A DNA stretch of 64,000 nucleotides from NCBI RefSeq assembly GCF_029203305.1, contig NC_089461.1, positions 930,001 to 994,000 on the forward strand, written 5' to 3'. This document shows, in pieces, positions 1 to 64,000 of the stretch (positions within the stretch are counted from its first letter, which is position 1; each line of letters opens with the position of its first letter). The position numbers and the translations under genes were made by a program. Origin of the DNA: Yamadazyma tenuis (Eukaryota > Ascomycota > Pichiomycetes > Serinales > Debaryomycetaceae). The notes beneath the pieces were generated by a model, which had not been told where the DNA came from, did no database searches, and saw only the letters and a program-made list of their open reading frames with translations.

Positions 1-60
1 AAACAAAATGAACCAACAAATAATACAATTTTTTTCGTTTTGACTCTTTTCCTCTCACAT

Positions 61-1836
61 TCACAAAACGGCCTCCAACTCCTTGACCAAGAAATCACAT
101 TCAGCAGCAAAGTCTATATCGTAAACAGCCATTGTTTGGTATCTGATTCTAGATTCACCGTTGTAGCTGTCTTGCCTGGCCTTCAATCTGAAACTAAATT
201 CTTTCATAGTAACTGCCTCAACAACTTTCTTGAATTCCGCCTCGTTCAGTTCCTTCAACACTAGCAATTCGTTGGCACTAACGCCAAAGATTTTGCTGGC
301 CTCCTGATCAAACAAAGTGGCCCATAACTGTTCAGTAGCATCCATTATTGAACAGTTCAAAATATATCTGTAGGTAGCTTCACTATAATTAATATCACAC
401 TTTTCACACCTCCAAGTACCATCACCTTGGTCAATAATCTTTCTGTTACAAAGGTTATTGCTCGCCTCTTGTTTGTTAACACAGGCGGGATAACAGAAAG
501 TTTCAGTCTTGAAAAAATTAATAGTTGCTTTAACACTGAAAAAATCAGGCTGTTCTTGAGCACCAAGGTTCTCTTCTTTCACCTGAGCAATGGTCTTTCT
601 GTTCTTTATATAGTTAGCGGAGCCAGCGTTGTCTGCCTTCAAAGTTTGGAAAGTTTCATTCGACCCTTGGTTATCGTACCAACCCTTCAATTGATAGGCT
701 TCGGGTGCGTCTGGGTTTGGTAAGATTGATCCAGTTTGAGTCAAAGTCAAACTTCTACCTCCAAAATCTTGGATCTTACAGCCTTTAAAAGCAATGACTG
801 TGCCTTCACTCAAGTTAAAGTCAATTGCAGTGGCATTCCATAATCCGACGGTGATAGAGAAGTTTGAGTCATCGACGATATCGATGTCTCTTCTATCGAA
901 TGGCTTTCCAGTGCTTTTGGAAGTGATTTGAAACGCAGGCTTCACCTCTCTCAAGACACCAACAACATCAATTACCGTGTTTGGTTCGGCACTTTGAATC
1001 TGGTTCAACTTAGTGAAGTTAAATTTCAATTTTGGCACATTACCATTGTTAGAGAAACATTCTTCGACAATAGTGTCTCTATCCAAAGACAATTCGTATG
1101 GGTGACTCAATCTGGAGAATTGAGGTTTGGCCGCTTGAATCCTAGCCTTGCTAATGTAATAAACTTTACCTTCTTGTAAAGTTTCGTACATCTTTTCAGC
1201 AAGTTCGTTGAACGCAGTGGCTCTGATTTCATCTGAGTCATCCAAAAAGTTGACATTGAACAACTTTCCAGAACCCTTCGCGTTGTGCCAGGTTCTAAGA
1301 TCACCCTTGAATGAAACTCTTGCCTTTATGACCCAATTGTTCTGGTAAGGTGACAACAGTTCAATTGAGCTAATTCTTTGACCCTGAAATTCATCAGCAG
1401 CTGAGCTTTGCTTGGAAGGGGCAGCGGCCGGTTGAGGTTGTTCCTTCTTGCTCTTGAAGAAGTTTTCTTGAGGGTTTTGATTGAAATATTCAGCAATCTT
1501 GATGGTGTCATGAGCTTCACTTTCATACTTAGGCAAAACCACTTCAGCGTCATCGATCAAAGTGTAGAATTTTTCTGGTTCAAAGCATGAGTGGGCCAAG
1601 ATCTTTATGACCGAAGTCTTCTGGAAGCCCTGTCCCTCTAATTTGTCGACAAGAGACTTATCTAACAACCCGTGCATGTTATACTTGCCATCATACAAAA
1701 TGACCCTAGATTTTCCCTCATAGTGTCTCAAGTTAATCACCTGGACAATAAAAGGCGTTTTAAGGTACTTTTCTCTTTCTTTGACTGAGTAGATCTTGGG
1801 CAACACGCCAAAGTCAACTACCGATTCAATAGTCAT
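61..1836 (-). CDS. RFA1: Replication protein A large subunit (RPA70/Rfa1)
   Basis: Large subunit of the nuclear single-stranded-DNA-binding RPA trimer, used in replication, repair and recombination. The 591-residue product is close to the usual length of about 600. It has an N-terminal OB fold (about 1-105), a Gln/Pro/Ala-rich linker (about 118-150), then the tandem DNA-binding OB folds, starting near the ISSIELLSPYQNNW segment. The C-terminal OB fold contains the four-Cys zinc ribbon: C452 (YPAC), C463 and the CEKC pair at 477/480. The ATG at 1836 starts the conserved N domain. Two ACGCG cores lie 43-60 bp upstream, as in S. cerevisiae RFA1, where such boxes drive G1/S expression. Confidence 0.97.
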   Translation of the reverse strand: MTIESVVDFGVLPKIYSVKEREKYLKTPFIVQVINLRHYEGKSRVILYDGKYNMHGLLDKSLVDKLEGQGFQKTSVIKILAHSCFEPEKFYTLIDDAEVVLPKYESEAHDTIKIAEYFNQNPQENFFKSKKEQPQPAAAPSKQSSAADEFQGQRISSIELLSPYQNNWVIKARVSFKGDLRTWHNAKGSGKLFNVNFLDDSDEIRATAFNELAEKMYETLQEGKVYYISKARIQAAKPQFSRLSHPYELSLDRDTIVEECFSNNGNVPKLKFNFTKLNQIQSAEPNTVIDVVGVLREVKPAFQITSKSTGKPFDRRDIDIVDDSNFSITVGLWNATAIDFNLSEGTVIAFKGCKIQDFGGRSLTLTQTGSILPNPDAPEAYQLKGWYDNQGSNETFQTLKADNAGSANYIKNRKTIAQVKEENLGAQEQPDFFSVKATINFFKTETFCYPACVNKQEASNNLCNRKIIDQGDGTWRCEKCDINYSEATYRYILNCSIMDATEQLWATLFDQEASKIFGVSANELLVLKELNEAEFKKVVEAVTMKEFSFRLKARQDSYNGESRIRYQTMAVYDIDFAAECDFLVKELEAVL

Positions 1837-1878
1837 TATATTTCAAAAAAAGAAGCTATTAATTATGGTTGATTTAAT

Positions 1879-1897
1879 ACGCGGTTGTTTTCGCGTC
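1879..1897. promoter_or_regulatory. Paired MCB-like boxes in the RFA1 promoter
   Basis: ACGCGG lies at 1879-1884, and ACGCGA reads on the minus strand across 1891-1896. Both sit within 61 bp of the RFA1 ATG. ACGCG is the core of the MluI cell-cycle box bound by MBF, known to control replication genes including RFA1 in budding yeast. The motif is seen directly; the regulation is inferred. Confidence 0.55.
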
Positions 1898-1989
1898 TTT
1901 CTGTTGATGAGAATTGGCAATTCCAAAAATATAAGAATGTCGCAAAAACATTCGCTACTGTTATCTTGTATTCATATATACTAAAGTAA

Positions 1990-3210
1990 TTATAACTTGA
2001 ACTGCACATTCACGGCATTGAATAATTCATCTCTATCGTTCACTTTAACGGCACCACTCTTCAATAACGCCTTGGTCAAATCGTCTATCAAGTCGTCGCT
2101 ATTCTCGATTCCGATACATAACCGGATTAGATCTTCTGGAAAGTCTCTCTCTTCTCTAGTTTTGGCATCGATCGAAGCATGGGACATTTTACATGGCATT
2201 GAAATCAACGAATTAACGCAACCGAACGAAACGGCAATCCCGAAAATGTCAGTGTTTTCAACAATCTTTTCCGACATCTTGATGTTTCCAGTTTCAAAAC
2301 TCAACACCCCTCCAAATCCCCTACACATACTCTTATGCAATTCATGTTGAGGATGGTCTTTTAAGCCTGGATACCTGACTTTAAAGCCTGTATTGCTCAA
2401 AAACTGGGCGATTTTTTGACAGTTTTCTTGTTGTCTTTCCACTCTGATTGCCAAAGTCTTCAACCCACGGCACAAGAGCCAAGAGTCAAATGGCGACAAT
2501 CCGCATCCAGTGGAGTTTATCACAAAGTATACTCTTTCAGCCAATTGGGCGGATCGGGTAGCAATGATCCCCGCCATAATATCGTGGTGTCCATTGAGAT
2601 ATTTAGTGGCAGACTCGTATTGGATATCAACTCCCAAGTCCAACGGCGTCATCAACACAGGCGACATCATGGTGTTGTCAAACACTATGATGATATCGGG
2701 GTTAATTTCGTGAGCGGCTTTAGAAATAGATCTGACGTCTACCACCTTGATTAATGGGTTGGTTGGACTTTCAAGAAAAATCATTTTTGTGGCAGACGAG
2801 ATTTTGGAGATGATCAACTCGGTGTTTGTTGTGTCGTGATGGTGGACCTTTAAATCCCCCTTGTTGTTCAAGTAGGTTAAGAGTCTATGAGTACCTCCAT
2901 ATAAGTCATCACCAGCAATGACTTCATCACCAGGACTCAATAAACGGGTGATCACATCCAAGCATCCCATTCCGCTGGTCACAGCAAAGGCGTGTTCGGC
3001 CTTCATGATTCTGGCCATGTTGTTTTGCAAATATGTACGGGTTGGGTTTCCAGACCGGGTGTAGTCATACTCCCCCATGTTATCCAAAGAAGCCTGTTTG
3101 AAGGTGGCAGACTGATATAAGGGAGGAACTGACGCATTGTATTGATCGTTGCTCTTGGAGAACACCAACTCGGTTTCGAGGCTGTAGGCCTTCTTTGACT
3201 TTGGTGGCAT
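1990..3210 (-). CDS. STR3: Cystathionine beta-lyase (PLP-dependent)
   Basis: Cys/Met-metabolism PLP enzyme of 406 residues that converts cystathionine to homocysteine, pyruvate and ammonia in methionine synthesis. The Schiff-base lysine is K203 in SATKYLNGHHDIMAG. The SRSGNPT-type phosphate-binding segment (TRSGNPTRT, about 51-59) and the C-terminal SFGCVNSLISMPCKMSHAS segment match fungal and plant cystathionine beta-lyases more closely than gamma-lyases. The C terminus is FKL, at best a weak PTS1-like signal; whether the protein is peroxisomal cannot be decided. The paralogue name (STR3 versus IRC7-like) is less certain than the enzyme class. Confidence 0.85.
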   Translation of the reverse strand: MPPKSKKAYSLETELVFSKSNDQYNASVPPLYQSATFKQASLDNMGEYDYTRSGNPTRTYLQNNMARIMKAEHAFAVTSGMGCLDVITRLLSPGDEVIAGDDLYGGTHRLLTYLNNKGDLKVHHHDTTNTELIISKISSATKMIFLESPTNPLIKVVDVRSISKAAHEINPDIIIVFDNTMMSPVLMTPLDLGVDIQYESATKYLNGHHDIMAGIIATRSAQLAERVYFVINSTGCGLSPFDSWLLCRGLKTLAIRVERQQENCQKIAQFLSNTGFKVRYPGLKDHPQHELHKSMCRGFGGVLSFETGNIKMSEKIVENTDIFGIAVSFGCVNSLISMPCKMSHASIDAKTREERDFPEDLIRLCIGIENSDDLIDDLTKALLKSGAVKVNDRDELFNAVNVQFKL

Positions 3211-3502
3211 CTTGTGGTGTAACTATGAAGAAAAAGCTCTGATGGAATTTATTTTTCTGAGTCAGATTGCGAATGAGCACAACTCACGAGACCTAGAAAC
3301 CAGAATGAGATGGGGAAACAGATGTAAATTTATGACAACCATGGGTCTGATATAGATAGTGAGTGGATTGGGATATAAATAAGGAGTACCAGTTTCATTT
3401 CCTATCTGAACAAAGAGGCCGGCATGGCCCTCTTCCAAAATGTCGCTTGCTTCATCTAATGTGTATTACTATAAATATCGGAGTCAGGCCCCTATGCTAT
3501 GT

Positions 3503-4240
3503 CTACAAGTCGGCTCTTGTGAATTTTCTTATGTCGGTTGGCTTGGCTCCCAACAATACTTTGGCTCCACTGTATGGCTCACAAGACTCTCTTCCACTCA
3601 CTGGTCCACATTCCTTCAATTCCTTACCAGCTTGTAATTGCTTCAAAAGATCCACCGTCTTGGATCCGGTCAAATCTTCATAGTAGTCATCATTAACGGC
3701 CAACATTGGCGCATTGACACAAGCTCCCAAGCATTCAACTTCTTGTACGGTAAACAAGCCATCTGGAGTAGTCTGACCAGGCTTCACTTTCAAGTGGGAA
3801 GTCACAGCTTCCATTATTTCGTCTGATCCACATAACTGACATGGTGTAGTGGTACAGATTTGTAAGTTGTATTTTCCCATTGGTCTTCTATTATACATGG
3901 TGTAGAAAGTAGCTACTTCGTAGACTCTCATGGGAGGCATATCCAACATCTTGGCAACGTAGTTCATGACGGAGATGGAAGTGAATCCCAATTGACGTTG
4001 TCCCAAGTCCAATAATGGCATGCAGGCCCCCTTTTTGTATTGAGGTGGGTATTTGGAAATAATTTCATCAGCTCTCTTCAAGTTTTCGGAGGTGAACTCA
4101 AATGGTAAGCTGGGGTTGTCCACATCCTTATTTCTGTGAACTGATATGATAGAGGAGAATCTCTTACTGGAAAGAGACGTGGGTCTTGTCGCAGGTCTTG
4201 TCGCAGGACCAACGAATGTTTTTGCCAAAGATCTGAACAT
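3503..4240 (-). CDS. Mitochondrial complex I 24-kDa subunit (NDUFV2 family)
   Basis: The 2Fe-2S (N1a) subunit of the NADH-oxidising module of respiratory complex I, in the mitochondrial matrix. The 245-residue precursor starts with a basic, Ser/Thr-rich presequence (MFRSLAKTFVGPATRP). The iron-sulfur ligands are the two Cys of CTTTPC and the two of CLGAC, with family spacing. The segment MRVYEVATFYTMYNRRPMG is diagnostic. Presence of the gene fits a CUG-clade yeast and excludes Saccharomyces, which lost complex I. The Yarrowia orthologue is NUHM; no symbol is assigned because yeast naming varies. Confidence 0.95.
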   Translation of the reverse strand: MFRSLAKTFVGPATRPATRPTSLSSKRFSSIISVHRNKDVDNPSLPFEFTSENLKRADEIISKYPPQYKKGACMPLLDLGQRQLGFTSISVMNYVAKMLDMPPMRVYEVATFYTMYNRRPMGKYNLQICTTTPCQLCGSDEIMEAVTSHLKVKPGQTTPDGLFTVQEVECLGACVNAPMLAVNDDYYEDLTGSKTVDLLKQLQAGKELKECGPVSGRESCEPYSGAKVLLGAKPTDIRKFTRADL

Positions 4241-5593
4241 TTGTTAACTAAGTTGTTTAAACAGATTTTGGATTAGAAGTTTTTTTTTGGAAGTGCGTAA
4301 AACTGATTGACTCGCATTTCATTGGCTGGAGCATGGCTGGAGCAGGGAACCGATGTAGAATGGCACTTTTTAAGTGGGAATTTTATATGAGGTATTTCAA
4401 CAGCTTGTAGACTTGGTTTGAAATCACTGGTACTTTCCCCAAGAGTATTCATGACCTTTTAGTCGAGATTGGTGACATCTTCCCCAAAGCCGCCCGGAGC
4501 CTCGTTCGCATTGCTTGCTAAAAGCAAATTATCTCTTCCAATGTTAGGATTCACGCCAGCTAAAGCATATGGTGGGGTTCGTCTATTCCCCGGTATTGCT
4601 GATGTTTTTTTCAGGCATTTTTAAGACCTTATGTTTCTTACTTGTGAGTTTTGGTATAAATATGTAAATTTCGCAGCCGTTGTAGCCAATTGCAAATTTT
4701 ATAAAACTTACACACGGTGAAAATCCCACAACAAATGAATGAGAAGTTCGAGATATACAACCCACATGACCATGAAACAACTAAACGCTTTCAAGATTAA
4801 AATTAAAATCAATTCATCTGATTTTTCTACTTATACTAAGATATATACTACTGAAATTGTTTGGAGTAGATGATATATCTAAACACACAGTCTGTATGAC
4901 CAGTTTATAAAAGTCAATTACGGTTACAGGTTGACCATTTTGAAGAGGGAGGATAATTATCACCAACACACCGAAAGGTGTAGCTTTTCTTCAACCCCTA
5001 AAATCGTGGCCTCATTTTGAGCATCCCATTGTTAACGGTTGTAAAGTCAATTGTTGGTTCAACACAATAAACGAATACATGCATATTGCTGTGCCATTCC
5101 AAATTGTTTGCAATGGTTCCAAGTCAACGTTCAGGCTTAAGATTCACATAGACACTGAGTACATATCATGTAAATGAAGTTTCAGACCCGAAGGGCTATT
5201 CTTTTGTAACTCATCTGACGAGCACCGCGGCAAGGGCTGCCCCCGCTCGCGCTAGCCGCGCTAGGCTAGTCCCACCGTCTATTGCCGGTCTATTGCGCAG
5301 CCTAATGCTCAGCGGTTTCGCGAATTTTCTCCTCGCAGGGTCAAAAGTGAAGGACAAAAAGAGATCCCACATAATCATCCTTGCTTCTTCTGAGGAGAGT
5401 ATTGTCCATTTGAATTAATTTAAGACGGGACTGAAGACTGTTTTTGTTGAGGCATACTACAAACATTCCGTTGTTGCCTAACTCTTGATTTTTTTGGATT
5501 AATAACGTATCACATATCACGGTTTCCATTTGTGCTCACGTTTGCAGTGTCAGTTCAACACTTTGACGAATCACAAACGAACGTCATCTAAGG
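4241..5593. other. Long intergenic region between the complex I subunit and CDH1
   Basis: These 1353 bp lie between two divergent starts and hold no credible ORF. They contain a nested inverted repeat with a GAAA-capped hairpin (4940-4994), an unusually GC-rich patch (about 5220-5330) and, about 270 bp before CDH1, TTTCGCGAA, whose minus strand reads CGCGAAA, an SBF (SCB) consensus. The length would allow a non-coding RNA gene or an extended CDH1 promoter. I see no tRNA. Confidence 0.5.
4940..4994. other. Nested inverted repeat with GAAA tetraloop hairpin
   Basis: TTGAAGA at 4940-4946 is complementary to TCTTCAA at 4988-4994. Between them lies ACACC-GAAA-GGTGT at 4968-4981, a perfect 5-bp stem closed by a GNRA tetraloop. 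The arrangement resembles a folded RNA, but no known family was recognised. Chance is possible. Confidence 0.3.
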
Positions 5594-7378
5594 ATGGACA
5601 GAAGAGACATATTGCAAACGCCATCGTCGCCGTCTCGTTCCACCAGAAGTTTGGATCCTCCCCATCCCAGAGACGGCTTACCGGCGCTTTCCACCTCTCC
5701 AAGGCGAAGAAATAACCAGAAATCTATATTCAGCGACAGGTACATTCCGAATCGGACTGGAGTAGATCTTCAGGCTGCATTCAGTTTAAGCAACAAGGAG
5801 ATTCTTCCCAATTTACGCAACCGTGTTGATAGAACAGAGGATGAAATAGAGCTCCAAAAAGAAGAAGAGGCCAACCGGACATTTTCTACGGTGTTGAAAA
5901 ACGAGCTATTCGGTGATAATGTCCCCATGGTTTCCACATCCACGGCGCCCAAAATCCTGAAACTGCGACCCAATAGCACCGGAAATTATACGTCTGGCAA
6001 TGGGGGAGGACTTTTCATGAACCAGTCTTCTTCTAGATCCAGTGATTCCATTCCTATTTCTGCAGCTAACACTCCAATACTCAACCACGGCGGTGGAAGT
6101 AGTACCACTATACCCACCTCGGGCCGTATTACCCCTCCGCCTCGGACGAGCACCTTGTCTGACACTCCCAGTATGAGCCATCAAAGCCTGAACGCCAACC
6201 TTACGTCCGATGATGCGAACACCATCCACGACAGCACCGGTGCCAGCGATGTGATGAGCACTCCACGACAGAAAACCAATCTATTCACATACCAGTCACC
6301 CAGCAAAAACAGACCTATTTCGAGAGACATCCAAAGTGAAATATACTCGTTGTCCCCAGTACGGCAAGAATCACAAAAGTTGCTTTTATCACCACAAAAG
6401 AAACCCAGAAACATCTCCAAAGTTCCATACCGTGTTCTCGATGCTCCAGACTTACTGGACGATTTCTACCTCAACTTGGTGGACTGGGGCCAACAAGATA
6501 TTTTGGCGGTTGGGTTAAGCAATAGTGTATATCTTTGGGACAGACTGACCCAGTCGGTCCATCGACTCTGTCTGCTCGACAAGGAAAAGATCACCAGTTT
6601 GAGTTGGATCGGTTCAGGAACCCATTTGGCTCTCGGAACCACCAAAGGATTGGTGGAGATCTGGGATGCTACGAAAATGAAGTGTATTCGGACCATGTCA
6701 GGACATGGATCTCGGGTCAGTGCACTTTCGTGGAACGAGCACATTCTTTCTTCTGGTTCAAGAGATCGGTCTATATTGAACAGAGATGTCAGAATAGAGC
6801 AGCACTACGTGAACAAATTTGAGCACCATAAACAAGAGGTTTGCGGACTCAAGTGGAATGTCGAAGAGAATAAGTTGGCCAGCGGGGGTAATGATAACAA
6901 CTTGTTTGTGTGGGAAGGTTTGAACCCGACCCCAGTGCATGAGTTCAACCAGCATAAGGCCGCTGTGAAAGCCATAGCGTGGTCACCACACCAACGAGGA
7001 ATCTTGGCAACCGGAGGAGGAACGGCAGATAAAACCATTAAGACCTGGAACACCATCACTGGAAATTTGCTCAATGATGTCAATACTGGGTCTCAGGTGT
7101 GCAACTTAGTATGGTCCAAGAATTCCAATGAGTTTGTATCTACGCACGGTTATTCACGGAACCAGATTATTGTTTGGAAATACCCCACCATGCAACAGAT
7201 TTGTCAACTTACCGGGCACACCTTTAGAGTCCTATACTTATCGTTGTCTCCGGATGGAGAGACGATTGTTACAGGAGCTGGAGACGAAACATTGAGGTTC
7301 TGGAACGTGTTTGAGAAGAACAAAATCGATGAACCTCCGTCATCTGTATTGTTAGATGCTTTCCTGCAGTTGAGATAA
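5594..7378 (+). CDS. CDH1: APC/C activator Cdh1 (fizzy-related WD40 protein)
   Basis: WD40 co-activator that recruits substrates to the anaphase-promoting complex in late mitosis and G1. It has 594 residues. The C-box DRYIPNR begins near residue 48. A long Ser/Thr-Pro-rich N-terminal region holds several SP/TP sites suited to CDK control. The SPQKKPRNISKVPYRVLDAP segment leads into a seven-bladed propeller (about 285-580) with HKQEVCGLKWN, HKAAVKAIAWSPHQRG and SPDGETIVTGAGDETLRFW, all Cdh1-specific rather than Cdc20-like. The IR tail reads LR here (ending QLR), an unusual but conservative change. CTG codons at residues 288, 327 and 591 sit where homologues are polar, suggesting they encode Ser. 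Confidence 0.95.
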   Translation: MDRRDILQTPSSPSRSTRSLDPPHPRDGLPALSTSPRRRNNQKSIFSDRYIPNRTGVDLQAAFSLSNKEILPNLRNRVDRTEDEIELQKEEEANRTFSTVLKNELFGDNVPMVSTSTAPKILKLRPNSTGNYTSGNGGGLFMNQSSSRSSDSIPISAANTPILNHGGGSSTTIPTSGRITPPPRTSTLSDTPSMSHQSLNANLTSDDANTIHDSTGASDVMSTPRQKTNLFTYQSPSKNRPISRDIQSEIYSLSPVRQESQKLLLSPQKKPRNISKVPYRVLDAPDLLDDFYLNLVDWGQQDILAVGLSNSVYLWDRLTQSVHRLCLLDKEKITSLSWIGSGTHLALGTTKGLVEIWDATKMKCIRTMSGHGSRVSALSWNEHILSSGSRDRSILNRDVRIEQHYVNKFEHHKQEVCGLKWNVEENKLASGGNDNNLFVWEGLNPTPVHEFNQHKAAVKAIAWSPHQRGILATGGGTADKTIKTWNTITGNLLNDVNTGSQVCNLVWSKNSNEFVSTHGYSRNQIIVWKYPTMQQICQLTGHTFRVLYLSLSPDGETIVTGAGDETLRFWNVFEKNKIDEPPSSVLLDAFLQLR

Positions 7379-7542
7379 TCTGGTTTATCCTGATGGAAGC
7401 GTTCCCATATGTACATTAGTAGTTAATAAACTTTTCAAGAGAGTCTGACTAATCGGTTTTGCGACCTTTGTGGCCGCACAAAATGGGTGAGTAACCATTT
7501 CTCTCCGCTTATCTATTTTTTTTCAATCAACTACAATAGTCA

Positions 7543-9006
7543 ATGTCTGAACCACAAGCTAAAGACCTTACCCACTTGTTCTCTGTCGAGGCCAAGTCTA
7601 GAAAATCATCCCCGTTGAAGAGTGCCTTCATTTACTACGGGAAGCCGGGAATGACTTTCCTTGGAGGTGGTTTACCCTTGGCAGAATACTTTCCATTTGA
7701 AACTATTAGTGCAAAAATCCCCAAAGCTCCGTTTCCTTCCGGGATTGGATCCAAGGTTTCTGCCGACGGTTACACTGACATAACTATCGACAAGGTCAAG
7801 GGACAGCCCAATCAAATCGAGTTGGCCCGGTCTTTACAGTATGGGTTTACCGAAGGACACACGGAAATCATGAAGTTTGTGAAAGAGCATCACAGACTGG
7901 TTCACGGGATGAAATACAAGGATTGGGACGTGATTGCCACTGCTGGGAACACCGAGTCTTGGGATTCGGTGTTGAGAACCTTCACTGGAAGGGGAGAAAC
8001 GATTTTTGTGGAAGAGCATACTTTCAGTTCCGCTTTGGAAACCTGTAATGGGTTGGGTGTCAACACCTTCCCAGTGCCAATGGACACCGAAGGGATCTTG
8101 CCTGACAAGTTCGAAGAGTTGTTGAACAACTGGGTTGGACCAATACCCAAGTTGTTGTACACGATCCCCACCGGCCAGAACCCTACTGGATCCTGTTTGA
8201 GCGGTGACAGAAGAAAAAAGATTTATGAATTGGCTTGCAAGCACGATTTCCTTATTATTGAAGATGAACCATACTTCTTCTTACAGATGGAAACTTACAC
8301 GAGGGACAAATCTACTAGGGCCGGTAAGGCTGTTCATGACCACAAGGAATTCATCGAGGCTTTGGTTCCTTCATTCATTTCTATGGATGTTGAAGGTAGA
8401 GTCTTGAGATTGGATTCCTTCTCAAAAGTGTTGGCACCTGGGGTTAGATTTGGCTGGATTGTTGGACAAGAAACCCTTTTAGAAAGAATCGTTAGACTTC
8501 ACGAGGTCAGCATCCAAAATCCTTCTGGTTTTACTCAATCTTTGGTGAACGGATTATTGTACGATTGGGGTCAATCAGGTTACATTGATTGGTTAATCAA
8601 GATCAGAGAGGAGTACACTCACAAGAGAGATGTTTGTATCGATGCTATCTATGACTTCTTACCATTAGATTATGTTAGTTTTGTTCCTCCTGTGGCCGGA
8701 ATGTTTTTCACCGTTTACTTTGATGCTTCCAAACATCCAAAGTTTGAAGAATTCGATAAAGATGTGTTGAAGATAGAAAAGAGCATTTATGAACAGGGAT
8801 TGAAGCAAGGATGTTTGATGATTCCTGGCTCGTGGTTTAAGGTTGAAGGTAACTCAGTTCCACCTCAAACCGATGTCCACTCTAATCCTGCCACTAAGAA
8901 TTTGGTGTTCTTCAGAGGTACCTATGCTGCTGTTCCATTAGATGACTTGGTACAGGGAATTGAAAAGTTCGGCAAGGCTGTTAGAATTGAATACGCCCTT
9001 GAATAG
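7543..9006 (+). CDS. ARO8: Aromatic aminotransferase I
   Basis: PLP-dependent class I/II aminotransferase (487 residues) that interconverts aromatic amino acids and 2-oxo acids; in fungi it also supports 2-aminoadipate and lysine metabolism. Visible motifs are YGFTEGHTEI, the pocket AGNTESWDSV, PTGQNPTG, EDEPYFFLQ and the PLP lysine K295 in DSFSKVLAPGVRFGW. The N-terminal KSRKSSPLKSAFIYY segment is typical of Aro8. Length and start agree with the family. It is convergent with PAM18, with about 100 bp between stops. Confidence 0.93.
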   Translation: MSEPQAKDLTHLFSVEAKSRKSSPLKSAFIYYGKPGMTFLGGGLPLAEYFPFETISAKIPKAPFPSGIGSKVSADGYTDITIDKVKGQPNQIELARSLQYGFTEGHTEIMKFVKEHHRLVHGMKYKDWDVIATAGNTESWDSVLRTFTGRGETIFVEEHTFSSALETCNGLGVNTFPVPMDTEGILPDKFEELLNNWVGPIPKLLYTIPTGQNPTGSCLSGDRRKKIYELACKHDFLIIEDEPYFFLQMETYTRDKSTRAGKAVHDHKEFIEALVPSFISMDVEGRVLRLDSFSKVLAPGVRFGWIVGQETLLERIVRLHEVSIQNPSGFTQSLVNGLLYDWGQSGYIDWLIKIREEYTHKRDVCIDAIYDFLPLDYVSFVPPVAGMFFTVYFDASKHPKFEEFDKDVLKIEKSIYEQGLKQGCLMIPGSWFKVEGNSVPPQTDVHSNPATKNLVFFRGTYAAVPLDDLVQGIEKFGKAVRIEYALE

Positions 9007-9108
9007 ATAGATCAAATCAATTAAGTATTCGTACTATCATCAATGGTCTGTAGAGGTACAATATGATCATTTATATTTATTGATCCTACTCTATTTACAA
9101 TGACTAGT

Positions 9109-9585
9109 TTACTTTTTCTTCATACCACCTCTTTTCTCCAAGAAGTCCTTGGCTTCGTTGACTTTGGTGGCTAAAAATGCAGAACCTCCTTTATCTGGGT
9201 GATTTGCCAACATTAACCGTCTGTGCTGCTCTTTCAATTTGGCCTGAGATAATGTAGACTCTTTCAAATTCAAAATCTGTAATGCTTCTTTGGCACTCAT
9301 CTTCTGACCAAATCCTCCAGTAATAAAGGTCTTTCCGTTAAATCCTGGCTTCTTGGACTTGAACAATCCCGAAGCTGCGTAAACTATTCCAAAGGCTCCG
9401 ATACCTGTGAGCCATGGGTGTTCTCCAACCCAGTCAGATGCTTGATCAAAATACCACTCGGCACTTCCTTCAGGGGCTTGTTTCCTCTGTAAGTGTCCCG
9501 TATACATATGTTGCATTTGCTGCTGGTCCGTGGGATCGTCTCCCGTCACCGCTAAAATTGGGGGCTGAATACTCGTTGGTGCCAT
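9109..9585 (-). CDS. PAM18: Mitochondrial import motor J-protein Pam18/Tim14
   Basis: J-domain co-chaperone of the TIM23 presequence-translocase motor, which stimulates the ATPase of mitochondrial Hsp70. The 158-residue protein has an intermembrane-space N terminus, one membrane span (about 60-75, GIGAFGIVYAASGLF) and a matrix J domain with HPD at 129-131. The segment GFGQKMSAKEALQILNL is diagnostic for Tim14. The lysine-rich tail (GGMKKK) is as expected. Confidence 0.95.
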   Translation of the reverse strand: MAPTSIQPPILAVTGDDPTDQQQMQHMYTGHLQRKQAPEGSAEWYFDQASDWVGEHPWLTGIGAFGIVYAASGLFKSKKPGFNGKTFITGGFGQKMSAKEALQILNLKESTLSQAKLKEQHRRLMLANHPDKGGSAFLATKVNEAKDFLEKRGGMKKK

Positions 9586-11136
9586 CGTAGAGTGTTGAAG
9601 ATGACTTGAAAATTTTCGAGACCAGGTCGCGAAGTCTGGAGGGTGAGATGATTAAAGTGATTGATGGTAGATTTAGCATGGAATGATCCAAACATGATCA
9701 CGGAGACAGAAGAGGGCGTTTAAAAGATAACCGGTTATTTTGAATACCAAACATCACCAAAATGTTGATCCTATAAAACGTAAGCAGAGGCGCTACAGGC
9801 TCATTTACCAGAACTATTCACATTTCTTCAGTCATTACACCCCTACTCCTTTCTCAAACTTAAGAGTCAAAACGCCCCCGGTTCTATACTGATAGAGCCA
9901 CTGCGTTTTCTATTGAGTCTGGGTCTCGACTGAGTTCGAGCTGGCACATTGAAGATGGATTTTGTCACAGTTATTTATGGAGTGCACATTTTTCAATCGG
10001 TGGACTCATTCCTGACAGACAAGGTAACATTCAAGTGGGACACATGCACAAGTTTGATCAGGACTCAATAGACTTGTCCTCTTATTTTGGTGACATTTGG
10101 ATTAGGAACGAGTGATTGTTGTATAGTTTTCAGAAATGATTGTGTTTCTAATCTAGCTAGCGTCCTAGTAATATGTCACCTGCCAGATCACGTTTTCCAA
10201 TGCTATCGATAGCAACCCCTATTCTTAGTAAGCTTTATGCGGTAGCAAATCCAGTCGATTTGCGATAAAGAAATGTTGCATCTTGGTAAAGTGTGTAAAC
10301 CCCCTTAGTATACCACTGTTACAACCCTTAGGTGTGCAATCCACAGTGTATTAAAAAGACATTAGAAAGATAATCAAAGGAAGTTTCCTTCTTCTTCATA
10401 GACGTATTTTGTACTGTATTAACTCGGTAAACCCTGGCACACTCCTATCTTCTTTATATATCTATGCGGCTCTAAAGTAAAATATACGCTGATCAATCCA
10501 AGTATATGCAAGGAAATATATTGGCATATTTTAAGCAGAAAGGGCAGAACAACAATATTTAATTGGGGACTGTAGCAGACTGAAGACAGGGTAGATCAAC
10601 TAGCAGGCTTGTATCCTTTTAGCTCCAGGTTTCAGCTTTCAAATTTGTTATTTAACGTTCAAACACACTAGTGTTTTTTTCTCAGCTGATGCATGCCAAG
10701 AACTTCCAGTTTATTTTCCGAAGTGACTTGCGCATGTCAAATGCGTAAGGACCCAAATCAAAGTTAGCTAAATATATCTTTTGCATTCTTTACTGGACAA
10801 TACTACAGTCAGAAGCCTGTCGAGCATCATCCTACTCGTCGAAATTCCCATGTTACTTATGCAAAGCTCTTTGAAGAAAGGTAGCCGGTGCAGAAAGCAC
10901 TCTACGCCACACAATCATCCACTTTGACACGGTTGAAAGTCTTTCGTATATATATTTGGCAAGCACAAAAAACACACTCTGCGCATTGGTGTAAAAAGTC
11001 GCTAGAACGCCGTGCGTATCTAATCTCAAACTCTCAACTCGCATATCTACGAAGTCGCTCGTGCAGCAGGGCAACAAATTCTGACCACGAATATAATAAG
11101 TTATAGTTTCCTCATTCTCAATATCTGTTCTTTACA
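9586..11136. other. Gene-poor intergenic region upstream of the orphan repeat ORF
   Basis: No convincing ORF, tRNA or repeat was found in these 1551 bp. A GAGTTCGAGCT string near 9933 resembles a tRNA B box, but no A box or cloverleaf fits. The right part holds a TATATATAT tract at 10947-10955, a plausible TATA element 182 bp before the orphan ORF. Confidence 0.5.
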
Positions 11137-11541
11137 ATGCTGAAACTTGAATGTTCTGTCGATTGTACGCCGAATGGCTGCAAGGTAACACTACCTTCCA
11201 ACCTGACCAACCTGCTGACACTCAACCTTGACTTTGACAATGGTAACGAGGTCAAAATCTGGTTTAACGAACCCATGTTATATAGCCAGAAAGAAAAATC
11301 TCTTACATTTGAATACACCCTCGATTGTACTCCGGATGGCTGCAAATTACTGTCCCTGACCAACCTGACCAAATGGGACTTTGATTTTGATGATGGTAAG
11401 GAGGTCATCTTCTCGTTTAACCAACCGTTTTTGTATTACCAGAAGCAAAAAGAAAAAGTTACTTCGGGAAGTAGTTCGACTTTCATGAACAACAAATGTT
11501 CAATTGTTTTATTTCTTTTGATGACCTCAATGTTCTTTTGA
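11137..11541 (+). CDS. Orphan small protein with two tandem DCTPxGC repeats and a hydrophobic tail
   Basis: 134-residue ORF, not recognised. It contains two copies of a unit of about 51 residues (about 4-54 and 57-107). Each runs from DCTP[N/D]GCK through LTNL, DFD[N/D]G and FN[E/Q]P-LY to QK-rich ends; the shared order points to an internal duplication under coding constraint. A Ser/Gly-rich spacer (SGSSS) and a hydrophobic C terminus (CSIVLFLLMTSMFF) follow, resembling a GPI-attachment or tail-anchor signal. No N-terminal signal peptide is visible. It may be a tail-anchored protein, or the 3' remnant of a larger surface protein. A TATA-like tract lies upstream and a strong hairpin 20 bp downstream. 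It sits alone in 3.5 kb of otherwise gene-free DNA. Confidence 0.55.
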   Translation: MLKLECSVDCTPNGCKVTLPSNLTNLLTLNLDFDNGNEVKIWFNEPMLYSQKEKSLTFEYTLDCTPDGCKLLSLTNLTKWDFDFDDGKEVIFSFNQPFLYYQKQKEKVTSGSSSTFMNNKCSIVLFLLMTSMFF

Positions 11542-13127
11542 GTATTTGAGTGACGGTTTCTAATGCTTGAAGAAGCATTTACTATAGAGTTCATCTAATA
11601 TAAATCTTTATGAAGTCTTTGTGCTCAATGATCTAAGTTTGTGATATACGACCGATCTTTCGGTCTCAAGTGCAATAATCGTGTGACTTTGACGGCACCG
11701 CGCGGTGGCTAAAGGAACATTTCCAAAATCTAACTCTCAACAGTGGCTTATTGATGATTGGTGATAAGGAGATTATAGGGTTTATAAGAGCTCTATTGCG
11801 TCTGGATTATATCCAAAAGCCTCTCCAGCGATGATAAGGAATAGTTCTGGATATTTGTTTTGGGAGTCTACAAAATGCAAAAGCGGCATCTTGACGGGCG
11901 TTTCTGTAGTTTTTTAAGTACGTTGCATAAAGCCACAATAACGTTCGTTTATTTTTTAAGAACGCTGTGCGAATTCGCAACAGTATTGAGGCCATGGAGG
12001 TGATTTCAAACAGATTAGAACGGTTATAGCCACCATTTCCAGCGATATTAGTCTAGTTCCAAAAGGAAGCTATATCATGCATGAGACAGACATCTCGTAC
12101 TTTGAAAGAAGAGGGATCTACGGAATACCCCCGGTCATCATGTAACTTTAATTGTTATCGTAAGTAAATATTTTCGTATATTGCGCACACGAGAAGGAAT
12201 TGCCGGAGTTTCACCCTTTGTCGGTTGTAGTGCGCTTCAAAAACTCAATTTCCTACCGAGATACACGACATCTTCCCCGAAAATGATTCGGGTTGTTCAC
12301 CGACGATACTGTTAATCCCCTGCTAATTGAAGACCTCCCCTAAAAAATGTCGCAAGTGCTTTTCAAAGAATTACCTCTTCTTCTTTCTATTTGCGGATCA
12401 CCTATGATATATTGGCATCAACAAGAAGATTATTTCATCCCGGACTCCTGTTGCAGGTGTCGTCTCTCTCCAGCAATTCCTGGTCGGTCTCTCCCTATTT
12501 ATTATGGTTTCTAATTCTTATTTTTACGTTTCACTAAACTCATATTTGACCCTACTCTGGATATTTTTGGCGCAAGCTTTCAGAATTAAATGCTGGCCTT
12601 CCTCAATTTGATTGCACATATTAAAGTTATTAATGACCAGCTGAGGCGGTTTTAAGGGAATATGTTCGTTGGTGATTTGGCGCTGTCATAATGTGTGAGC
12701 GTTAGCGTACGCGTATTTTTAATACAAATGAATTTGTACTTCAAAAGAGTAACACTATGAGAACACTATCAGATCGAGATAGGTCAGCATAGGTCAATAG
12801 GGAATATAACTGGCTCTGATTAACTATAACTTTTAATTCCTTGAAATATAGGATTCTTGTTCGCTTAGTTGTTGGGTGATGTTTAACAGAAAATAATTTG
12901 AATTCAACTAGAAACAAGTGGTAAATATTGATGAAGATAATCTTGTCAATAATATTTACGATATGCGGATAAGCATCAATAATATACCCTATGTATTAAT
13001 ATCCACTCTTCTTTTGTCCTGGTTGACTTTTTGCAACAACAATCGTGCCTAGGCCACAAAAGCAGTTAGAGCTCTTCTTCGCATTGTTTACACATTAACG
13101 TATCACCGATCTGAAAACATACATTAA
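11542..13127. other. Long intergenic region upstream of dynein
   Basis: No credible ORF in 1586 bp. Three short perfect inverted repeats are visible: AATGCTT-GAAG-AAGCATT at 11562-11579, GACCGA-TCTT-TCGGTC at 11650-11665 and TACAAA-TGAA-TTTGTA at 12723-12738. The first two lie within 125 bp of the orphan ORF stop and could be 3'-UTR structure. The right end is the DYN1 promoter. Confidence 0.45.
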
Positions 13128-16100
13128 ATGGATTTGGTAACCAGTGACCAACTTCTAGAGCATGTGCGCTCGTTATCAGGCCTTGATGAGTTGCAGAAGT
13201 CACAATTGGCAGCCATAAAGTACGAGGAAGCATCCATCAGTCTGTTTATTCAAAGCTATATTCCTGACTCCATAATAGTGGCTTACATGGATCCTCAGCA
13301 CATAGCCATCACCAGTGATGTCAACAGTATACTCAATGAAGAAACTCCCCAGAAACTTGGAATACTCATCAAGCAAGGCGAACAAATATCCAGTTTAAGC
13401 CAGATAGAGTCGTTGATAATACCTTTGGACTCACTAGAGGAAAACGATGCTTTCAACAAGTTGAGATCCATAGTAAATTTGGGGCTTCTTCCTGTGTTTG
13501 AGATGCTCAGTTTGGGCAAGAAGGCTAACTCGGAGTCTTTCATTAACATTACCAGGAAAAAGTTCAACGAGTTGTCTGCTTCGTTGCAAAATTTACAAGA
13601 GAAGATCCAAGTTCCTGACCTTTTACTTTCAGTACATCCAGTCATCAAGCAATTCGATACAGAACAGGACAATTTCGATGAGGCTCTTTTGAATGATTCT
13701 CATCTTCTCAATGAAGTGACCAATATTGTCAATGGCTGGACAAAGCAAATACAGTCGATTACTAGCTTATCTTCAGATATAGCTAACCTAGCGTCTATAT
13801 CAGAAGAAATCCAGTTTTGGAACTCTTTAGACATATCATTGACTTCTGTGGAACAACAATTAAGTTGTCCTCAGGTGAAGAACTCCATAAACTTATTGAA
13901 TAAAGCTAACAGATTCCATATCACTTTGTCATTCACAAACGACTCAAATATCTCATCCAAAATAATAGAAGCCAAAACTAATCTCTTGATATGGAAGGAC
14001 TTCCCATTGACGGAAATGACCAACATAAATCCCAAGGATTCTGATTGCTTGGGAAAGTTCAATGACCTGGTATCTGGCATATTCAATCACTTGAAGAGGC
14101 TAAGGACTATTAGCAATTTCCCTTTGAGTAAAGGCTTGTTATTGACAGAGTTGATATTGAAAGACTTACTTGCAAAATTTGCCCATTTAATTAACAGTTT
14201 GAACCTTATGAACCTCGAGTTTGAAGAGTTTCTTCGCATATATGAAGGTGATATATCTAATATCCTCAGCACTATTGACTTAAACCTTAAGTACATGGTC
14301 AATTTGATCAGAGAACTCTTGAGAAAGAGACAAGAGAAGTTCTTCATAGTGAGAGTTAATCAGGAGATGTTTGACCAGTTCAAGCACAGACTAGAGTTTT
14401 TGAAGACATTCAGGGTGAAACACGAAAACATCTTGTTCGTAATACGAAACTTTTTACAGGATTTCGACCAAGAGCCTAAATTGATGGATGACTATAATAG
14501 ATTATCAGTGTTGAATCTCTTGGATTTTTCCAAGCATGGCGTTTTTCTTTGGTCTAGTTCAGAACGTCATTACAATAACACCTATTCCCAGATCCAAGAG
14601 TCAATTACTTCCCAACTCAACAATTTATTCATCCATTGCAGTAACTTCAAAGATTTTGTTACCGTGGCAGAAAAGTACAAATATTTGATGATAGAGAACA
14701 CATTTGATATTCTGTCACTTATGAAAGAAGACCTAAGGTTGAAGATTCTAGACATAGCCAGAACTGAAATTTTCAACTTGATCAAATTTGATACCAACTA
14801 CAATGATAAGCTCGAAAAGTCTTTGAACTTGTTCGTTAATTCATACCAAACTCAGGTGGAGGACTATACAGTTACTAGATTCTTGAGAGCTCTCGAGCGA
14901 AGAAATAAAGTCTCGTTTTATGATGACAATTTGTCTTCTTTAGTTGGGAAAGACTGGTTCAAATACTCTATAGGTGGAAAGTTGAAAGACCAGATGTCGA
15001 GTTTTTTGATAAAATTTGACCCCGAGGAGATTTTCAAGCAGTTTTTGTCCCATTTGAAGGAGTACACAGACAACAACAAATTGGAATTGAAGGGAAATGT
15101 ATTTAAAATCTCAAATAACTCTGACCTTCTCTTGAACTTTAATCCTGAGTTCTTGGGGTTAAGAGATAATCTAAAGTTTTTTCGGGCAATAGGGTTCAAG
15201 ATCCCAGTCACTATTTTGCTTGAGTTCCAGAAGCTCAATAGATTATTGCCAATGATAAACGATTTGAAAGAAAACATCTTAACTGTGAAACGAATATTCG
15301 ATATCACTTTAAGAAAAGAATATTTCAGGAAATTTGATCCTTTGCTAGAGATTGACAAGCTTCGGTTAAGCAAGCTCTTAGTTTCGATGGCCAAGGTCCA
15401 ATGGGAACACTTGACACAAGCATTTGAAATCCAAGATGTCATCCTTCAGGAAGAAAGTGAAATCTCATCCCTTGGAATTGTCCGTGAGTTTCAGGCTTGT
15501 ATAAATAAGTTGACTCTCAAATTGAATAGCCTTTCCAGAACTCAGGTGTTTTTATCAAACTCCATCTATCATAACCTCAAGACTTGCAAGTTTGATTCTG
15601 CTTCTATCGAGTCTGGTTTGGTTATTCTAAAAGAGAGGATTTCTGAATTGTACAGCTTTGAGAGCACTGAGATTTTATACAAACAGATCAATGAAGATAT
15701 CAAGGACATTCTTTTAGGAAGATGCAAACAAGAAATTGAGACATACTCGAGAAGTATATCAACAGACGATCTGAGTTCAGATGACGAAGACTCGCATGTC
15801 GCTGAATTCAGCAACTCAAACCATTACTTTTCAGTTGGTTTTCGCAACCATTCAATGGTAATGGAGCCTTCTACTGACGAAATCAGGAGCCGATTGCTAG
15901 CTAGTATCAATGACATTGTTGCAGTGGTGGAATATCAAACGTTATTGTTAGGTGAAAAGGTCGAGCTTAAAACTGAAAAACTTTCAGAGCCTCTTGCGAA
16001 CGCATTGGCTCAAGTTGATCAATTATCTGAAAAGATTGAAGTCTACTTCAGTGACTGGGTTCGTATAGAAACCATGATCAACATGAATGTCGAAAATAAT

Positions 16101-19100
16101 GTCGAAGTTGACAGGTTCGCCCCTCTTGATTCACTTGAGGATTGGTGCACTTCGATGCAAAGACTTTTAAAGTTGGGAGACTTATTTGACAGCGATATTG
16201 TCTCGTTTGGATGCTGTCACATACTGTTGAAGGAAGTTCAATCTAAAGTATACTTGAAATTCACCTCATTTCAAAGATCTATGACAAAGGTGCTTGGAGA
16301 GGTACACTACCTGGAAGTCAACCGGTTTGATAAGAAACTTTCAGATGCCATTACTTCCTTGGGCTTTGACACAATGGATACCAAGAATTTTACTAAGAAC
16401 CTTTTGACATTTATCGAAATCAGAGGCTTTATCACTGGTGAATGGAAGAAAAAACTAGACTTATTGGTAAATAGCTCCAAGCTCTTACCGAAGTTCAACT
16501 TCAGATACCCACGTAAGTGGATTTACCCAGAACAGATAGAGAACAAGATTGCTTCTATAAGCTCGATAATGGAGAAGAAGCAGTCCATTATTGATGAAAA
16601 CCTCGAATTTATTAAATCCAAAATCGTAGGTTATGTGGATGAGCTTTCAGATCACATTTTGAAATTCAAAGACGACTGGTCTTTGAATAGACCCATATCC
16701 GGGGAAATGAATCCAGTTTTGGTTTTAAATTCCTTGAGTAATTTCAATCGTGTATGTTCTACTTATGTCGATACAAAGGTGGAGTTGTCTGTAATCACCG
16801 AGGCATTTGAACTTGACATTCCTGAAGTAGATATTGAAGTTTTAAAAGGTATTTTATCCGAAATCATTGATTTCAAGTATGTTTGGTCCTCAATCAATTC
16901 ATTACATGATCAGATCGATAAGTTGAGAAAAGTCAAGTGGCAGGATGTGAAGACAAGGGATATAAGATTGAAACTTGAACATTTGTTGGAAGAGTGCCGC
17001 CTGTTGCCCATAAAGGTAAGACAATATGCTGCTTTTGACGAGGTCCAACAAATGACCAAGAACTTGATGAAAAATCACAAGCATCTTGTTGATTTAAAGA
17101 ACCCGAACTTGAAAGATCGCCATTGGAAGCGGTTCCTTTCCATGATTAGTTACAATGGCAAGAACCATCGTTTACTTACCTTAGGAGATATCTGGGACCT
17201 CAATCTCTCCCTTCACGAAGTTTCAATTAAGTCCATTATCACACAAGCTAATAATGAATACACTTTAGAGGAAAACATTGAGAAGATCAAAGAGAATTGG
17301 AATCAGATCACTTTCGAATATTTCAACTTCAACACTAAGTTTAAGTTAATCAAGTCCTGGGATTTGTTATTTGAAGAGTGTAATAAGGACTTGAACGAAT
17401 TGTCCAGTATGAGAAATTCGTCAAGTTTCGGAGCATTTGAACAGGAAATTTTTCAGATAGAAACCAAGTTGAACTCCTTGTACGTTATTTTGGATTCGTG
17501 GATCGAAGTCCAAAGACAATGGGTATACTTGGAAGGCATCTTTGGGTCCAAAAATAACATTGCTAGTCTTTTGCCTGTCGAGTCTGCAAGATTTAACAAC
17601 TTGTCATACATTTTCTTTGATTCAATGAAGAAAGTATACAAGATTGAATTAGCCATTGACGTTCTTCTTATTCCAGATTTTGGAGGAAACTTAGAAAAAT
17701 TGTTGGAAAGCTTCTCCAAGTTACGAAGATCTTTATCTGATTTCTTGGAAAAGCAACGTGAAAGTTTTGCTAGGTTTTATTTTATGGGAAACGAAGATCT
17801 ATTGGAATTGATCGGAAGTGGTGTTAATTTCCAGAAAATAAATACTCATATCAACAAGTTGTTTTCTGGTGTTGCTTCTCTCCAGTTTAATAAGGAATCA
17901 TCTTCAATCATATCGGTTTCCAGTGCACAGGGAGAGATTTTGAAGCTTAGTGAGCCAGTCTCCTTGATCAAGTATCCAAGTTTAGTTGACTGGTTAGGCC
18001 AATTGGAACTCGAAATAAAGATATCTTTAAGATCTTTGGTGAGCAGTAATATTGAAGGTGTTCAAAAGTTCTATGAAACTCCAACCATGGAAGCTATCAG
18101 TAAAATTGTGGACGATATTCCTTGCCAGGTTTTGACTTTATGTTGTCAAATTATTTTCACTAAGATTGTTGATAATGGAAATACTCCCAAATCTACCATA
18201 AGTCAAATCATAGACATTTTGAGTGGATTGGAAACCCATGCATCTTCTTTGAAGAGAAACAAAATTGAAAACATTATTGTGGAAGTTATTCATCAATTGG
18301 ATGTTATTTCGCTCTTGGAAACCAAACCAAATGACAAGTCAAATATATTAGCAAGTGAGCTCCTATATGTCTTGGACAATCAAGAGTCTGATCCATTGAA
18401 AAGCTTGAAAGTGAAGCAGTTTGGGTATTCTTTTGAATATGGGTTTGAGTACTTGGGTGTACCACAGAAATTGGTTCACACTCCCTTGATAAGTAACTCT
18501 TTTGTTGCTATGACACAAGCATTGGGACAAAAACTAGGTGGTTCTCCATTAGGGCCAGCTGGAACTGGTAAGACCGAATCAGTGAAAGCTCTTGGAGATA
18601 GTTTGGGTAAAATGGTTACAGTATTTTGCTGCGACGAATCATTTGATTTCCAGGCCATGAGTCGTATCTTCTTGGGACTTTGTAAAGTTGGTTGCTGGGG
18701 ATGTTTTGACGAGTTTAACAGATTGGATGAAAAGCTATTGTCAGCTGTATCTTCACAGATAGAAACAATCGAACTAGGTTTGAAAAATCAATCAGCCTTG
18801 ATTGAGCTTTCAGGGAAGAATTTGTATGTCAATCCTGAAACTGGAATATTTGTAACAATGAATCCAGGATATGCTGGAAGAAACGAATTACCAGAGAATT
18901 TGAAGAAGCTTTTCAGGAGTTTCTCAATGGAAAGGCCAGATAAAGAGATCATTGTGGACGTCCTATTAGCATCTAGAGGTTTTAGGAACACCAAAGAGAT
19001 AGCAAAGCTCATAGTTCCGATGTTTCAAGATTTTGAAAAGATGCTATCGAAGCAGAGCCATTATGATTTTGGACTCAGATCCCTTAAGTCTGTTCTAAAC

Positions 19101-22100
19101 AGCTGTGGAAAGTTGAAACGTTCCACAATGAACGATGCCAATGTGACAGAGACCATGATAGTATTGAGAAGTATTCAAGACAGTATACTCCCAAAGTTGA
19201 CCAGGGAAGATGAAGTAATTTTTAACTCTTTGATTACCAAGTACTTCTCTGATACAGGAGTCGAAGATTTTGAAGAGGAAAAGCTTGTTGAAACCATTAA
19301 AAAGTTGGGACAACTCAAAGGGTACAATATGAGTGGCCCATGGTTAAGGAAAGTGTTACAACTTGAGCAAGTTCGTACTAACCATCATGGTATAATTTTG
19401 ATGGGTGATGCAGGAGCAGGAAAGACCAGTTGTTGGAAGCTCTTACTCGAGTCTTTGAAAGAATGTACCGGTCAGGATTACCTCAGTTACAAAATTGATG
19501 CTAAGGTATTGAATAAAGAGACCCTTTATGGAAAGTTAGACCCAGTTACCAGGGAATGGACAGATGGCTTGTTGACGAGTATTTTGAGAAAGATCAAAGC
19601 CAATATGAGAGGTGAGATGAATAAGCTATCATGGATTGTGTTTGACTGTGACATTGATCCAGAATGGGCAGAAAACCTCAACAGTGTTCTTGATGACAAT
19701 AAGATCTTGACTTTGCCCAATGGTGAAAGGTTAGCACTTCCAGATAACGTCCGAATCATCTTCGAAACCGATAATTTGAAATCCACCACACTAGCAACCA
19801 TCAGTAGATGTGGAATGATTTGGTTTGACAAGGATGTAATTGATACCTTTTCACTTTTGGAACAAAAACTACACCAGTTCTCCCAAAAGAGCTTGCTGAT
19901 AGACGAAACTGAAGGGGACGAGTCTCAATGGTTAAAATATCAGAGAATGTTCCTGGAGAGAGTCAAAATGGTCTTGTTGGAAGGAACATTAGGCACCATA
20001 ATCCACGAGTCTACTAAACTCGATCACATCATGGATTACAACATCCACAGATATATCACATCATTTATTGATTTCATCAAGTCTTACTGCCGAAAATTGA
20101 TCAAGTGTGATTCCAAAGAAGAAATCCCCGACCCAACTAAGTTCATCAACAAGGCAATTCTATTATCACTTATTTGGTCGTTCGCAGGGGATAGCTCTTC
20201 GAAAGAGAGGGAAGGGTTTGGAAATGTGATTCAGAAGCTTTCATGCTTTCTGAATGTTGATTCTTGTGATGGTGATTTTGCTGACAATGATTTGGAAATT
20301 GGTACTGGTGAGTGGATTAAATGGAGCTCGAGGATCCAGCCTGCTGATTTAGAACCTAGCCAAGTATCCAATCCCAATACAGTTGTACAAACAACTGATA
20401 CAGTTAGACACAAGAGCTTGATACACTCGATTATGAATGAGCACAAGACTTTACTTCTTTGTGGACCACCAGGTTCGGGTAAGACTATGACATTCCTTGA
20501 GGTTCTTAAAACAGCACCAAACCTCGATATTTTACAGTTGAACTTTTCTAAAGAGTCTTCACCAGAATCATTAATGAGATCATTGAAACAGTATTGTGAA
20601 TATCAAAGAACTTCAAACGGTATTGTATTCTCCCCCAGAGTTTCTGGAAAGTGGGTGGTTGTATTCTGTGATGAAATAAATTTGCCAGGCGTTGACAAAT
20701 ATGGCTGCCAAAAGGTAATATCGTTGATGAGACAAATGGTGGAGCATAGGGGATTCTGGGATCCAAAGGAAATGCAATGGGTAGAAATGAAAAACATCCA
20801 GTTTGTGGGTGCTTGTAACTCACCAAAAGATCCTGGTCGTCAAAAGTTGTCTAACAGATTTGGACGTCATGTCACTTTAATCATGGTGGATTACCCTGGT
20901 GAGACTTCATTGAACCAGATATACGAAGAGTTCAACTTAGCCGTCATGAAGTGTGCTCCTGACTTGAGAGGCTACACCAAGTCCGTCGTCAAAGCAATGA
21001 TTTCTGTCTATTTGAAGAGTAAAGAAAGATTGACTCCTGATATTCAGTCTCATTATGTCTACTCTCCACGTGAGTTGACAAGATGGACAAGAGGATTATT
21101 AGAGGCATTAAAGCTGAAAATTTACACAAATCTACCTGATTTCATTAGAATGTGGTATCACGAAGGTCTTAGATTGTTCTACGACAGATTGGTTTCGGAT
21201 GATGAAAAAGTTTGGACAAAAAGTCTTTTCGAGGACGTTATCAAAGAATGCTTTCCATTTGCTGATACTATTGTAATCATGCAGGAGCCCGTTCTCTTCT
21301 CCGACTGGCTCTCTCTGAGCTATGAGTCAGTTAACAAAGCAGAATTAAACAAGTTCATTTCTCACCGTCTTATGATATTTAGTGAAGAAGAATTTGATGT
21401 TGATTTGGTCTTGTACGAGGATTTCTTGATACATGCCCTCAGAATCTACAGAGTTTTGAACCAGCCTCAGGGTCATATGATTTTAGTTGGAGCGTCTTCA
21501 AGTGGTAAGACCACATTGACAAAATTTGTTGCTTGGATGAATGGATTGAAAAGTGTTCAATTGAATGTTCATTCTAAATATAACATCAATGATTTTGATA
21601 AAAGCTTGAGAGAAATCTTGATCAGATGCGCAAAAGGTGAACGGATATGCTACATTATCGACGAAGCCAGCATAATGGAGACTTCTTTTATTGAGAGAAT
21701 GAATACCTTATTGGCAAATTCAGAAGTGCCTGGACTTTTTGAAGCTGACGACTTCAAGAATCTAATGAATATATGTTTGGAAGAATCCCAAGCCCAGGGT
21801 TTACTTTTGGACTCAGATGAAGAACTATATAAGTGGTTTGCACAACAAATATCCACCAACTTGCATGTTGTTTTCACATTAACTCAATTGAACAACTCAG
21901 ACAGGTTGCAGATGATATCCTCACCTGCATTATTTAATAGATGTGTTTTGAGTTATATGGGAGATTGGTCTTCCAAAACTTTCCAAGAAGTTGGCTCAAG
22001 GAAGATAGAAAGTATTCCGGTGGATGTACAGAACTTTGAGATTCCCGAATCTTTCCCAAAGAACATAAGCAGTTTCCGAGACATCTTAATAGATAGTCTT

Positions 22101-25100
22101 CTATTCATTCATAAGTCAGTCGAAGATATTCAAACCTCACTAAAGTTGGAACAGTATCCCAGTCAGTTCATGGCACTTGTTTCTCATTTTGTATCAATAT
22201 TTGAAACCAAGCAATTTGAGCAAGAGGAAATTCAACGTCATACAACGACTGGTCTTAACAAGCTTCGTGAGACAGTCTTACAGGTTGCTCAATTGAAAGA
22301 ACAACTTTCAAAGAAGCAGAAGGAACTTACTGCTAAAGACAGAGAAGCGAGAGAGATGTTGAACGCGATGTTACTAGAACAAAATGAAGCAGAGAGAAAG
22401 CAAGAGTTTTCCATAACTGCACAACAGGAGTTGAATAAACAGGAGGTAGAGATAGACAGAAGAAGAAAGATAGCATTGAAGGACTTAGAAGATGCTGAGC
22501 CTGCGGTTTTGGAAGCCAGAAAGGGAGTTCAGAATATCAAGAAGCAACACTTGACTGAAATTCGAAGTATGGCCAATCCTCCTGCTGCTGTGAAAATGGC
22601 CATGGAATCCGTTTGTATCTTAATTGGATACCAAGTAGCCAGCTGGAGAGATATCCAGCTTGCTATACGAAAAGATGACTTTATCCCAAACATTGTCAAC
22701 TACAATGGTGAGCAACAGTTGACAGCAGACATAAGGAAGTATATGACGGAAACGTATCTTTCGAGACCGGACTATACATTTGAAGTTGTCAATAGAGCTT
22801 CCAAGGCATGTGGACCATTACTTTTGTGGGTGAAAGCTCAATTGACGTATTCATCAATTTTAGACCGAATTGGGCCTTTGAAAGAAGAAGTCGATATCCT
22901 CGAGAATGGGGCCAAGAAGACGAAAGCACAACTCCATGCTTTGAAAGATATGGTTGGCGAATTGGAACAAAGTATCGAAAAGTATAAGAATGACTATAGC
23001 TCTTTGATTCGTGAAACTGAGCATATTAAAATGGAAATGGAGACAGTGGAGGCAAAGGTCAACAAGAGTTTCAAGTTGATGAAGAGCTTGACCATAGAAA
23101 AAGACAGATGGAAGAAGTCTACGCAAGAATTCATAAAGACCAATGAGAGAATCATAGGTAACTCGATCTTAGCGTCTGCCTTTTTGATATACTGCGGTCT
23201 GTTTGACCAAAAAACCCGTCAAGCTTTGATAAAAATCTGGAAGAAACAGTTGGATAAAATTGGAGTCAAGTACGACAATATGATATCTATTTTGAATTTG
23301 CTCCCTTCGAGTGCTCTTTCTTTGGAGTTCTTGAACGAGAGGTCATTGGATGATTTGGTTATTGAAAATGCCACTCTTGTAAACAACAGTCGGATTCCGC
23401 TACTCATTGATCCAAGTCTCCAAATGCTTGCAGTGTTGGAGGGGTTTATGCCAAAAGATAAGTTGGTCGTGACAAGTTTTTTGAATGAATCCCTTGTTAG
23501 AGATTTAGAGAACGCCATTAGATTTGGTGGGTCGATCTTGATTAAGGACTTTGAAAATTATGACCCAGTGTTGGATCCAGTATTGAGAAGCGAGATCCAT
23601 AGAAATGGAGGGAGAAGAATGATCAAGATACGGGGACAACTCATCGATTATGACGAGAAGTTCAAGTTGTATCTTCATACGAGAAATCCTTCTGCAAGAC
23701 TAACACCATTTATCGCTTCAAGGGTGACCACCATTAATTATACCATCACCAGCACAAATCTTGAATCTCAAGTCCTCAACTTAGCTTTGAAACACACAGA
23801 GCCAGAAATTGAAGAAAAGAGAGCTACTTTAATTGTGTTACAGTCTCAGTATAGGTCTAAATTGAAGACATTGGAAACTGAGCTATTGGATGCATTAGCA
23901 GAAGTTGGAGGGAGTATTCTTGATGATGATAAGGTGATTGAATATTTGGAGATGTTAAAAGGAGAAGCAAATACTATTGATGACCAGATACAAGAGTCTA
24001 AGGTTGTTTTGGAAGCTATCGATAGATCAAGGAGCAAGTTTTTCGACGTTGCATCCCATTCATCCCTGATTTTTGAGCTTTTGAAGGAAATGATTAAGTT
24101 TAATCCCTTATACAGGTTTACACTTGATACTTTCACCAGGATATTCTTGGATGTGTTGAACAAGACCAAGGAATTAGTCGATATGCAGTCAATGATTTTG
24201 AATTTATATAAGGAGGTGTTTGCAGTCATCTCTCCATCATTGATGGGAGTCGACAAGATGGTTTTTTCTTTGGGTTTGGTATTACTGTACTACTCCAAAG
24301 AAATCGGACCCCATTTCACAGTCTTTTTCAAAAGCATTTTCAGGTTTGCTAGTTCCAGAAAAAACCTTGATGTGGAAGAACTCTTCAGGACGCTCTTGAT
24401 AGAGTCAGATAAGAATGAAATATCGGTGATTTTGGAGGATAACTCAGAGAACGAAGTAATCAAGTTGTTGAGGCATGTGGTTTTGGCTGCAAACAACTTC
24501 GAGGCCTCACCATCTAACTTTATTACTTCACTAGAACAAATAAGCACCTTTTTGTTTTCCGGCATAGGTCCAAACAGCTCCAAATATGGCCTTGAATACT
24601 TTATCGAAGTAGTCCACGATCCCTTACTTCTAAGCTCAGCAGAAGGTTATGACGCCACATTCAAAGTGGAACAACTAGCAGCTAGTATGAACAAGAAGCT
24701 CGATATCATATCCTTGGGCTCTAAAGAAGGTATCGCGTCTGCTAAGAAAGAGATCCAAAATGTATCTATGAGAGGAGGATGGCTATTAGTTCAGAATATT
24801 CAAATGTCTCCTGAATGGCTCAACAGCTTGGAGACGCTTTTGCAAGAAACAAGTGGTTTCCATGAAGAGTTCAGGCTTTTCTTAACTTGTAACTTGGATT
24901 CTAGGATTCCAGTGACCTTAATTAACAACAGTCAAGTGATTGTGTTTGAAAGTCAACCAGGATTGAAACGTGCCATGATCGAGACTTTTAATGCTTATAG
25001 TGCAAGTGCCCTTGAACAAAAGCCACCAGAATATAGATACATCTATTTCTTGTTGGCTTGGTATCATTCGCTTGTGCTTACTCGAATGAGCTACGTTCCA

Positions 25101-25550
25101 GTGTCCTTTGCTCAGAAGTACGATGTCAATGACTCTGATTTCAGTGCTGGTATGAAGTCAATTGACAAGATCCTTGAACCAGAGATGAAAAATGGTGTAC
25201 AAAATATATCATTAGAGCTGGTATCGTTTGAAAGGATAAGCTTTATAATCGGTAAGATCATTTACGGTGGAAAGGTTGATAACGAAGGAGATTTGGAATA
25301 TTTCACCAATTTAGCTGAATACTTATTTAGTATTTCATCTTTTGGAATCGATTTTAATGTTCTTTTCAATGACACCAATACTAAATTGCCCAAACCAGAC
25401 GGAATCTCCGTACAAGTTTACCAAAAGTGGATTGAAGAGTTACCTGATCAAATTCCTTTAAGCTGGATTGGTCTAGATAACAATGTTGATAAGTTTATGG
25501 TGATGAGACAAGGTAAAGAGATTTGTGATAAAATTGTTCAACTATTTTGA
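13128..25550 (+). CDS. DYN1: Cytoplasmic dynein heavy chain
   Basis: Minus-end-directed microtubule motor used for spindle and nuclear positioning. It is a single uninterrupted ORF of 4140 residues (S. cerevisiae Dyn1 is about 4090). The N-terminal tail covers about 1-1350, followed by the linker. The four nucleotide-type modules show clear P-loops: AAA1 GPAGTGKT (1809-1816), AAA2 GDAGAGKT (2093-2100), AAA3 GPPGSGKT (2446-2453) and AAA4 GASSSGKT (2788-2795). Walker B motifs include CFDEFNR (AAA1), VVVFCDEIN (AAA3) and CYIIDEAS (AAA4). A long antiparallel stalk with the microtubule-binding domain follows AAA4 (about 3040-3330, with NPPAAVKMAMESVC), then AAA5/AAA6 and the C-terminal region. Leu is written mostly TTG. 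No introns or frameshifts are seen. Confidence 0.98.
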   Translation: MDLVTSDQLLEHVRSLSGLDELQKSQLAAIKYEEASISLFIQSYIPDSIIVAYMDPQHIAITSDVNSILNEETPQKLGILIKQGEQISSLSQIESLIIPLDSLEENDAFNKLRSIVNLGLLPVFEMLSLGKKANSESFINITRKKFNELSASLQNLQEKIQVPDLLLSVHPVIKQFDTEQDNFDEALLNDSHLLNEVTNIVNGWTKQIQSITSLSSDIANLASISEEIQFWNSLDISLTSVEQQLSCPQVKNSINLLNKANRFHITLSFTNDSNISSKIIEAKTNLLIWKDFPLTEMTNINPKDSDCLGKFNDLVSGIFNHLKRLRTISNFPLSKGLLLTELILKDLLAKFAHLINSLNLMNLEFEEFLRIYEGDISNILSTIDLNLKYMVNLIRELLRKRQEKFFIVRVNQEMFDQFKHRLEFLKTFRVKHENILFVIRNFLQDFDQEPKLMDDYNRLSVLNLLDFSKHGVFLWSSSERHYNNTYSQIQESITSQLNNLFIHCSNFKDFVTVAEKYKYLMIENTFDILSLMKEDLRLKILDIARTEIFNLIKFDTNYNDKLEKSLNLFVNSYQTQVEDYTVTRFLRALERRNKVSFYDDNLSSLVGKDWFKYSIGGKLKDQMSSFLIKFDPEEIFKQFLSHLKEYTDNNKLELKGNVFKISNNSDLLLNFNPEFLGLRDNLKFFRAIGFKIPVTILLEFQKLNRLLPMINDLKENILTVKRIFDITLRKEYFRKFDPLLEIDKLRLSKLLVSMAKVQWEHLTQAFEIQDVILQEESEISSLGIVREFQACINKLTLKLNSLSRTQVFLSNSIYHNLKTCKFDSASIESGLVILKERISELYSFESTEILYKQINEDIKDILLGRCKQEIETYSRSISTDDLSSDDEDSHVAEFSNSNHYFSVGFRNHSMVMEPSTDEIRSRLLASINDIVAVVEYQTLLLGEKVELKTEKLSEPLANALAQVDQLSEKIEVYFSDWVRIETMINMNVENNVEVDRFAPLDSLEDWCTSMQRLLKLGDLFDSDIVSFGCCHILLKEVQSKVYLKFTSFQRSMTKVLGEVHYLEVNRFDKKLSDAITSLGFDTMDTKNFTKNLLTFIEIRGFITGEWKKKLDLLVNSSKLLPKFNFRYPRKWIYPEQIENKIASISSIMEKKQSIIDENLEFIKSKIVGYVDELSDHILKFKDDWSLNRPISGEMNPVLVLNSLSNFNRVCSTYVDTKVELSVITEAFELDIPEVDIEVLKGILSEIIDFKYVWSSINSLHDQIDKLRKVKWQDVKTRDIRLKLEHLLEECRLLPIKVRQYAAFDEVQQMTKNLMKNHKHLVDLKNPNLKDRHWKRFLSMISYNGKNHRLLTLGDIWDLNLSLHEVSIKSIITQANNEYTLEENIEKIKENWNQITFEYFNFNTKFKLIKSWDLLFEECNKDLNELSSMRNSSSFGAFEQEIFQIETKLNSLYVILDSWIEVQRQWVYLEGIFGSKNNIASLLPVESARFNNLSYIFFDSMKKVYKIELAIDVLLIPDFGGNLEKLLESFSKLRRSLSDFLEKQRESFARFYFMGNEDLLELIGSGVNFQKINTHINKLFSGVASLQFNKESSSIISVSSAQGEILKLSEPVSLIKYPSLVDWLGQLELEIKISLRSLVSSNIEGVQKFYETPTMEAISKIVDDIPCQVLTLCCQIIFTKIVDNGNTPKSTISQIIDILSGLETHASSLKRNKIENIIVEVIHQLDVISLLETKPNDKSNILASELLYVLDNQESDPLKSLKVKQFGYSFEYGFEYLGVPQKLVHTPLISNSFVAMTQALGQKLGGSPLGPAGTGKTESVKALGDSLGKMVTVFCCDESFDFQAMSRIFLGLCKVGCWGCFDEFNRLDEKLLSAVSSQIETIELGLKNQSALIELSGKNLYVNPETGIFVTMNPGYAGRNELPENLKKLFRSFSMERPDKEIIVDVLLASRGFRNTKEIAKLIVPMFQDFEKMLSKQSHYDFGLRSLKSVLNSCGKLKRSTMNDANVTETMIVLRSIQDSILPKLTREDEVIFNSLITKYFSDTGVEDFEEEKLVETIKKLGQLKGYNMSGPWLRKVLQLEQVRTNHHGIILMGDAGAGKTSCWKLLLESLKECTGQDYLSYKIDAKVLNKETLYGKLDPVTREWTDGLLTSILRKIKANMRGEMNKLSWIVFDCDIDPEWAENLNSVLDDNKILTLPNGERLALPDNVRIIFETDNLKSTTLATISRCGMIWFDKDVIDTFSLLEQKLHQFSQKSLLIDETEGDESQWLKYQRMFLERVKMVLLEGTLGTIIHESTKLDHIMDYNIHRYITSFIDFIKSYCRKLIKCDSKEEIPDPTKFINKAILLSLIWSFAGDSSSKEREGFGNVIQKLSCFLNVDSCDGDFADNDLEIGTGEWIKWSSRIQPADLEPSQVSNPNTVVQTTDTVRHKSLIHSIMNEHKTLLLCGPPGSGKTMTFLEVLKTAPNLDILQLNFSKESSPESLMRSLKQYCEYQRTSNGIVFSPRVSGKWVVVFCDEINLPGVDKYGCQKVISLMRQMVEHRGFWDPKEMQWVEMKNIQFVGACNSPKDPGRQKLSNRFGRHVTLIMVDYPGETSLNQIYEEFNLAVMKCAPDLRGYTKSVVKAMISVYLKSKERLTPDIQSHYVYSPRELTRWTRGLLEALKLKIYTNLPDFIRMWYHEGLRLFYDRLVSDDEKVWTKSLFEDVIKECFPFADTIVIMQEPVLFSDWLSLSYESVNKAELNKFISHRLMIFSEEEFDVDLVLYEDFLIHALRIYRVLNQPQGHMILVGASSSGKTTLTKFVAWMNGLKSVQLNVHSKYNINDFDKSLREILIRCAKGERICYIIDEASIMETSFIERMNTLLANSEVPGLFEADDFKNLMNICLEESQAQGLLLDSDEELYKWFAQQISTNLHVVFTLTQLNNSDRLQMISSPALFNRCVLSYMGDWSSKTFQEVGSRKIESIPVDVQNFEIPESFPKNISSFRDILIDSLLFIHKSVEDIQTSLKLEQYPSQFMALVSHFVSIFETKQFEQEEIQRHTTTGLNKLRETVLQVAQLKEQLSKKQKELTAKDREAREMLNAMLLEQNEAERKQEFSITAQQELNKQEVEIDRRRKIALKDLEDAEPAVLEARKGVQNIKKQHLTEIRSMANPPAAVKMAMESVCILIGYQVASWRDIQLAIRKDDFIPNIVNYNGEQQLTADIRKYMTETYLSRPDYTFEVVNRASKACGPLLLWVKAQLTYSSILDRIGPLKEEVDILENGAKKTKAQLHALKDMVGELEQSIEKYKNDYSSLIRETEHIKMEMETVEAKVNKSFKLMKSLTIEKDRWKKSTQEFIKTNERIIGNSILASAFLIYCGLFDQKTRQALIKIWKKQLDKIGVKYDNMISILNLLPSSALSLEFLNERSLDDLVIENATLVNNSRIPLLIDPSLQMLAVLEGFMPKDKLVVTSFLNESLVRDLENAIRFGGSILIKDFENYDPVLDPVLRSEIHRNGGRRMIKIRGQLIDYDEKFKLYLHTRNPSARLTPFIASRVTTINYTITSTNLESQVLNLALKHTEPEIEEKRATLIVLQSQYRSKLKTLETELLDALAEVGGSILDDDKVIEYLEMLKGEANTIDDQIQESKVVLEAIDRSRSKFFDVASHSSLIFELLKEMIKFNPLYRFTLDTFTRIFLDVLNKTKELVDMQSMILNLYKEVFAVISPSLMGVDKMVFSLGLVLLYYSKEIGPHFTVFFKSIFRFASSRKNLDVEELFRTLLIESDKNEISVILEDNSENEVIKLLRHVVLAANNFEASPSNFITSLEQISTFLFSGIGPNSSKYGLEYFIEVVHDPLLLSSAEGYDATFKVEQLAASMNKKLDIISLGSKEGIASAKKEIQNVSMRGGWLLVQNIQMSPEWLNSLETLLQETSGFHEEFRLFLTCNLDSRIPVTLINNSQVIVFESQPGLKRAMIETFNAYSASALEQKPPEYRYIYFLLAWYHSLVLTRMSYVPVSFAQKYDVNDSDFSAGMKSIDKILEPEMKNGVQNISLELVSFERISFIIGKIIYGGKVDNEGDLEYFTNLAEYLFSISSFGIDFNVLFNDTNTKLPKPDGISVQVYQKWIEELPDQIPLSWIGLDNNVDKFMVMRQGKEICDKIVQLF

Positions 25551-25695
25551 ATAGAGATAATTTAAACAACCAATTTCCAGTACTGTAAAATTATGTATTT
25601 GCTTGACTATACATATTTAACATTATAATTTACAATGCTTTTCTTATTATGTCTTTAAAAATATTTTTGAGTAATTAGGAATAACATTTAATAAT

Positions 25696-26469
25696 TTATT
25701 CGTCATCTTCTAAGGTTTGAGCAGCAATACGGTCCAAATCTCTTTGACCATCGTCAGAGATCTTTCTACCACCCTTTGGAGAGATTTCAACAACACCAAT
25801 CTTTTCCAAAGCTTGCAAAACTCTTCTGTTGACAGAACCAGAAGCATCAGCGTGCTTGTGTGGTCTGAAACCTCTGTTGATAGCACCACCGTATAATTTG
25901 TTCAACTTACCGACACCGACTTGCTTTCTCAAGTAGATGTGTCTGGCAACAGAAGCAGCTCTTTGGTAGAACCAAGTTTCAGATTGTTGTGGTGGTAATT
26001 CGTTACCGGCAGAAGTCTTGACAATGTCAACGTAACCTGGAACTTCCAACTTACCTTGACGTTGCAAGAATTGAGCATAAGCGTTGATGAAGTCTTGAGC
26101 TGGAACGTCTCTAAAAAGAATATGTTAGTAAGAGGTCAACTTTATGATTGATGTTGGACATAGCGTGGGAAGTGAGGAGGGGATTCGTTTGGAAAACTTT
26201 TCTAGGTATTGCAAAACATCTACTGACCATGAAATGTCCACAAGGTACACATCACATTGCATGGTGAGTGATATGGGTCTCAAAACGTTGGGTTATAGAT
26301 CAGTTTTTCATGTTTTGTTGGTGGGTAGGAAATGCTATGTGGCCAGGAAGGCCCAAGACAATTATAGTGGTCAGATTGGGAAAGGGTCGAGTTCCTTGTT
26401 CTCACTTCTGTCGTATGTCCAAAGTCAACTGTTCTAGTAGTTTACGTACCTAACTGATACACCGGCCAT
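25696..26469 (-). CDS. RPS19: 40S ribosomal protein S19 (eS19), two exons
   Basis: Small-subunit ribosomal protein. Exon 1 is 26469-26450 (ATG plus 17 nt, MAGVSV and two bases of an Arg codon) and exon 2 is 26110-25696. The intron (26449-26111, 339 nt) begins GTACGT, has TACTAAC near its 3' end and ends TTTTTAG. The joined CDS is 435 nt, 144 residues, the same length as yeast Rps19. The first-exon sequence and the split Arg codon match the conserved RP-gene layout. The 5' splice site GTACGT departs from the yeast consensus GTATGT by one base. Confidence 0.95.
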
Positions 26470-26660
26470 CTTGATAGTTAATTATTTCAAGTATGAATCT
26501 ATGGATTTATCTAAATTTTTTTTCAATGAGACTTGAGGGTTTGAATTTTTTCAGAGACGTGGACGGTCCAATTCCTCATTGGAAAAAAGCAGTCACAGTA
26601 GCTGTGTGTGTTCGTGGTTGCGGCACGTCGAACAATTGCTGCAATTGCAACATGATACAC

Positions 26661-28229
26661 CTAATCCCAGATATTACTGCGTTGGCGTCTTCGACGAGCA
26701 TACTGTTCAAGTTCCATGAGTGATGACTCTACGCTCCAGAAATCCAAAGAGATTTCCGTGTTCGGGTCGACCGCTGGCCTGAAAAATGTTCCAGAATAGT
26801 CCACCAGATACTCGAAATAGAGTCGAAAGTTGGGGGTATGTACCAACAGACGGTGCCATGGTTTCAATGTCAAGAAAGACTTGGGCAGAAGAGCTGTTGA
26901 AACTGACACCAAATCGGGCTCCTCCAAATAAAGTTTTCTGTGGATATAGTCTCTGAATGCGGCTTCGTTGGCTATGGACCACACTTGTTCCATAGAAACA
27001 GTATTGATTTGCGAGCTGAGAAAGGTCTCAGAGAAGAAATTGACAAAATCCTTCAATGTCATCAAGGCTGCAAGATCGGACTGGGACATCGGGTCTCCGT
27101 ATTGGAGATTTATATGGCTCACTCCCAAAGATTTTATGAGTGACGATAACTTATTTTTGAAGTCCTGGAGGAATACAGGCACGAACAACGACCGTTCGAT
27201 GATGGAGAGAATCCTTCCAGTTGAAACAATTGGTTGTTGAGGAGTTATGTTGGTGAAGGTCATATAGTTGAGGATGGATACGTCGATGGTGATATGCTCG
27301 AGGGTTTTGCACCCATTAATTGCCGCGATAAAAGCATCGCCGTTAGCTTTGTCCAAATCGTAATGGTCATACACAGCGCCGTCGTAGCACCTACGGATCT
27401 CTCGTAGAGATAATTTCGTCAACAGGCATTTGCACGCTTTGGAAATGATATCCACTACTAGCGAATATGAGATGCTAGACGGTTCTTTTAAAAACACATT
27501 GAGTTCCGTGAGATTCCACATTTCAAGCGACTGACTGAGGTAGACAAGATGGTCAGGACCAGCATCATGAAGGTCTACGAACACGTCAAGCCTTGTGAGT
27601 GAAGATAAAATGGAGGCAAATAACGGGAGGTGGACAACATTGAGGCTCAAGGACCTAACGGTACTTATAGTGGAGATATCAACAGTGGTTAAAGAGCTGG
27701 GATAGTCGAGAAACTTCAATGATTGCAACCGGGGAAAAAGTCTAAGAAATGTATCGTACACCGGCTTGTCACACTCAAGATAGGTGACAAAGTTGTTGAA
27801 GCTGAAGAGTGGGTACCGAAAGTGTAGAGAATGGTACCGAGCTGTCTCCAATATACCAATGACCGCGTCTTTATTGAATTGGGACGAGCTCACTTCTAAT
27901 ATGGCATCTGTTTGGTCTGCTCGTATCAAGCTGCAATTGTGGAAAAGACATGGACCGAGGTACTCCCGGAGCCAGATACAAGTAGACGATAAGCTGAGGG
28001 CATCTGAGTAGCCTGGGAGTGTGGAATTAGGTTCAAATGTGAATGGTGGGTTGTGATTGGTGACGCGATGACCGGCACCCCAAGTCAAGAAATAGACTAT
28101 TCGGTCAAGCACGTCAACAGCGAGATCAAGGAGACTGGTAGTAGTCAGTGACAGGTTGACAGATGCCACAGAAGCGGTGAGCTGGCATCGTCGTGGGTTT
28201 GTGGCCATCGCTTTGTTAGTTGCAGCCAT
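26661..28229 (-). CDS. F-box-like protein of unknown target
   Basis: 522 residues. Near residue 33 is a degenerate F-box-like helix set (LLDLAVDVLDRIVYFLTW), then SLSSTCIWLREYLGPCLF, the usual follow-up of yeast F-box proteins ('...STC..LR..L.P.LF'). The rest has irregular leucine-rich stretches such as RSLSLNVVHLPLFASILSSLTRL but no clean LRR consensus. By family logic it would be an SCF ubiquitin-ligase substrate receptor, but neither Skp1 binding nor a target can be shown. The C terminus is basic (ARRRRQRS). It lies between two ribosomal protein genes on the same strand. Confidence 0.6.
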   Translation of the reverse strand: MAATNKAMATNPRRCQLTASVASVNLSLTTTSLLDLAVDVLDRIVYFLTWGAGHRVTNHNPPFTFEPNSTLPGYSDALSLSSTCIWLREYLGPCLFHNCSLIRADQTDAILEVSSSQFNKDAVIGILETARYHSLHFRYPLFSFNNFVTYLECDKPVYDTFLRLFPRLQSLKFLDYPSSLTTVDISTISTVRSLSLNVVHLPLFASILSSLTRLDVFVDLHDAGPDHLVYLSQSLEMWNLTELNVFLKEPSSISYSLVVDIISKACKCLLTKLSLREIRRCYDGAVYDHYDLDKANGDAFIAAINGCKTLEHITIDVSILNYMTFTNITPQQPIVSTGRILSIIERSLFVPVFLQDFKNKLSSLIKSLGVSHINLQYGDPMSQSDLAALMTLKDFVNFFSETFLSSQINTVSMEQVWSIANEAAFRDYIHRKLYLEEPDLVSVSTALLPKSFLTLKPWHRLLVHTPNFRLYFEYLVDYSGTFFRPAVDPNTEISLDFWSVESSLMELEQYARRRRQRSNIWD

Positions 28230-28341
28230 TTTTAAAAAAGAGAGGCGAACTCAATTGTTCGCATTACCAAAATTTCCATACCAATCTATTTTACATCGTA
28301 AATTAATGATATCTTGTACTATATAAATTAGATTACCTTGC

Positions 28342-29295
28342 TTAGACCTTGAAACCTCTAGATCTTCTTTTACCTCTGGCTCTTTCGAACTTTCTTCCCT
28401 TGGATTGAACCTTAGGAGCCTTGTTCTTGTGAGGACCCATACCGAAATGTCTAACGGCTTCTCTGGCGTTTCTTGGACCTCTCAAGATCAAAGTGTTTTG
28501 ACCCTTTGGAGCTCTCAAAGCCAATTGATCCAAAGTGATGGCTTCACCTCCGGCCTTCAAGATAGAAGCCTTAGCGGATTGGGTGAATCTCAAAGCAGCA
28601 ATGGTGGCTTTTGGGAAGTCGACCAATCTGTTGTCATCGGTAACGGTACCGACAACAACAATGGTCTTTTCAGCAGCACCGGTTTGCTTCAAAGCCTTGG
28701 CGATTCTAGAAACAGAAACTGGTGGTCTGTTGATCTTGGACAAAAACAACAGTCTCAAGATAACCTTGTTGAATGCAGCATCAGTACGACCTAAGATATA
28801 ATGTTAGTATGAGGTTTGACATCTGCTCAGAAGACGCACAAGATGTCCACTCGCCAACCAAGGCGACGGCTCTGTACTCGCAGAACGAGAGGCATTCACC
28901 AGGAACACCTCCCAGGTACCGAGGATATGTTGGGAATATGATGTATATCTTGTTGTTCATACTTTGTCAGTATGTCCACTGACGATGAAACAGAACAAGA
29001 ATCCCGGTCTATCGACTCAAGGTACTTATTAATGCAGCCAGTGATAAGCTGGAGCAAGAACTAGAATGAAAGTAGTCAGAAGACCAGCTTCGAATACCAT
29101 TTGAATCATCTATATGCATCTTCTAAGTCATTGAAAATTTTTTCGGATATCGAGTTAAGATATCATTTTGGGAATATACATACGAGCCAAGAAGGTGTAT
29201 AACTTGACCAACAACTTCAAGTAGACGTTGTCAGACTTTGGAGCTTCTCTGTGACCAGATCTCTTGTGTTGTTTGGTGAAGTGATCTTTACCCAT
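28342..29295 (-). CDS. RPL18: 60S ribosomal protein L18 (eL18), two exons
   Basis: Large-subunit ribosomal protein. Exon 1 is 29295-29184 ([20 protein letters not shown]...FLA plus one base) and exon 2 is 28790-28342. The intron (29183-28791, 393 nt) starts GTATGT, has ACTAAC near its 3' end and ends TCTTAG. The join restores [12 protein letters not shown], and 561 nt give 186 residues, the family length. Exon 2 contains [25 protein letters not shown] in two conserved blocks. No snoRNA could be identified in the intron. Confidence 0.96.
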
Positions 29296-29439
29296 TTTGT
29301 TAGTTAATTTGAGCTTAGTTGTAGAACTGAAAATTTTTGTGCGGTTTTTGAGAGTACTGGTGCGATGGTTTGGCGAAGCGACGAAAAAAGTGGGAAAGCG
29401 CACGACTTCACTGAGGCATGCACAGTCACTGCCATTAAG

Positions 29440-29467
29440 CACGTGAGCTATATGGGGCAACAGCCCC
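29440..29467. promoter_or_regulatory. CACGTG site and GGGGC inverted repeat between RPL18 and DSC2
   Basis: The 243-bp divergent promoter contains CACGTG (29440-29445), the Cbf1 core used at ribosomal protein genes in Candida albicans, and GGGGC-AACA-GCCCC (29454-29467), a perfect 5-bp inverted repeat. The sites are seen directly; the role in RPL18 expression is inferred. Confidence 0.4.
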
Positions 29468-29538
29468 GGTATCTCCCATGATCAGGCGCGACTTGGTGAA
29501 GGCAATAAACCTAGCCTAGCTGTGTTTTGTGAATTGTA

Positions 29539-30576
29539 ATGGCACAATTGACGCCCATCAGGGGTTTTATAAATACGCCAGTTTCAAGGTTGGCGTGCAT
29601 AGTGTTGACGGTGCTGGCACTTTTAGTTTCGATTTTCCAGATCAAGCACCTTTTCAAACTCACTATAGACCCGTTCCTCACAGAGTACCATCAGTATTGG
29701 AGACTCATATTATTTCAAATATCGTTCGTCAATGAAAGTGACTATCTCTTGGCGGTGATATTGGCCTTTCAGTTCAAAGTCTTGGAGCGATTCTACGGAT
29801 CCAAGAAATATATGTCACTTGTGGTGGTATTTGCTCTCTACAACGGAGTTTTGACTTTCTTGATCATGAGTCTAGGGCAATTGTTGATCAATTTCGGCTC
29901 TTTTTTGGCAAACATTGTTCTAAAGAGACAGAACTACGCGTTCCATACGACTTTCTTGAATACTATCAGTCCGGGCCCATTTGGCATAATATCGTCGTTG
30001 TACATTTGCTTTGGTCATTATATTCCCGTGAGCTACCAGTTCAAAATCGTGTTGTCGAAGGGTACCTCCAGCACCTCCACCGGATCTGACACTGTTTCTG
30101 AAGGTGAAACCGAGGCTCTGATTGACGCAGATGACTCCAGATCACTCATTTTAACAGACCACTTTCAAATCCACATAATCTATACCCTATTCCTTCTCAA
30201 TAACGGTGTTCAGTCATTTATTCCTGGTCTCACCGGACTTTTCATCGGTAAGCTTTATGTGGAGAATCTTCTTCCTGGCTCCAAAACGTGGCTTTTACCC
30301 ACAAGTATATTCAAGTTGGTGATAAGCCCTCAGAAAACTTCATACAATCTCTACCAAAACTTGAGATCCAGGGTGTCGGGATACCTGTCCCTTCAAGGAG
30401 GCGAAAGCAGTGAGCCGTTCACAGAAAATGATAATGACAATGAATTTAACGATAACGATGACCGAGAAGAAGTGGTGGAGGATGAAAGGAACAATAACTA
30501 TAACGAAATCAGAGCCGAGACACCGGTGCGGCCATTAGCCCGCCAGTTTTTGGATACATTCAGAACTGGAGAATAA
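29539..30576 (+). CDS. DSC2: Rhomboid-like pseudoprotease of the Dsc ubiquitin ligase complex
   Basis: 345-residue membrane protein of the UBAC2/Dsc2 family, part of the Golgi/endosomal Dsc E3 ligase that degrades mislocalised membrane proteins. The N-terminal GFINTPVSR, then EYHQYWRL and FQFKVLERFYGSKKYMS are the family signatures. At least five hydrophobic segments are visible. No Ser-His catalytic pair (GxSG) is seen, in line with a pseudoprotease. The C-terminal 60 residues are acidic and Asn-rich, ending in ARQFLDTFRTG. No UBA domain is obvious. Confidence 0.82.
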   Translation: MAQLTPIRGFINTPVSRLACIVLTVLALLVSIFQIKHLFKLTIDPFLTEYHQYWRLILFQISFVNESDYLLAVILAFQFKVLERFYGSKKYMSLVVVFALYNGVLTFLIMSLGQLLINFGSFLANIVLKRQNYAFHTTFLNTISPGPFGIISSLYICFGHYIPVSYQFKIVLSKGTSSTSTGSDTVSEGETEALIDADDSRSLILTDHFQIHIIYTLFLLNNGVQSFIPGLTGLFIGKLYVENLLPGSKTWLLPTSIFKLVISPQKTSYNLYQNLRSRVSGYLSLQGGESSEPFTENDNDNEFNDNDDREEVVEDERNNNYNEIRAETPVRPLARQFLDTFRTGE

Positions 30577-31159
30577 ATACAGCTGACAAAGTCAATATGC
30601 ACTTGGCGTAGCATAAGGTGTTTGGGCACGAACTTATTCATAAATTATACAAGGTTTGTTTGAAACGAACGCTTCGAGGGGAGATCAGTGTTGAAACCGC
30701 TGTGTTCAGGTATTTTGACTACTATCTTCATCGCTTTTTTGAGATTCCGACCATTTAATTTGGAGCACCAAAAATACTAGGGGACATCCAATGTTTGAAA
30801 TAGATACCTGATAGTGTTTTATTTGGTAAGCCACAAGAGCATATATTCATACCTAGAACACCTAATTAATACTCACTCTTACGATTACTGTGTCTATATT
30901 TTCCTTCTCAGGGCCAGCTTTAAAAAGCTTGGAGTTCTTTACTGAAACATTGTTATCATAAAGCGTTCACCGATAGCACCAAAGACCCGAAAATGTTGAT
31001 GTTATCACTTTCAGCAAATAGTGTCTTGTCAAAGAAAATGTAAACTGCATTGAACAAGAAATCCCAAGAAAATTACTTTTGATATACTATTCTTTCCGTT
31101 TCTTCACTAGTTTTCTCCATTTCTCATCATAAATTATCCCTAAAAATACATAGATAGAA
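30577..31159. other. Intergenic region between convergent genes
   Basis: 583 bp between the stops of DSC2 and the unknown gene on the minus strand. I see no ORF, tRNA or repeat in it. Confidence 0.5.
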
Positions 31160-32812
31160 CTAAACTTTGGTCTTAACCTTTCTGAACCGTGAAAATATCA
31201 GCCTCTTGCTGACGTGCAGCTTGGTGCCGTCTGAAGTGAGTGAGAACGTCGTCGACAATGGAGTTGTAAATGCACCCAGCTCAACCCTTGGAGTAGGAGG
31301 TTCAATGATAAAACCCCTTCTCTTATAAGGAAGTGACGCTTCGTCTTCATAGTCCATTTCAATTTCGTCATTAATGGTACCGAATCCAAACTGTTTCTCT
31401 TCTTTGATAACCGAAACTCTAGAATTCAAGTTCAACGACAAGTGTTTGCTGTTTTTTGACAATTGCACAATGTCATCAGCAGAAGTTGTAGTAGTCATAA
31501 ACGAGTGCTCCAAAGAATTCTCTAATGAATTGTTAGTCAAAGAACTGCTTCTTGACATTTCAACGTTGGGCTCGGGAAGTGTGTCAGATGCGCTCAAGTT
31601 GGTACGGGTACCGTAATTCTTGATAATAACTTCAAACATCAAGTATCTCAAGAACCGTTCCCACAACTGGATCTCATACGAAGACTGGCCCGAGTTGCCA
31701 AATGTCGCCTTGAAGTTGTCAATAATAGTTTCAATAACCTTGTTGACCAAGTTTCTGTGAATCTTGAAATCACTATCATGGTGAATGCTCATTGTAGAAT
31801 TGAGTTCAGCCTGGTTGTCGAATAGATCGTAGTGCAATTCGCTCATGAGTTTCAACCAATCGTAGTCAAAGTCTCTCAAGTACAAGAATCTGTAGGTAGA
31901 AAGCTTCTGGTGTTCGGTGTCAGACAATCCACTTAAATTGCACGACAATGTCGACACATTGAGTAAAAAGTGTTCAATGACTTCTTTGTAGAACGTAGCT
32001 AATTGGTGCAAGCTAGGCAAGAACTCGAAGTAGTTGCTGGTGGAACTCAATTCCATCATGTTAAATCTGAGTTCTTGGTAAATATCATTCCAAAACTGGT
32101 TGGATTTGATAGCCTCTTTAATGGAGTGGTTTTTTGAACCCCAAGACTCATATTTCAGGTAAAGCGAATTGAAGTCCGTCAAATCGTCGTGTTCATATTC
32201 ATCCTCGGCTTGTGAATCATCGTCAGTTAAATTGTCATAATCTCCCATCTCACATTCCATACTAGTCAAGTTATCAGTAGAGAGATTCGGTAAGCCTTGT
32301 ACGGGAGCTTTGTCTCTGGCCTTGATTTCCTTTAGTTTCCTCATATACTTCAACTTGGGAACATTATTGGTTTTGGCTTTCATGTCCTTCAATATTTGGT
32401 CGTAGTCGTTGGTGAATTTGCTGAAAAAAGTATACCGCAAGATATTCAAATTCTTCTCACTGAATAAATCGTCGTGAGCTTTGGAGTACTTGTTGAGGTC
32501 TTCGTTGGCATCATTATATTTGGAGTCCCGACAAAGCTTTTTGTGAGAACTTTGGTACCTATGGATTCTCTTGTCAAAATGGGAACGAGAAACTGGTACA
32601 TAGGAAGAAGTATTTATGTCAAACCTCATTTTTGGTTTGGAACTGGACCTGATAGAACTCATTGAAGAGCGGGAAGACGTGCCGGAGGATTTGGTGGAAA
32701 TAGATTTTGAGTCGTCACCATTTCTCTTCCGTCTCTCTTTTTGTCTTTTTATTTGTTCATTTCTTTGATAGTTTCCACCTTGATGAGCCACTAGGAATAA
32801 GTACGCAGACAT
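31160..32812 (-). CDS. Unknown 550-residue protein, probably yeast lineage-specific
   Basis: Not recognised. The N terminus is basic and Ser-rich (KRQKERRKRNGDDSKS, then an SST/SSR tract at about 40-60). An acidic stretch lies near 200-215 (DDDSQAEDEYEHDD). The middle (about 225-420) is a mostly helical, Leu/Phe/Tyr-rich region that may be the folded domain. The C-terminal third is Ser/Thr-rich, with possible phosphosites (SRSSSLTNNS, PPTPRVEL). There is no signal peptide or clear membrane segment. The overall look suggests a signalling or scaffold protein, but no function can be assigned. Confidence 0.75.
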   Translation of the reverse strand: MSAYLFLVAHQGGNYQRNEQIKRQKERRKRNGDDSKSISTKSSGTSSRSSMSSIRSSSKPKMRFDINTSSYVPVSRSHFDKRIHRYQSSHKKLCRDSKYNDANEDLNKYSKAHDDLFSEKNLNILRYTFFSKFTNDYDQILKDMKAKTNNVPKLKYMRKLKEIKARDKAPVQGLPNLSTDNLTSMECEMGDYDNLTDDDSQAEDEYEHDDLTDFNSLYLKYESWGSKNHSIKEAIKSNQFWNDIYQELRFNMMELSSTSNYFEFLPSLHQLATFYKEVIEHFLLNVSTLSCNLSGLSDTEHQKLSTYRFLYLRDFDYDWLKLMSELHYDLFDNQAELNSTMSIHHDSDFKIHRNLVNKVIETIIDNFKATFGNSGQSSYEIQLWERFLRYLMFEVIIKNYGTRTNLSASDTLPEPNVEMSRSSSLTNNSLENSLEHSFMTTTTSADDIVQLSKNSKHLSLNLNSRVSVIKEEKQFGFGTINDEIEMDYEDEASLPYKRRGFIIEPPTPRVELGAFTTPLSTTFSLTSDGTKLHVSKRLIFSRFRKVKTKV

Positions 32813-34666
32813 GGCTTATAGATTAAGGAATGTGATTGATAATTGGTTCATTCAAGAAGCCACAAATGGGGTAATGTATAAAAAAATATCCAACTTTCAT
32901 TTGATAGTTTTTGGCGACAGGCTTTATATAATAAGAAGAGCGGTAGTCGAACGATTAAAAAAAACCTTGCTTCAGAGGCTCGAGGAACAATAGGAGGTAA
33001 TATGCACTTGACACAAAAAAGGCTAATTGCATGCCGTCTTGTGCCGATTGCAGGAGTATATACAGTGGCTTATGCATAGTTGGTTTTATTGCGGCTTAGC
33101 GATATCATTATCGTCAAATTCGCCGTTCGTAGGGATGTCAATAGATTCTTAGAAAAAAACTCAAATGATTTCCAGAACCCGGGGTTTTTTTTGAACCGGA
33201 GGCTGGGTAAGGCTTTGTTTACCTATGGGATATTTTGGTATTGAGCGCAACTTTCAGGCACCTTTTCAGGCACCTTTCTGGGGATACTTCAATAGTCTCT
33301 CATTTTCATCATCTGACCACTGCACTTACGCAGGCGCAAATATCACACTGGTACACATGGATGCACAACCTAAGCGGCATGCACACTGCTCAGGCAAATC
33401 TTGACAACACCGGGTTATTTTTTCCAAAAAGTAGGTCTTTGGCAAAACCCACCTTGTCGGCACAGTTTATTCTGTTCTGGGACAAATTCCCATGATGCGA
33501 GGGCGATCAAACACCAATTGAGGGTCACTCTACCCCTAAAGTTAGCCATTAATGTACGCGGTTGCCGAAGCACCATAAATTAATTCATAATCCCTGTGAT
33601 TTGCCTATAGTAGTCCAGTCTAATAAAAAATATGATTAAAGTTGGAGGCAGCAGCATAAAGTTGCCTCTAACAACCACACCTACCTTACACGAACGCGAA
33701 GCTTACTGCGCACTATTTTGACCGAATAAGTCATAACAGGTGCCACACGCTAATGTCAGGTAGTGGCTGCTTGAGTGGTGCCGTTTCCGCCAGTACAAGC
33801 GTCCGCAACCACCTGCGACGTACCGGCTGCACCTCCCGCAAAACCCATTGTCGCACTCAACGGTTTTTTGCTCGTTGTTTTTAGACTAATGCACCTCTTC
33901 GCTCCGGTTTAACAATGAAAGGAACAGAAATAATCCCCAGGATTCGCATTGGCTATTTTTTGGGGCCAGCCAGGACGAGCAGTATTTAAACTTTCGTGCA
34001 CAGTGCACCTCCTGTTTGCAAGTTAAGGTTTATTGACATGTCTCGGTGATACGTTTTGAAATCCAATGTCATGGATGAGAATTGGTGATCTTTTTGGGCT
34101 GGCCCCTGGATGATATGATGTACACATGTTTCGCTTTATCTTTTACGTCATGGCAATACAGGTACGTGTAGGAACCGGGCCAGATGGAATTGTCATTTTG
34201 CAGAAACAACTATAAAAATCAACCAACACCAACTCAACAGCCGAGTTGGGTGACTTCTTATTGAGATGACAGGAGGAGAACATTTACCAGTGAATGTGAA
34301 CAGAGGCCACCGTCTTGGCTGAATGGAGGCTATGGTCTGGGCCTTCTGTGGTTTTTATGTGAGAATCGATGGCATTTAGGAATCGCTGATTTTTACGCGG
34401 CAGGCGCCGCATTGTCTATATTTGATTTCATTGGCTCTAGCCGTCATTTCGCCTAACCGGCAAAGAATCCAACAAGCGCAGGCCCAATACGGCATTACCC
34501 TTAATAATCTTTGTCATTCGGAGTTACGCAAGAGAGTCAATTATTTAGGTCTCCATGAATATCGCACCTTTTTCACAAGAACCACTGCTGATACTCACGT
34601 TTACTTTACTGGACTTTCTGCCAACTCATGAAGCTGGATATCATAGAATTTGGGCCTACTTATAAT
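32813..34666. other. 1.85-kb gap at the left edge of the sugar cluster
   Basis: No credible ORF begins with ATG and no tRNA was seen. It contains a perfect 12-bp tandem duplication (TTTCAGGCACCT at 33252-33263 and 33264-33275). A GC-richer patch lies around 33780-33850. The gap separates the unknown gene's start from the 3' end of the BNR gene, so it is not needed as a cluster promoter. It could hold a decayed gene or a non-coding RNA; neither is visible. Confidence 0.45.
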
Positions 34667-35965
34667 CTACAAGTCTAAAGTACAAAGTACCACTCTCCTA
34701 TTATCCCCAGTGGCTTCTCTCTGCAAGAATGAGAGCCTTTCACTGTACCTGTCATACAATGGCTCCCCATCCAAGTTACTCATTTGAGACACCACTGCCC
34801 AGGTCTCATTGGAATCATATTCTCCCTGCACTTTTTTCAGACCTAAAACCACAAACTGGTGGTTTTCTAACGGTAAGAGGCCGTACAAAGTGTCATTGAG
34901 ATATACGAGTTTACCTCGTGCACCAAACACCTTTGCTTCCAAATTGTTGATTTTTCTTTTGTGCCACTTTGTGGAAGAAGCCATTTTATAATAGTGATAA
35001 TAGCGGCCGTATTCCCTTCCTAACACATGAACAGCTCCAGTCGGGTCCACACATTGACCTTCCTGATTCATGATACCTGAATACTTGGGAATGAGAACCG
35101 CTAAAGTATCTTGGGTAACGTCAACAGGGACACTGAGTTTCTGCCCCGTCGTGTTGTACCACGAAATTCCGTTATCGGGTGAATACATATAATGGAGATC
35201 ATGGTTGTTTTCTGGCCCATTCGGTCCTGCTTGAGCAGTGGTATGGTGAGTGGCTTCTTCAACTCTATCCTCAACAAAGTCTCTATAAGTCCAAGTAACA
35301 TGTAGAATGCCATTTCTATAATCGAAGCCATGCAAGTATGCATTGTTTTGTACCCCATGAATGTATGGTGAAGCGACGGTATTCCACTTGTGCGACTGGC
35401 TGCAAAATCTGTAGATGCAACAATCACCCAACCCCGATCTGCCATCTCTAAACTCCAAAAGCACATCACCGTTATCCACTGTCTGAAAACGGGGATATGT
35501 GATTTCGCTAAAGGTAAAATTCGTTGTATCTGATGGGAGATAGTTCATTACACTTGAAAATGAATCCACCGTCCAAGCAGTTTCCGTTGTCGTGACCCGA
35601 GCGGGCGCGAGTCCCGCTACTGAGCATCGATAGTGGATCTCGTCTCCATGCATATCCCAGGCCAAATGTATAATCCCATCTCCACTGATTCCCATGGATA
35701 TAACATTATGGCCATCGTCTTTGGTTTGGATATAGTCGTCAAAATATATGAATTCCCAGTCGGCACCGTTCACGGGCTTTCTGCCTATACAAGTTACTCG
35801 GGGGCCGGTGGGATCGCCACCACCACCACCACGAGGCTGGGGCACGTACAACGCCACATACTGGTACTGGCCCGCGGTAATCAAGGCGTCCTGCTGGAAC
35901 GAACAGCAGTTGATTCTGAAGCCATTTGGATCCAATTGAAGTGGTTGAATTTGAAGGGAAGACAT
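34667..35965 (-). CDS. BNR_4 beta-propeller protein, probable rhamnosyl-glucuronate lyase or rhamnosidase
   Basis: 432 residues, no signal peptide, so probably cytosolic. The block DDGHNVISMGISGDGIIHLAWD (in two parts, about 83-104, with H86 and H106) is the hallmark of the BNR repeat-containing family PF15892 (seven-bladed propeller). Members of this fold include ulvan lyases (PL24/PL25), the GH145 rhamnosidase-like proteins and a Fusarium lyase that removes L-rhamnose from glucuronate in gum arabic (PL42, from memory). The GH88 gene across the divergent promoter consumes exactly the unsaturated uronate such a lyase makes, so lyase action on Rha-GlcA is the best inference. It is first in the five-gene cluster. 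Specificity is unproven. Confidence 0.75.
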   Translation of the reverse strand: MSSLQIQPLQLDPNGFRINCCSFQQDALITAGQYQYVALYVPQPRGGGGGDPTGPRVTCIGRKPVNGADWEFIYFDDYIQTKDDGHNVISMGISGDGIIHLAWDMHGDEIHYRCSVAGLAPARVTTTETAWTVDSFSSVMNYLPSDTTNFTFSEITYPRFQTVDNGDVLLEFRDGRSGLGDCCIYRFCSQSHKWNTVASPYIHGVQNNAYLHGFDYRNGILHVTWTYRDFVEDRVEEATHHTTAQAGPNGPENNHDLHYMYSPDNGISWYNTTGQKLSVPVDVTQDTLAVLIPKYSGIMNQEGQCVDPTGAVHVLGREYGRYYHYYKMASSTKWHKRKINNLEAKVFGARGKLVYLNDTLYGLLPLENHQFVVLGLKKVQGEYDSNETWAVVSQMSNLDGEPLYDRYSERLSFLQREATGDNRRVVLCTLDL

Positions 35966-36376
35966 GATAATTGAGGGAATGCGGTGGATGGGGGAACATA
36001 TATTGGAAAGTCGGGGGCGGGGAAGTGGGTGTATGGGGGAAATCTCGCAGAAGCGTTATCTGCAACGTTGCAGTCACTGGCCCAACGGTGCGATCGGCTT
36101 TAGCGACGGTTTTAAAAGCTCACCCCACCGTGACCTTGGTGGGGGATCCAATCGCCCACTATGTTTACTAATAACCCCTCAACCTCCGACATACACATGT
36201 CGAGGCGGCTGAGAAGTACAGGATCGTCAGCTAAAATTAGAGCATGTATGCCCTGGACATATTTTTCGGGAATTCGAAGGTGGGGGGATCTGCATACTAA
36301 AGTGTGGGGCAACATATGTTTCTCCACCATAAATCCCAGAGATTTGCCTCGGAGAGTTTTGCTAACAACAAAATCG
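35966..36376. promoter_or_regulatory. Divergent promoter of the BNR_4 and GH88 genes with Mig1-like sites
   Basis: This 411-bp bidirectional region contains five SYGGGG sites: GCGGGG at 36017, CCCCAC (minus-strand GTGGGG) at 36123, and GTGGGG at 36139, 36280 and 36304. GCATAC lies at 36292-36297 and CATATG at 36313-36318, flanking the last GTGGGG. The same three words recur in other cluster promoters. SYGGGG is the binding core of the glucose repressor Mig1; its use here is inferred. Confidence 0.55.
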
Positions 36377-37606
36377 ATGTCGCAAATCCAAAGTTTGCTT
36401 GACGAGTTAGAGCCGAAGCTCTTTGCTGAATCCAATGTTGCTAAAATATGGGGGGTCGCTCAACAAAAACTAGATGACCCACAACCTCCCATCGAATATC
36501 CAGAGTATTCCTTTAACCGTTACTCTTACAGACCAGTTGACTACTGGACGGCCGGGTTCTTTCCTGGATCTATTGCTGCTGTGCTTGAACGGAGTGAAAA
36601 GTATCCCCACAAGTATCCTCACGATAAACTTCACGCAGTGAAGTTGGAGTACGCAGCCAAATGGTGGACTGAGGGATTGATGGGACAAGTACCTAGAACC
36701 GATACTCATGATCTTAGTTTCATGATATACCCGGCTTTCCTTAGAGAATACCAACGGAGCAAGAGCCCCAAAACCTTTGAAAGCTTGAAAACGGCTGCTC
36801 ATGCCTTGGCTAGTAGATTCAGCCCTAGTGCCGGGGTGATCAGAAGTTGGGATACAGCAGTTAATAAGAGGTATTCATTCACAGACCTTGACGCTGACTT
36901 CATTGTGATCATTGATAACATGTGCAACTTGAACATGTTGTACTACGTGGCCAGTCAGACGGGAGATTTGCTGTTATCTACTATTGCAACCACCCACGCG
37001 GAAAATACTTTGCAACACCATTTTAGACACCCAGAGTGGAGCAGTTATCATGTGGTCAACTACGAGCTGCTGACTGGAAAGCCAAAAGCCAAGTTCACCA
37101 ATCAAGGCTACGAAGATGAGTCCACCTGGTCCCGGGGTCAATCGTGGGCAATTTTGGGGTTTGCTGAAACCTACAGTTGGACCAAACAGAAGAAATTTTT
37201 AGATGCTGCGATCAACTGCTGGGAGTTTTTCGCAAGCAAATTGCCGCAAGATGGAGTCCCACCATGGGATTTCGATGCTCCAGACCCGGAAAATAGAGAT
37301 ACCAGTGCGGGATTGATCGCTGCGTTAGGGTTGCTTACCATATATGAAACCACAAAACAACAAAAGTATCTTGAAAGTGCTTTGAAACTCGTGGCTGATA
37401 TCGTCAGGTTACTGTTTGTGGATGGGGCTAAATTTAACGAGGACGGTACTGTAGATTTTGGCGAGTACGACACCATCTTGAAAGATGCCACTATCAACAA
37501 CAATCCCGACACCTTCAAGAAATTGGTGGGCCATGGACTTGTATATGGAGACTATTATTTCCTTTCAATTGGAAATAAACTCCTTGAATTAGGCTTATAT
37601 AATTGA
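36377..37606 (+). CDS. GH88 unsaturated beta-glucuronyl hydrolase
   Basis: 409 residues from the ATG at 36377. It hydrolyses the 4,5-unsaturated uronic acid left at the non-reducing end by polysaccharide or oligosaccharide lyases. The catalytic aspartates of the family are D112 (THDLSF) and D180 (IIDNMCNLNMLYY). Further signatures are GYEDESTWSRGQSWA, DTSAGLIAALGLL and HGLVYGDYYFL. There is no signal peptide, so it is probably cytosolic. The frame stays open for 72 codons upstream to an ATG at 36161, but that part is Arg-rich, overlaps the promoter motifs and does not look like the family. Two adjacent CTG codons at 37067-37072 fall in a polar turn, more plausible as Ser-Ser. Confidence 0.92.
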   Translation: MSQIQSLLDELEPKLFAESNVAKIWGVAQQKLDDPQPPIEYPEYSFNRYSYRPVDYWTAGFFPGSIAAVLERSEKYPHKYPHDKLHAVKLEYAAKWWTEGLMGQVPRTDTHDLSFMIYPAFLREYQRSKSPKTFESLKTAAHALASRFSPSAGVIRSWDTAVNKRYSFTDLDADFIVIIDNMCNLNMLYYVASQTGDLLLSTIATTHAENTLQHHFRHPEWSSYHVVNYELLTGKPKAKFTNQGYEDESTWSRGQSWAILGFAETYSWTKQKKFLDAAINCWEFFASKLPQDGVPPWDFDAPDPENRDTSAGLIAALGLLTIYETTKQQKYLESALKLVADIVRLLFVDGAKFNEDGTVDFGEYDTILKDATINNNPDTFKKLVGHGLVYGDYYFLSIGNKLLELGLYN

Positions 37607-37651
37607 ATGCAACGTCACATTTACCACCATATTATAAATATGAAAAGTTAG

Positions 37652-37691
37652 GTGGGGGTTTACATGTAGGATCGGGGAAAATGTATATAAA
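37652..37691 (+). promoter_or_regulatory. Compact promoter of the GH2 gene
   Basis: Only 121 bp separate the GH88 stop from the GH2 ATG. They hold GTGGGG at 37652-37657 (Mig1-like) and TATATAAA at 37684-37691, about 37 bp before the ATG. The short spacing makes read-through from GH88 possible. Confidence 0.5.
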
Positions 37692-37709
37692 CCCGCCAAA
37701 TCCCCATGA

Positions 37710-40823
<3,114 letters not shown>

Positions 40824-40907
40824 CTAGTGTAATACAAGTATGAAATTAGTTCTTACAGTAGATAAAACATTAAAATAGGTACACAAATATTGCTATCTAT
40901 ATAGAAG

Positions 40908-42542
40908 CTACTTGCTAGTGTATTCAACTTCTTCCACTTCAGCTTTGGATGGTTCTGAGTCCAAGTCATTCTCCTTGCCACGAATAGCTTGGTCAGCAGC
41001 AACAAGACCTTCTGTGACATCTTCACCGAATACTTGAGCAATTTCTTCGAGACCAAGTCCTTTCGTTTCAGGGAAAATAAAGTACACAATACAGATTTGG
41101 ACCACCAACCAAATACACCAAACGATGTAGTACTTCCAAGTAATAGCATTCATGGCAATAGGGTTGACATAATTGTTGAAGAATCCAATCACATTACCAG
41201 ACAATTGGTAAATAGTGGATCCTTGAGCTCTCAAGTGGAATGGGCAAACTTCCATAACATAGGTCATAGCAACAGGTGATGCAATATGGTAGAAACCTGA
41301 AAACAAGTAGATCATGGCCACCACCCCTGAACTTAAAGATTTGTTTTCGAAGTTTTGCTGTTGGTTAAGTGAAGAAAGAATAGTCCAAATCACATAAGTT
41401 ACACACATGAGGGCAAATCCTGTCATGAACATTTTTCTTCTTTTGAACCTATCAACGTTTATTCCAACACCTACCGACCAGAATAAACCATAGACGGTCA
41501 TACCGATATTGATTTTCAACTGATCGTTAGAATCGGTAATACCGATGTTGGTCAACACAATCAGCAAATAGTAGGAAATCAAAGCATTACCACATAATTG
41601 AACCATAGCTGGTACAGCAGCAACAATAAAGAGTCTTCTCAAACGTTGTTTAGATCTGAACCATTCAGTAAACTTACTGCTAATCTGGTTTTGTTCTTGA
41701 GCAAGAATTGCTTTAATTTCAGCCATTTCAAAAGCCACAAGTTTTGAATTTTCATCTCCTCCAGCATGGTACTTAACAAAGAAGTTTCTAGCCTCGTGTT
41801 CCCTTCCTTTACTGATCAACCATCTTGGAGACTCAGGTCCAAAAGACACAATCAAAATTTGAAGAAGAGGGAAGAAACATTGCAAAATAGAAGGAATTCT
41901 CCAAGACCAATTATTGTATTTCAACGAAGACCTGTAAGGACCCCAGGTTACCATGGCTGCCACAAATGATCCAAAAGGCCAAGAAGCCAACAACAAAGCA
42001 GTAATAGCAGGTCTTTGGGTTGGGTATGCGGTTTCACTCAAAAGTGGCCCAGCAGCAGCAGAGGAAAGACATGAACCAATTCCCAATAATATCCGGGCAC
42101 CGGTGAACATTCCAAAGTTTTGAGCAGCCCCCTGTATCACAGCACCAATAACAATAATACAGCATCCTAAAAGCACCACTCTTTTCCTTCCCAAATAATC
42201 AATAATCCAGAAACTTAAAGGAATACAGATCAACGTACCAATAGAGGGCCCATTTGACATGGTTCCCAAGATAGCCCCTTTAGGATGGTCAAAGTATGAC
42301 TGCCATGAAGGAAGACTCTGAAGCCCATTCATACTCGAACCATCAAAACCAGAGGTAATTTGAGCCAAAATAGATCCGAATAAAAATATATCCAATTTAA
42401 TTAACCACCAATGTTTGTACCAAGGTTTATCAAACTTGGGCACTACATCATTCAAGATCAAAACTCTGTCTTCCAAGTTGGTATAGGCTTCAAGTTCGGA
42501 AGGGTTAACCTCCTTTTCGGTTTGCTTTTCTACGTTAGCCAT
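40908..42542 (-). CDS. Sugar permease of the MFS, LAC12-like
   Basis: 544 residues with about 12 membrane spans. Sugar-porter signatures include DYLGRKRVVLLG, PESPRWLISKGR and the C-terminal PETKGLGLEEI. Features such as the extended acidic N terminus, FGSILAQITSGFDGSSMNGLQS and the GWPFGSF-type segment (LASWPFGSFVAAM) match lactose and oligosaccharide permeases of fungi better than hexose transporters. It is the only transporter in the cluster, and all the enzymes appear intracellular, so it is the likely importer of the cluster substrate at the plasma membrane. It converges with the GH2 gene with 84 bp between stops. Confidence 0.88.
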   Translation of the reverse strand: MANVEKQTEKEVNPSELEAYTNLEDRVLILNDVVPKFDKPWYKHWWLIKLDIFLFGSILAQITSGFDGSSMNGLQSLPSWQSYFDHPKGAILGTMSNGPSIGTLICIPLSFWIIDYLGRKRVVLLGCCIIVIGAVIQGAAQNFGMFTGARILLGIGSCLSSAAAGPLLSETAYPTQRPAITALLLASWPFGSFVAAMVTWGPYRSSLKYNNWSWRIPSILQCFFPLLQILIVSFGPESPRWLISKGREHEARNFFVKYHAGGDENSKLVAFEMAEIKAILAQEQNQISSKFTEWFRSKQRLRRLFIVAAVPAMVQLCGNALISYYLLIVLTNIGITDSNDQLKINIGMTVYGLFWSVGVGINVDRFKRRKMFMTGFALMCVTYVIWTILSSLNQQQNFENKSLSSGVVAMIYLFSGFYHIASPVAMTYVMEVCPFHLRAQGSTIYQLSGNVIGFFNNYVNPIAMNAITWKYYIVWCIWLVVQICIVYFIFPETKGLGLEEIAQVFGEDVTEGLVAADQAIRGKENDLDSEPSKAEVEEVEYTSK

Positions 42543-42903
42543 TTTGTATTTCCCCAGAAAAGACCCCGGTTATTACGCAGAGCTTTTATACAGAGTTTGA
42601 ATTCGGGCTGAGGAGGAGGAGCTTGGGGTAGAGTCACCTTGAAGGTCTGCTACATACGAATCAGGAACACCATTGCAGATACATTAACGGTGGGGGCGCA
42701 TGGCATATGGGTATGCAGATTGTGGGGTAGGCCTATTGCGGAACTGAGATTTATTCTCTCAGGAAAGTGGGTGACTCCCCATCTTTTAGGGCTGTTACGA
42801 GCGGCAGCGGAGTAGAGCTATATACAAGAACCAGGCTTTTTCGAATTAAACTCTGAATTTGTTCTACAACGTTACATTTGGATGAAATTCCAGTTATATT
42901 TGT
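42543..42903 (-). promoter_or_regulatory. Promoter of the cluster permease with Mig1-like sites
   Basis: 361 bp. SYGGGG sites lie at 42564 (as CCCCGG), 42690 (GTGGGG) and 42722 (GTGGGG). CATATG at 42704-42709 and GTATGC (minus-strand GCATAC) at 42711-42716 are next to the last site. The grouping repeats that in the BNR/GH88 and DUF2264 promoters. Confidence 0.5.
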
Positions 42904-44739
42904 TTACTGATTACAGAAGACCCGTTTTAGAGGACCAGAAGCACCTTCGAAGCTAATGTTGGCCTTTTTTTCGGCGTTTTTAATATCATCGATAGAAAAC
43001 GACCCATTTGCAAGAAGGTTAGCACTGATAATACTACCAAAAGTGACCTTGGAGTTGGGTGCAATTATACCGTGTAATTCTGGAATAAGCGCCTTGGAGA
43101 ATACAAGATTGGCATTGGGCTCAGTCTTACACAATAGGGTTGTTCTTTCACCCAATATGTTGCATATTATACTGTAATCGGTGGCAGTAGTGACCTTACT
43201 AATGCGTTCATCAGTTTCTCCGTCACACTTATGGCTGTTCATATCCACTGCAAAACCACCTTCTTTGGTGAACAATTGTCTTGATGTTCCATTCTCAATC
43301 GTATGGATTCGAATATGGTACTCATCACCTGGAATAAGATATGATTGCACCGTGACATCATACGTTGGGGACCATTTACTCACCATAACTCCATTTGCAG
43401 CCACCCAGGCCTCATAATATTCTCTAACCCAAAACTCTTTATTATTGAAACTGAACCCTATCATATTATCCAAATGGGCAGACTTGAAGCTTCGGTGGTT
43501 AGTGATCACCCCGAATCCATATCTTGAAGAGTAGGCAAACTTGCTATACTTTTCTGGTTGGTACTCGTCGTGCCAAGGCCCATTCACCAACACAATAGAA
43601 TTTTTTTGGTGATGAGAAAAGTGCATTCCAATAATGTCCATGTATTTGGTGTCTAGGTGGTGTTGTTGGGGTGTGGCTGTCCAGAAGGGGTGTGATTCAT
43701 CCATTAATAAGCCGGTGAATGCTTTCATACTCCAATAAGGTGATTGCGGTGAATTATACAATTCTGTCATGAAGTTATTGGGGTAAGCATACCCAAGAGT
43801 TAAGAGCTTACTTCCGTAATTGGAGATTGGCTGCTTCGACCACCACTTGAAGTGACTCAAGTAGACGTATTTAAGAACACCCCAAGGAATAGCAGGTGAA
43901 TCATTGATGTCTAACACTGATGCGTACAAACCCCAGAATCCAACGGTTGCAAATTTATAGTTCAAGGATCTTCCATATGGAATAGCAGCACCTTCAGAGT
44001 CAAACCAGTGAATATACTGCTTGGAAAACTCGGTGGCTCTTTGGAGATACCGTGCACATCTTTCGGGATCTTCGTGCTTCTTGAGCTTATAGTAGATGAG
44101 ACCGTAGTAGTGGAAGGCAAACCCATTATAGTAGTCAATTCTATGTTTCTTGTCTTTACCATCTCCGTACCAGCCATCTCCAAGGTACATAGATTCGATA
44201 TCCTCCAAATATATTTCGGTTGAAACTGTTTCAATGTCAACCCCTACTTTCTCAAGTGCAAGGTCAACAAGAACCTTAAAGAATTTCCAGTTGTTCCCGG
44301 CAAATTCTTTGGTCCTAACGTTCTGAAGATATTCTATAACCACCGTTTTGTCCAGAGGTTCTAACGGATCCCAATAGTGGTCCTTACACCTACAAAGTGC
44401 ATAGGCTACTGCTGCCATATCCACCAAGATCTGGCTATAACCTTCAGGATCTCCCCAGTATTCATCGCCTTTTGGATCACACCCACTGACCAACCCCTTT
44501 CTGTATAGTTCCCAGTACTGGAACTCACCACCTCCAAGCTGGTACAGAACAATCCCCCATAATGGTCTCAGATATCCTTCCAACTCCGCTGCTGCGTACG
44601 AGCACGACGAGCCTCCGGCTGCAATTCTAACTCTGGCACCACCTTTAGAAAAGGTTGGTACCAACGGCTCGAAAAGCTCGTCATGAGCTTCAAATAAATC
44701 TCTCTTGGTTTCAAACTTGTTGTTTTTCCACGGGAACAT
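42904..44739 (-). CDS. DUF2264 family protein, probable carbohydrate-active enzyme
   Basis: 611 residues. The N-terminal block (KRDLFEAHDELFEPLVPTFS, then GGSSCSYAAAELEGYLRPLWG) is the signature of PF10022 (DUF2264), predicted as an alpha/alpha toroid with a C-terminal beta-rich domain. Aromatic and acidic residues typical of a glycan cleft are frequent (GDGWYGDG, RIDYYNGFAFHYYGLIYY). DUF2264 genes often sit beside uronate-glycan enzymes; from memory some relatives belong to the beta-glucuronidase family GH154, which would fit this cluster, but I cannot verify that. No signal peptide. It is the last gene of the cluster. Confidence 0.75.
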   Translation of the reverse strand: MFPWKNNKFETKRDLFEAHDELFEPLVPTFSKGGARVRIAAGGSSCSYAAAELEGYLRPLWGIVLYQLGGGEFQYWELYRKGLVSGCDPKGDEYWGDPEGYSQILVDMAAVAYALCRCKDHYWDPLEPLDKTVVIEYLQNVRTKEFAGNNWKFFKVLVDLALEKVGVDIETVSTEIYLEDIESMYLGDGWYGDGKDKKHRIDYYNGFAFHYYGLIYYKLKKHEDPERCARYLQRATEFSKQYIHWFDSEGAAIPYGRSLNYKFATVGFWGLYASVLDINDSPAIPWGVLKYVYLSHFKWWSKQPISNYGSKLLTLGYAYPNNFMTELYNSPQSPYWSMKAFTGLLMDESHPFWTATPQQHHLDTKYMDIIGMHFSHHQKNSIVLVNGPWHDEYQPEKYSKFAYSSRYGFGVITNHRSFKSAHLDNMIGFSFNNKEFWVREYYEAWVAANGVMVSKWSPTYDVTVQSYLIPGDEYHIRIHTIENGTSRQLFTKEGGFAVDMNSHKCDGETDERISKVTTATDYSIICNILGERTTLLCKTEPNANLVFSKALIPELHGIIAPNSKVTFGSIISANLLANGSFSIDDIKNAEKKANISFEGASGPLKRVFCNQ

Positions 44740-45584
44740 GGTTAGAGAGAAAATTGTTCAACTCCCGACACATTTGCAAATGAATAACACCGCATACTAC
44801 CCCCACATTTTACGAGTCTAGATTGGGAACAGGCGTCAGGGCAGATTACCGATATTTGAACCACCATTAGGAGGGGCTGAATTTTGCGGTTGCGAATACC
44901 GCATATGGCATACCCCACCATCGGCGTTATAACCTCGGCGGGGGTTGGCAATAAACTGTCTGTAAATTTCAGTCACTCATAAATGGTGGTCCAAATGGTT
45001 TGATCTTTACCCAATTATCGTGGAGAGTTCTCCATAAGCTCGAATGATCTCTGAGTATGTCGTTTTCCTGGAATTATTAAAAATTTCTTGGCTGATAATT
45101 GGCGTGTCAATCTGCCCCTCCATGTTTGTGGAGAAAATAATTTCCACAGATCACTGTAACGTTGCAGCATGTGAGCTGACCATTTACTATGATGATTTGA
45201 TTGGTTTGCTTTGACCAGTCTCGTACTACTGGCATTCTTTGTTAGCCCTATTACGCGAGGACTACTTTGTTCTCGTTGAGTTGAGCACAGCTCATCTGGA
45301 CTGGTGGGGAGGCACAAGGTACTTACACGTTTTTTAATCTAACTAAGATGCTATCACATGAACTTTGGTCTGATGACTTTGAGAACTTCGAATCCTATCA
45401 ATAGTTGGCTGGTTCCTTGTATTACTCGAAAGCTTTTAAAATCAGTACCGTTCTCTTATAAGTCTTTGAATATCGGTTGAGTAGATAGTTTCAATAACTT
45501 TATATTTAACCAGGTTAATCTGCTGGTCTGCATCACAAAAGGTGTAGCAACAGAAATGTAGTTGATCTATGCTTCATAAAAAAA
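44740..45584 (-). promoter_or_regulatory. Promoter of the DUF2264 gene and right edge of the cluster
   Basis: 845 bp up to the tRNA. Within about 200 bp of the ATG lie GTGGGG sites written as CCCCAC at 44801 and 44913, and GCGGGG at 44938. GCATAC occurs at 44792 and 44908, and CATATG at 44902. GCGG-N9-CCGC at 44886-44902 is an inverted CGG pair of the type bound by zinc-cluster regulators. The remainder, towards the tRNA, shows no gene. Confidence 0.5.
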
Positions 45585-45656
45585 TTCCGATGCCGGGAGT
45601 CGAACCCGGGTTTGCTGCGTGAAAGGCAACCGTGCTAGCCGTTACACTACATCGGA
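45585..45656 (-). tRNA. tRNA-Glu (UUC)
   Basis: 72-nt cloverleaf on the minus strand. The acceptor stem TCCGATG pairs with CATCGGA and the discriminator is A. The anticodon stem GTTGC/GCAGC encloses loop CTTTCAC with anticodon TTC. The T arm contains GGGTTCGACTCCC. There is no intron. A T-run (A7 on the plus strand at 45578-45584) follows as the Pol III terminator. The T loop and A box (TAGTGTAACGG) match yeast tRNA-Glu. Confidence 0.96.
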
Positions 45657-46083
45657 GTAGATGGATATTAAACAGACCTATATTGAAGAGAACCGATAAG
45701 TTGGAAACAGAAACACCTCTTTCCTACACATACAGTCTTCATGGCATGCATTCCCTACCATTTAAGCTTGCAATAGTTCAAATTGAACATCTTGTGAGAG
45801 ATTTCATGCAGGGAAAAATACATTTCAATCAACGCTCTTTGCAGCCACCTCATTTTCTCAGCCCTCAATGCCACCAACACCGCCGTATGCAAAATAAACT
45901 CTCAAACTGATACGAGAGAACTACATGAGAAATTATGGGACAATCACTTATCGCTGCTCATTTTTGGCCAAACCTAAACCCTTGTCAAATAAACTAACCA
46001 TGATGGAATTTATCATCAAAGAAGGCCAAATGGCCCTTTGCAGAGAGTATACAAGCAGTTGAAAGAATAAATATGAATTGCCT
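45657..46083. other. Intergenic region between tRNA-Glu and ALG5
   Basis: 427 bp holding the upstream side of the tRNA and the 3' flank of ALG5. I see no ORF with a credible start and no repeat. Confidence 0.5.
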
Positions 46084-47061
46084 CTAAATAGTCTTACTAT
46101 GGCCATTCATGTTAAGTTTGTATATACCTAAAATGTAGGATACCCTGGTGACCACCAAATCAATAGCCATGTTAATAGAGTCTTTGACCAAATCGATTTT
46201 CAGTCCGTCTATCTCTTGCCAGTTGACAGGAAGTTCCTTCATGTCAATGCCCTGGTATGAAGCAAGAAGGAGAATTTCCACATCAAATATCCATCTTTCT
46301 GTGTGCATATGAGGAAAAATCCGCTTGATACTGTTAAAGTCAAACATCTTAAAACCACACTGGGTGTCTTTCACCCCATGAATCCCAAACACATACACTA
46401 GCGTATGTAATCCGTACATCAACAAGTTTCTGATGAACGACCTTTTTACAACCGCTTCGGTATTAACCATATGGGCTCTTGAGCCGATTGCAATAGAACC
46501 GTATGGATTCGTATGAGCCTTTAAGTACTCGAGTAAGTGCTCCAGGTCACCAAATTTGGTGGCTCCATCAGCATCGGCAAATAACACATACTCACCTGAG
46601 GCATGAAGCATACCATGAGTCACAGCACCTCCTTTTCCACGGTTTTTCGTCAATTCCACCACCTTAACGGTGTGAGGCTTCAACTCGTACTTGCGGGCCA
46701 ACAGCAACGCGTAGTCGGGGGTTCCATCTTTGGACTCATCATCGATTATCAAAATCTCATACGTGAGATCGTGGGTTTTGAAGTATTCCACACATTCCTC
46801 AAACATATTGCCCAACCGTTTCGTTTCGTTGTAACAGGGAACCACCACGGTGAGCTTCACGCCATGGTCAACATATTCGGCAGCTGGGTCGATTCGAGTG
46901 GGCAAGTCATAATGTTGGTTGTTGGCATCATTGGTTCTATACTTGAGCTCAGAAGGCGTGGGGAGCCTCGGGGAGTGGGCAAAAAATAATGCAGTGGAAT
47001 AGACCATTACCAAGATAGTGATGACGGCCGCTGCCACGAGGAACAACGTCGTTGTTTCCAT
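46084..47061 (-). CDS. ALG5: Dolichyl-phosphate beta-glucosyltransferase
   Basis: 325-residue ER membrane enzyme that makes dolichyl-P-glucose from UDP-glucose for N-glycan assembly. The N-terminal membrane anchor (about 4-27) is followed by HSPRLPTPSELKY and a GT2 catalytic domain with VVVPCYNE, IIDDESKDGT, NRGKGGAVTHGML, FADADGATKF, SRAHMVNTEAVVKRS and KDTQCGFKMF, all as in yeast Alg5. The ATG at 47061 gives the normal anchor. An in-frame extension of 59 codons starts at TTG, is Cys/Lys-rich and was left out. Confidence 0.94.
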   Translation of the reverse strand: METTTLFLVAAAVITILVMVYSTALFFAHSPRLPTPSELKYRTNDANNQHYDLPTRIDPAAEYVDHGVKLTVVVPCYNETKRLGNMFEECVEYFKTHDLTYEILIIDDESKDGTPDYALLLARKYELKPHTVKVVELTKNRGKGGAVTHGMLHASGEYVLFADADGATKFGDLEHLLEYLKAHTNPYGSIAIGSRAHMVNTEAVVKRSFIRNLLMYGLHTLVYVFGIHGVKDTQCGFKMFDFNSIKRIFPHMHTERWIFDVEILLLASYQGIDMKELPVNWQEIDGLKIDLVKDSINMAIDLVVTRVSYILGIYKLNMNGHSKTI

Positions 47062-47309
47062 ATTGGGTTTGTATTGTGATGTTTTGCAGGTGTTTCTACA
47101 CGTTGAGATTTTTCGCGGTCGAGTGTATTTACACCAACATTTCAAACATTTCAGCACTAGTGATTTTCTCTTGGTTAACATCCTTTTTTGGAGATCTCTC
47201 ATTTTATCCAAGCATTCCTTGACTTGAGTTATTGTCAAAGTATCTTACCTCTGAAAATGTCAGTACTAAACTGTTTATTCGACTTATATATACATATTAT
47301 ACTTTGGGA

Positions 47310-48704
47310 TCATTTGGCCAACTTGGTGACCCGATTGTTCAAAGACCGGGCATTGTTGATAAAAACCTCGACCAATTCCTCGAACCTAATGGCGTTTGTA
47401 CCGCTCTTGAACATATCAAAACCTGCAAATAGCTCTGCCACATCGATTTCAAGTTCTACCTCATACGACTTTTCGTTATCAATAACTCGCTTGCCAGTTT
47501 GGGTATTTTTCAGCTCCTTGGGCGATGTCACCCTCGTGAAGTCGAACTGAGTGATGGTGGGCCGGTGGGTAAAAGTATTCCGTTGCTTAATTCTTACTTT
47601 ACTAGGCTTCAGTTTCTTCATGATCAGCTCGATTTCCTCGTTTGGTACGGGGTTTTCCAATGAAAGCGACAAGCGTAAGTCATACATTGACGAGGGATTG
47701 TGTATGTACAAGTCTGAGATCCGTTGCTTGTTAATTGCCGTGTACCGTGGAGGATTTAAAAGATTATCTTTTGATATTCTCACCGATTTGGGCTGTTCAT
47801 TTCTGCCTCGCGTGTAGTAGATGGAGTCCGTGACGTCGGTTTCAAGGATGTTGAACTTTCGACGAGGCTTGCCGGGAGGCTGCAGTTTTAAATCTTCTTG
47901 GTACGTTTTCTCTAATTCTTCCAAGAACTTGAGCATATCTTCGAATCCCACTTGATGGATGCCACTTTCAAAGAATATGCTCGATGCGTCCGTGTATATA
48001 CATTCGGTTGACACCAGAATTGCGATTCTGTTCCGGGAGACTTTGTCCATGATGGTCCCAAACTTCAACTCAAGCTCGACATACTTTCGATTTGCCTCGT
48101 TGATTTCGATGAAATTGGCGTAGATCCATTCAGCAATTCGTCTGGTGACACTGGGAGGAGGTATTATTCCGGTAATGGAACATTCAAGGTCTACACTGCT
48201 GGTGGTACTGGTATTGAAGATAGACTTTTCGGACAACAGAAGCGAATCCATCGACTCCTCGGGGTTGCGAGCAGCCAGGTTATTGGACAGCTTAGTTGTC
48301 CATTCCTGTGCCCAAATGGGAGGAGTTTTATATCTCTTAGGCTTAGTCTTTCCTTTGAGTTTAGTTAATTTCTTGATTTCGTCCTCTTCTTGTTCCTCAG
48401 ACTTCACATGGCCATTGGCGGGAGGTGACGGCTTCGTGGCACTTTCACTGGTTTTGAAAACAGATCGGGATTCACTGTCTCCGGCTTGAGTGAGTTGAGG
48501 TTCTTCTTTTATCTCTTGTCTCAAACTGCTGGAAGAAGACTCTTTTTCTGGAGTAGGTGTTTTATCGTCGTTCAACAAGCTAACAATCGAGTTTCTTTGT
48601 CTGGGAGGTTCAGCCGACTGAACCAGCTTGGGAATGGCACTAGTCGGCCGCGATACCTCGGTATCACTAGGATTATCGTCATTTAATATCGACCCAACGT
48701 TCAT
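47310..48704 (-). CDS. CET1: mRNA capping enzyme beta subunit (RNA 5'-triphosphatase)
   Basis: 464-residue triphosphate-tunnel metalloenzyme that removes the gamma phosphate of nascent mRNA as the first capping step in the nucleus. After a Ser/Pro-rich, acidic N-terminal region comes WAQEWTTKLSNNL, the guanylyltransferase-binding motif. The catalytic tunnel is marked by the metal-binding glutamates in VELELKFGTI and in YEVELEIDV near the C terminus, and by the QRISDLYIHNPSSMYDLRLS strand. The ATG at 48704 was chosen; the frame extends 79 codons further only from a TTG. Confidence 0.93.
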   Translation of the reverse strand: MNVGSILNDDNPSDTEVSRPTSAIPKLVQSAEPPRQRNSIVSLLNDDKTPTPEKESSSSSLRQEIKEEPQLTQAGDSESRSVFKTSESATKPSPPANGHVKSEEQEEDEIKKLTKLKGKTKPKRYKTPPIWAQEWTTKLSNNLAARNPEESMDSLLLSEKSIFNTSTTSSVDLECSITGIIPPPSVTRRIAEWIYANFIEINEANRKYVELELKFGTIMDKVSRNRIAILVSTECIYTDASSIFFESGIHQVGFEDMLKFLEELEKTYQEDLKLQPPGKPRRKFNILETDVTDSIYYTRGRNEQPKSVRISKDNLLNPPRYTAINKQRISDLYIHNPSSMYDLRLSLSLENPVPNEEIELIMKKLKPSKVRIKQRNTFTHRPTITQFDFTRVTSPKELKNTQTGKRVIDNEKSYEVELEIDVAELFAGFDMFKSGTNAIRFEELVEVFINNARSLNNRVTKLAK

Positions 48705-48996
48705 TGCTGAGTTTAAAGGTGCGAATATAACTACTGTCAATTCGTTCCTGAAAGTTTTTCTAGTGCGACATGCGAATAATTTAAGATGTGATAGAAAATA
48801 GGTCAAGATAGACAACTTAAGGTAAAGGTGTGTTGGAAACGGATAAGCTGGTCTCTCGTTAAATGTCAACGAAATTATAATTCGGTTGGATAACTGAAGT
48901 TCGAGCACTTGAATACCTGAGACGCAACTGTGAAACAACAATAGGTCTGCTGGATCGCATAGTAGAAGAGCAATACATTCAATAAATAATAGATAA

Positions 48997-50223
48997 CTAG
49001 GCCAAGTTCTTGTCCAATCTAACCTTTACAGCATCAATAAACTCCTCAGTGGTCACATAAGAAGATCTGTCGGTCTTTCCCTGAGTCAAGGCCAAATCCT
49101 TGGTCATGACGCTGTCCAACGCAACTGTATCAATGACAGCCTTTTCCAAGGCTTCGCCGAATTGACTAACGTCGGGGGTGTCATCCAACTTACCTCTCTG
49201 GATGATACCTCTGGTCCAAGCAAAAATGGAGGCAATTGAGTTGGTGGAGGTTTCCTTACCTTGTTGATGTTGTCTGTAATGTCTGGTGACGGTTCCGTGG
49301 GCCGCTTCACTTTCAAAAGCCTTTCCATCTGGAGTCATCAACACCGAAGTCATCAAACCCAAAGAACCAAATCCCTGGGCCACGATATCAGATTGCACAT
49401 CACCATCGTAGTTTTTCATGGCAATGACATATCCACCTTTAGACTTCAACATTTGTGCCACCATGTCATCGATTAATCTATGCTCATACCAGATACCGTT
49501 CTTCTCGAATTCAGCCTGGTATTTGGATGCATACAACCCTTCAAAGATATCTTTGAATTTACCGTCGTACCTCTTCAAAATGGTGTTCTTGGTGGACGAA
49601 AACAAATTCAACTTACGGTCCAAGGCAAACTTGAAAGAAGACTCAGCAAAGTCGGTGATGGACTTATCGGTATTGTACATCGACAAGGCCACTCCAGCAC
49701 CTTCGTAGTCAAACACTTTGTGTACTTGAGGAGCACTTCCATCAGCAGGCTTAAACACCAATGACAATTCACCTGGTTGGTCAATAACCACGTCGGTGGC
49801 CTTATACTGGTCCCCATAAGCATGTCTACCAATGATAATTGGCTTCTCCCAGCTGGGTACAATTCTTGGAATGTTGTCGATGACAATAGGTTCTCTGAAA
49901 ACGGTACCCCCGAGAACATTTCTCAAGGTTCCGTTGGGAGAGAGCCACATCTTCTTAAGGTTGAATTCCTTAACTCTGGCTTCATCTGGTGTAATGGTGG
50001 CACACTTGACACCGACTCCGTACTTCAAAATGGCGTTGGCAGCGTCCATGGTGACTTTGTCATCGGTTTCATCTCTGTACTCCATACCCAAATCATAGTA
50101 CTTCAAATCCACGTCCAAATAAGGTAAGATCAACTTATCCTTAATGAACTGCCAGATGATTCTGGTCATCTCATCACCATCCATTTCCACAATGGGGTTA
50201 GTCACTTTGATTTTTTGTGCCAT
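48997..50223 (-). CDS. IDP2: NADP-dependent isocitrate dehydrogenase, cytosolic type
   Basis: 408 residues, oxidative decarboxylation of isocitrate to 2-oxoglutarate with NADPH production. Conserved blocks are [59 protein letters not shown] and [15 protein letters not shown]. From the first ATG (50223) it starts [10 protein letters not shown], like cytosolic Idp2, with no mitochondrial presequence and no PTS1 (ends DKNLA). The frame is open for another 41 codons upstream without an ATG and contains a basic [11 protein letters not shown] stretch. A non-AUG mitochondrial form cannot be excluded. The upstream 631 bp carry a GCGGGG site. Confidence 0.9.
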
Positions 50224-50854
50224 GTTGTAACTTGTAAAATATCCTGATCTCCTCAATTTTCGACCACCGTCCCAGTATTTATAGTCGTAGGTGTCGGGGT
50301 GGTGTACAGGAATTATGGGGTAATACGTGAAATCCCGGGGCGCCAATGAGAGCGAGCGCGAACGTCAACCGCTACATTTGTGGCACGGAGGGTTCGGAGC
50401 TATGATAGGCCCATATCAAGGGATGGGCTATCCAGTGGGTTGGTGGGATTGGAGGTAGGTGTCTTGAGTTGATAATTCTAGCATTTATCGTTTCCGGTAG
50501 TTGTTTGGCCCGGGCGTGTCTCGGTTAACTGATTTCCCGGGAATATTCTTCGCGGGGCAGGTGCGGGATGGTGGCACGGTCTTTGGTGTAACAGCGGAGA
50601 CGGCCCGGTCGGGGCAACAGAAGTTCTACATATTTGCGTTCCGGTTCTTCGATATGCAGTGGCGCATGGGGTCCATGTTAGATAAAGAAGCGCGATGATT
50701 TTTAGGGTTTGGAGCAGCTTACAAATGTATGAAATTTGCGGATTTGACCTTAAACTCACCGGTAAAAAAAAGAGTTTCTTGGGTGCAAAACCCATAAATA
50801 AATCCAGAACAAAATACAGTGCATATATAACTGAGCAACAGACCCTTATTAGAC
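50224..50854. other. Intergenic region upstream of IDP2
   Basis: 631 bp containing the IDP2 promoter. A GC-rich patch lies at about 50500-50620 with CCCGGG twice and GCGGGG once, compatible with Mig1-type glucose control, which is known for yeast IDP2. No ORF with a credible start is seen. Confidence 0.45.
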
Positions 50855-53692
50855 TCACCAGTCAACGTAGTCCCTGCCCACAACTCTAAATACCCGGACT
50901 TGCCCGCTCTTCATCTCACTCATCTTGTAAGTTTCCCTCTTCAACTGGCCATTGGACACTTCAACCACTTTGAACTTGTCCTTTTTGCTGTCATACTCAT
51001 AGATCACGCTGGCAAAAATCTGTTCATCTCCCACAATAACAGTTTTGCTGCCCAAGCCTTTGTGTACCAAAAACTTACCGTTCTTGATACATAGAATATC
51101 ACCAGGTCTGACATCGTCAACCTTGGAAATGCTGTGGTTGTTTGAGCTTCTGTAGACGGTCACCCCAAACGATTTGTTTCCGATGGGAGGCAACGCACTC
51201 TTGTCGAGATGCTTGAATATGTGGTCTATGATGCTCTTGGTACCTACACCACTATTGGCACTGACTGAGTTCAATATTGCCGACCCATACGTCTTATAGT
51301 ATTTATCCAACAAGTCTTTGCGGATGATAGGTATGCCTTTTGTGAAATAATTGGTGAACTTGACACTGGTTCTGGGGTCTTCTAATTCGTATTCCAACTC
51401 AAATGTTATTGAACTTAAATCGTAGAACAAAATGTAGTAGTCCTTATAAACCTTGGTTCTATTGCCTCTTTTCTCTATAGTGTTGGAATCAACCTCATAG
51501 ATCAAATCACTACCGATTCTGGCCGCCAAAAATTCAGGCAACAAGCCTTTGAGCCACCAACTTGAAGCACTGTTGATATTGGCAATTTCCACCTCAAGCT
51601 TATCAAACACCGACTCCGCTTGGGTGCTGTCCTTTCTTCCTCTTGATATATCGGTGGAGCTTCTTCTGATAGACCCAAAAGAGCTACCGGTGTTATTGTA
51701 GGTCAATGGAGAGGAGATATCCGTCGAAGTTCTTCTTGGTTGAGAAGGCACGGCGGATGGTGGAGGAGCTGGAGGCGTCCTCGTTTCTGGAATGGGTGGT
51801 GGTAAGTTTGGTGGAAGGGTATTTGATCTGGGTGGAGATACAAACTGAAAGTCATCGTCGTCTTTAAATGCTGTTTCTTCATAGCCTTCATTTTCTGAAT
51901 CACTTTCATCACCAAACTCCTCATTTGGTTTAATGAATACTTCGTCAGAATCGACAGGCGTGGGAACTGGTGGTACAGAACGAACCGGAGGTGCGGGTGG
52001 TACAGAAGGAATGGGAGGAGGTGCTGGTCTCCTCACGGGGGAATCTGGAACAGGAGGAGGTGCAACCTTTTCTCTCACTGGAGATTGTGGCACTGGAGGT
52101 ACCAGTGGTACTGGGGGAGCCAGAGTCCTCGAAGGAACGGGTGGGATCTGTGGAATGATAGCATCCACCTGCTTTTGGCTAGCCTTCCTAACAGGAGTAG
52201 ACTCCTCAGAAGTGTTGACCAACTTCTCGACCTCCTCATCAGCTTCATAACCAGTGTTCTCTCTTTCTATTGGTACTATAGCTTCTTCAGCAGATTCAAT
52301 TCCACTGTCACTTTGAATAACACTTCTCCGTTGGTTATGGGGACTCGTTGGGATTGGTGGGGGTCTATTGCTGATGTCAGGCTCGGTATCATGGTCTTCT
52401 CCCATAGAAGAATCTTCTTTTGCAGGAGCATCTGGTGCATGGATAGAAGCAGATTCTGATTCGGTAGGATCAGAAAGAGAAGCCTTTCTGAGCTTCTTCA
52501 AGGCGGCTGGGTCAGCAAATGGCACTATTGGCACGGGCTTTGCGTCCTCATCAGACTCCTCTTGATGTTCTTCTTGAGGTTCTTCTTGTGGTTGCTTCTT
52601 GACTTCCTTCTTAGCAGCAGCTGGAGCTGGAGCTGGTTGCCCGAATGGTGACATACCCATCATACCAAACATGTTTCTTCCTCCCGAGATTTTGGCCATT
52701 CTCTCCACCAACTTCTGTCTCTTAAGCTCCTCCTCGTCTTGTTCATCACCACCATCAGACTCTTTCTCTTCTTCCGCACCAGGCTCATATTCATCTGGCT
52801 TTTGTGGCACTTCTCCTTCTTCTTCCTGTTCTTCCTGCTCATCTTCGTCTCCCTCTTCTTCGATAACACCAGAAGACTCGGCACCATACTTCTTAGATGC
52901 ACCGGTATGGGTGGTTTCAATAGACTTAATATCACTGTCGGGCTCTTCAAGACCCAGGGCTATTCTCTCTTCACGTTCTTGCTGTTCCCGCAATCTTCTT
53001 TCCTTTTCCTCTGCAGCCTTTTGTTTTCTGGCTTCTTGCCTCTTCAAAGCGGCAGCTTCACGTTCAGCCTCCTCCTGTTGACGCTTCTGCAACAACGCTA
53101 TCCGCTCCTTCAAGCTCAATTTCTCTTCCGCGGGAACCTCCTGCTCTTCCTCACCCATATGCTCGCTGTATATTTCTCCCAGGTTGACGGATTTATCCTG
53201 GCGGGAGCCGTGACCACCGACCAAGAAAGAGTCGTCCCTAGGTTTGAACTGAGGAACATATGACGACTTTGCGCTGGCGATAAACTGCTTCTTCACCACA
53301 TAAGGATCATCTCTCTTCTGGGAGTTGGGGAATAATGGGAGCACAGGCTTTGGCTGTGGCTTGGTAGTTTCGACAGCGGGTTGCGGATCGGGGTGTTTCG
53401 TAGACTCTTGAACGGGGGAGGATGGTTTGGGCACTTTATCCACTTGTTGGGGCTCAATTGGGGAAACCGTGGAAGGGGGTTCCTTGGTGGGCTCTGGTTC
53501 CGAAGCAAGTACTTCTACAAAGTTTCTGGGGAACATCCCTGACTTTCCATTGAAGACACCACTAAACCAGTCATCATCTTCAATTTCGGTGACTTCAATG
53601 ATACTTCCCACGGGAAATGGTAAATCATCTTCATAGTCAGATTTGTATTCGAATACGGCCCTCACTTTGAACGGAGGTGCTGGCAATGTCAT
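50855..53692 (-). CDS. BBC1: SH3 actin-patch protein Bbc1
   Basis: 945 residues. The N-terminal SH3 domain (about 7-63, with ALYxY-like FEYKSDYEDDLPFPVGSII, then DDDWFSGVFNGKSGMFPRNFV) is followed by a long low-complexity region. This holds charged coiled-coil stretches (KERIALLQKRQQEEAEREAA), acidic runs and many PPxP tracts (about 540-650). A conserved C-terminal domain starts at SSWWLKGLLPEFLAARIG. This layout is that of Bbc1, a cortical actin-patch protein that restrains WASP/myosin-I-driven Arp2/3 activity in endocytosis. The length is a little below the S. cerevisiae protein. Confidence 0.88.
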   Translation of the reverse strand: MTLPAPPFKVRAVFEYKSDYEDDLPFPVGSIIEVTEIEDDDWFSGVFNGKSGMFPRNFVEVLASEPEPTKEPPSTVSPIEPQQVDKVPKPSSPVQESTKHPDPQPAVETTKPQPKPVLPLFPNSQKRDDPYVVKKQFIASAKSSYVPQFKPRDDSFLVGGHGSRQDKSVNLGEIYSEHMGEEEQEVPAEEKLSLKERIALLQKRQQEEAEREAAALKRQEARKQKAAEEKERRLREQQEREERIALGLEEPDSDIKSIETTHTGASKKYGAESSGVIEEEGDEDEQEEQEEEGEVPQKPDEYEPGAEEEKESDGGDEQDEEELKRQKLVERMAKISGGRNMFGMMGMSPFGQPAPAPAAAKKEVKKQPQEEPQEEHQEESDEDAKPVPIVPFADPAALKKLRKASLSDPTESESASIHAPDAPAKEDSSMGEDHDTEPDISNRPPPIPTSPHNQRRSVIQSDSGIESAEEAIVPIERENTGYEADEEVEKLVNTSEESTPVRKASQKQVDAIIPQIPPVPSRTLAPPVPLVPPVPQSPVREKVAPPPVPDSPVRRPAPPPIPSVPPAPPVRSVPPVPTPVDSDEVFIKPNEEFGDESDSENEGYEETAFKDDDDFQFVSPPRSNTLPPNLPPPIPETRTPPAPPPSAVPSQPRRTSTDISSPLTYNNTGSSFGSIRRSSTDISRGRKDSTQAESVFDKLEVEIANINSASSWWLKGLLPEFLAARIGSDLIYEVDSNTIEKRGNRTKVYKDYYILFYDLSSITFELEYELEDPRTSVKFTNYFTKGIPIIRKDLLDKYYKTYGSAILNSVSANSGVGTKSIIDHIFKHLDKSALPPIGNKSFGVTVYRSSNNHSISKVDDVRPGDILCIKNGKFLVHKGLGSKTVIVGDEQIFASVIYEYDSKKDKFKVVEVSNGQLKRETYKMSEMKSGQVRVFRVVGRDYVDW

Positions 53693-54023
53693 AATTCAAG
53701 ATGTATTTAGCGTACTGCCCCTATAAACGAGACGAATTCTGATCGAAAAACAATGATGCGCGGACCCGATTTGAAGTTGCGAACTCAATCTACGAGGCTG
53801 TTGGAGGCATAGAGTGGGGTACACTTAAAAATACCTTGGTCCACTATTTAAGTGATGGATCTACTTATTCACCCCTGTCATGGCATAACCCCCGTTTTTT
53901 GGGGCCAAAACTCTATCTGGAGTAAATCCCAATATTTCGCCTCAGGGTGCAATGGGCCCCTAAGATAGTCGCGTTTCCATTCTCGAAATAACATTGAGCA
54001 CACAGTATCAGCAGCATTTGGAA
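53693..54023. other. Divergent promoter of BBC1 and SWD2
   Basis: 331 bp between two divergent starts. No motif stands out and there is no ORF of its own. Confidence 0.45.
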
Positions 54024-55100
54024 ATGTCCAAAAAATCCAGCTCCACCATCTTGGTAGACAGCCAGACACTTCTGTCACTCATGCCTCGAAAAACCTTTGA
54101 CTACCATCTGGGTGCTCTGATTACGTCGCTCAATTTCGATGACTCGGGCCAGTACTTGATAAGTGCTGGCATCGACAAATCTATCCAACTTTACGACGTC
54201 CACAAAGGAATTCACACAAAGGACATCCAATCGCAGAAGTACGGCGCTCATCTTGCCAAATTTACCCACAAGGACTTGAATTGTCTCTATGCATCGACTC
54301 CTGAGGCAGTTCCCCAAGATGAGCCCATTGACCACGCCATAAGATACTTGTCATTGTCCGATAAAAAGTATCTTCGGTACTTCAAGGGCCACAAAAGCCA
54401 GGTGGTGTCCTTAGAGGTGGACCCTGTTCACGACATGTTTATAACCTCGAGTTTCGACAAGTCCGTCAAACTATGGGATCTCAGAACCTCCAATCCAACT
54501 GGAAGTGTGGAAGTCGGCCAACCGGTTCTTTTGGCGTACGATCCTCATGGCATTGTGTTTGTAACAGCTAAACTCCCCGGGTATGGCGGAGGTGATGGTG
54601 TAGGCGAGTTGGAATTCTACGATACAAAGAACGTCCACCAGGTACCTTTTTTGAGGTCTACAATCCATACTCGGCCTGAGTGTACGTGGACTAATATCGA
54701 ATTTGCCAACAACGGGAAGTACTTGTTGCTCTCCACCAACACCAGTGAACACTATTTGATAGACGCTTTTCTGGGACGTCTTCTCACCCGGTTGGTGATG
54801 CAACATCCAAACTACAAACTTAATTCCCATTACCCGGTGTCACACACCTCGTGCTTTTCTTCGTGTGGCCGGTACGTGATTGCCGGGTCGTCGGTGCTGG
54901 AATTGCTGGTTTTTGATCTCGTTGGAATCCAGTCTTCCAACGGTTCAGCTACTGTCAAGGACTCAGACAATCCGTCCACCCTCTCTCCATTTAAAACCAT
55001 TTCCACCAACCAGGGCATCCCCAAACTAATTGCATTCAATCCCAAGCTTTTCACGGTCGCCACTGCCGACAACTCTGTCACGCTATGGCAGCCCAGCTAG
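54024..55100 (+). CDS. SWD2: WD40 subunit of COMPASS and of the cleavage/polyadenylation factor
   Basis: 358 residues from the ATG at 54024. Swd2 belongs both to the Set1 histone H3K4 methyltransferase and to the APT part of CPF, linking methylation with transcription termination. The SLNFDDSGQYLISAGIDKSIQLYD first blade, KKYLRYFKGHKSQV, and DMFITSSFDKSVKLWDLR followed by the AYDPHGIVFV segment follow yeast Swd2 closely. A second ATG at 54081 (MPRKTF) is also possible. The frame extends upstream only from a TTG. Confidence 0.9.
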   Translation: MSKKSSSTILVDSQTLLSLMPRKTFDYHLGALITSLNFDDSGQYLISAGIDKSIQLYDVHKGIHTKDIQSQKYGAHLAKFTHKDLNCLYASTPEAVPQDEPIDHAIRYLSLSDKKYLRYFKGHKSQVVSLEVDPVHDMFITSSFDKSVKLWDLRTSNPTGSVEVGQPVLLAYDPHGIVFVTAKLPGYGGGDGVGELEFYDTKNVHQVPFLRSTIHTRPECTWTNIEFANNGKYLLLSTNTSEHYLIDAFLGRLLTRLVMQHPNYKLNSHYPVSHTSCFSSCGRYVIAGSSVLELLVFDLVGIQSSNGSATVKDSDNPSTLSPFKTISTNQGIPKLIAFNPKLFTVATADNSVTLWQPS

Positions 55101-55177
55101 TATCTGCACTCTCTGTACTATAGTTTAATCTCAATAAACATCGCAATTCGCACCCAAAAAAAGTTGCACTACCGTTG

Positions 55178-55996
55178 ATGCTTTCAGACGTTTTCCGTAA
55201 ACTAGTGCCTGAGGCCAGCTGGGGCCGAATACAGCAGCCAGGTTCGGCTACCCTACCTCTTATTAGTGCCAGTAACTTGATGCTACCACCAAAACACAGC
55301 TTACACCCACCGAAATATAAGACGGCAGGCGAGTTTACAAAACACTATAACCCTCCAAACTACATATACAGTGACCAGCTCCCTTCCAAACCCACAGATA
55401 TCCGGGGAATTGACTCATCTGGATACACATATCTCAATCAGAGTGCCTATCATAAGTTTCCGGTGCTTTCAAGCAATGAGTATCTTCAGCTCAAGTTCTT
55501 CCCAGGAAATCACTTTATTTCGAGGATACGAAAGTCCAATATAGCGTTGGGAAATTTCAACAATCCCATTAGCCTCCTTAACGACCCTGTTCTAGAAAAG
55601 GCATTGAAGTCGTATAGGGGTAAGTATTCGGAGAGTGGGTTTTTCAACGAAAGATCCCATCCACTTTCTACTGCGGTTGGAAGAGCTCGGTATAAGAAAT
55701 TTGTGAAGCAGTGCTTGTTTGAAAGCGTTATCGGGAAAGACGTCACAAGAGTCAGGGGGTTCTACTTCGTCAGGTATCACAAGGTTCCCGTCACTGAACA
55801 GGACAAGGCTTCTTTGAAGGAATATATTTCTAATGCTGTCAGCAGAATCAACAACGACGATAAGCTATACCAAAGCCTCGTAAGGACATCACAGTCATTA
55901 AAGACACCACGAGACTTGAAGAAAAATGCAAAGTTGTACAACTGGTATGGAGCCAAGTGGGAGCCCACCTACTATCCCAAGCTACCCTTTTTATAG
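55178..55996 (+). CDS. Unknown 272-residue protein, possibly mitochondrial
   Basis: Not recognised. From the ATG at 55178 it begins MLSDVFRKLVPEASWGRIQQ, which could form a basic amphipathic presequence. The C-terminal half is rich in Lys/Arg and Tyr, with conserved-looking blocks (SAVGRARYKKFVKQCLF-like, GFYFVRYHKVPV, LYNWYGAKWEPTYYPKLP). There is no membrane span. Composition and short N-terminal leader resemble mitochondrial ribosome- or assembly-associated proteins, but this is only a guess. Its stop overlaps the stop of the convergent Pus6-like gene. Confidence 0.75.
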   Translation: MLSDVFRKLVPEASWGRIQQPGSATLPLISASNLMLPPKHSLHPPKYKTAGEFTKHYNPPNYIYSDQLPSKPTDIRGIDSSGYTYLNQSAYHKFPVLSSNEYLQLKFFPGNHFISRIRKSNIALGNFNNPISLLNDPVLEKALKSYRGKYSESGFFNERSHPLSTAVGRARYKKFVKQCLFESVIGKDVTRVRGFYFVRYHKVPVTEQDKASLKEYISNAVSRINNDDKLYQSLVRTSQSLKTPRDLKKNAKLYNWYGAKWEPTYYPKLPFL

Positions 55997-57238
55997 TTCA
56001 CACCAACTGGGTACAGGAGTCTGAAAATCAAACGAATTACTGGGATCCTCCTCACATTTGTATTTATACCGGTGAGCATGTAAATAAATAGACGATTTGT
56101 CACGTTCACGTTCATGTTCGAACAACGACCGGCCACAATCTTGACAGGTTTTGTTTTTGTAGCCCTCGATGCGTTCTGACGCGAGAGTTTTGATAGTGTT
56201 GAGCATTTGTGTTATTACACCCTCTTCTTTAATAAGAGTCTCCAAGTCAATAGTCTGCTCACACTCACCAACATCGAATACCTGAGGGTAGCTCTTGGAC
56301 ACCATGTCATATATCTTGAGCTCTATATCATTTTTGAGGCGATTGATGGGTGTTAATTGTGACAAATTATTGTACACCCAATCATTGGTGATGGGGAATC
56401 CTATATTTCTTAAATGAACCCGAATCTGGTGCATTTTGCCCGATATTGGCGTACACTCTACTATACTTTCATCTAGAAAAGTACTGTATTGTAGACGCTT
56501 GAACTTGGTAGTGGAAGATGTCACTAACTTCAGGAGATTACCTGGCATCAAGTAGCCTCCATTGGGGTTTACCAAAACAATAGGACATTTATAGGTGTAT
56601 GTATCTGGGAAATACCCTTGCACCCGGGCAAAGTAGGTCTTGGTGGTGTGATCCAGCTTATGTTCGATGATTTTCAGGAGCCGGCTGCCTGTGTCTTTGT
56701 TCAATCCCAAGATAAGTACTCCCAGAGTCACCTTGTCCAAGCGATGACTAGTCCAGATGTTTTCCAACTTTAAGTCAAATTTCAATATTTCGCTGACAGA
56801 ATTGTAAAGATAATTCAGAGTGGGATGCACAGGGATACCAGCAGGCTTGTTGACTACCAAATAGTTATGATCATGGAAGATCACGTTAATAAGCGTGTTG
56901 GGGGTATTGGGTGATATACTCATATCCACCACCACCAGCGGCTCGTGCATATGCCGAATACTGAAGATCACATCGTGTTTCTGGATCTTACGTGACTGGA
57001 GTAAATCCCATCCTTTGACGATTTGGGAGGTTTTCTTGCCAAAGTCTTCAAGGACATAGATTTTGGAATCGGAGATTTCTTGGGTGATAACGTCTGGTGG
57101 CTGGCCCAACTCGGTAGAAAACACATCCAAAATTGTACGACCCTCCCACCGGGTCTTTATGTGGGTTTTGTACGACTGATAGTAGGGTAGGACTTTGCGG
57201 AGGCCATTTTCTATCACGTAGGATGGAGCTGAAGACAT
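55991..57238 (-). CDS. PUS6: RluA-family tRNA pseudouridine synthase, Pus6-like
   Basis: 415 residues. The N terminus (ENGLRKVLPYYQSYKTHIKTRWEGRTILDVF) is an S4-like RNA-binding segment shared by Pus6, Pus9 and Rib2/Pus8. The catalytic aspartate is in SHRLDKVTLGVLILG, with later GKMHQIRVHLRNIGFPI. A C-terminal CxxC (CQDCGRSLF) with LHAHRYKY is a small zinc-like tail seen in this subgroup. The length fits Pus6 (about 400), which modifies U31 of tRNAs; no deaminase domain is present, so it is not Rib2. Pus9 remains possible. Confidence 0.8.
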   Translation of the reverse strand: MSSAPSYVIENGLRKVLPYYQSYKTHIKTRWEGRTILDVFSTELGQPPDVITQEISDSKIYVLEDFGKKTSQIVKGWDLLQSRKIQKHDVIFSIRHMHEPLVVVDMSISPNTPNTLINVIFHDHNYLVVNKPAGIPVHPTLNYLYNSVSEILKFDLKLENIWTSHRLDKVTLGVLILGLNKDTGSRLLKIIEHKLDHTTKTYFARVQGYFPDTYTYKCPIVLVNPNGGYLMPGNLLKLVTSSTTKFKRLQYSTFLDESIVECTPISGKMHQIRVHLRNIGFPITNDWVYNNLSQLTPINRLKNDIELKIYDMVSKSYPQVFDVGECEQTIDLETLIKEEGVITQMLNTIKTLASERIEGYKNKTCQDCGRSLFEHERERDKSSIYLHAHRYKYKCEEDPSNSFDFQTPVPSWCEL

Positions 57239-57320
57239 GAGGAAAATATTCGCGGCCTTTTTGCAACTTCAAATTACTACTACTCTCTAACTCAACGTTT
57301 ATTATCATTACTTTTATAAA

Positions 57321-58304
57321 TCAGGTGTCAGCAGCAAGCACATTTTCAGAGTTCTCCCCAATCACATTACCGGGAGGATCATACTCACAAACCACATAAA
57401 GTCCCCAGTTTTCGGCACTACAATCCTTATAAGCACATCCCACCGAAGTAGAACCCTTCCAAACCACCTGAGTGAAATGGTCGTAAGTATTGGCCGAAGA
57501 GTAGTCATACGTCAGTCCTTCGGCGTACCAGGCGTCCACCGCAGCCGAGCCCGTTTTGAAGCCGGCCGCCAAGTTTTCTCCGTATTGACCGTGCGTGTGG
57601 GTCAAAACACCGGAACAATCGTAATTATCGGCGTTATTTTGGGCGTACTGGTATGCAGCGTTATTCCATGTCAAGGCAGCAACGTTGTGGTCGGCACGGT
57701 ACTGATTGTGGGACGCCAAAATCGACTCGGCGAATTCTTTATCCGATCCTGACACTTCTTCGGTGCTAGACGCATCGGCAGATGCGACAGTAGTACCTGT
57801 TTTGATAGTGGCGGTCGAGAGTGTGGTGGGCGTAGCACTGGAGGCGGCGAGGGTATTGGCGGACGTTGAGGTGGCGGCCGATGTTTTCTTGTTTGCAGTG
57901 GTGAACCAGGTGAACAAATCGTCGTTTGTGGCTGCGGTGGTGGCCGCAGACGTGGCTACAGATGTGACGGCTGCGGTGGTGGTGGCGGCGGCGGCGGCTG
58001 TGGTGGTATCGTCGTCGTCAAAGTAGCCAAGGAGCTTACTGAGCAAACCGCTCCATCTGGATCCACTAGAAGCTGCGGTGGTGGTAGCTGCGGCCTGGAC
58101 TGCTGCCGTGGTAGCTGCGGTGGTGGTTGCTGCAGTGGTGGCAGCGTCGTCACCAAAAAGCTCATCCAAAAGGGTGAAAATGCTACCGTCTTGGTTCAAC
58201 ACTTGGGTTGCTGTCCTCCAGACGGTCTGTGCGGGAGCAGGAGCTGCTTGAGCCTGTTGCCATAATGCTAGGGCAGTTATTAACAATAATGGTGTGACTT
58301 TCAT
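57321..58304 (-). CDS. Secreted CAP/PR-1 superfamily protein (Pry/Rbt4 type)
   Basis: 327 residues. A signal peptide (about 1-20, MKVTPLLLITALALWQQAQA) is followed by an Ala/Thr-rich, low-complexity stalk (about 55-185) likely to be O-mannosylated, then a CAP domain (about 190-315). CAP signatures are HNQYRADHNV, GENLAAG, YDHFTQVVWKGSTSVGCAY and LYVVCEYDPPGN. Fungal relatives bind sterols and lipids outside the cell and some are virulence-associated. The stalk is encoded by GC-rich Ala/Thr codon runs (57950-58140), prone to length variation. Confidence 0.92.
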   Translation of the reverse strand: MKVTPLLLITALALWQQAQAAPAPAQTVWRTATQVLNQDGSIFTLLDELFGDDAATTAATTTAATTAAVQAAATTTAASSGSRWSGLLSKLLGYFDDDDTTTAAAAATTTAAVTSVATSAATTAATNDDLFTWFTTANKKTSAATSTSANTLAASSATPTTLSTATIKTGTTVASADASSTEEVSGSDKEFAESILASHNQYRADHNVAALTWNNAAYQYAQNNADNYDCSGVLTHTHGQYGENLAAGFKTGSAAVDAWYAEGLTYDYSSANTYDHFTQVVWKGSTSVGCAYKDCSAENWGLYVVCEYDPPGNVIGENSENVLAADT

Positions 58305-58596
58305 TAGTGAAAATACCGGTGGAAAACTTTTGCCTGAGTATTGAAGAATGGAATATGCGTGCTTATATTGTCTGGGGAAGATGGCCCCTCCAGGGCCAAA
58401 ATTTCCTATTGAAGCAAGGTTTATAGCTGCAAAACTAAGAGCTGAGGATGTGGAAAAAATTACACTGCGTGAGAAATGCCTAAATAGGAAAGATTATTAA
58501 ATCGAATTTCTACTTCAGGAAAGGTAATTAGGCAATGTCAACAATACTTACTTACCACATAAGGTAAACCGTGCATTAAATATTCATTGCCATAAG

Positions 58597-61518
58597 TTAA
58601 AATTTGCCTTGGAATATTTCCCCCATCGCCACCGCAATGATCTCTGCAACCCCTTCTCCTGTACATTTGGCAGTAATTTCAAAGTGCTTCCCTTCGGTAC
58701 CGACACTCTTGATCGAAAGCAATACTCCATAATTATTGGTTTGGGTGTGGAGGATACCAGCAGCTAAAACAAGCACCTTGTTCGGATCATCTTCACTACT
58801 GCTGAATACAATTGAGAACCTGAGTCGCTGCACAAGTCTGACAATGTTGGAAGCAGTGTATTTGTACGCAGTGTTGGGACGGATGGTAAATTCTCCCTTG
58901 TTATTGGGAAGTAATTGGTTAATTTGAAGCCATCTGGTCTTGAATTCCTCCACAAGTAACGTCGTGGGAGTGAGGGTCTTCAATACGTTCACGGGGAATT
59001 TCAAATTCAATTGGTTGAACGATCCTCCACAACTAAAACTTATAGATAGAACCGGCGATTGTTCCACGTCCACAACCCCACGAACCTTGACTTCTATTTC
59101 GATCAGGGACTTGTCCAAGATGATCTGGTCGGGTGTTTTGGTAAGATTCATGATGTAGCTGGGGTCGACTGTATTCGCATTACTCTTCAATTCCAAAATC
59201 TTGAAACTCGTGAGTTGATTCAGAGTCGATTTGTAGGAGTTATTGATGACTTGAAGCTTGTACAACAACTTGAAGTCATCAATACGGTCAACTTTATAAG
59301 TAATTCTCGCCAACTGGCTTTCATAAAAGATACCTGCATCGAAGTGAAGCATTCGGTGGTAACCATTATACCAATTTGGAGACAACACCAATTTCTCTTC
59401 CTGAAATGGATTCTCAAAATCAGCTTCCGGTCCACCCAAATCGATCAAGCTACCGTTGCCGTTTCCATTTCCATTAGTCGTCTTCTTTTGGATTTTAGCT
59501 GCATTCACCATGAAACTCGATTTGTCGGTCCCTACTATGTGGTTAAGAGTCCCAATTCTTGACAAAAGGTGGTTTTTCTTGGTTTCAAATGGAGGAAGAG
59601 GCCTGATAATATTCGATAAAAGACCCTTGGAGTTCATGGTAAACATGTTCAAATATTCATTGGCTCTGGACTGGATTTCAATATCAATCGAGTCCTTCTC
59701 GATTTCAAATAAATCAATGATATTTGGAATGAAATCTTCATCCGGATAGCAGTTGCAGAACTTGATAAAGGTGGAGAGTATCATGGATCTCGATACCAAA
59801 CCAGCAGTGACGTAGATCTTGTAGAGAGCTTGGAACTGAATCTGAGGAGGGAATTCATTCTTAATTAACGACCCATATTCACCAATCAAAAACGCTGACA
59901 TTTTCACCAAATTTTCGCTCAATTGATCACTTCTGATCAACTTACCCATTAACAACTTGCAGGTTTTGACATGAAGCTCATCGTTATTTACGATAATCTG
60001 AATAATCCTCTCCCAAATCTCGTTGTTGAGGAACTCTGAATTGGCAGAAGACCCCGGAATCGACAACAACCTTATCATAATGTTAACGTACCAGGTCGAG
60101 TCTTTTGCGAACTTCTCAGCCAAGATGGCTATCTTGATTGACAACTCCGATTTCAATTGATAATCCAACATCGGAAAATAGTCAAGCAATTTGTTGATTA
60201 TAACCTGGTAGTTCAGGTCATTCGTGATGATGTAGAATAAGTCCAAAGTTTTTCTCTTGATACCAATGTCCTTATCATTGAGTAGATGCTCAGCCACTCC
60301 CATCCGGTCAAAGATCAACCCATTGTATGACTGGGTCAACTTCTCGTCTGAAGATCTACTTATAAGCTTGATCAACACGTCTAGAGCTAAGTACCTTGTG
60401 TTTGTATCGGTAGACTTCAAGAGGTGCAACAAAGCGTTTATAGCCCCCAAAATCGACTCACTAGAAGCATTCAAGAATATGGCCAACCCCACCGACTGAA
60501 AAAGAATGGAGCTCTGGATATTCTTATTGGACAAGGCGTTAATGGACTTGGTCAGCTGGTTAATTGAAGTGGAAATCACCTGTTTCAACGTCTTGAGATC
60601 CTTTGGGTTTAAGTTAATTACCAAAGACGAATCCATGAGAAAGCATGTTTCAAGCAATTGAAGCAACCGTATAGTAACCCATGGGGCCGGGATTCCATAG
60701 TAGAAGTATGACTCATCGCAGTTTGCATTGATCACCAACTCTTCAAGGTTATTTGTGAGAGAAGCCACTAAATTCTTCACCTGAGTGGGTTTCATCCCAA
60801 CCACCAATTCTGCCACCGGCAATCCGTTCAAAATAATCGACAAGTCGTTGTTGTAGTCCACCAAGGAGAACAACCGGGGGATCCAGTTGTCGTTGACGAC
60901 CAAAAGATTGGGATATAATTGGATAAGCATCTTCAAGCATACAAGAGACTTCTTCTTCAAAAGCAACGCAGACATCGGGCTAATTGCAAACGAGTAGACC
61001 TGGTTGGCTAATTCAAGAAATTTACTGATCACCACACTGGTTTCCGGTAGCTGGTAGCCCGGCAAATTGAAGTTATTAGCAATAAACTGAAGTGCTAACG
61101 CGTTGAATATCTCATTGTCAATCTTCAAATCGTGTGAAAGTTGCAGGTACACCGAACCCAAAAGTTCTTCAAAGTACGTATTTGTTCCCTTGAATCCCGT
61201 ATGGGCCGTGTCACTATGACTGGTAAATATGATAGATAATGTAAGGTATCCTAAGGACTTCTCCTGGATGGTTTTGGCGCTGATTAGCGAGAGACTCTCT
61301 TTTACACCCAAATCGACTAAGTCATCGTAGCCCAGCAAATATATGTACATCAACTTACAGATGTACTTCTTCCGTTGATAAGTGCTCAAGTTGGAGGAGA
61401 ATTTGGTACGAATATTATTGATTTCAAGGTTTATTCGCTTCTTCTCCTGTTCGAAATCCTGGGAGTTTCGGATGTCTATAATGAATTGGGTCAAGCCCTT
61501 CATGGGAGAGGCGGACAT
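58597..61518 (-). CDS. APL3: AP-2 adaptor alpha subunit
   Basis: 973 residues. The alpha-adaptin large chain of the plasma-membrane clathrin adaptor. The N terminus (MKGLTQFIIDIRNSQ, EQEKKRINLEINNIRTKF, YQRKKYICKLMYIYLLGYDDLVDLG) is the trunk signature, including the basic phosphoinositide-binding stretch. The trunk is all-helical to about residue 600. A short hinge with an Asn/Gly run (NGNGNGNG) precedes the ear domain (about 720-973). The ATG at 61518 was chosen; a second at 61503 is equally plausible. The frame upstream begins only with GTG. Confidence 0.93.
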   Translation of the reverse strand: MSASPMKGLTQFIIDIRNSQDFEQEKKRINLEINNIRTKFSSNLSTYQRKKYICKLMYIYLLGYDDLVDLGVKESLSLISAKTIQEKSLGYLTLSIIFTSHSDTAHTGFKGTNTYFEELLGSVYLQLSHDLKIDNEIFNALALQFIANNFNLPGYQLPETSVVISKFLELANQVYSFAISPMSALLLKKKSLVCLKMLIQLYPNLLVVNDNWIPRLFSLVDYNNDLSIILNGLPVAELVVGMKPTQVKNLVASLTNNLEELVINANCDESYFYYGIPAPWVTIRLLQLLETCFLMDSSLVINLNPKDLKTLKQVISTSINQLTKSINALSNKNIQSSILFQSVGLAIFLNASSESILGAINALLHLLKSTDTNTRYLALDVLIKLISRSSDEKLTQSYNGLIFDRMGVAEHLLNDKDIGIKRKTLDLFYIITNDLNYQVIINKLLDYFPMLDYQLKSELSIKIAILAEKFAKDSTWYVNIMIRLLSIPGSSANSEFLNNEIWERIIQIIVNNDELHVKTCKLLMGKLIRSDQLSENLVKMSAFLIGEYGSLIKNEFPPQIQFQALYKIYVTAGLVSRSMILSTFIKFCNCYPDEDFIPNIIDLFEIEKDSIDIEIQSRANEYLNMFTMNSKGLLSNIIRPLPPFETKKNHLLSRIGTLNHIVGTDKSSFMVNAAKIQKKTTNGNGNGNGSLIDLGGPEADFENPFQEEKLVLSPNWYNGYHRMLHFDAGIFYESQLARITYKVDRIDDFKLLYKLQVINNSYKSTLNQLTSFKILELKSNANTVDPSYIMNLTKTPDQIILDKSLIEIEVKVRGVVDVEQSPVLSISFSCGGSFNQLNLKFPVNVLKTLTPTTLLVEEFKTRWLQINQLLPNNKGEFTIRPNTAYKYTASNIVRLVQRLRFSIVFSSSEDDPNKVLVLAAGILHTQTNNYGVLLSIKSVGTEGKHFEITAKCTGEGVAEIIAVAMGEIFQGKF

Positions 61519-61775
61519 GGGTACACGTGACCGCGGCTGATGAGAGAGTCCGGTTATCAACGACACTTTGGCAGGTATTCACTTAATGGGATCTAGTGGT
61601 GATCTACCGACAGTAGTGCGACATGCGACACGACGGAGCGCGAGGGAACCGCGAGGTTGGTGCGGTAGGTTTGTGGGGGATGTGCACGACCGTTTTTCCA
61701 TTGGCCAATGAATCGACACTGCGAACAAACTGCGAGTGGAAAAAAAGTTCGGGAAACACATTACACCTGCTAAAC

Positions 61776-62303
61776 ATGTCTTCAGTAGCCAAAGCCGTCA
61801 GCACCAAAGTCGAGTGGGCCACCATCATCTCCAAGTTGGGATTGACTGGAAGCACCGCCAGCTCCTTGAACGCCTTCAAAAAGAGACACGATGAGGCCAA
61901 GAAGGAATATCTCACCTTGTCCCAACAACCTACCACTGTTGATTTCGAACACTACAAAACCGTTTTGAATAACAAAAAAGTGGTCGAAGACATCGCCAAA
62001 AAGGTTGGTGAATTCAAGCCCGCCACCTACGACGTGTCCAAGACCCTCAAGACCATCGAGGTGTTTGAGGCCAAGGCCATTGAAAACGCCAAATTGACTG
62101 AAAAGTCTGTGTTGGACGAAATCAACCAATTAAACACCACTTTGAAGGACATTGAAAACTCGCGTCCTTTCGACCAATTGACCGTCGACGATGTGGCTAA
62201 GGCCAGACCCGACTTGGACGATAAGGTCAACTATATGATCAAGAACGGTAAATGGAACGTTCCAGGATACAAGGAGAAGTTCGGTGACTTGACTGTCATG
62301 TAA
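61776..62303 (+). CDS. ATP7: ATP synthase subunit d (peripheral stalk)
   Basis: 175 residues, the family length. It is the stator-stalk subunit of mitochondrial F1Fo ATP synthase. STKVEWATIISKLGLTGSTA, FKKRHDEAKKEY, SRPFDQLTVDDVAKARPD and GKWNVPGYKEKFG match yeast Atp7. As in yeast, there is no cleavable presequence. The frame continues upstream in phase for 51 codons to an ATG at 61623, but that part resembles no presequence and starts inside the APL3 divergent promoter, so the internal ATG is used. Confidence 0.94.
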   Translation: MSSVAKAVSTKVEWATIISKLGLTGSTASSLNAFKKRHDEAKKEYLTLSQQPTTVDFEHYKTVLNNKKVVEDIAKKVGEFKPATYDVSKTLKTIEVFEAKAIENAKLTEKSVLDEINQLNTTLKDIENSRPFDQLTVDDVAKARPDLDDKVNYMIKNGKWNVPGYKEKFGDLTVM

Positions 62304-62363
62304 GTTTCTGTTTATTATCCTCATCATATTACGCTCCATGTCATATATACTGAATATTAGGTT

Positions 62364-62945
62364 CTACCGAAGACTATATATTCCGTCATCAATATAAAAA
62401 ATTCGATCAAAATACCGGAAATATTCGCCGGGAAGGTACGACACTGTCGATACTTGATGGCAGGGTGGGACCAGTTGTGCCACTGGGCGGGCGTAGAATC
62501 CTCTGTCAAATTGTCGACTCCAGCTTGTCACTACAACGTTACATTTGTACTTGCGCTTCAAAAGTGCCAATTGCTTCAGCAACTGCAGGAAGAGCCCAAG
62601 CCGCCCGGAGGCCTTTAGTTGCCAGTAGAACCTTGACACCCCATCCACCACCACGCACACAAGATGCTCATGTGGGGTGAGGTTGGAGGTCACGTGACCC
62701 ACCTTCTGGAGGAGGTCTTCAAAGGTGTCGGCAGCTACATGCGCACCTGGCCAGGGCAACGTCTGCAGGCCCCCGCACACAATGACGATGGTGGCAGGTG
62801 TGTACACGTGACGTGAAATGTACTGTTTCCTGGCGTCTCGGGTCTCAAACACAAGGTGGCACGTCTGGCCCTCGAGCGGCTCGGACAACTCCGTGCACTG
62901 GGCCCCCGCTACCACGATCTCGCGTAAAGGCTTGGTATAGATCAT
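62364..62945 (-). CDS. RecA-like recombination paralogue, XRCC2-type
   Basis: 193 residues. The segment HLVCVVVDGVSRFYWQLK (D101, FYW 106-108) strongly resembles the Walker B strand of XRCC2 ('LILDSLSAFYW'), followed by a leucine-rich helix and the strand CNVVVTSWSRQF, as in RecA cores. No Walker A motif is visible and the protein is short, as in divergent Rad51 paralogues such as Rlp1 and Shu-complex subunits. A role in homologous recombination is inferred. A 12-bp palindrome with MCB cores (63012-63023) lies 67 bp upstream. It converges with ATP7. Confidence 0.55.
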   Translation of the reverse strand: MIYTKPLREIVVAGAQCTELSEPLEGQTCHLVFETRDARKQYISRHVYTPATIVIVCGGLQTLPWPGAHVAADTFEDLLQKVGHVTSNLTPHEHLVCVVVDGVSRFYWQLKASGRLGLFLQLLKQLALLKRKYKCNVVVTSWSRQFDRGFYARPVAQLVPPCHQVSTVSYLPGEYFRYFDRIFYIDDGIYSLR

Positions 62946-63501
62946 TTTTTATCCCCGAGACCCTTGTCACCTGTTGCTCGTAATTAAACACGTAGTATTT
63001 AGCGAAGTCCGACGCGCGCGCGTGGGTGCCGCAGGGACCGCAGCAACTGACACCGCGGTGCTGGGCCCATGGGGCGAGGATGCCTCACTGACTTCCTCGC
63101 CGGTTGCCTCGCAACAAAAATTGCGCGCCATGATAGACGATACTGCTTTCTTCGTAATAAACCCACGTACCGACTTCTTTTGACAAACACCCAACCGACA
63201 AATCCAAATTGGTTTTTTCGTACCCATCATCCCTTGACCATAGCCTTGACTCCCAGCCCTGTATTCTAACCAAGGCCTTTTCTGCGGGTGTGTGCTGCTT
63301 CATCCCTTTTGTTTGTCTAACTGTGCCAACGCACTTATGTTGTCTTTCAAACGACGGTTCTATCTCCCGATATCGTACGCAAAAATACTCATCTCGCATC
63401 TCATCCGATGCTGGCTCAACAACCGAACACTCCTACAAACAGTGGTAGTGATTATACGAAATTGTATTCCCTTATGTGTATGGCTTTTGCTTTTTAACAC
63501 T
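62946..63501. other. Divergent promoter region with (CG)n palindrome
   Basis: 556 bp between divergent starts. ACGCGCGCGCGT at 63012-63023 is a perfect 12-bp palindrome with an MCB core (ACGCG) on each strand. A short upstream ORF at 63474-63497 (MCMAFAF, stop) ends 4 nt before the ATG of the next gene. Other frames here are short and start at non-ATG codons. Confidence 0.45.
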
Positions 63502-64000
63502 ATGAACCTTATTCCCAACCTGGTAAAACCCCGAATTAACGTGCGACTAGTGATGCGATTAGATGACTACGTGTTCCAGACATGGCAGGGTGGCGTATTA
63601 ACGGTGCTTTGCCTTTTCCTCGGTGGTATATTGGTATTTGGGCGATTTTATAGTCCCACCACTGTGAAGAGCGAGCCTAGGAGTCATGTAATTGCTCTAA
63701 GTGACTTGGAGGCCAACAAAGCGGCGCCAGTGGGACAGGTCCAGCCTTCCCAAGACAACGATACGGCGGTAGCATCGCCTATCTGCAGCTGGGACCGATT
63801 CCCCGTTTACCTGATGATGCTTGGATGGGTTATTCTCAATGGAATCTACAGTTTCAAAGATCCCATCAACAAGGCCAAAAACATCGTGGCCCTTGTGTTC
63901 TACTTGATGGGTCACGTCCTCGTGGTGCCCGCGACTGCGTGGTACCTCTACTTGTTTCAGCCGCTGCGTATTCTCAAGTTGTTTGTGATTGCAATTGGCG
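63502..64000 (+). CDS. Unknown multi-span membrane protein, 5' part only
   Basis: Partial: 166 codons are open from the ATG at 63502 to the window end. The visible part has a short basic N terminus, a first span (about 30-48, GGVLTVLCLFLGGILVFG), a polar loop with an SxxD/E-rich stretch and many Gln/Asp residues, a second span (about 112-130, VYLMMLGWVILNGIYSF) and a third (about 140-163, IVALVFYLMGHVLVVPATAWYLYLF), then an amphipathic start of a fourth. No family recognised. An 8-codon upstream ORF may limit translation. Confidence 0.7.
   Translation, partial: MNLIPNLVKPRINVRLVMRLDDYVFQTWQGGVLTVLCLFLGGILVFGRFYSPTTVKSEPRSHVIALSDLEANKAAPVGQVQPSQDNDTAVASPICSWDRFPVYLMMLGWVILNGIYSFKDPINKAKNIVALVFYLMGHVLVVPATAWYLYLFQPLRILKLFVIAIG

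Follow-up and report, generated by a model that had tools for sequence, protein, structure and literature searches.

Five adjacent yeast genes with a candidate PL42 lyase and a predicted glucuronate dehydratase beside one GH88-type hydrolase

What would a yeast break down with a beta-galactosidase whose gene stands among genes for uronic acid enzymes, and how would an unsaturated uronate be supplied to the GH88-type hydrolase encoded beside it? Both questions are raised by five genes of Yamadazyma tenuis within the window, that is, the whole 64,000-nt stretch of DNA that was analysed.

Layout of the locus

All five open reading frames lie intact and side by side where an initial annotation had placed them (Table 1). 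Window proteins were translated under code 12 for the Pfam searches; opposite ten CTG codons in three of the genes, aligned relatives carry serine 28 times and leucine 7 times, although few of these columns are conserved. In the 1.85-kb gap on the left, a broken gene was sought, but there is no open frame of note and tblastn against 364 collected proteins returned no match at 0.01. None of the five genes encodes a transcription factor, and no 9-mer is shared by at least three of the four cluster promoters, in which zinc-cluster-like CGG/CCG pairs are present without a common pattern.

Table 1. Features of the locus, in window coordinates
Feature	Position	Strand	Remarks
BNR_4 propeller gene	34667..35965	-	432 aa; PL42 candidate, Rha-alpha-1,4-GlcA lyase
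Divergent promoter, lyase and GH88 genes	35966..36376	.	411 bp, if GH88 starts at 36377
GH88-type unsaturated glucuronyl hydrolase gene	36377..37606	+	409 aa; listed ORF from 36161
GH2 LacZ/LAC4-type beta-galactosidase gene	37728..40823	+	1031 aa
MFS sugar permease gene (Sugar_tr)	40908..42542	-	544 aa
DUF2264 + DUF2264_C gene	42904..44739	-	611 aa; predicted beta-D-glucuronate dehydratase (former GH154 family)
tRNA-Glu	45585..45656	-	marks the right-hand edge of the cluster
Family-2 glycosyltransferase gene	46084..47202	-	right-hand neighbour, outside the cluster

The BNR_4, DUF2264, GH88 and GH2 proteins each have a single match in the 10.86-Mb genome (E 0.001). Under uniform placement, three single-copy genes would fall within 10 kb of a fourth with p about 6e-9, and their clustering exceeds chance. 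The permease (Sugar_tr, Pfam 3.7e-72) is one of 41 genome matches, some of them partial, with its closest paralogue 43% identical; labelled LAC12-like in the initial annotation, it finds only generic sugar transporters in the PDB. The best aldo-keto-reductase match of the genome, used as a proxy for xylose reductase, is closer to 5zci than to 1jez, an entry from Candida tenuis.

The enzymes and their active sites

The BNR_4 domain (Pfam 2.8e-77) belongs to a protein whose PDB matches are headed by FoRham1 entries (7esl, 3.5e-68), with the GH145 entries 5mvh and 5muk further down (about 2e-27) and ulvan lyases weakest (2.7e-4 to 1.8e-3). The PL42 catalytic residues D84, H86, H106, Y157, R173, Y210 and R228 are invariant in 21/21 aligned rows, the window protein included, and answer the His-His-Asp triad, Tyr150, the neutraliser Arg166, Tyr202 and Arg220. 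Tyr26 of FoRham1, which binds rhamnose O3, is Phe23 in the window lyase, in a column with 14 Phe, 5 Tyr and 2 gaps (n=21). With FoRham1 closest and the catalytic residues kept, the protein groups with PL42, which supports the choice of lyase candidate in the initial annotation, and it is a candidate L-Rha-alpha-1,4-D-GlcA lyase. A posterior-site rhamnosidase of the GH145 kind was considered and rejected, His48 of BT3686 (Tyr34 of FoRham1) being Ala31 here. The NCBIfam model for the BT3686 alpha-rhamnosidase scores the window lyase at 134 bits, short of its cut-off of 700, and so does not name it.

By a simple hydrophobicity scan, no secretion signal is apparent, nor a signal peptide in the window lyase, in agreement with the intracellular setting first proposed. 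The window lyase lacks the hydrophobic leader with which three related Fusarium proteins begin (39-40% identity to it), and is therefore probably cytosolic.

The BNR_4 protein had also been taken for the sole supplier of unsaturated uronate, and this needs revision, since the DUF2264 protein belongs to a family of glucuronate dehydratases and is a second candidate. Its DUF2264 domain (Pfam 9e-117) is followed by DUF2264_C. By family and fold it falls with the former GH154 family and with BcGDH, the two proteins sharing PF10022 at only about 20% identity over the common domain. All ten BcGDH pocket residues (E74, R78, N176, N177, W178, F181, Y229, R285, Y289 and Y354) are present in the window protein; eight of the positions are invariant in 23/23 rows, those of N176 and W178 being kept in 16/23 and 19/23. 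Foldseek with the whole protein also retrieves glycosaminoglycan, hyaluronan and alginate lyases at a TM of about 0.5, and 8oi4, a solved member of the family, was deposited as a GH154 beta-galactosidase. We predict a beta-D-glucuronate dehydratase and know of no earlier one in a eukaryote.

The GH88 ORF is not reported by PF07470 at E 0.01, but phmmer aligns it with solved GH88 enzymes (3wiw, 1.4e-38; 1vd5, 4.3e-27), and it also matches fungal proteins named GH88, so that its original identification stands. Its putative active-site residues D184 and D252 (numbered from 36161) are invariant in 21/21 rows; we take these to be the two active-site Asp of the family, presumably those altered in the D88N and D175N mutants of PDB titles. 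The listed ORF appears to begin too early: its 18 best homologues (P0245-P0262) measure 406-423 aa in 16 cases and 448 and 472 aa in the remaining two, all 18 align over 83-88% of it, and Met73 fits their N-terminus. The translation start is thus likely 36377 rather than 36161, which would leave the BNR_4 and GH88 genes with a 411-bp divergent promoter in common. Genome-wide, the Pfam model for GH88, whose scope includes GH105, does not find the cluster gene but a GH105 protein on contig C5 and, weakly, a sequence on C4. The weak match lies within a 369-aa ORF that looks GH76-like by eye.

The GH2 protein has five Pfam domains, all past their cut-offs (best 4.4e-98) and Bgal_small_N among them. 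It aligns with 3ob8, which we take to be LAC4 of Kluyveromyces lactis, at 8.2e-264, including GNE and ILCEYGH, the motifs of the catalytic glutamates. Domain layout and alignment uphold the GH2 identity.

Linkage elsewhere and related systems

Linkage in other yeasts was judged by eye from equal sizes of the longest contigs, among the matches listed. On this measure, BNR and GH88 matches share contigs of 10591, 46452, 4407, 3097 and 743826 (Myxozyma melibiosi); BNR and DUF2264 share one of 20720, where the DUF2264 protein is nearly identical to one of Meyerozyma sp. JA9; and DUF2264 and GH88 share those of 16811, 19115, 3645571 (Scheffersomyces xylosifermentans) and 440862 (Rasamsonia byssochlamydoides). 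Five of ten close BNR relatives (P0007-P0016) have such a partner contig among the matches listed. Megabase contigs say little on linkage, as in S. xylosifermentans and for BNR and GH88 of Aspergillus steynii (1759027); the Trichomonascus pair of BNR and GH88 (999276), likewise weak as linkage on a megabase contig, has locus tags far apart. In Sungouiella intermedia the DUF2264 and GH88 contigs differ in size, which counts against linkage. As far as equal contig sizes show, the scatter of unlinked orthologues that the initial annotation had named as evidence against a cluster is not borne out, and a module of DUF2264 and GH88, with PL42 added in some, is apparently found again in further yeasts and in certain other fungi.

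In bacteria, 47 of the best 80 among 575 confirmed DUF2264 loci combine GH88 with a heparinase-II/III-type gene, and a BNR_4 gene is near DUF2264 in 0/80. The titles of these 80 are Alphaproteobacteria, so that the 47 are not independent, and 9/80 have shortened flanks; GH88 was not found in the DUF2264 loci of Devosia (15/15) and Microvirga (5/5). No yeast or fungal cluster of this kind was found in the open-licence literature, from which subscription papers are mostly missing.

In the LAC12-LAC4 pair of K. lactis, a GH2 beta-galactosidase gene adjoins that of an MFS permease. The window pair resembles it, but is convergent and set amid uronide enzymes. In Formosa, too, a dehydratase reportedly readies a saturated uronate so that an unsaturated uronyl hydrolase can act on it; there the ulvan dehydratase P29_PDnc is paired with GH105. 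In the study on BcGDH, P29_PDnc is stated to be unrelated to it in sequence (PMC12269599). A close parallel is PUL25 of Bacteroides caccae (PL35, BcGDH, BcGH88 and GH109), in which a lyase and a glucuronate dehydratase likewise both supply Delta4,5-GlcA to one GH88; PUL25 is, however, bacterial and directed at chondroitin, its lyase has another fold and its sugar is GalNAc, where Gal is expected in yeast (PMC12269599). The yeast enzyme carries DUF2264_C, and BT_3677 is said there to have a second domain too (PMC12269599). In the AGP locus PUL5 of Bacteroides plebeius, BpGH145 (now PL42) frees rhamnose from wine arabinogalactan protein before an unsaturated glucuronyl hydrolase acts, but this is a polysaccharide utilization locus with BpGH105 instead of GH88; the term GH154 is absent from the text of that paper (PMC8406133). 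FoRham1 of Fusarium oxysporum (PMC8377490, PMC10951650) shares PL42 and the catalytic residues with the window lyase and differs at Tyr26.

Proposed pathway and competing readings

The cluster probably serves the intracellular catabolism of small beta-glucuronides that contain galactose and may or may not carry a rhamnose cap. The substrates we infer are Rha-alpha-1,4-GlcA-beta-Gal and GlcA-beta-Gal, as found on arabinogalactan side chains, to which the cluster would be linked in this way. The oligosaccharide would be taken in by the permease. Where rhamnose is present, the PL42 lyase would cut it off by beta-elimination, leaving Delta4,5-GlcA-Gal; where it is not, the DUF2264 enzyme would dehydrate the terminal saturated GlcA to the same product. 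GH88 would then take off the unsaturated uronate, GH2 would split any galactoside left, and L-rhamnose would enter the oxidative LRA route, encoded on another contig. We lean slightly towards this scheme of two entries and one exit, in which a cytosolic lyase and a dehydratase both feed one GH88 and the module is shared with further yeasts and certain other fungi; a classical beta-glucuronidase would not be needed.

GH43 and GH30_2 attack arabinogalactan-type glycans. A six-frame search of the genome that ignored introns matched neither, the controls being matched in 5/14 and 1/14 genomes, so neither family can give this yeast a way into intact arabinogalactan. The same search gave no KduI match (controls 6/14), and the GH79 model PF16862 matched nothing here, but nothing in any control genome either. 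Several observations count against the proposed pathway: the lack of a KduI match for the released 4-deoxy-5-ketouronate, a lactase-like GH2 that could serve lactose, the 8oi4 deposit, the low identity to BcGDH, Phe23 in place of Tyr26, the bacterial loci without BNR_4, the unmatched GH43 and GH30_2, and NCBIfam, which names neither the lyase nor the GH88 and DUF2264 proteins.

Some other GlcA-containing substrate, such as plant glycosides or fragments of microbial exopolysaccharides or ulvan-like oligosaccharides, is a tentative possibility. It would fit the unmatched GH43 and GH30_2 and the make-up of the bacterial operons, by which the DUF2264-GH88 module is not bound to a single glycan; substrates also vary among PL42 members, BpGH145 being active on wine AGP and inactive on gum arabic (PMC8406133). 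Yet FoRham1, the nearest characterised lyase, is best on Rha-GlcA and is called gum-arabic-specific (PMC8377490), and a beta-galactosidase gene inside the cluster fits Gal beneath GlcA. That Gal also argues against two unrelated modules, one for lactose (GH2 and permease) and one for uronides (PL42, GH88 and DUF2264), as does the position of the GH2-permease pair between GH88 and DUF2264; such a division, suggested by the convergent pair and by a GH2 nearest 3ob8 and the sole such gene found in the genome, is unlikely.

It is also rather improbable that the DUF2264 protein is a lyase or galactosidase instead of a dehydratase, as the 8oi4 deposit and the Foldseek lyases might suggest, together with the likening of the BcGDH mechanism itself to alginate lyase Alg17C. 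A lyase and a galactosidase are already in the cluster, and the BcGDH pocket is complete. Moreover, in the report on BcGDH dehydration was found with BcGDH and BT_3677, and the galactosidase activity of early preparations is blamed on contaminants, e.g. LacZ (PMC12269599). Chance neighbours with no pathway in common would suit the lack of a transcription-factor gene and of a shared promoter 9-mer, but given the placement of single-copy genes and the apparent linkage in other yeasts this is extremely improbable.

Priming by both a lyase and a dehydratase for one hydrolase is a pairing so far described in bacteria. If the proposed pathway is true, the dehydratase and uronyl-hydrolase logic of the 2025 gut-bacterium report would work in yeast cells too, the uncharacterised family DUF2264 would gain a testable eukaryotic function, and it would be explained how a yeast could take off terminal glucuronate with no need of a beta-glucuronidase. 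Such yeasts are predicted to scavenge plant-gum and AGP side-chain fragments, and their enzymes may be of use to trim gum arabic.

A compact cluster in a yeast genome

The cluster lies in a genome of 10.86 Mb and 8 contigs, of which the window covers C1:930001-994000, and its neighbours in the window are of yeast type (mRNA-capping triphosphatase, AIM3, CDC20/Fizzy and alpha-adaptin domains). Pfam directly names four of its five ORFs: BNR_4, GH2 with a beta-galactosidase small-chain domain, Sugar_tr and DUF2264. The remaining ORF gave no match to the Pfam GH88 model at E 0.01 and matches solved GH88 enzymes at E 1.4e-38. The BNR_4, DUF2264, GH88 and GH2 proteins each have a single match genome-wide; assuming uniform placement, three single-copy genes would fall within 10 kb of a fourth with p ~6e-9. 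As GC content is 0.428 in the cluster versus 0.422 in the remainder of the window, composition shows no sign of recent transfer. tRNA genes can serve as insertion points, and one limits the cluster on its right.

Among the best 18 GH88 relatives listed (proteins P0245-P0262), 16 are 406-423 aa long, query coverage is 83-88% in all, and Met73 of the listed ORF is the start that fits their alignment, which together place the true start probably at 36377. Given this start, the BNR_4 and GH88 genes would share a divergent promoter of 411 bp.

Locations of the features discussed (G000, this yeast's genome; C1 and C5, its contigs; L-numbers, loci with their own coordinates; bare coordinates, the window)
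Feature	Location	Remarks
Five-gene cluster	34667-44739	ORFs all intact
tRNA-Glu	45585-45656	right-hand limit of cluster
Stretch with no convincing gene	32816-34666	1.85 kb; separates cluster from left neighbour
Single open frame	13128-25550	4140 codons
L-rhamnose oxidation stretch	G000:C5:726629-740234 (L101 5629-9109, L005 937-2187, L102 764-9234)	~14 kb
Enolase-superfamily sugar-acid dehydratase adjoining DHDPS-family protein	G000:C1:817358-819939 (L104 1358-3939)	sugar transporters nearby; ~110 kb left of window
Heparinase-II/III-type gene + GH88 + DUF2264	L036 1786-6710, 9974-11824, and 46 further of L017-L096	Alphaproteobacteria

The lyase and the proposed pathway

The nearest solved relative of the BNR_4 protein is FoRham1 (E 3.5e-68), followed by the GH145 entries 5mvh and 5muk at ~2e-27 and by ulvan lyases at 2.7e-4 and above. 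FoRham1 is a Rha-GlcA lyase of Fusarium that acts on gum arabic; its key residues are Asp83, His85, His105, Tyr150, Arg166, Tyr202 and Arg220 (PMC8377490, PMC10951650), and Tyr26 contacts rhamnose O3. The seven correspond in order to D84, H86, H106, Y157, R173, Y210 and R228 and are invariant in all 21 alignment rows (the window protein and 20 relatives picked from 119 listed matches). Ala31 sits where the GH145 rhamnosidase has its posterior-site histidine. Against this, Phe23 replaces Tyr26, in a column with F in 14 rows, Y in 5 and a gap in 2, and NCBIfam yields a single model hit, to the BT3686 rhamnosidase, at 134 bits, far under that model's cut-off of 700. The lyase is probably cytosolic, because its N-terminal hydrophobicity is low (Kyte-Doolittle maximum 0.66) compared with four filamentous-fungal relatives checked, which bear a hydrophobic N-terminal leader (1.7-2.7); among seven relatives without a filamentous-fungal label, six range from 0.3 to 1.3, with the reservation that P0007 reaches 1.75.

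From the families and residues evident in these proteins we infer a scheme, including its substrate, the order of its steps, a cytosolic site and dehydratase activity in yeast. The permease would take up oligosaccharides, the lyase would convert Rha-GlcA-Gal to rhamnose and Delta4,5-GlcA-Gal, and the DUF2264 dehydratase would form the same product from uncapped GlcA-Gal. GH88 would then take off the unsaturated uronate and GH2 would handle galactosides. The GH2 protein is nearest to 3ob8 (E 8.2e-264), which we take to be LAC4 of K. lactis. It is a loose end, since the GH88 step on GlcA-Gal already frees galactose and GH2 would come into play only with galactosyl aglycones or longer galactosides.

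Linkage in bacteria and other fungi

Among the best 80 of 575 confirmed bacterial DUF2264 loci, GH88 occurs in 47 (~3.3 kb upstream, among 25 rows listed) and a heparinase-II/III-type gene in 56, including all 47 with GH88; BNR_4 occurs in 0 of the 80. Because the GH88-bearing loci have no BNR_4, the coupling of DUF2264 with GH88 is independent of PL42, the candidate family of the yeast lyase. ABC transporter genes are present in those of the alphaproteobacterial loci with all three genes (heparinase-II/III-type, GH88 and DUF2264) that were inspected, and such three-gene loci are likely a lyase-dehydratase-hydrolase system.

In fungi, co-location was read from contigs of equal size across three sets of matches listed. 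Among these matches, lyase and GH88 share a contig in five cases (10591, 46452, 4407, 3097 and 743826 bases, the last from Myxozyma melibiosi); one case (20720 bases) pairs lyase with DUF2264, and three of the yeast group (16811, 19115 and 3645571 bases) pair DUF2264 with GH88. If the contigs are indeed the same, lyase and GH88 have to be close together on those of 3.1 and 4.4 kb. The DUF2264 and GH88 genes of Rasamsonia byssochlamydoides carry locus tags 1454 and 1456. Other cases are contrary or uninformative: Sungouiella intermedia (contigs differing in size), Trichomonascus (one contig, tags far apart) and Aspergillus steynii (a single 1.76-Mb contig). A quick DUF2264 tree of 44 proteins (the window's and 43 of 119 listed; SH-aLRT without bootstrap, rooted on bacteria) places the window's yeast group of 20 rows in a single clade within fungi (SH-aLRT 100).

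Fate of the products and relation to known systems

The C5 stretch encodes an LRA1-type L-rhamnose 1-dehydrogenase (370 bits, under the model cut-off of 400) and an LRA3-type L-rhamnonate dehydratase (506 bits versus 393); no lactonase (LRA2) of this route was identified. Two DHDPS-family proteins, an aldo-keto reductase, a Zn2Cys6 regulator, a cytochrome-b5/FMN dehydrogenase, an MFS permease and a GH105 nearest to 3qwt, 3pmm and 4xuv accompany them, and the stretch may be another system for unsaturated uronides, here derived from rhamnogalacturonan. KduI gave no match in the genome search, and the C5 DHDPS-family proteins are candidates for the route of 4-deoxy-5-ketouronate. The genome search also gave no match for GH43 or GH30_2, and this speaks for scavenging of released fragments rather than degradation of intact arabinogalactan.

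B. plebeius uses a PL42-type lyase and an unsaturated glucuronyl hydrolase together on AGP (PMC8406133), and B. caccae pairs dehydratase, lyase and GH88 (PMC12269599). The yeast cluster would resemble the former in its lyase/hydrolase pairing and the latter in its dehydratase/lyase/GH88 pairing. Neither pairing was found in print for any yeast in searches of the openly licensed literature. Since both pairings are described in bacteria, the yeast arrangement is a variation on a known theme and, as far as that literature shows, its occurrence in a yeast is the new part.
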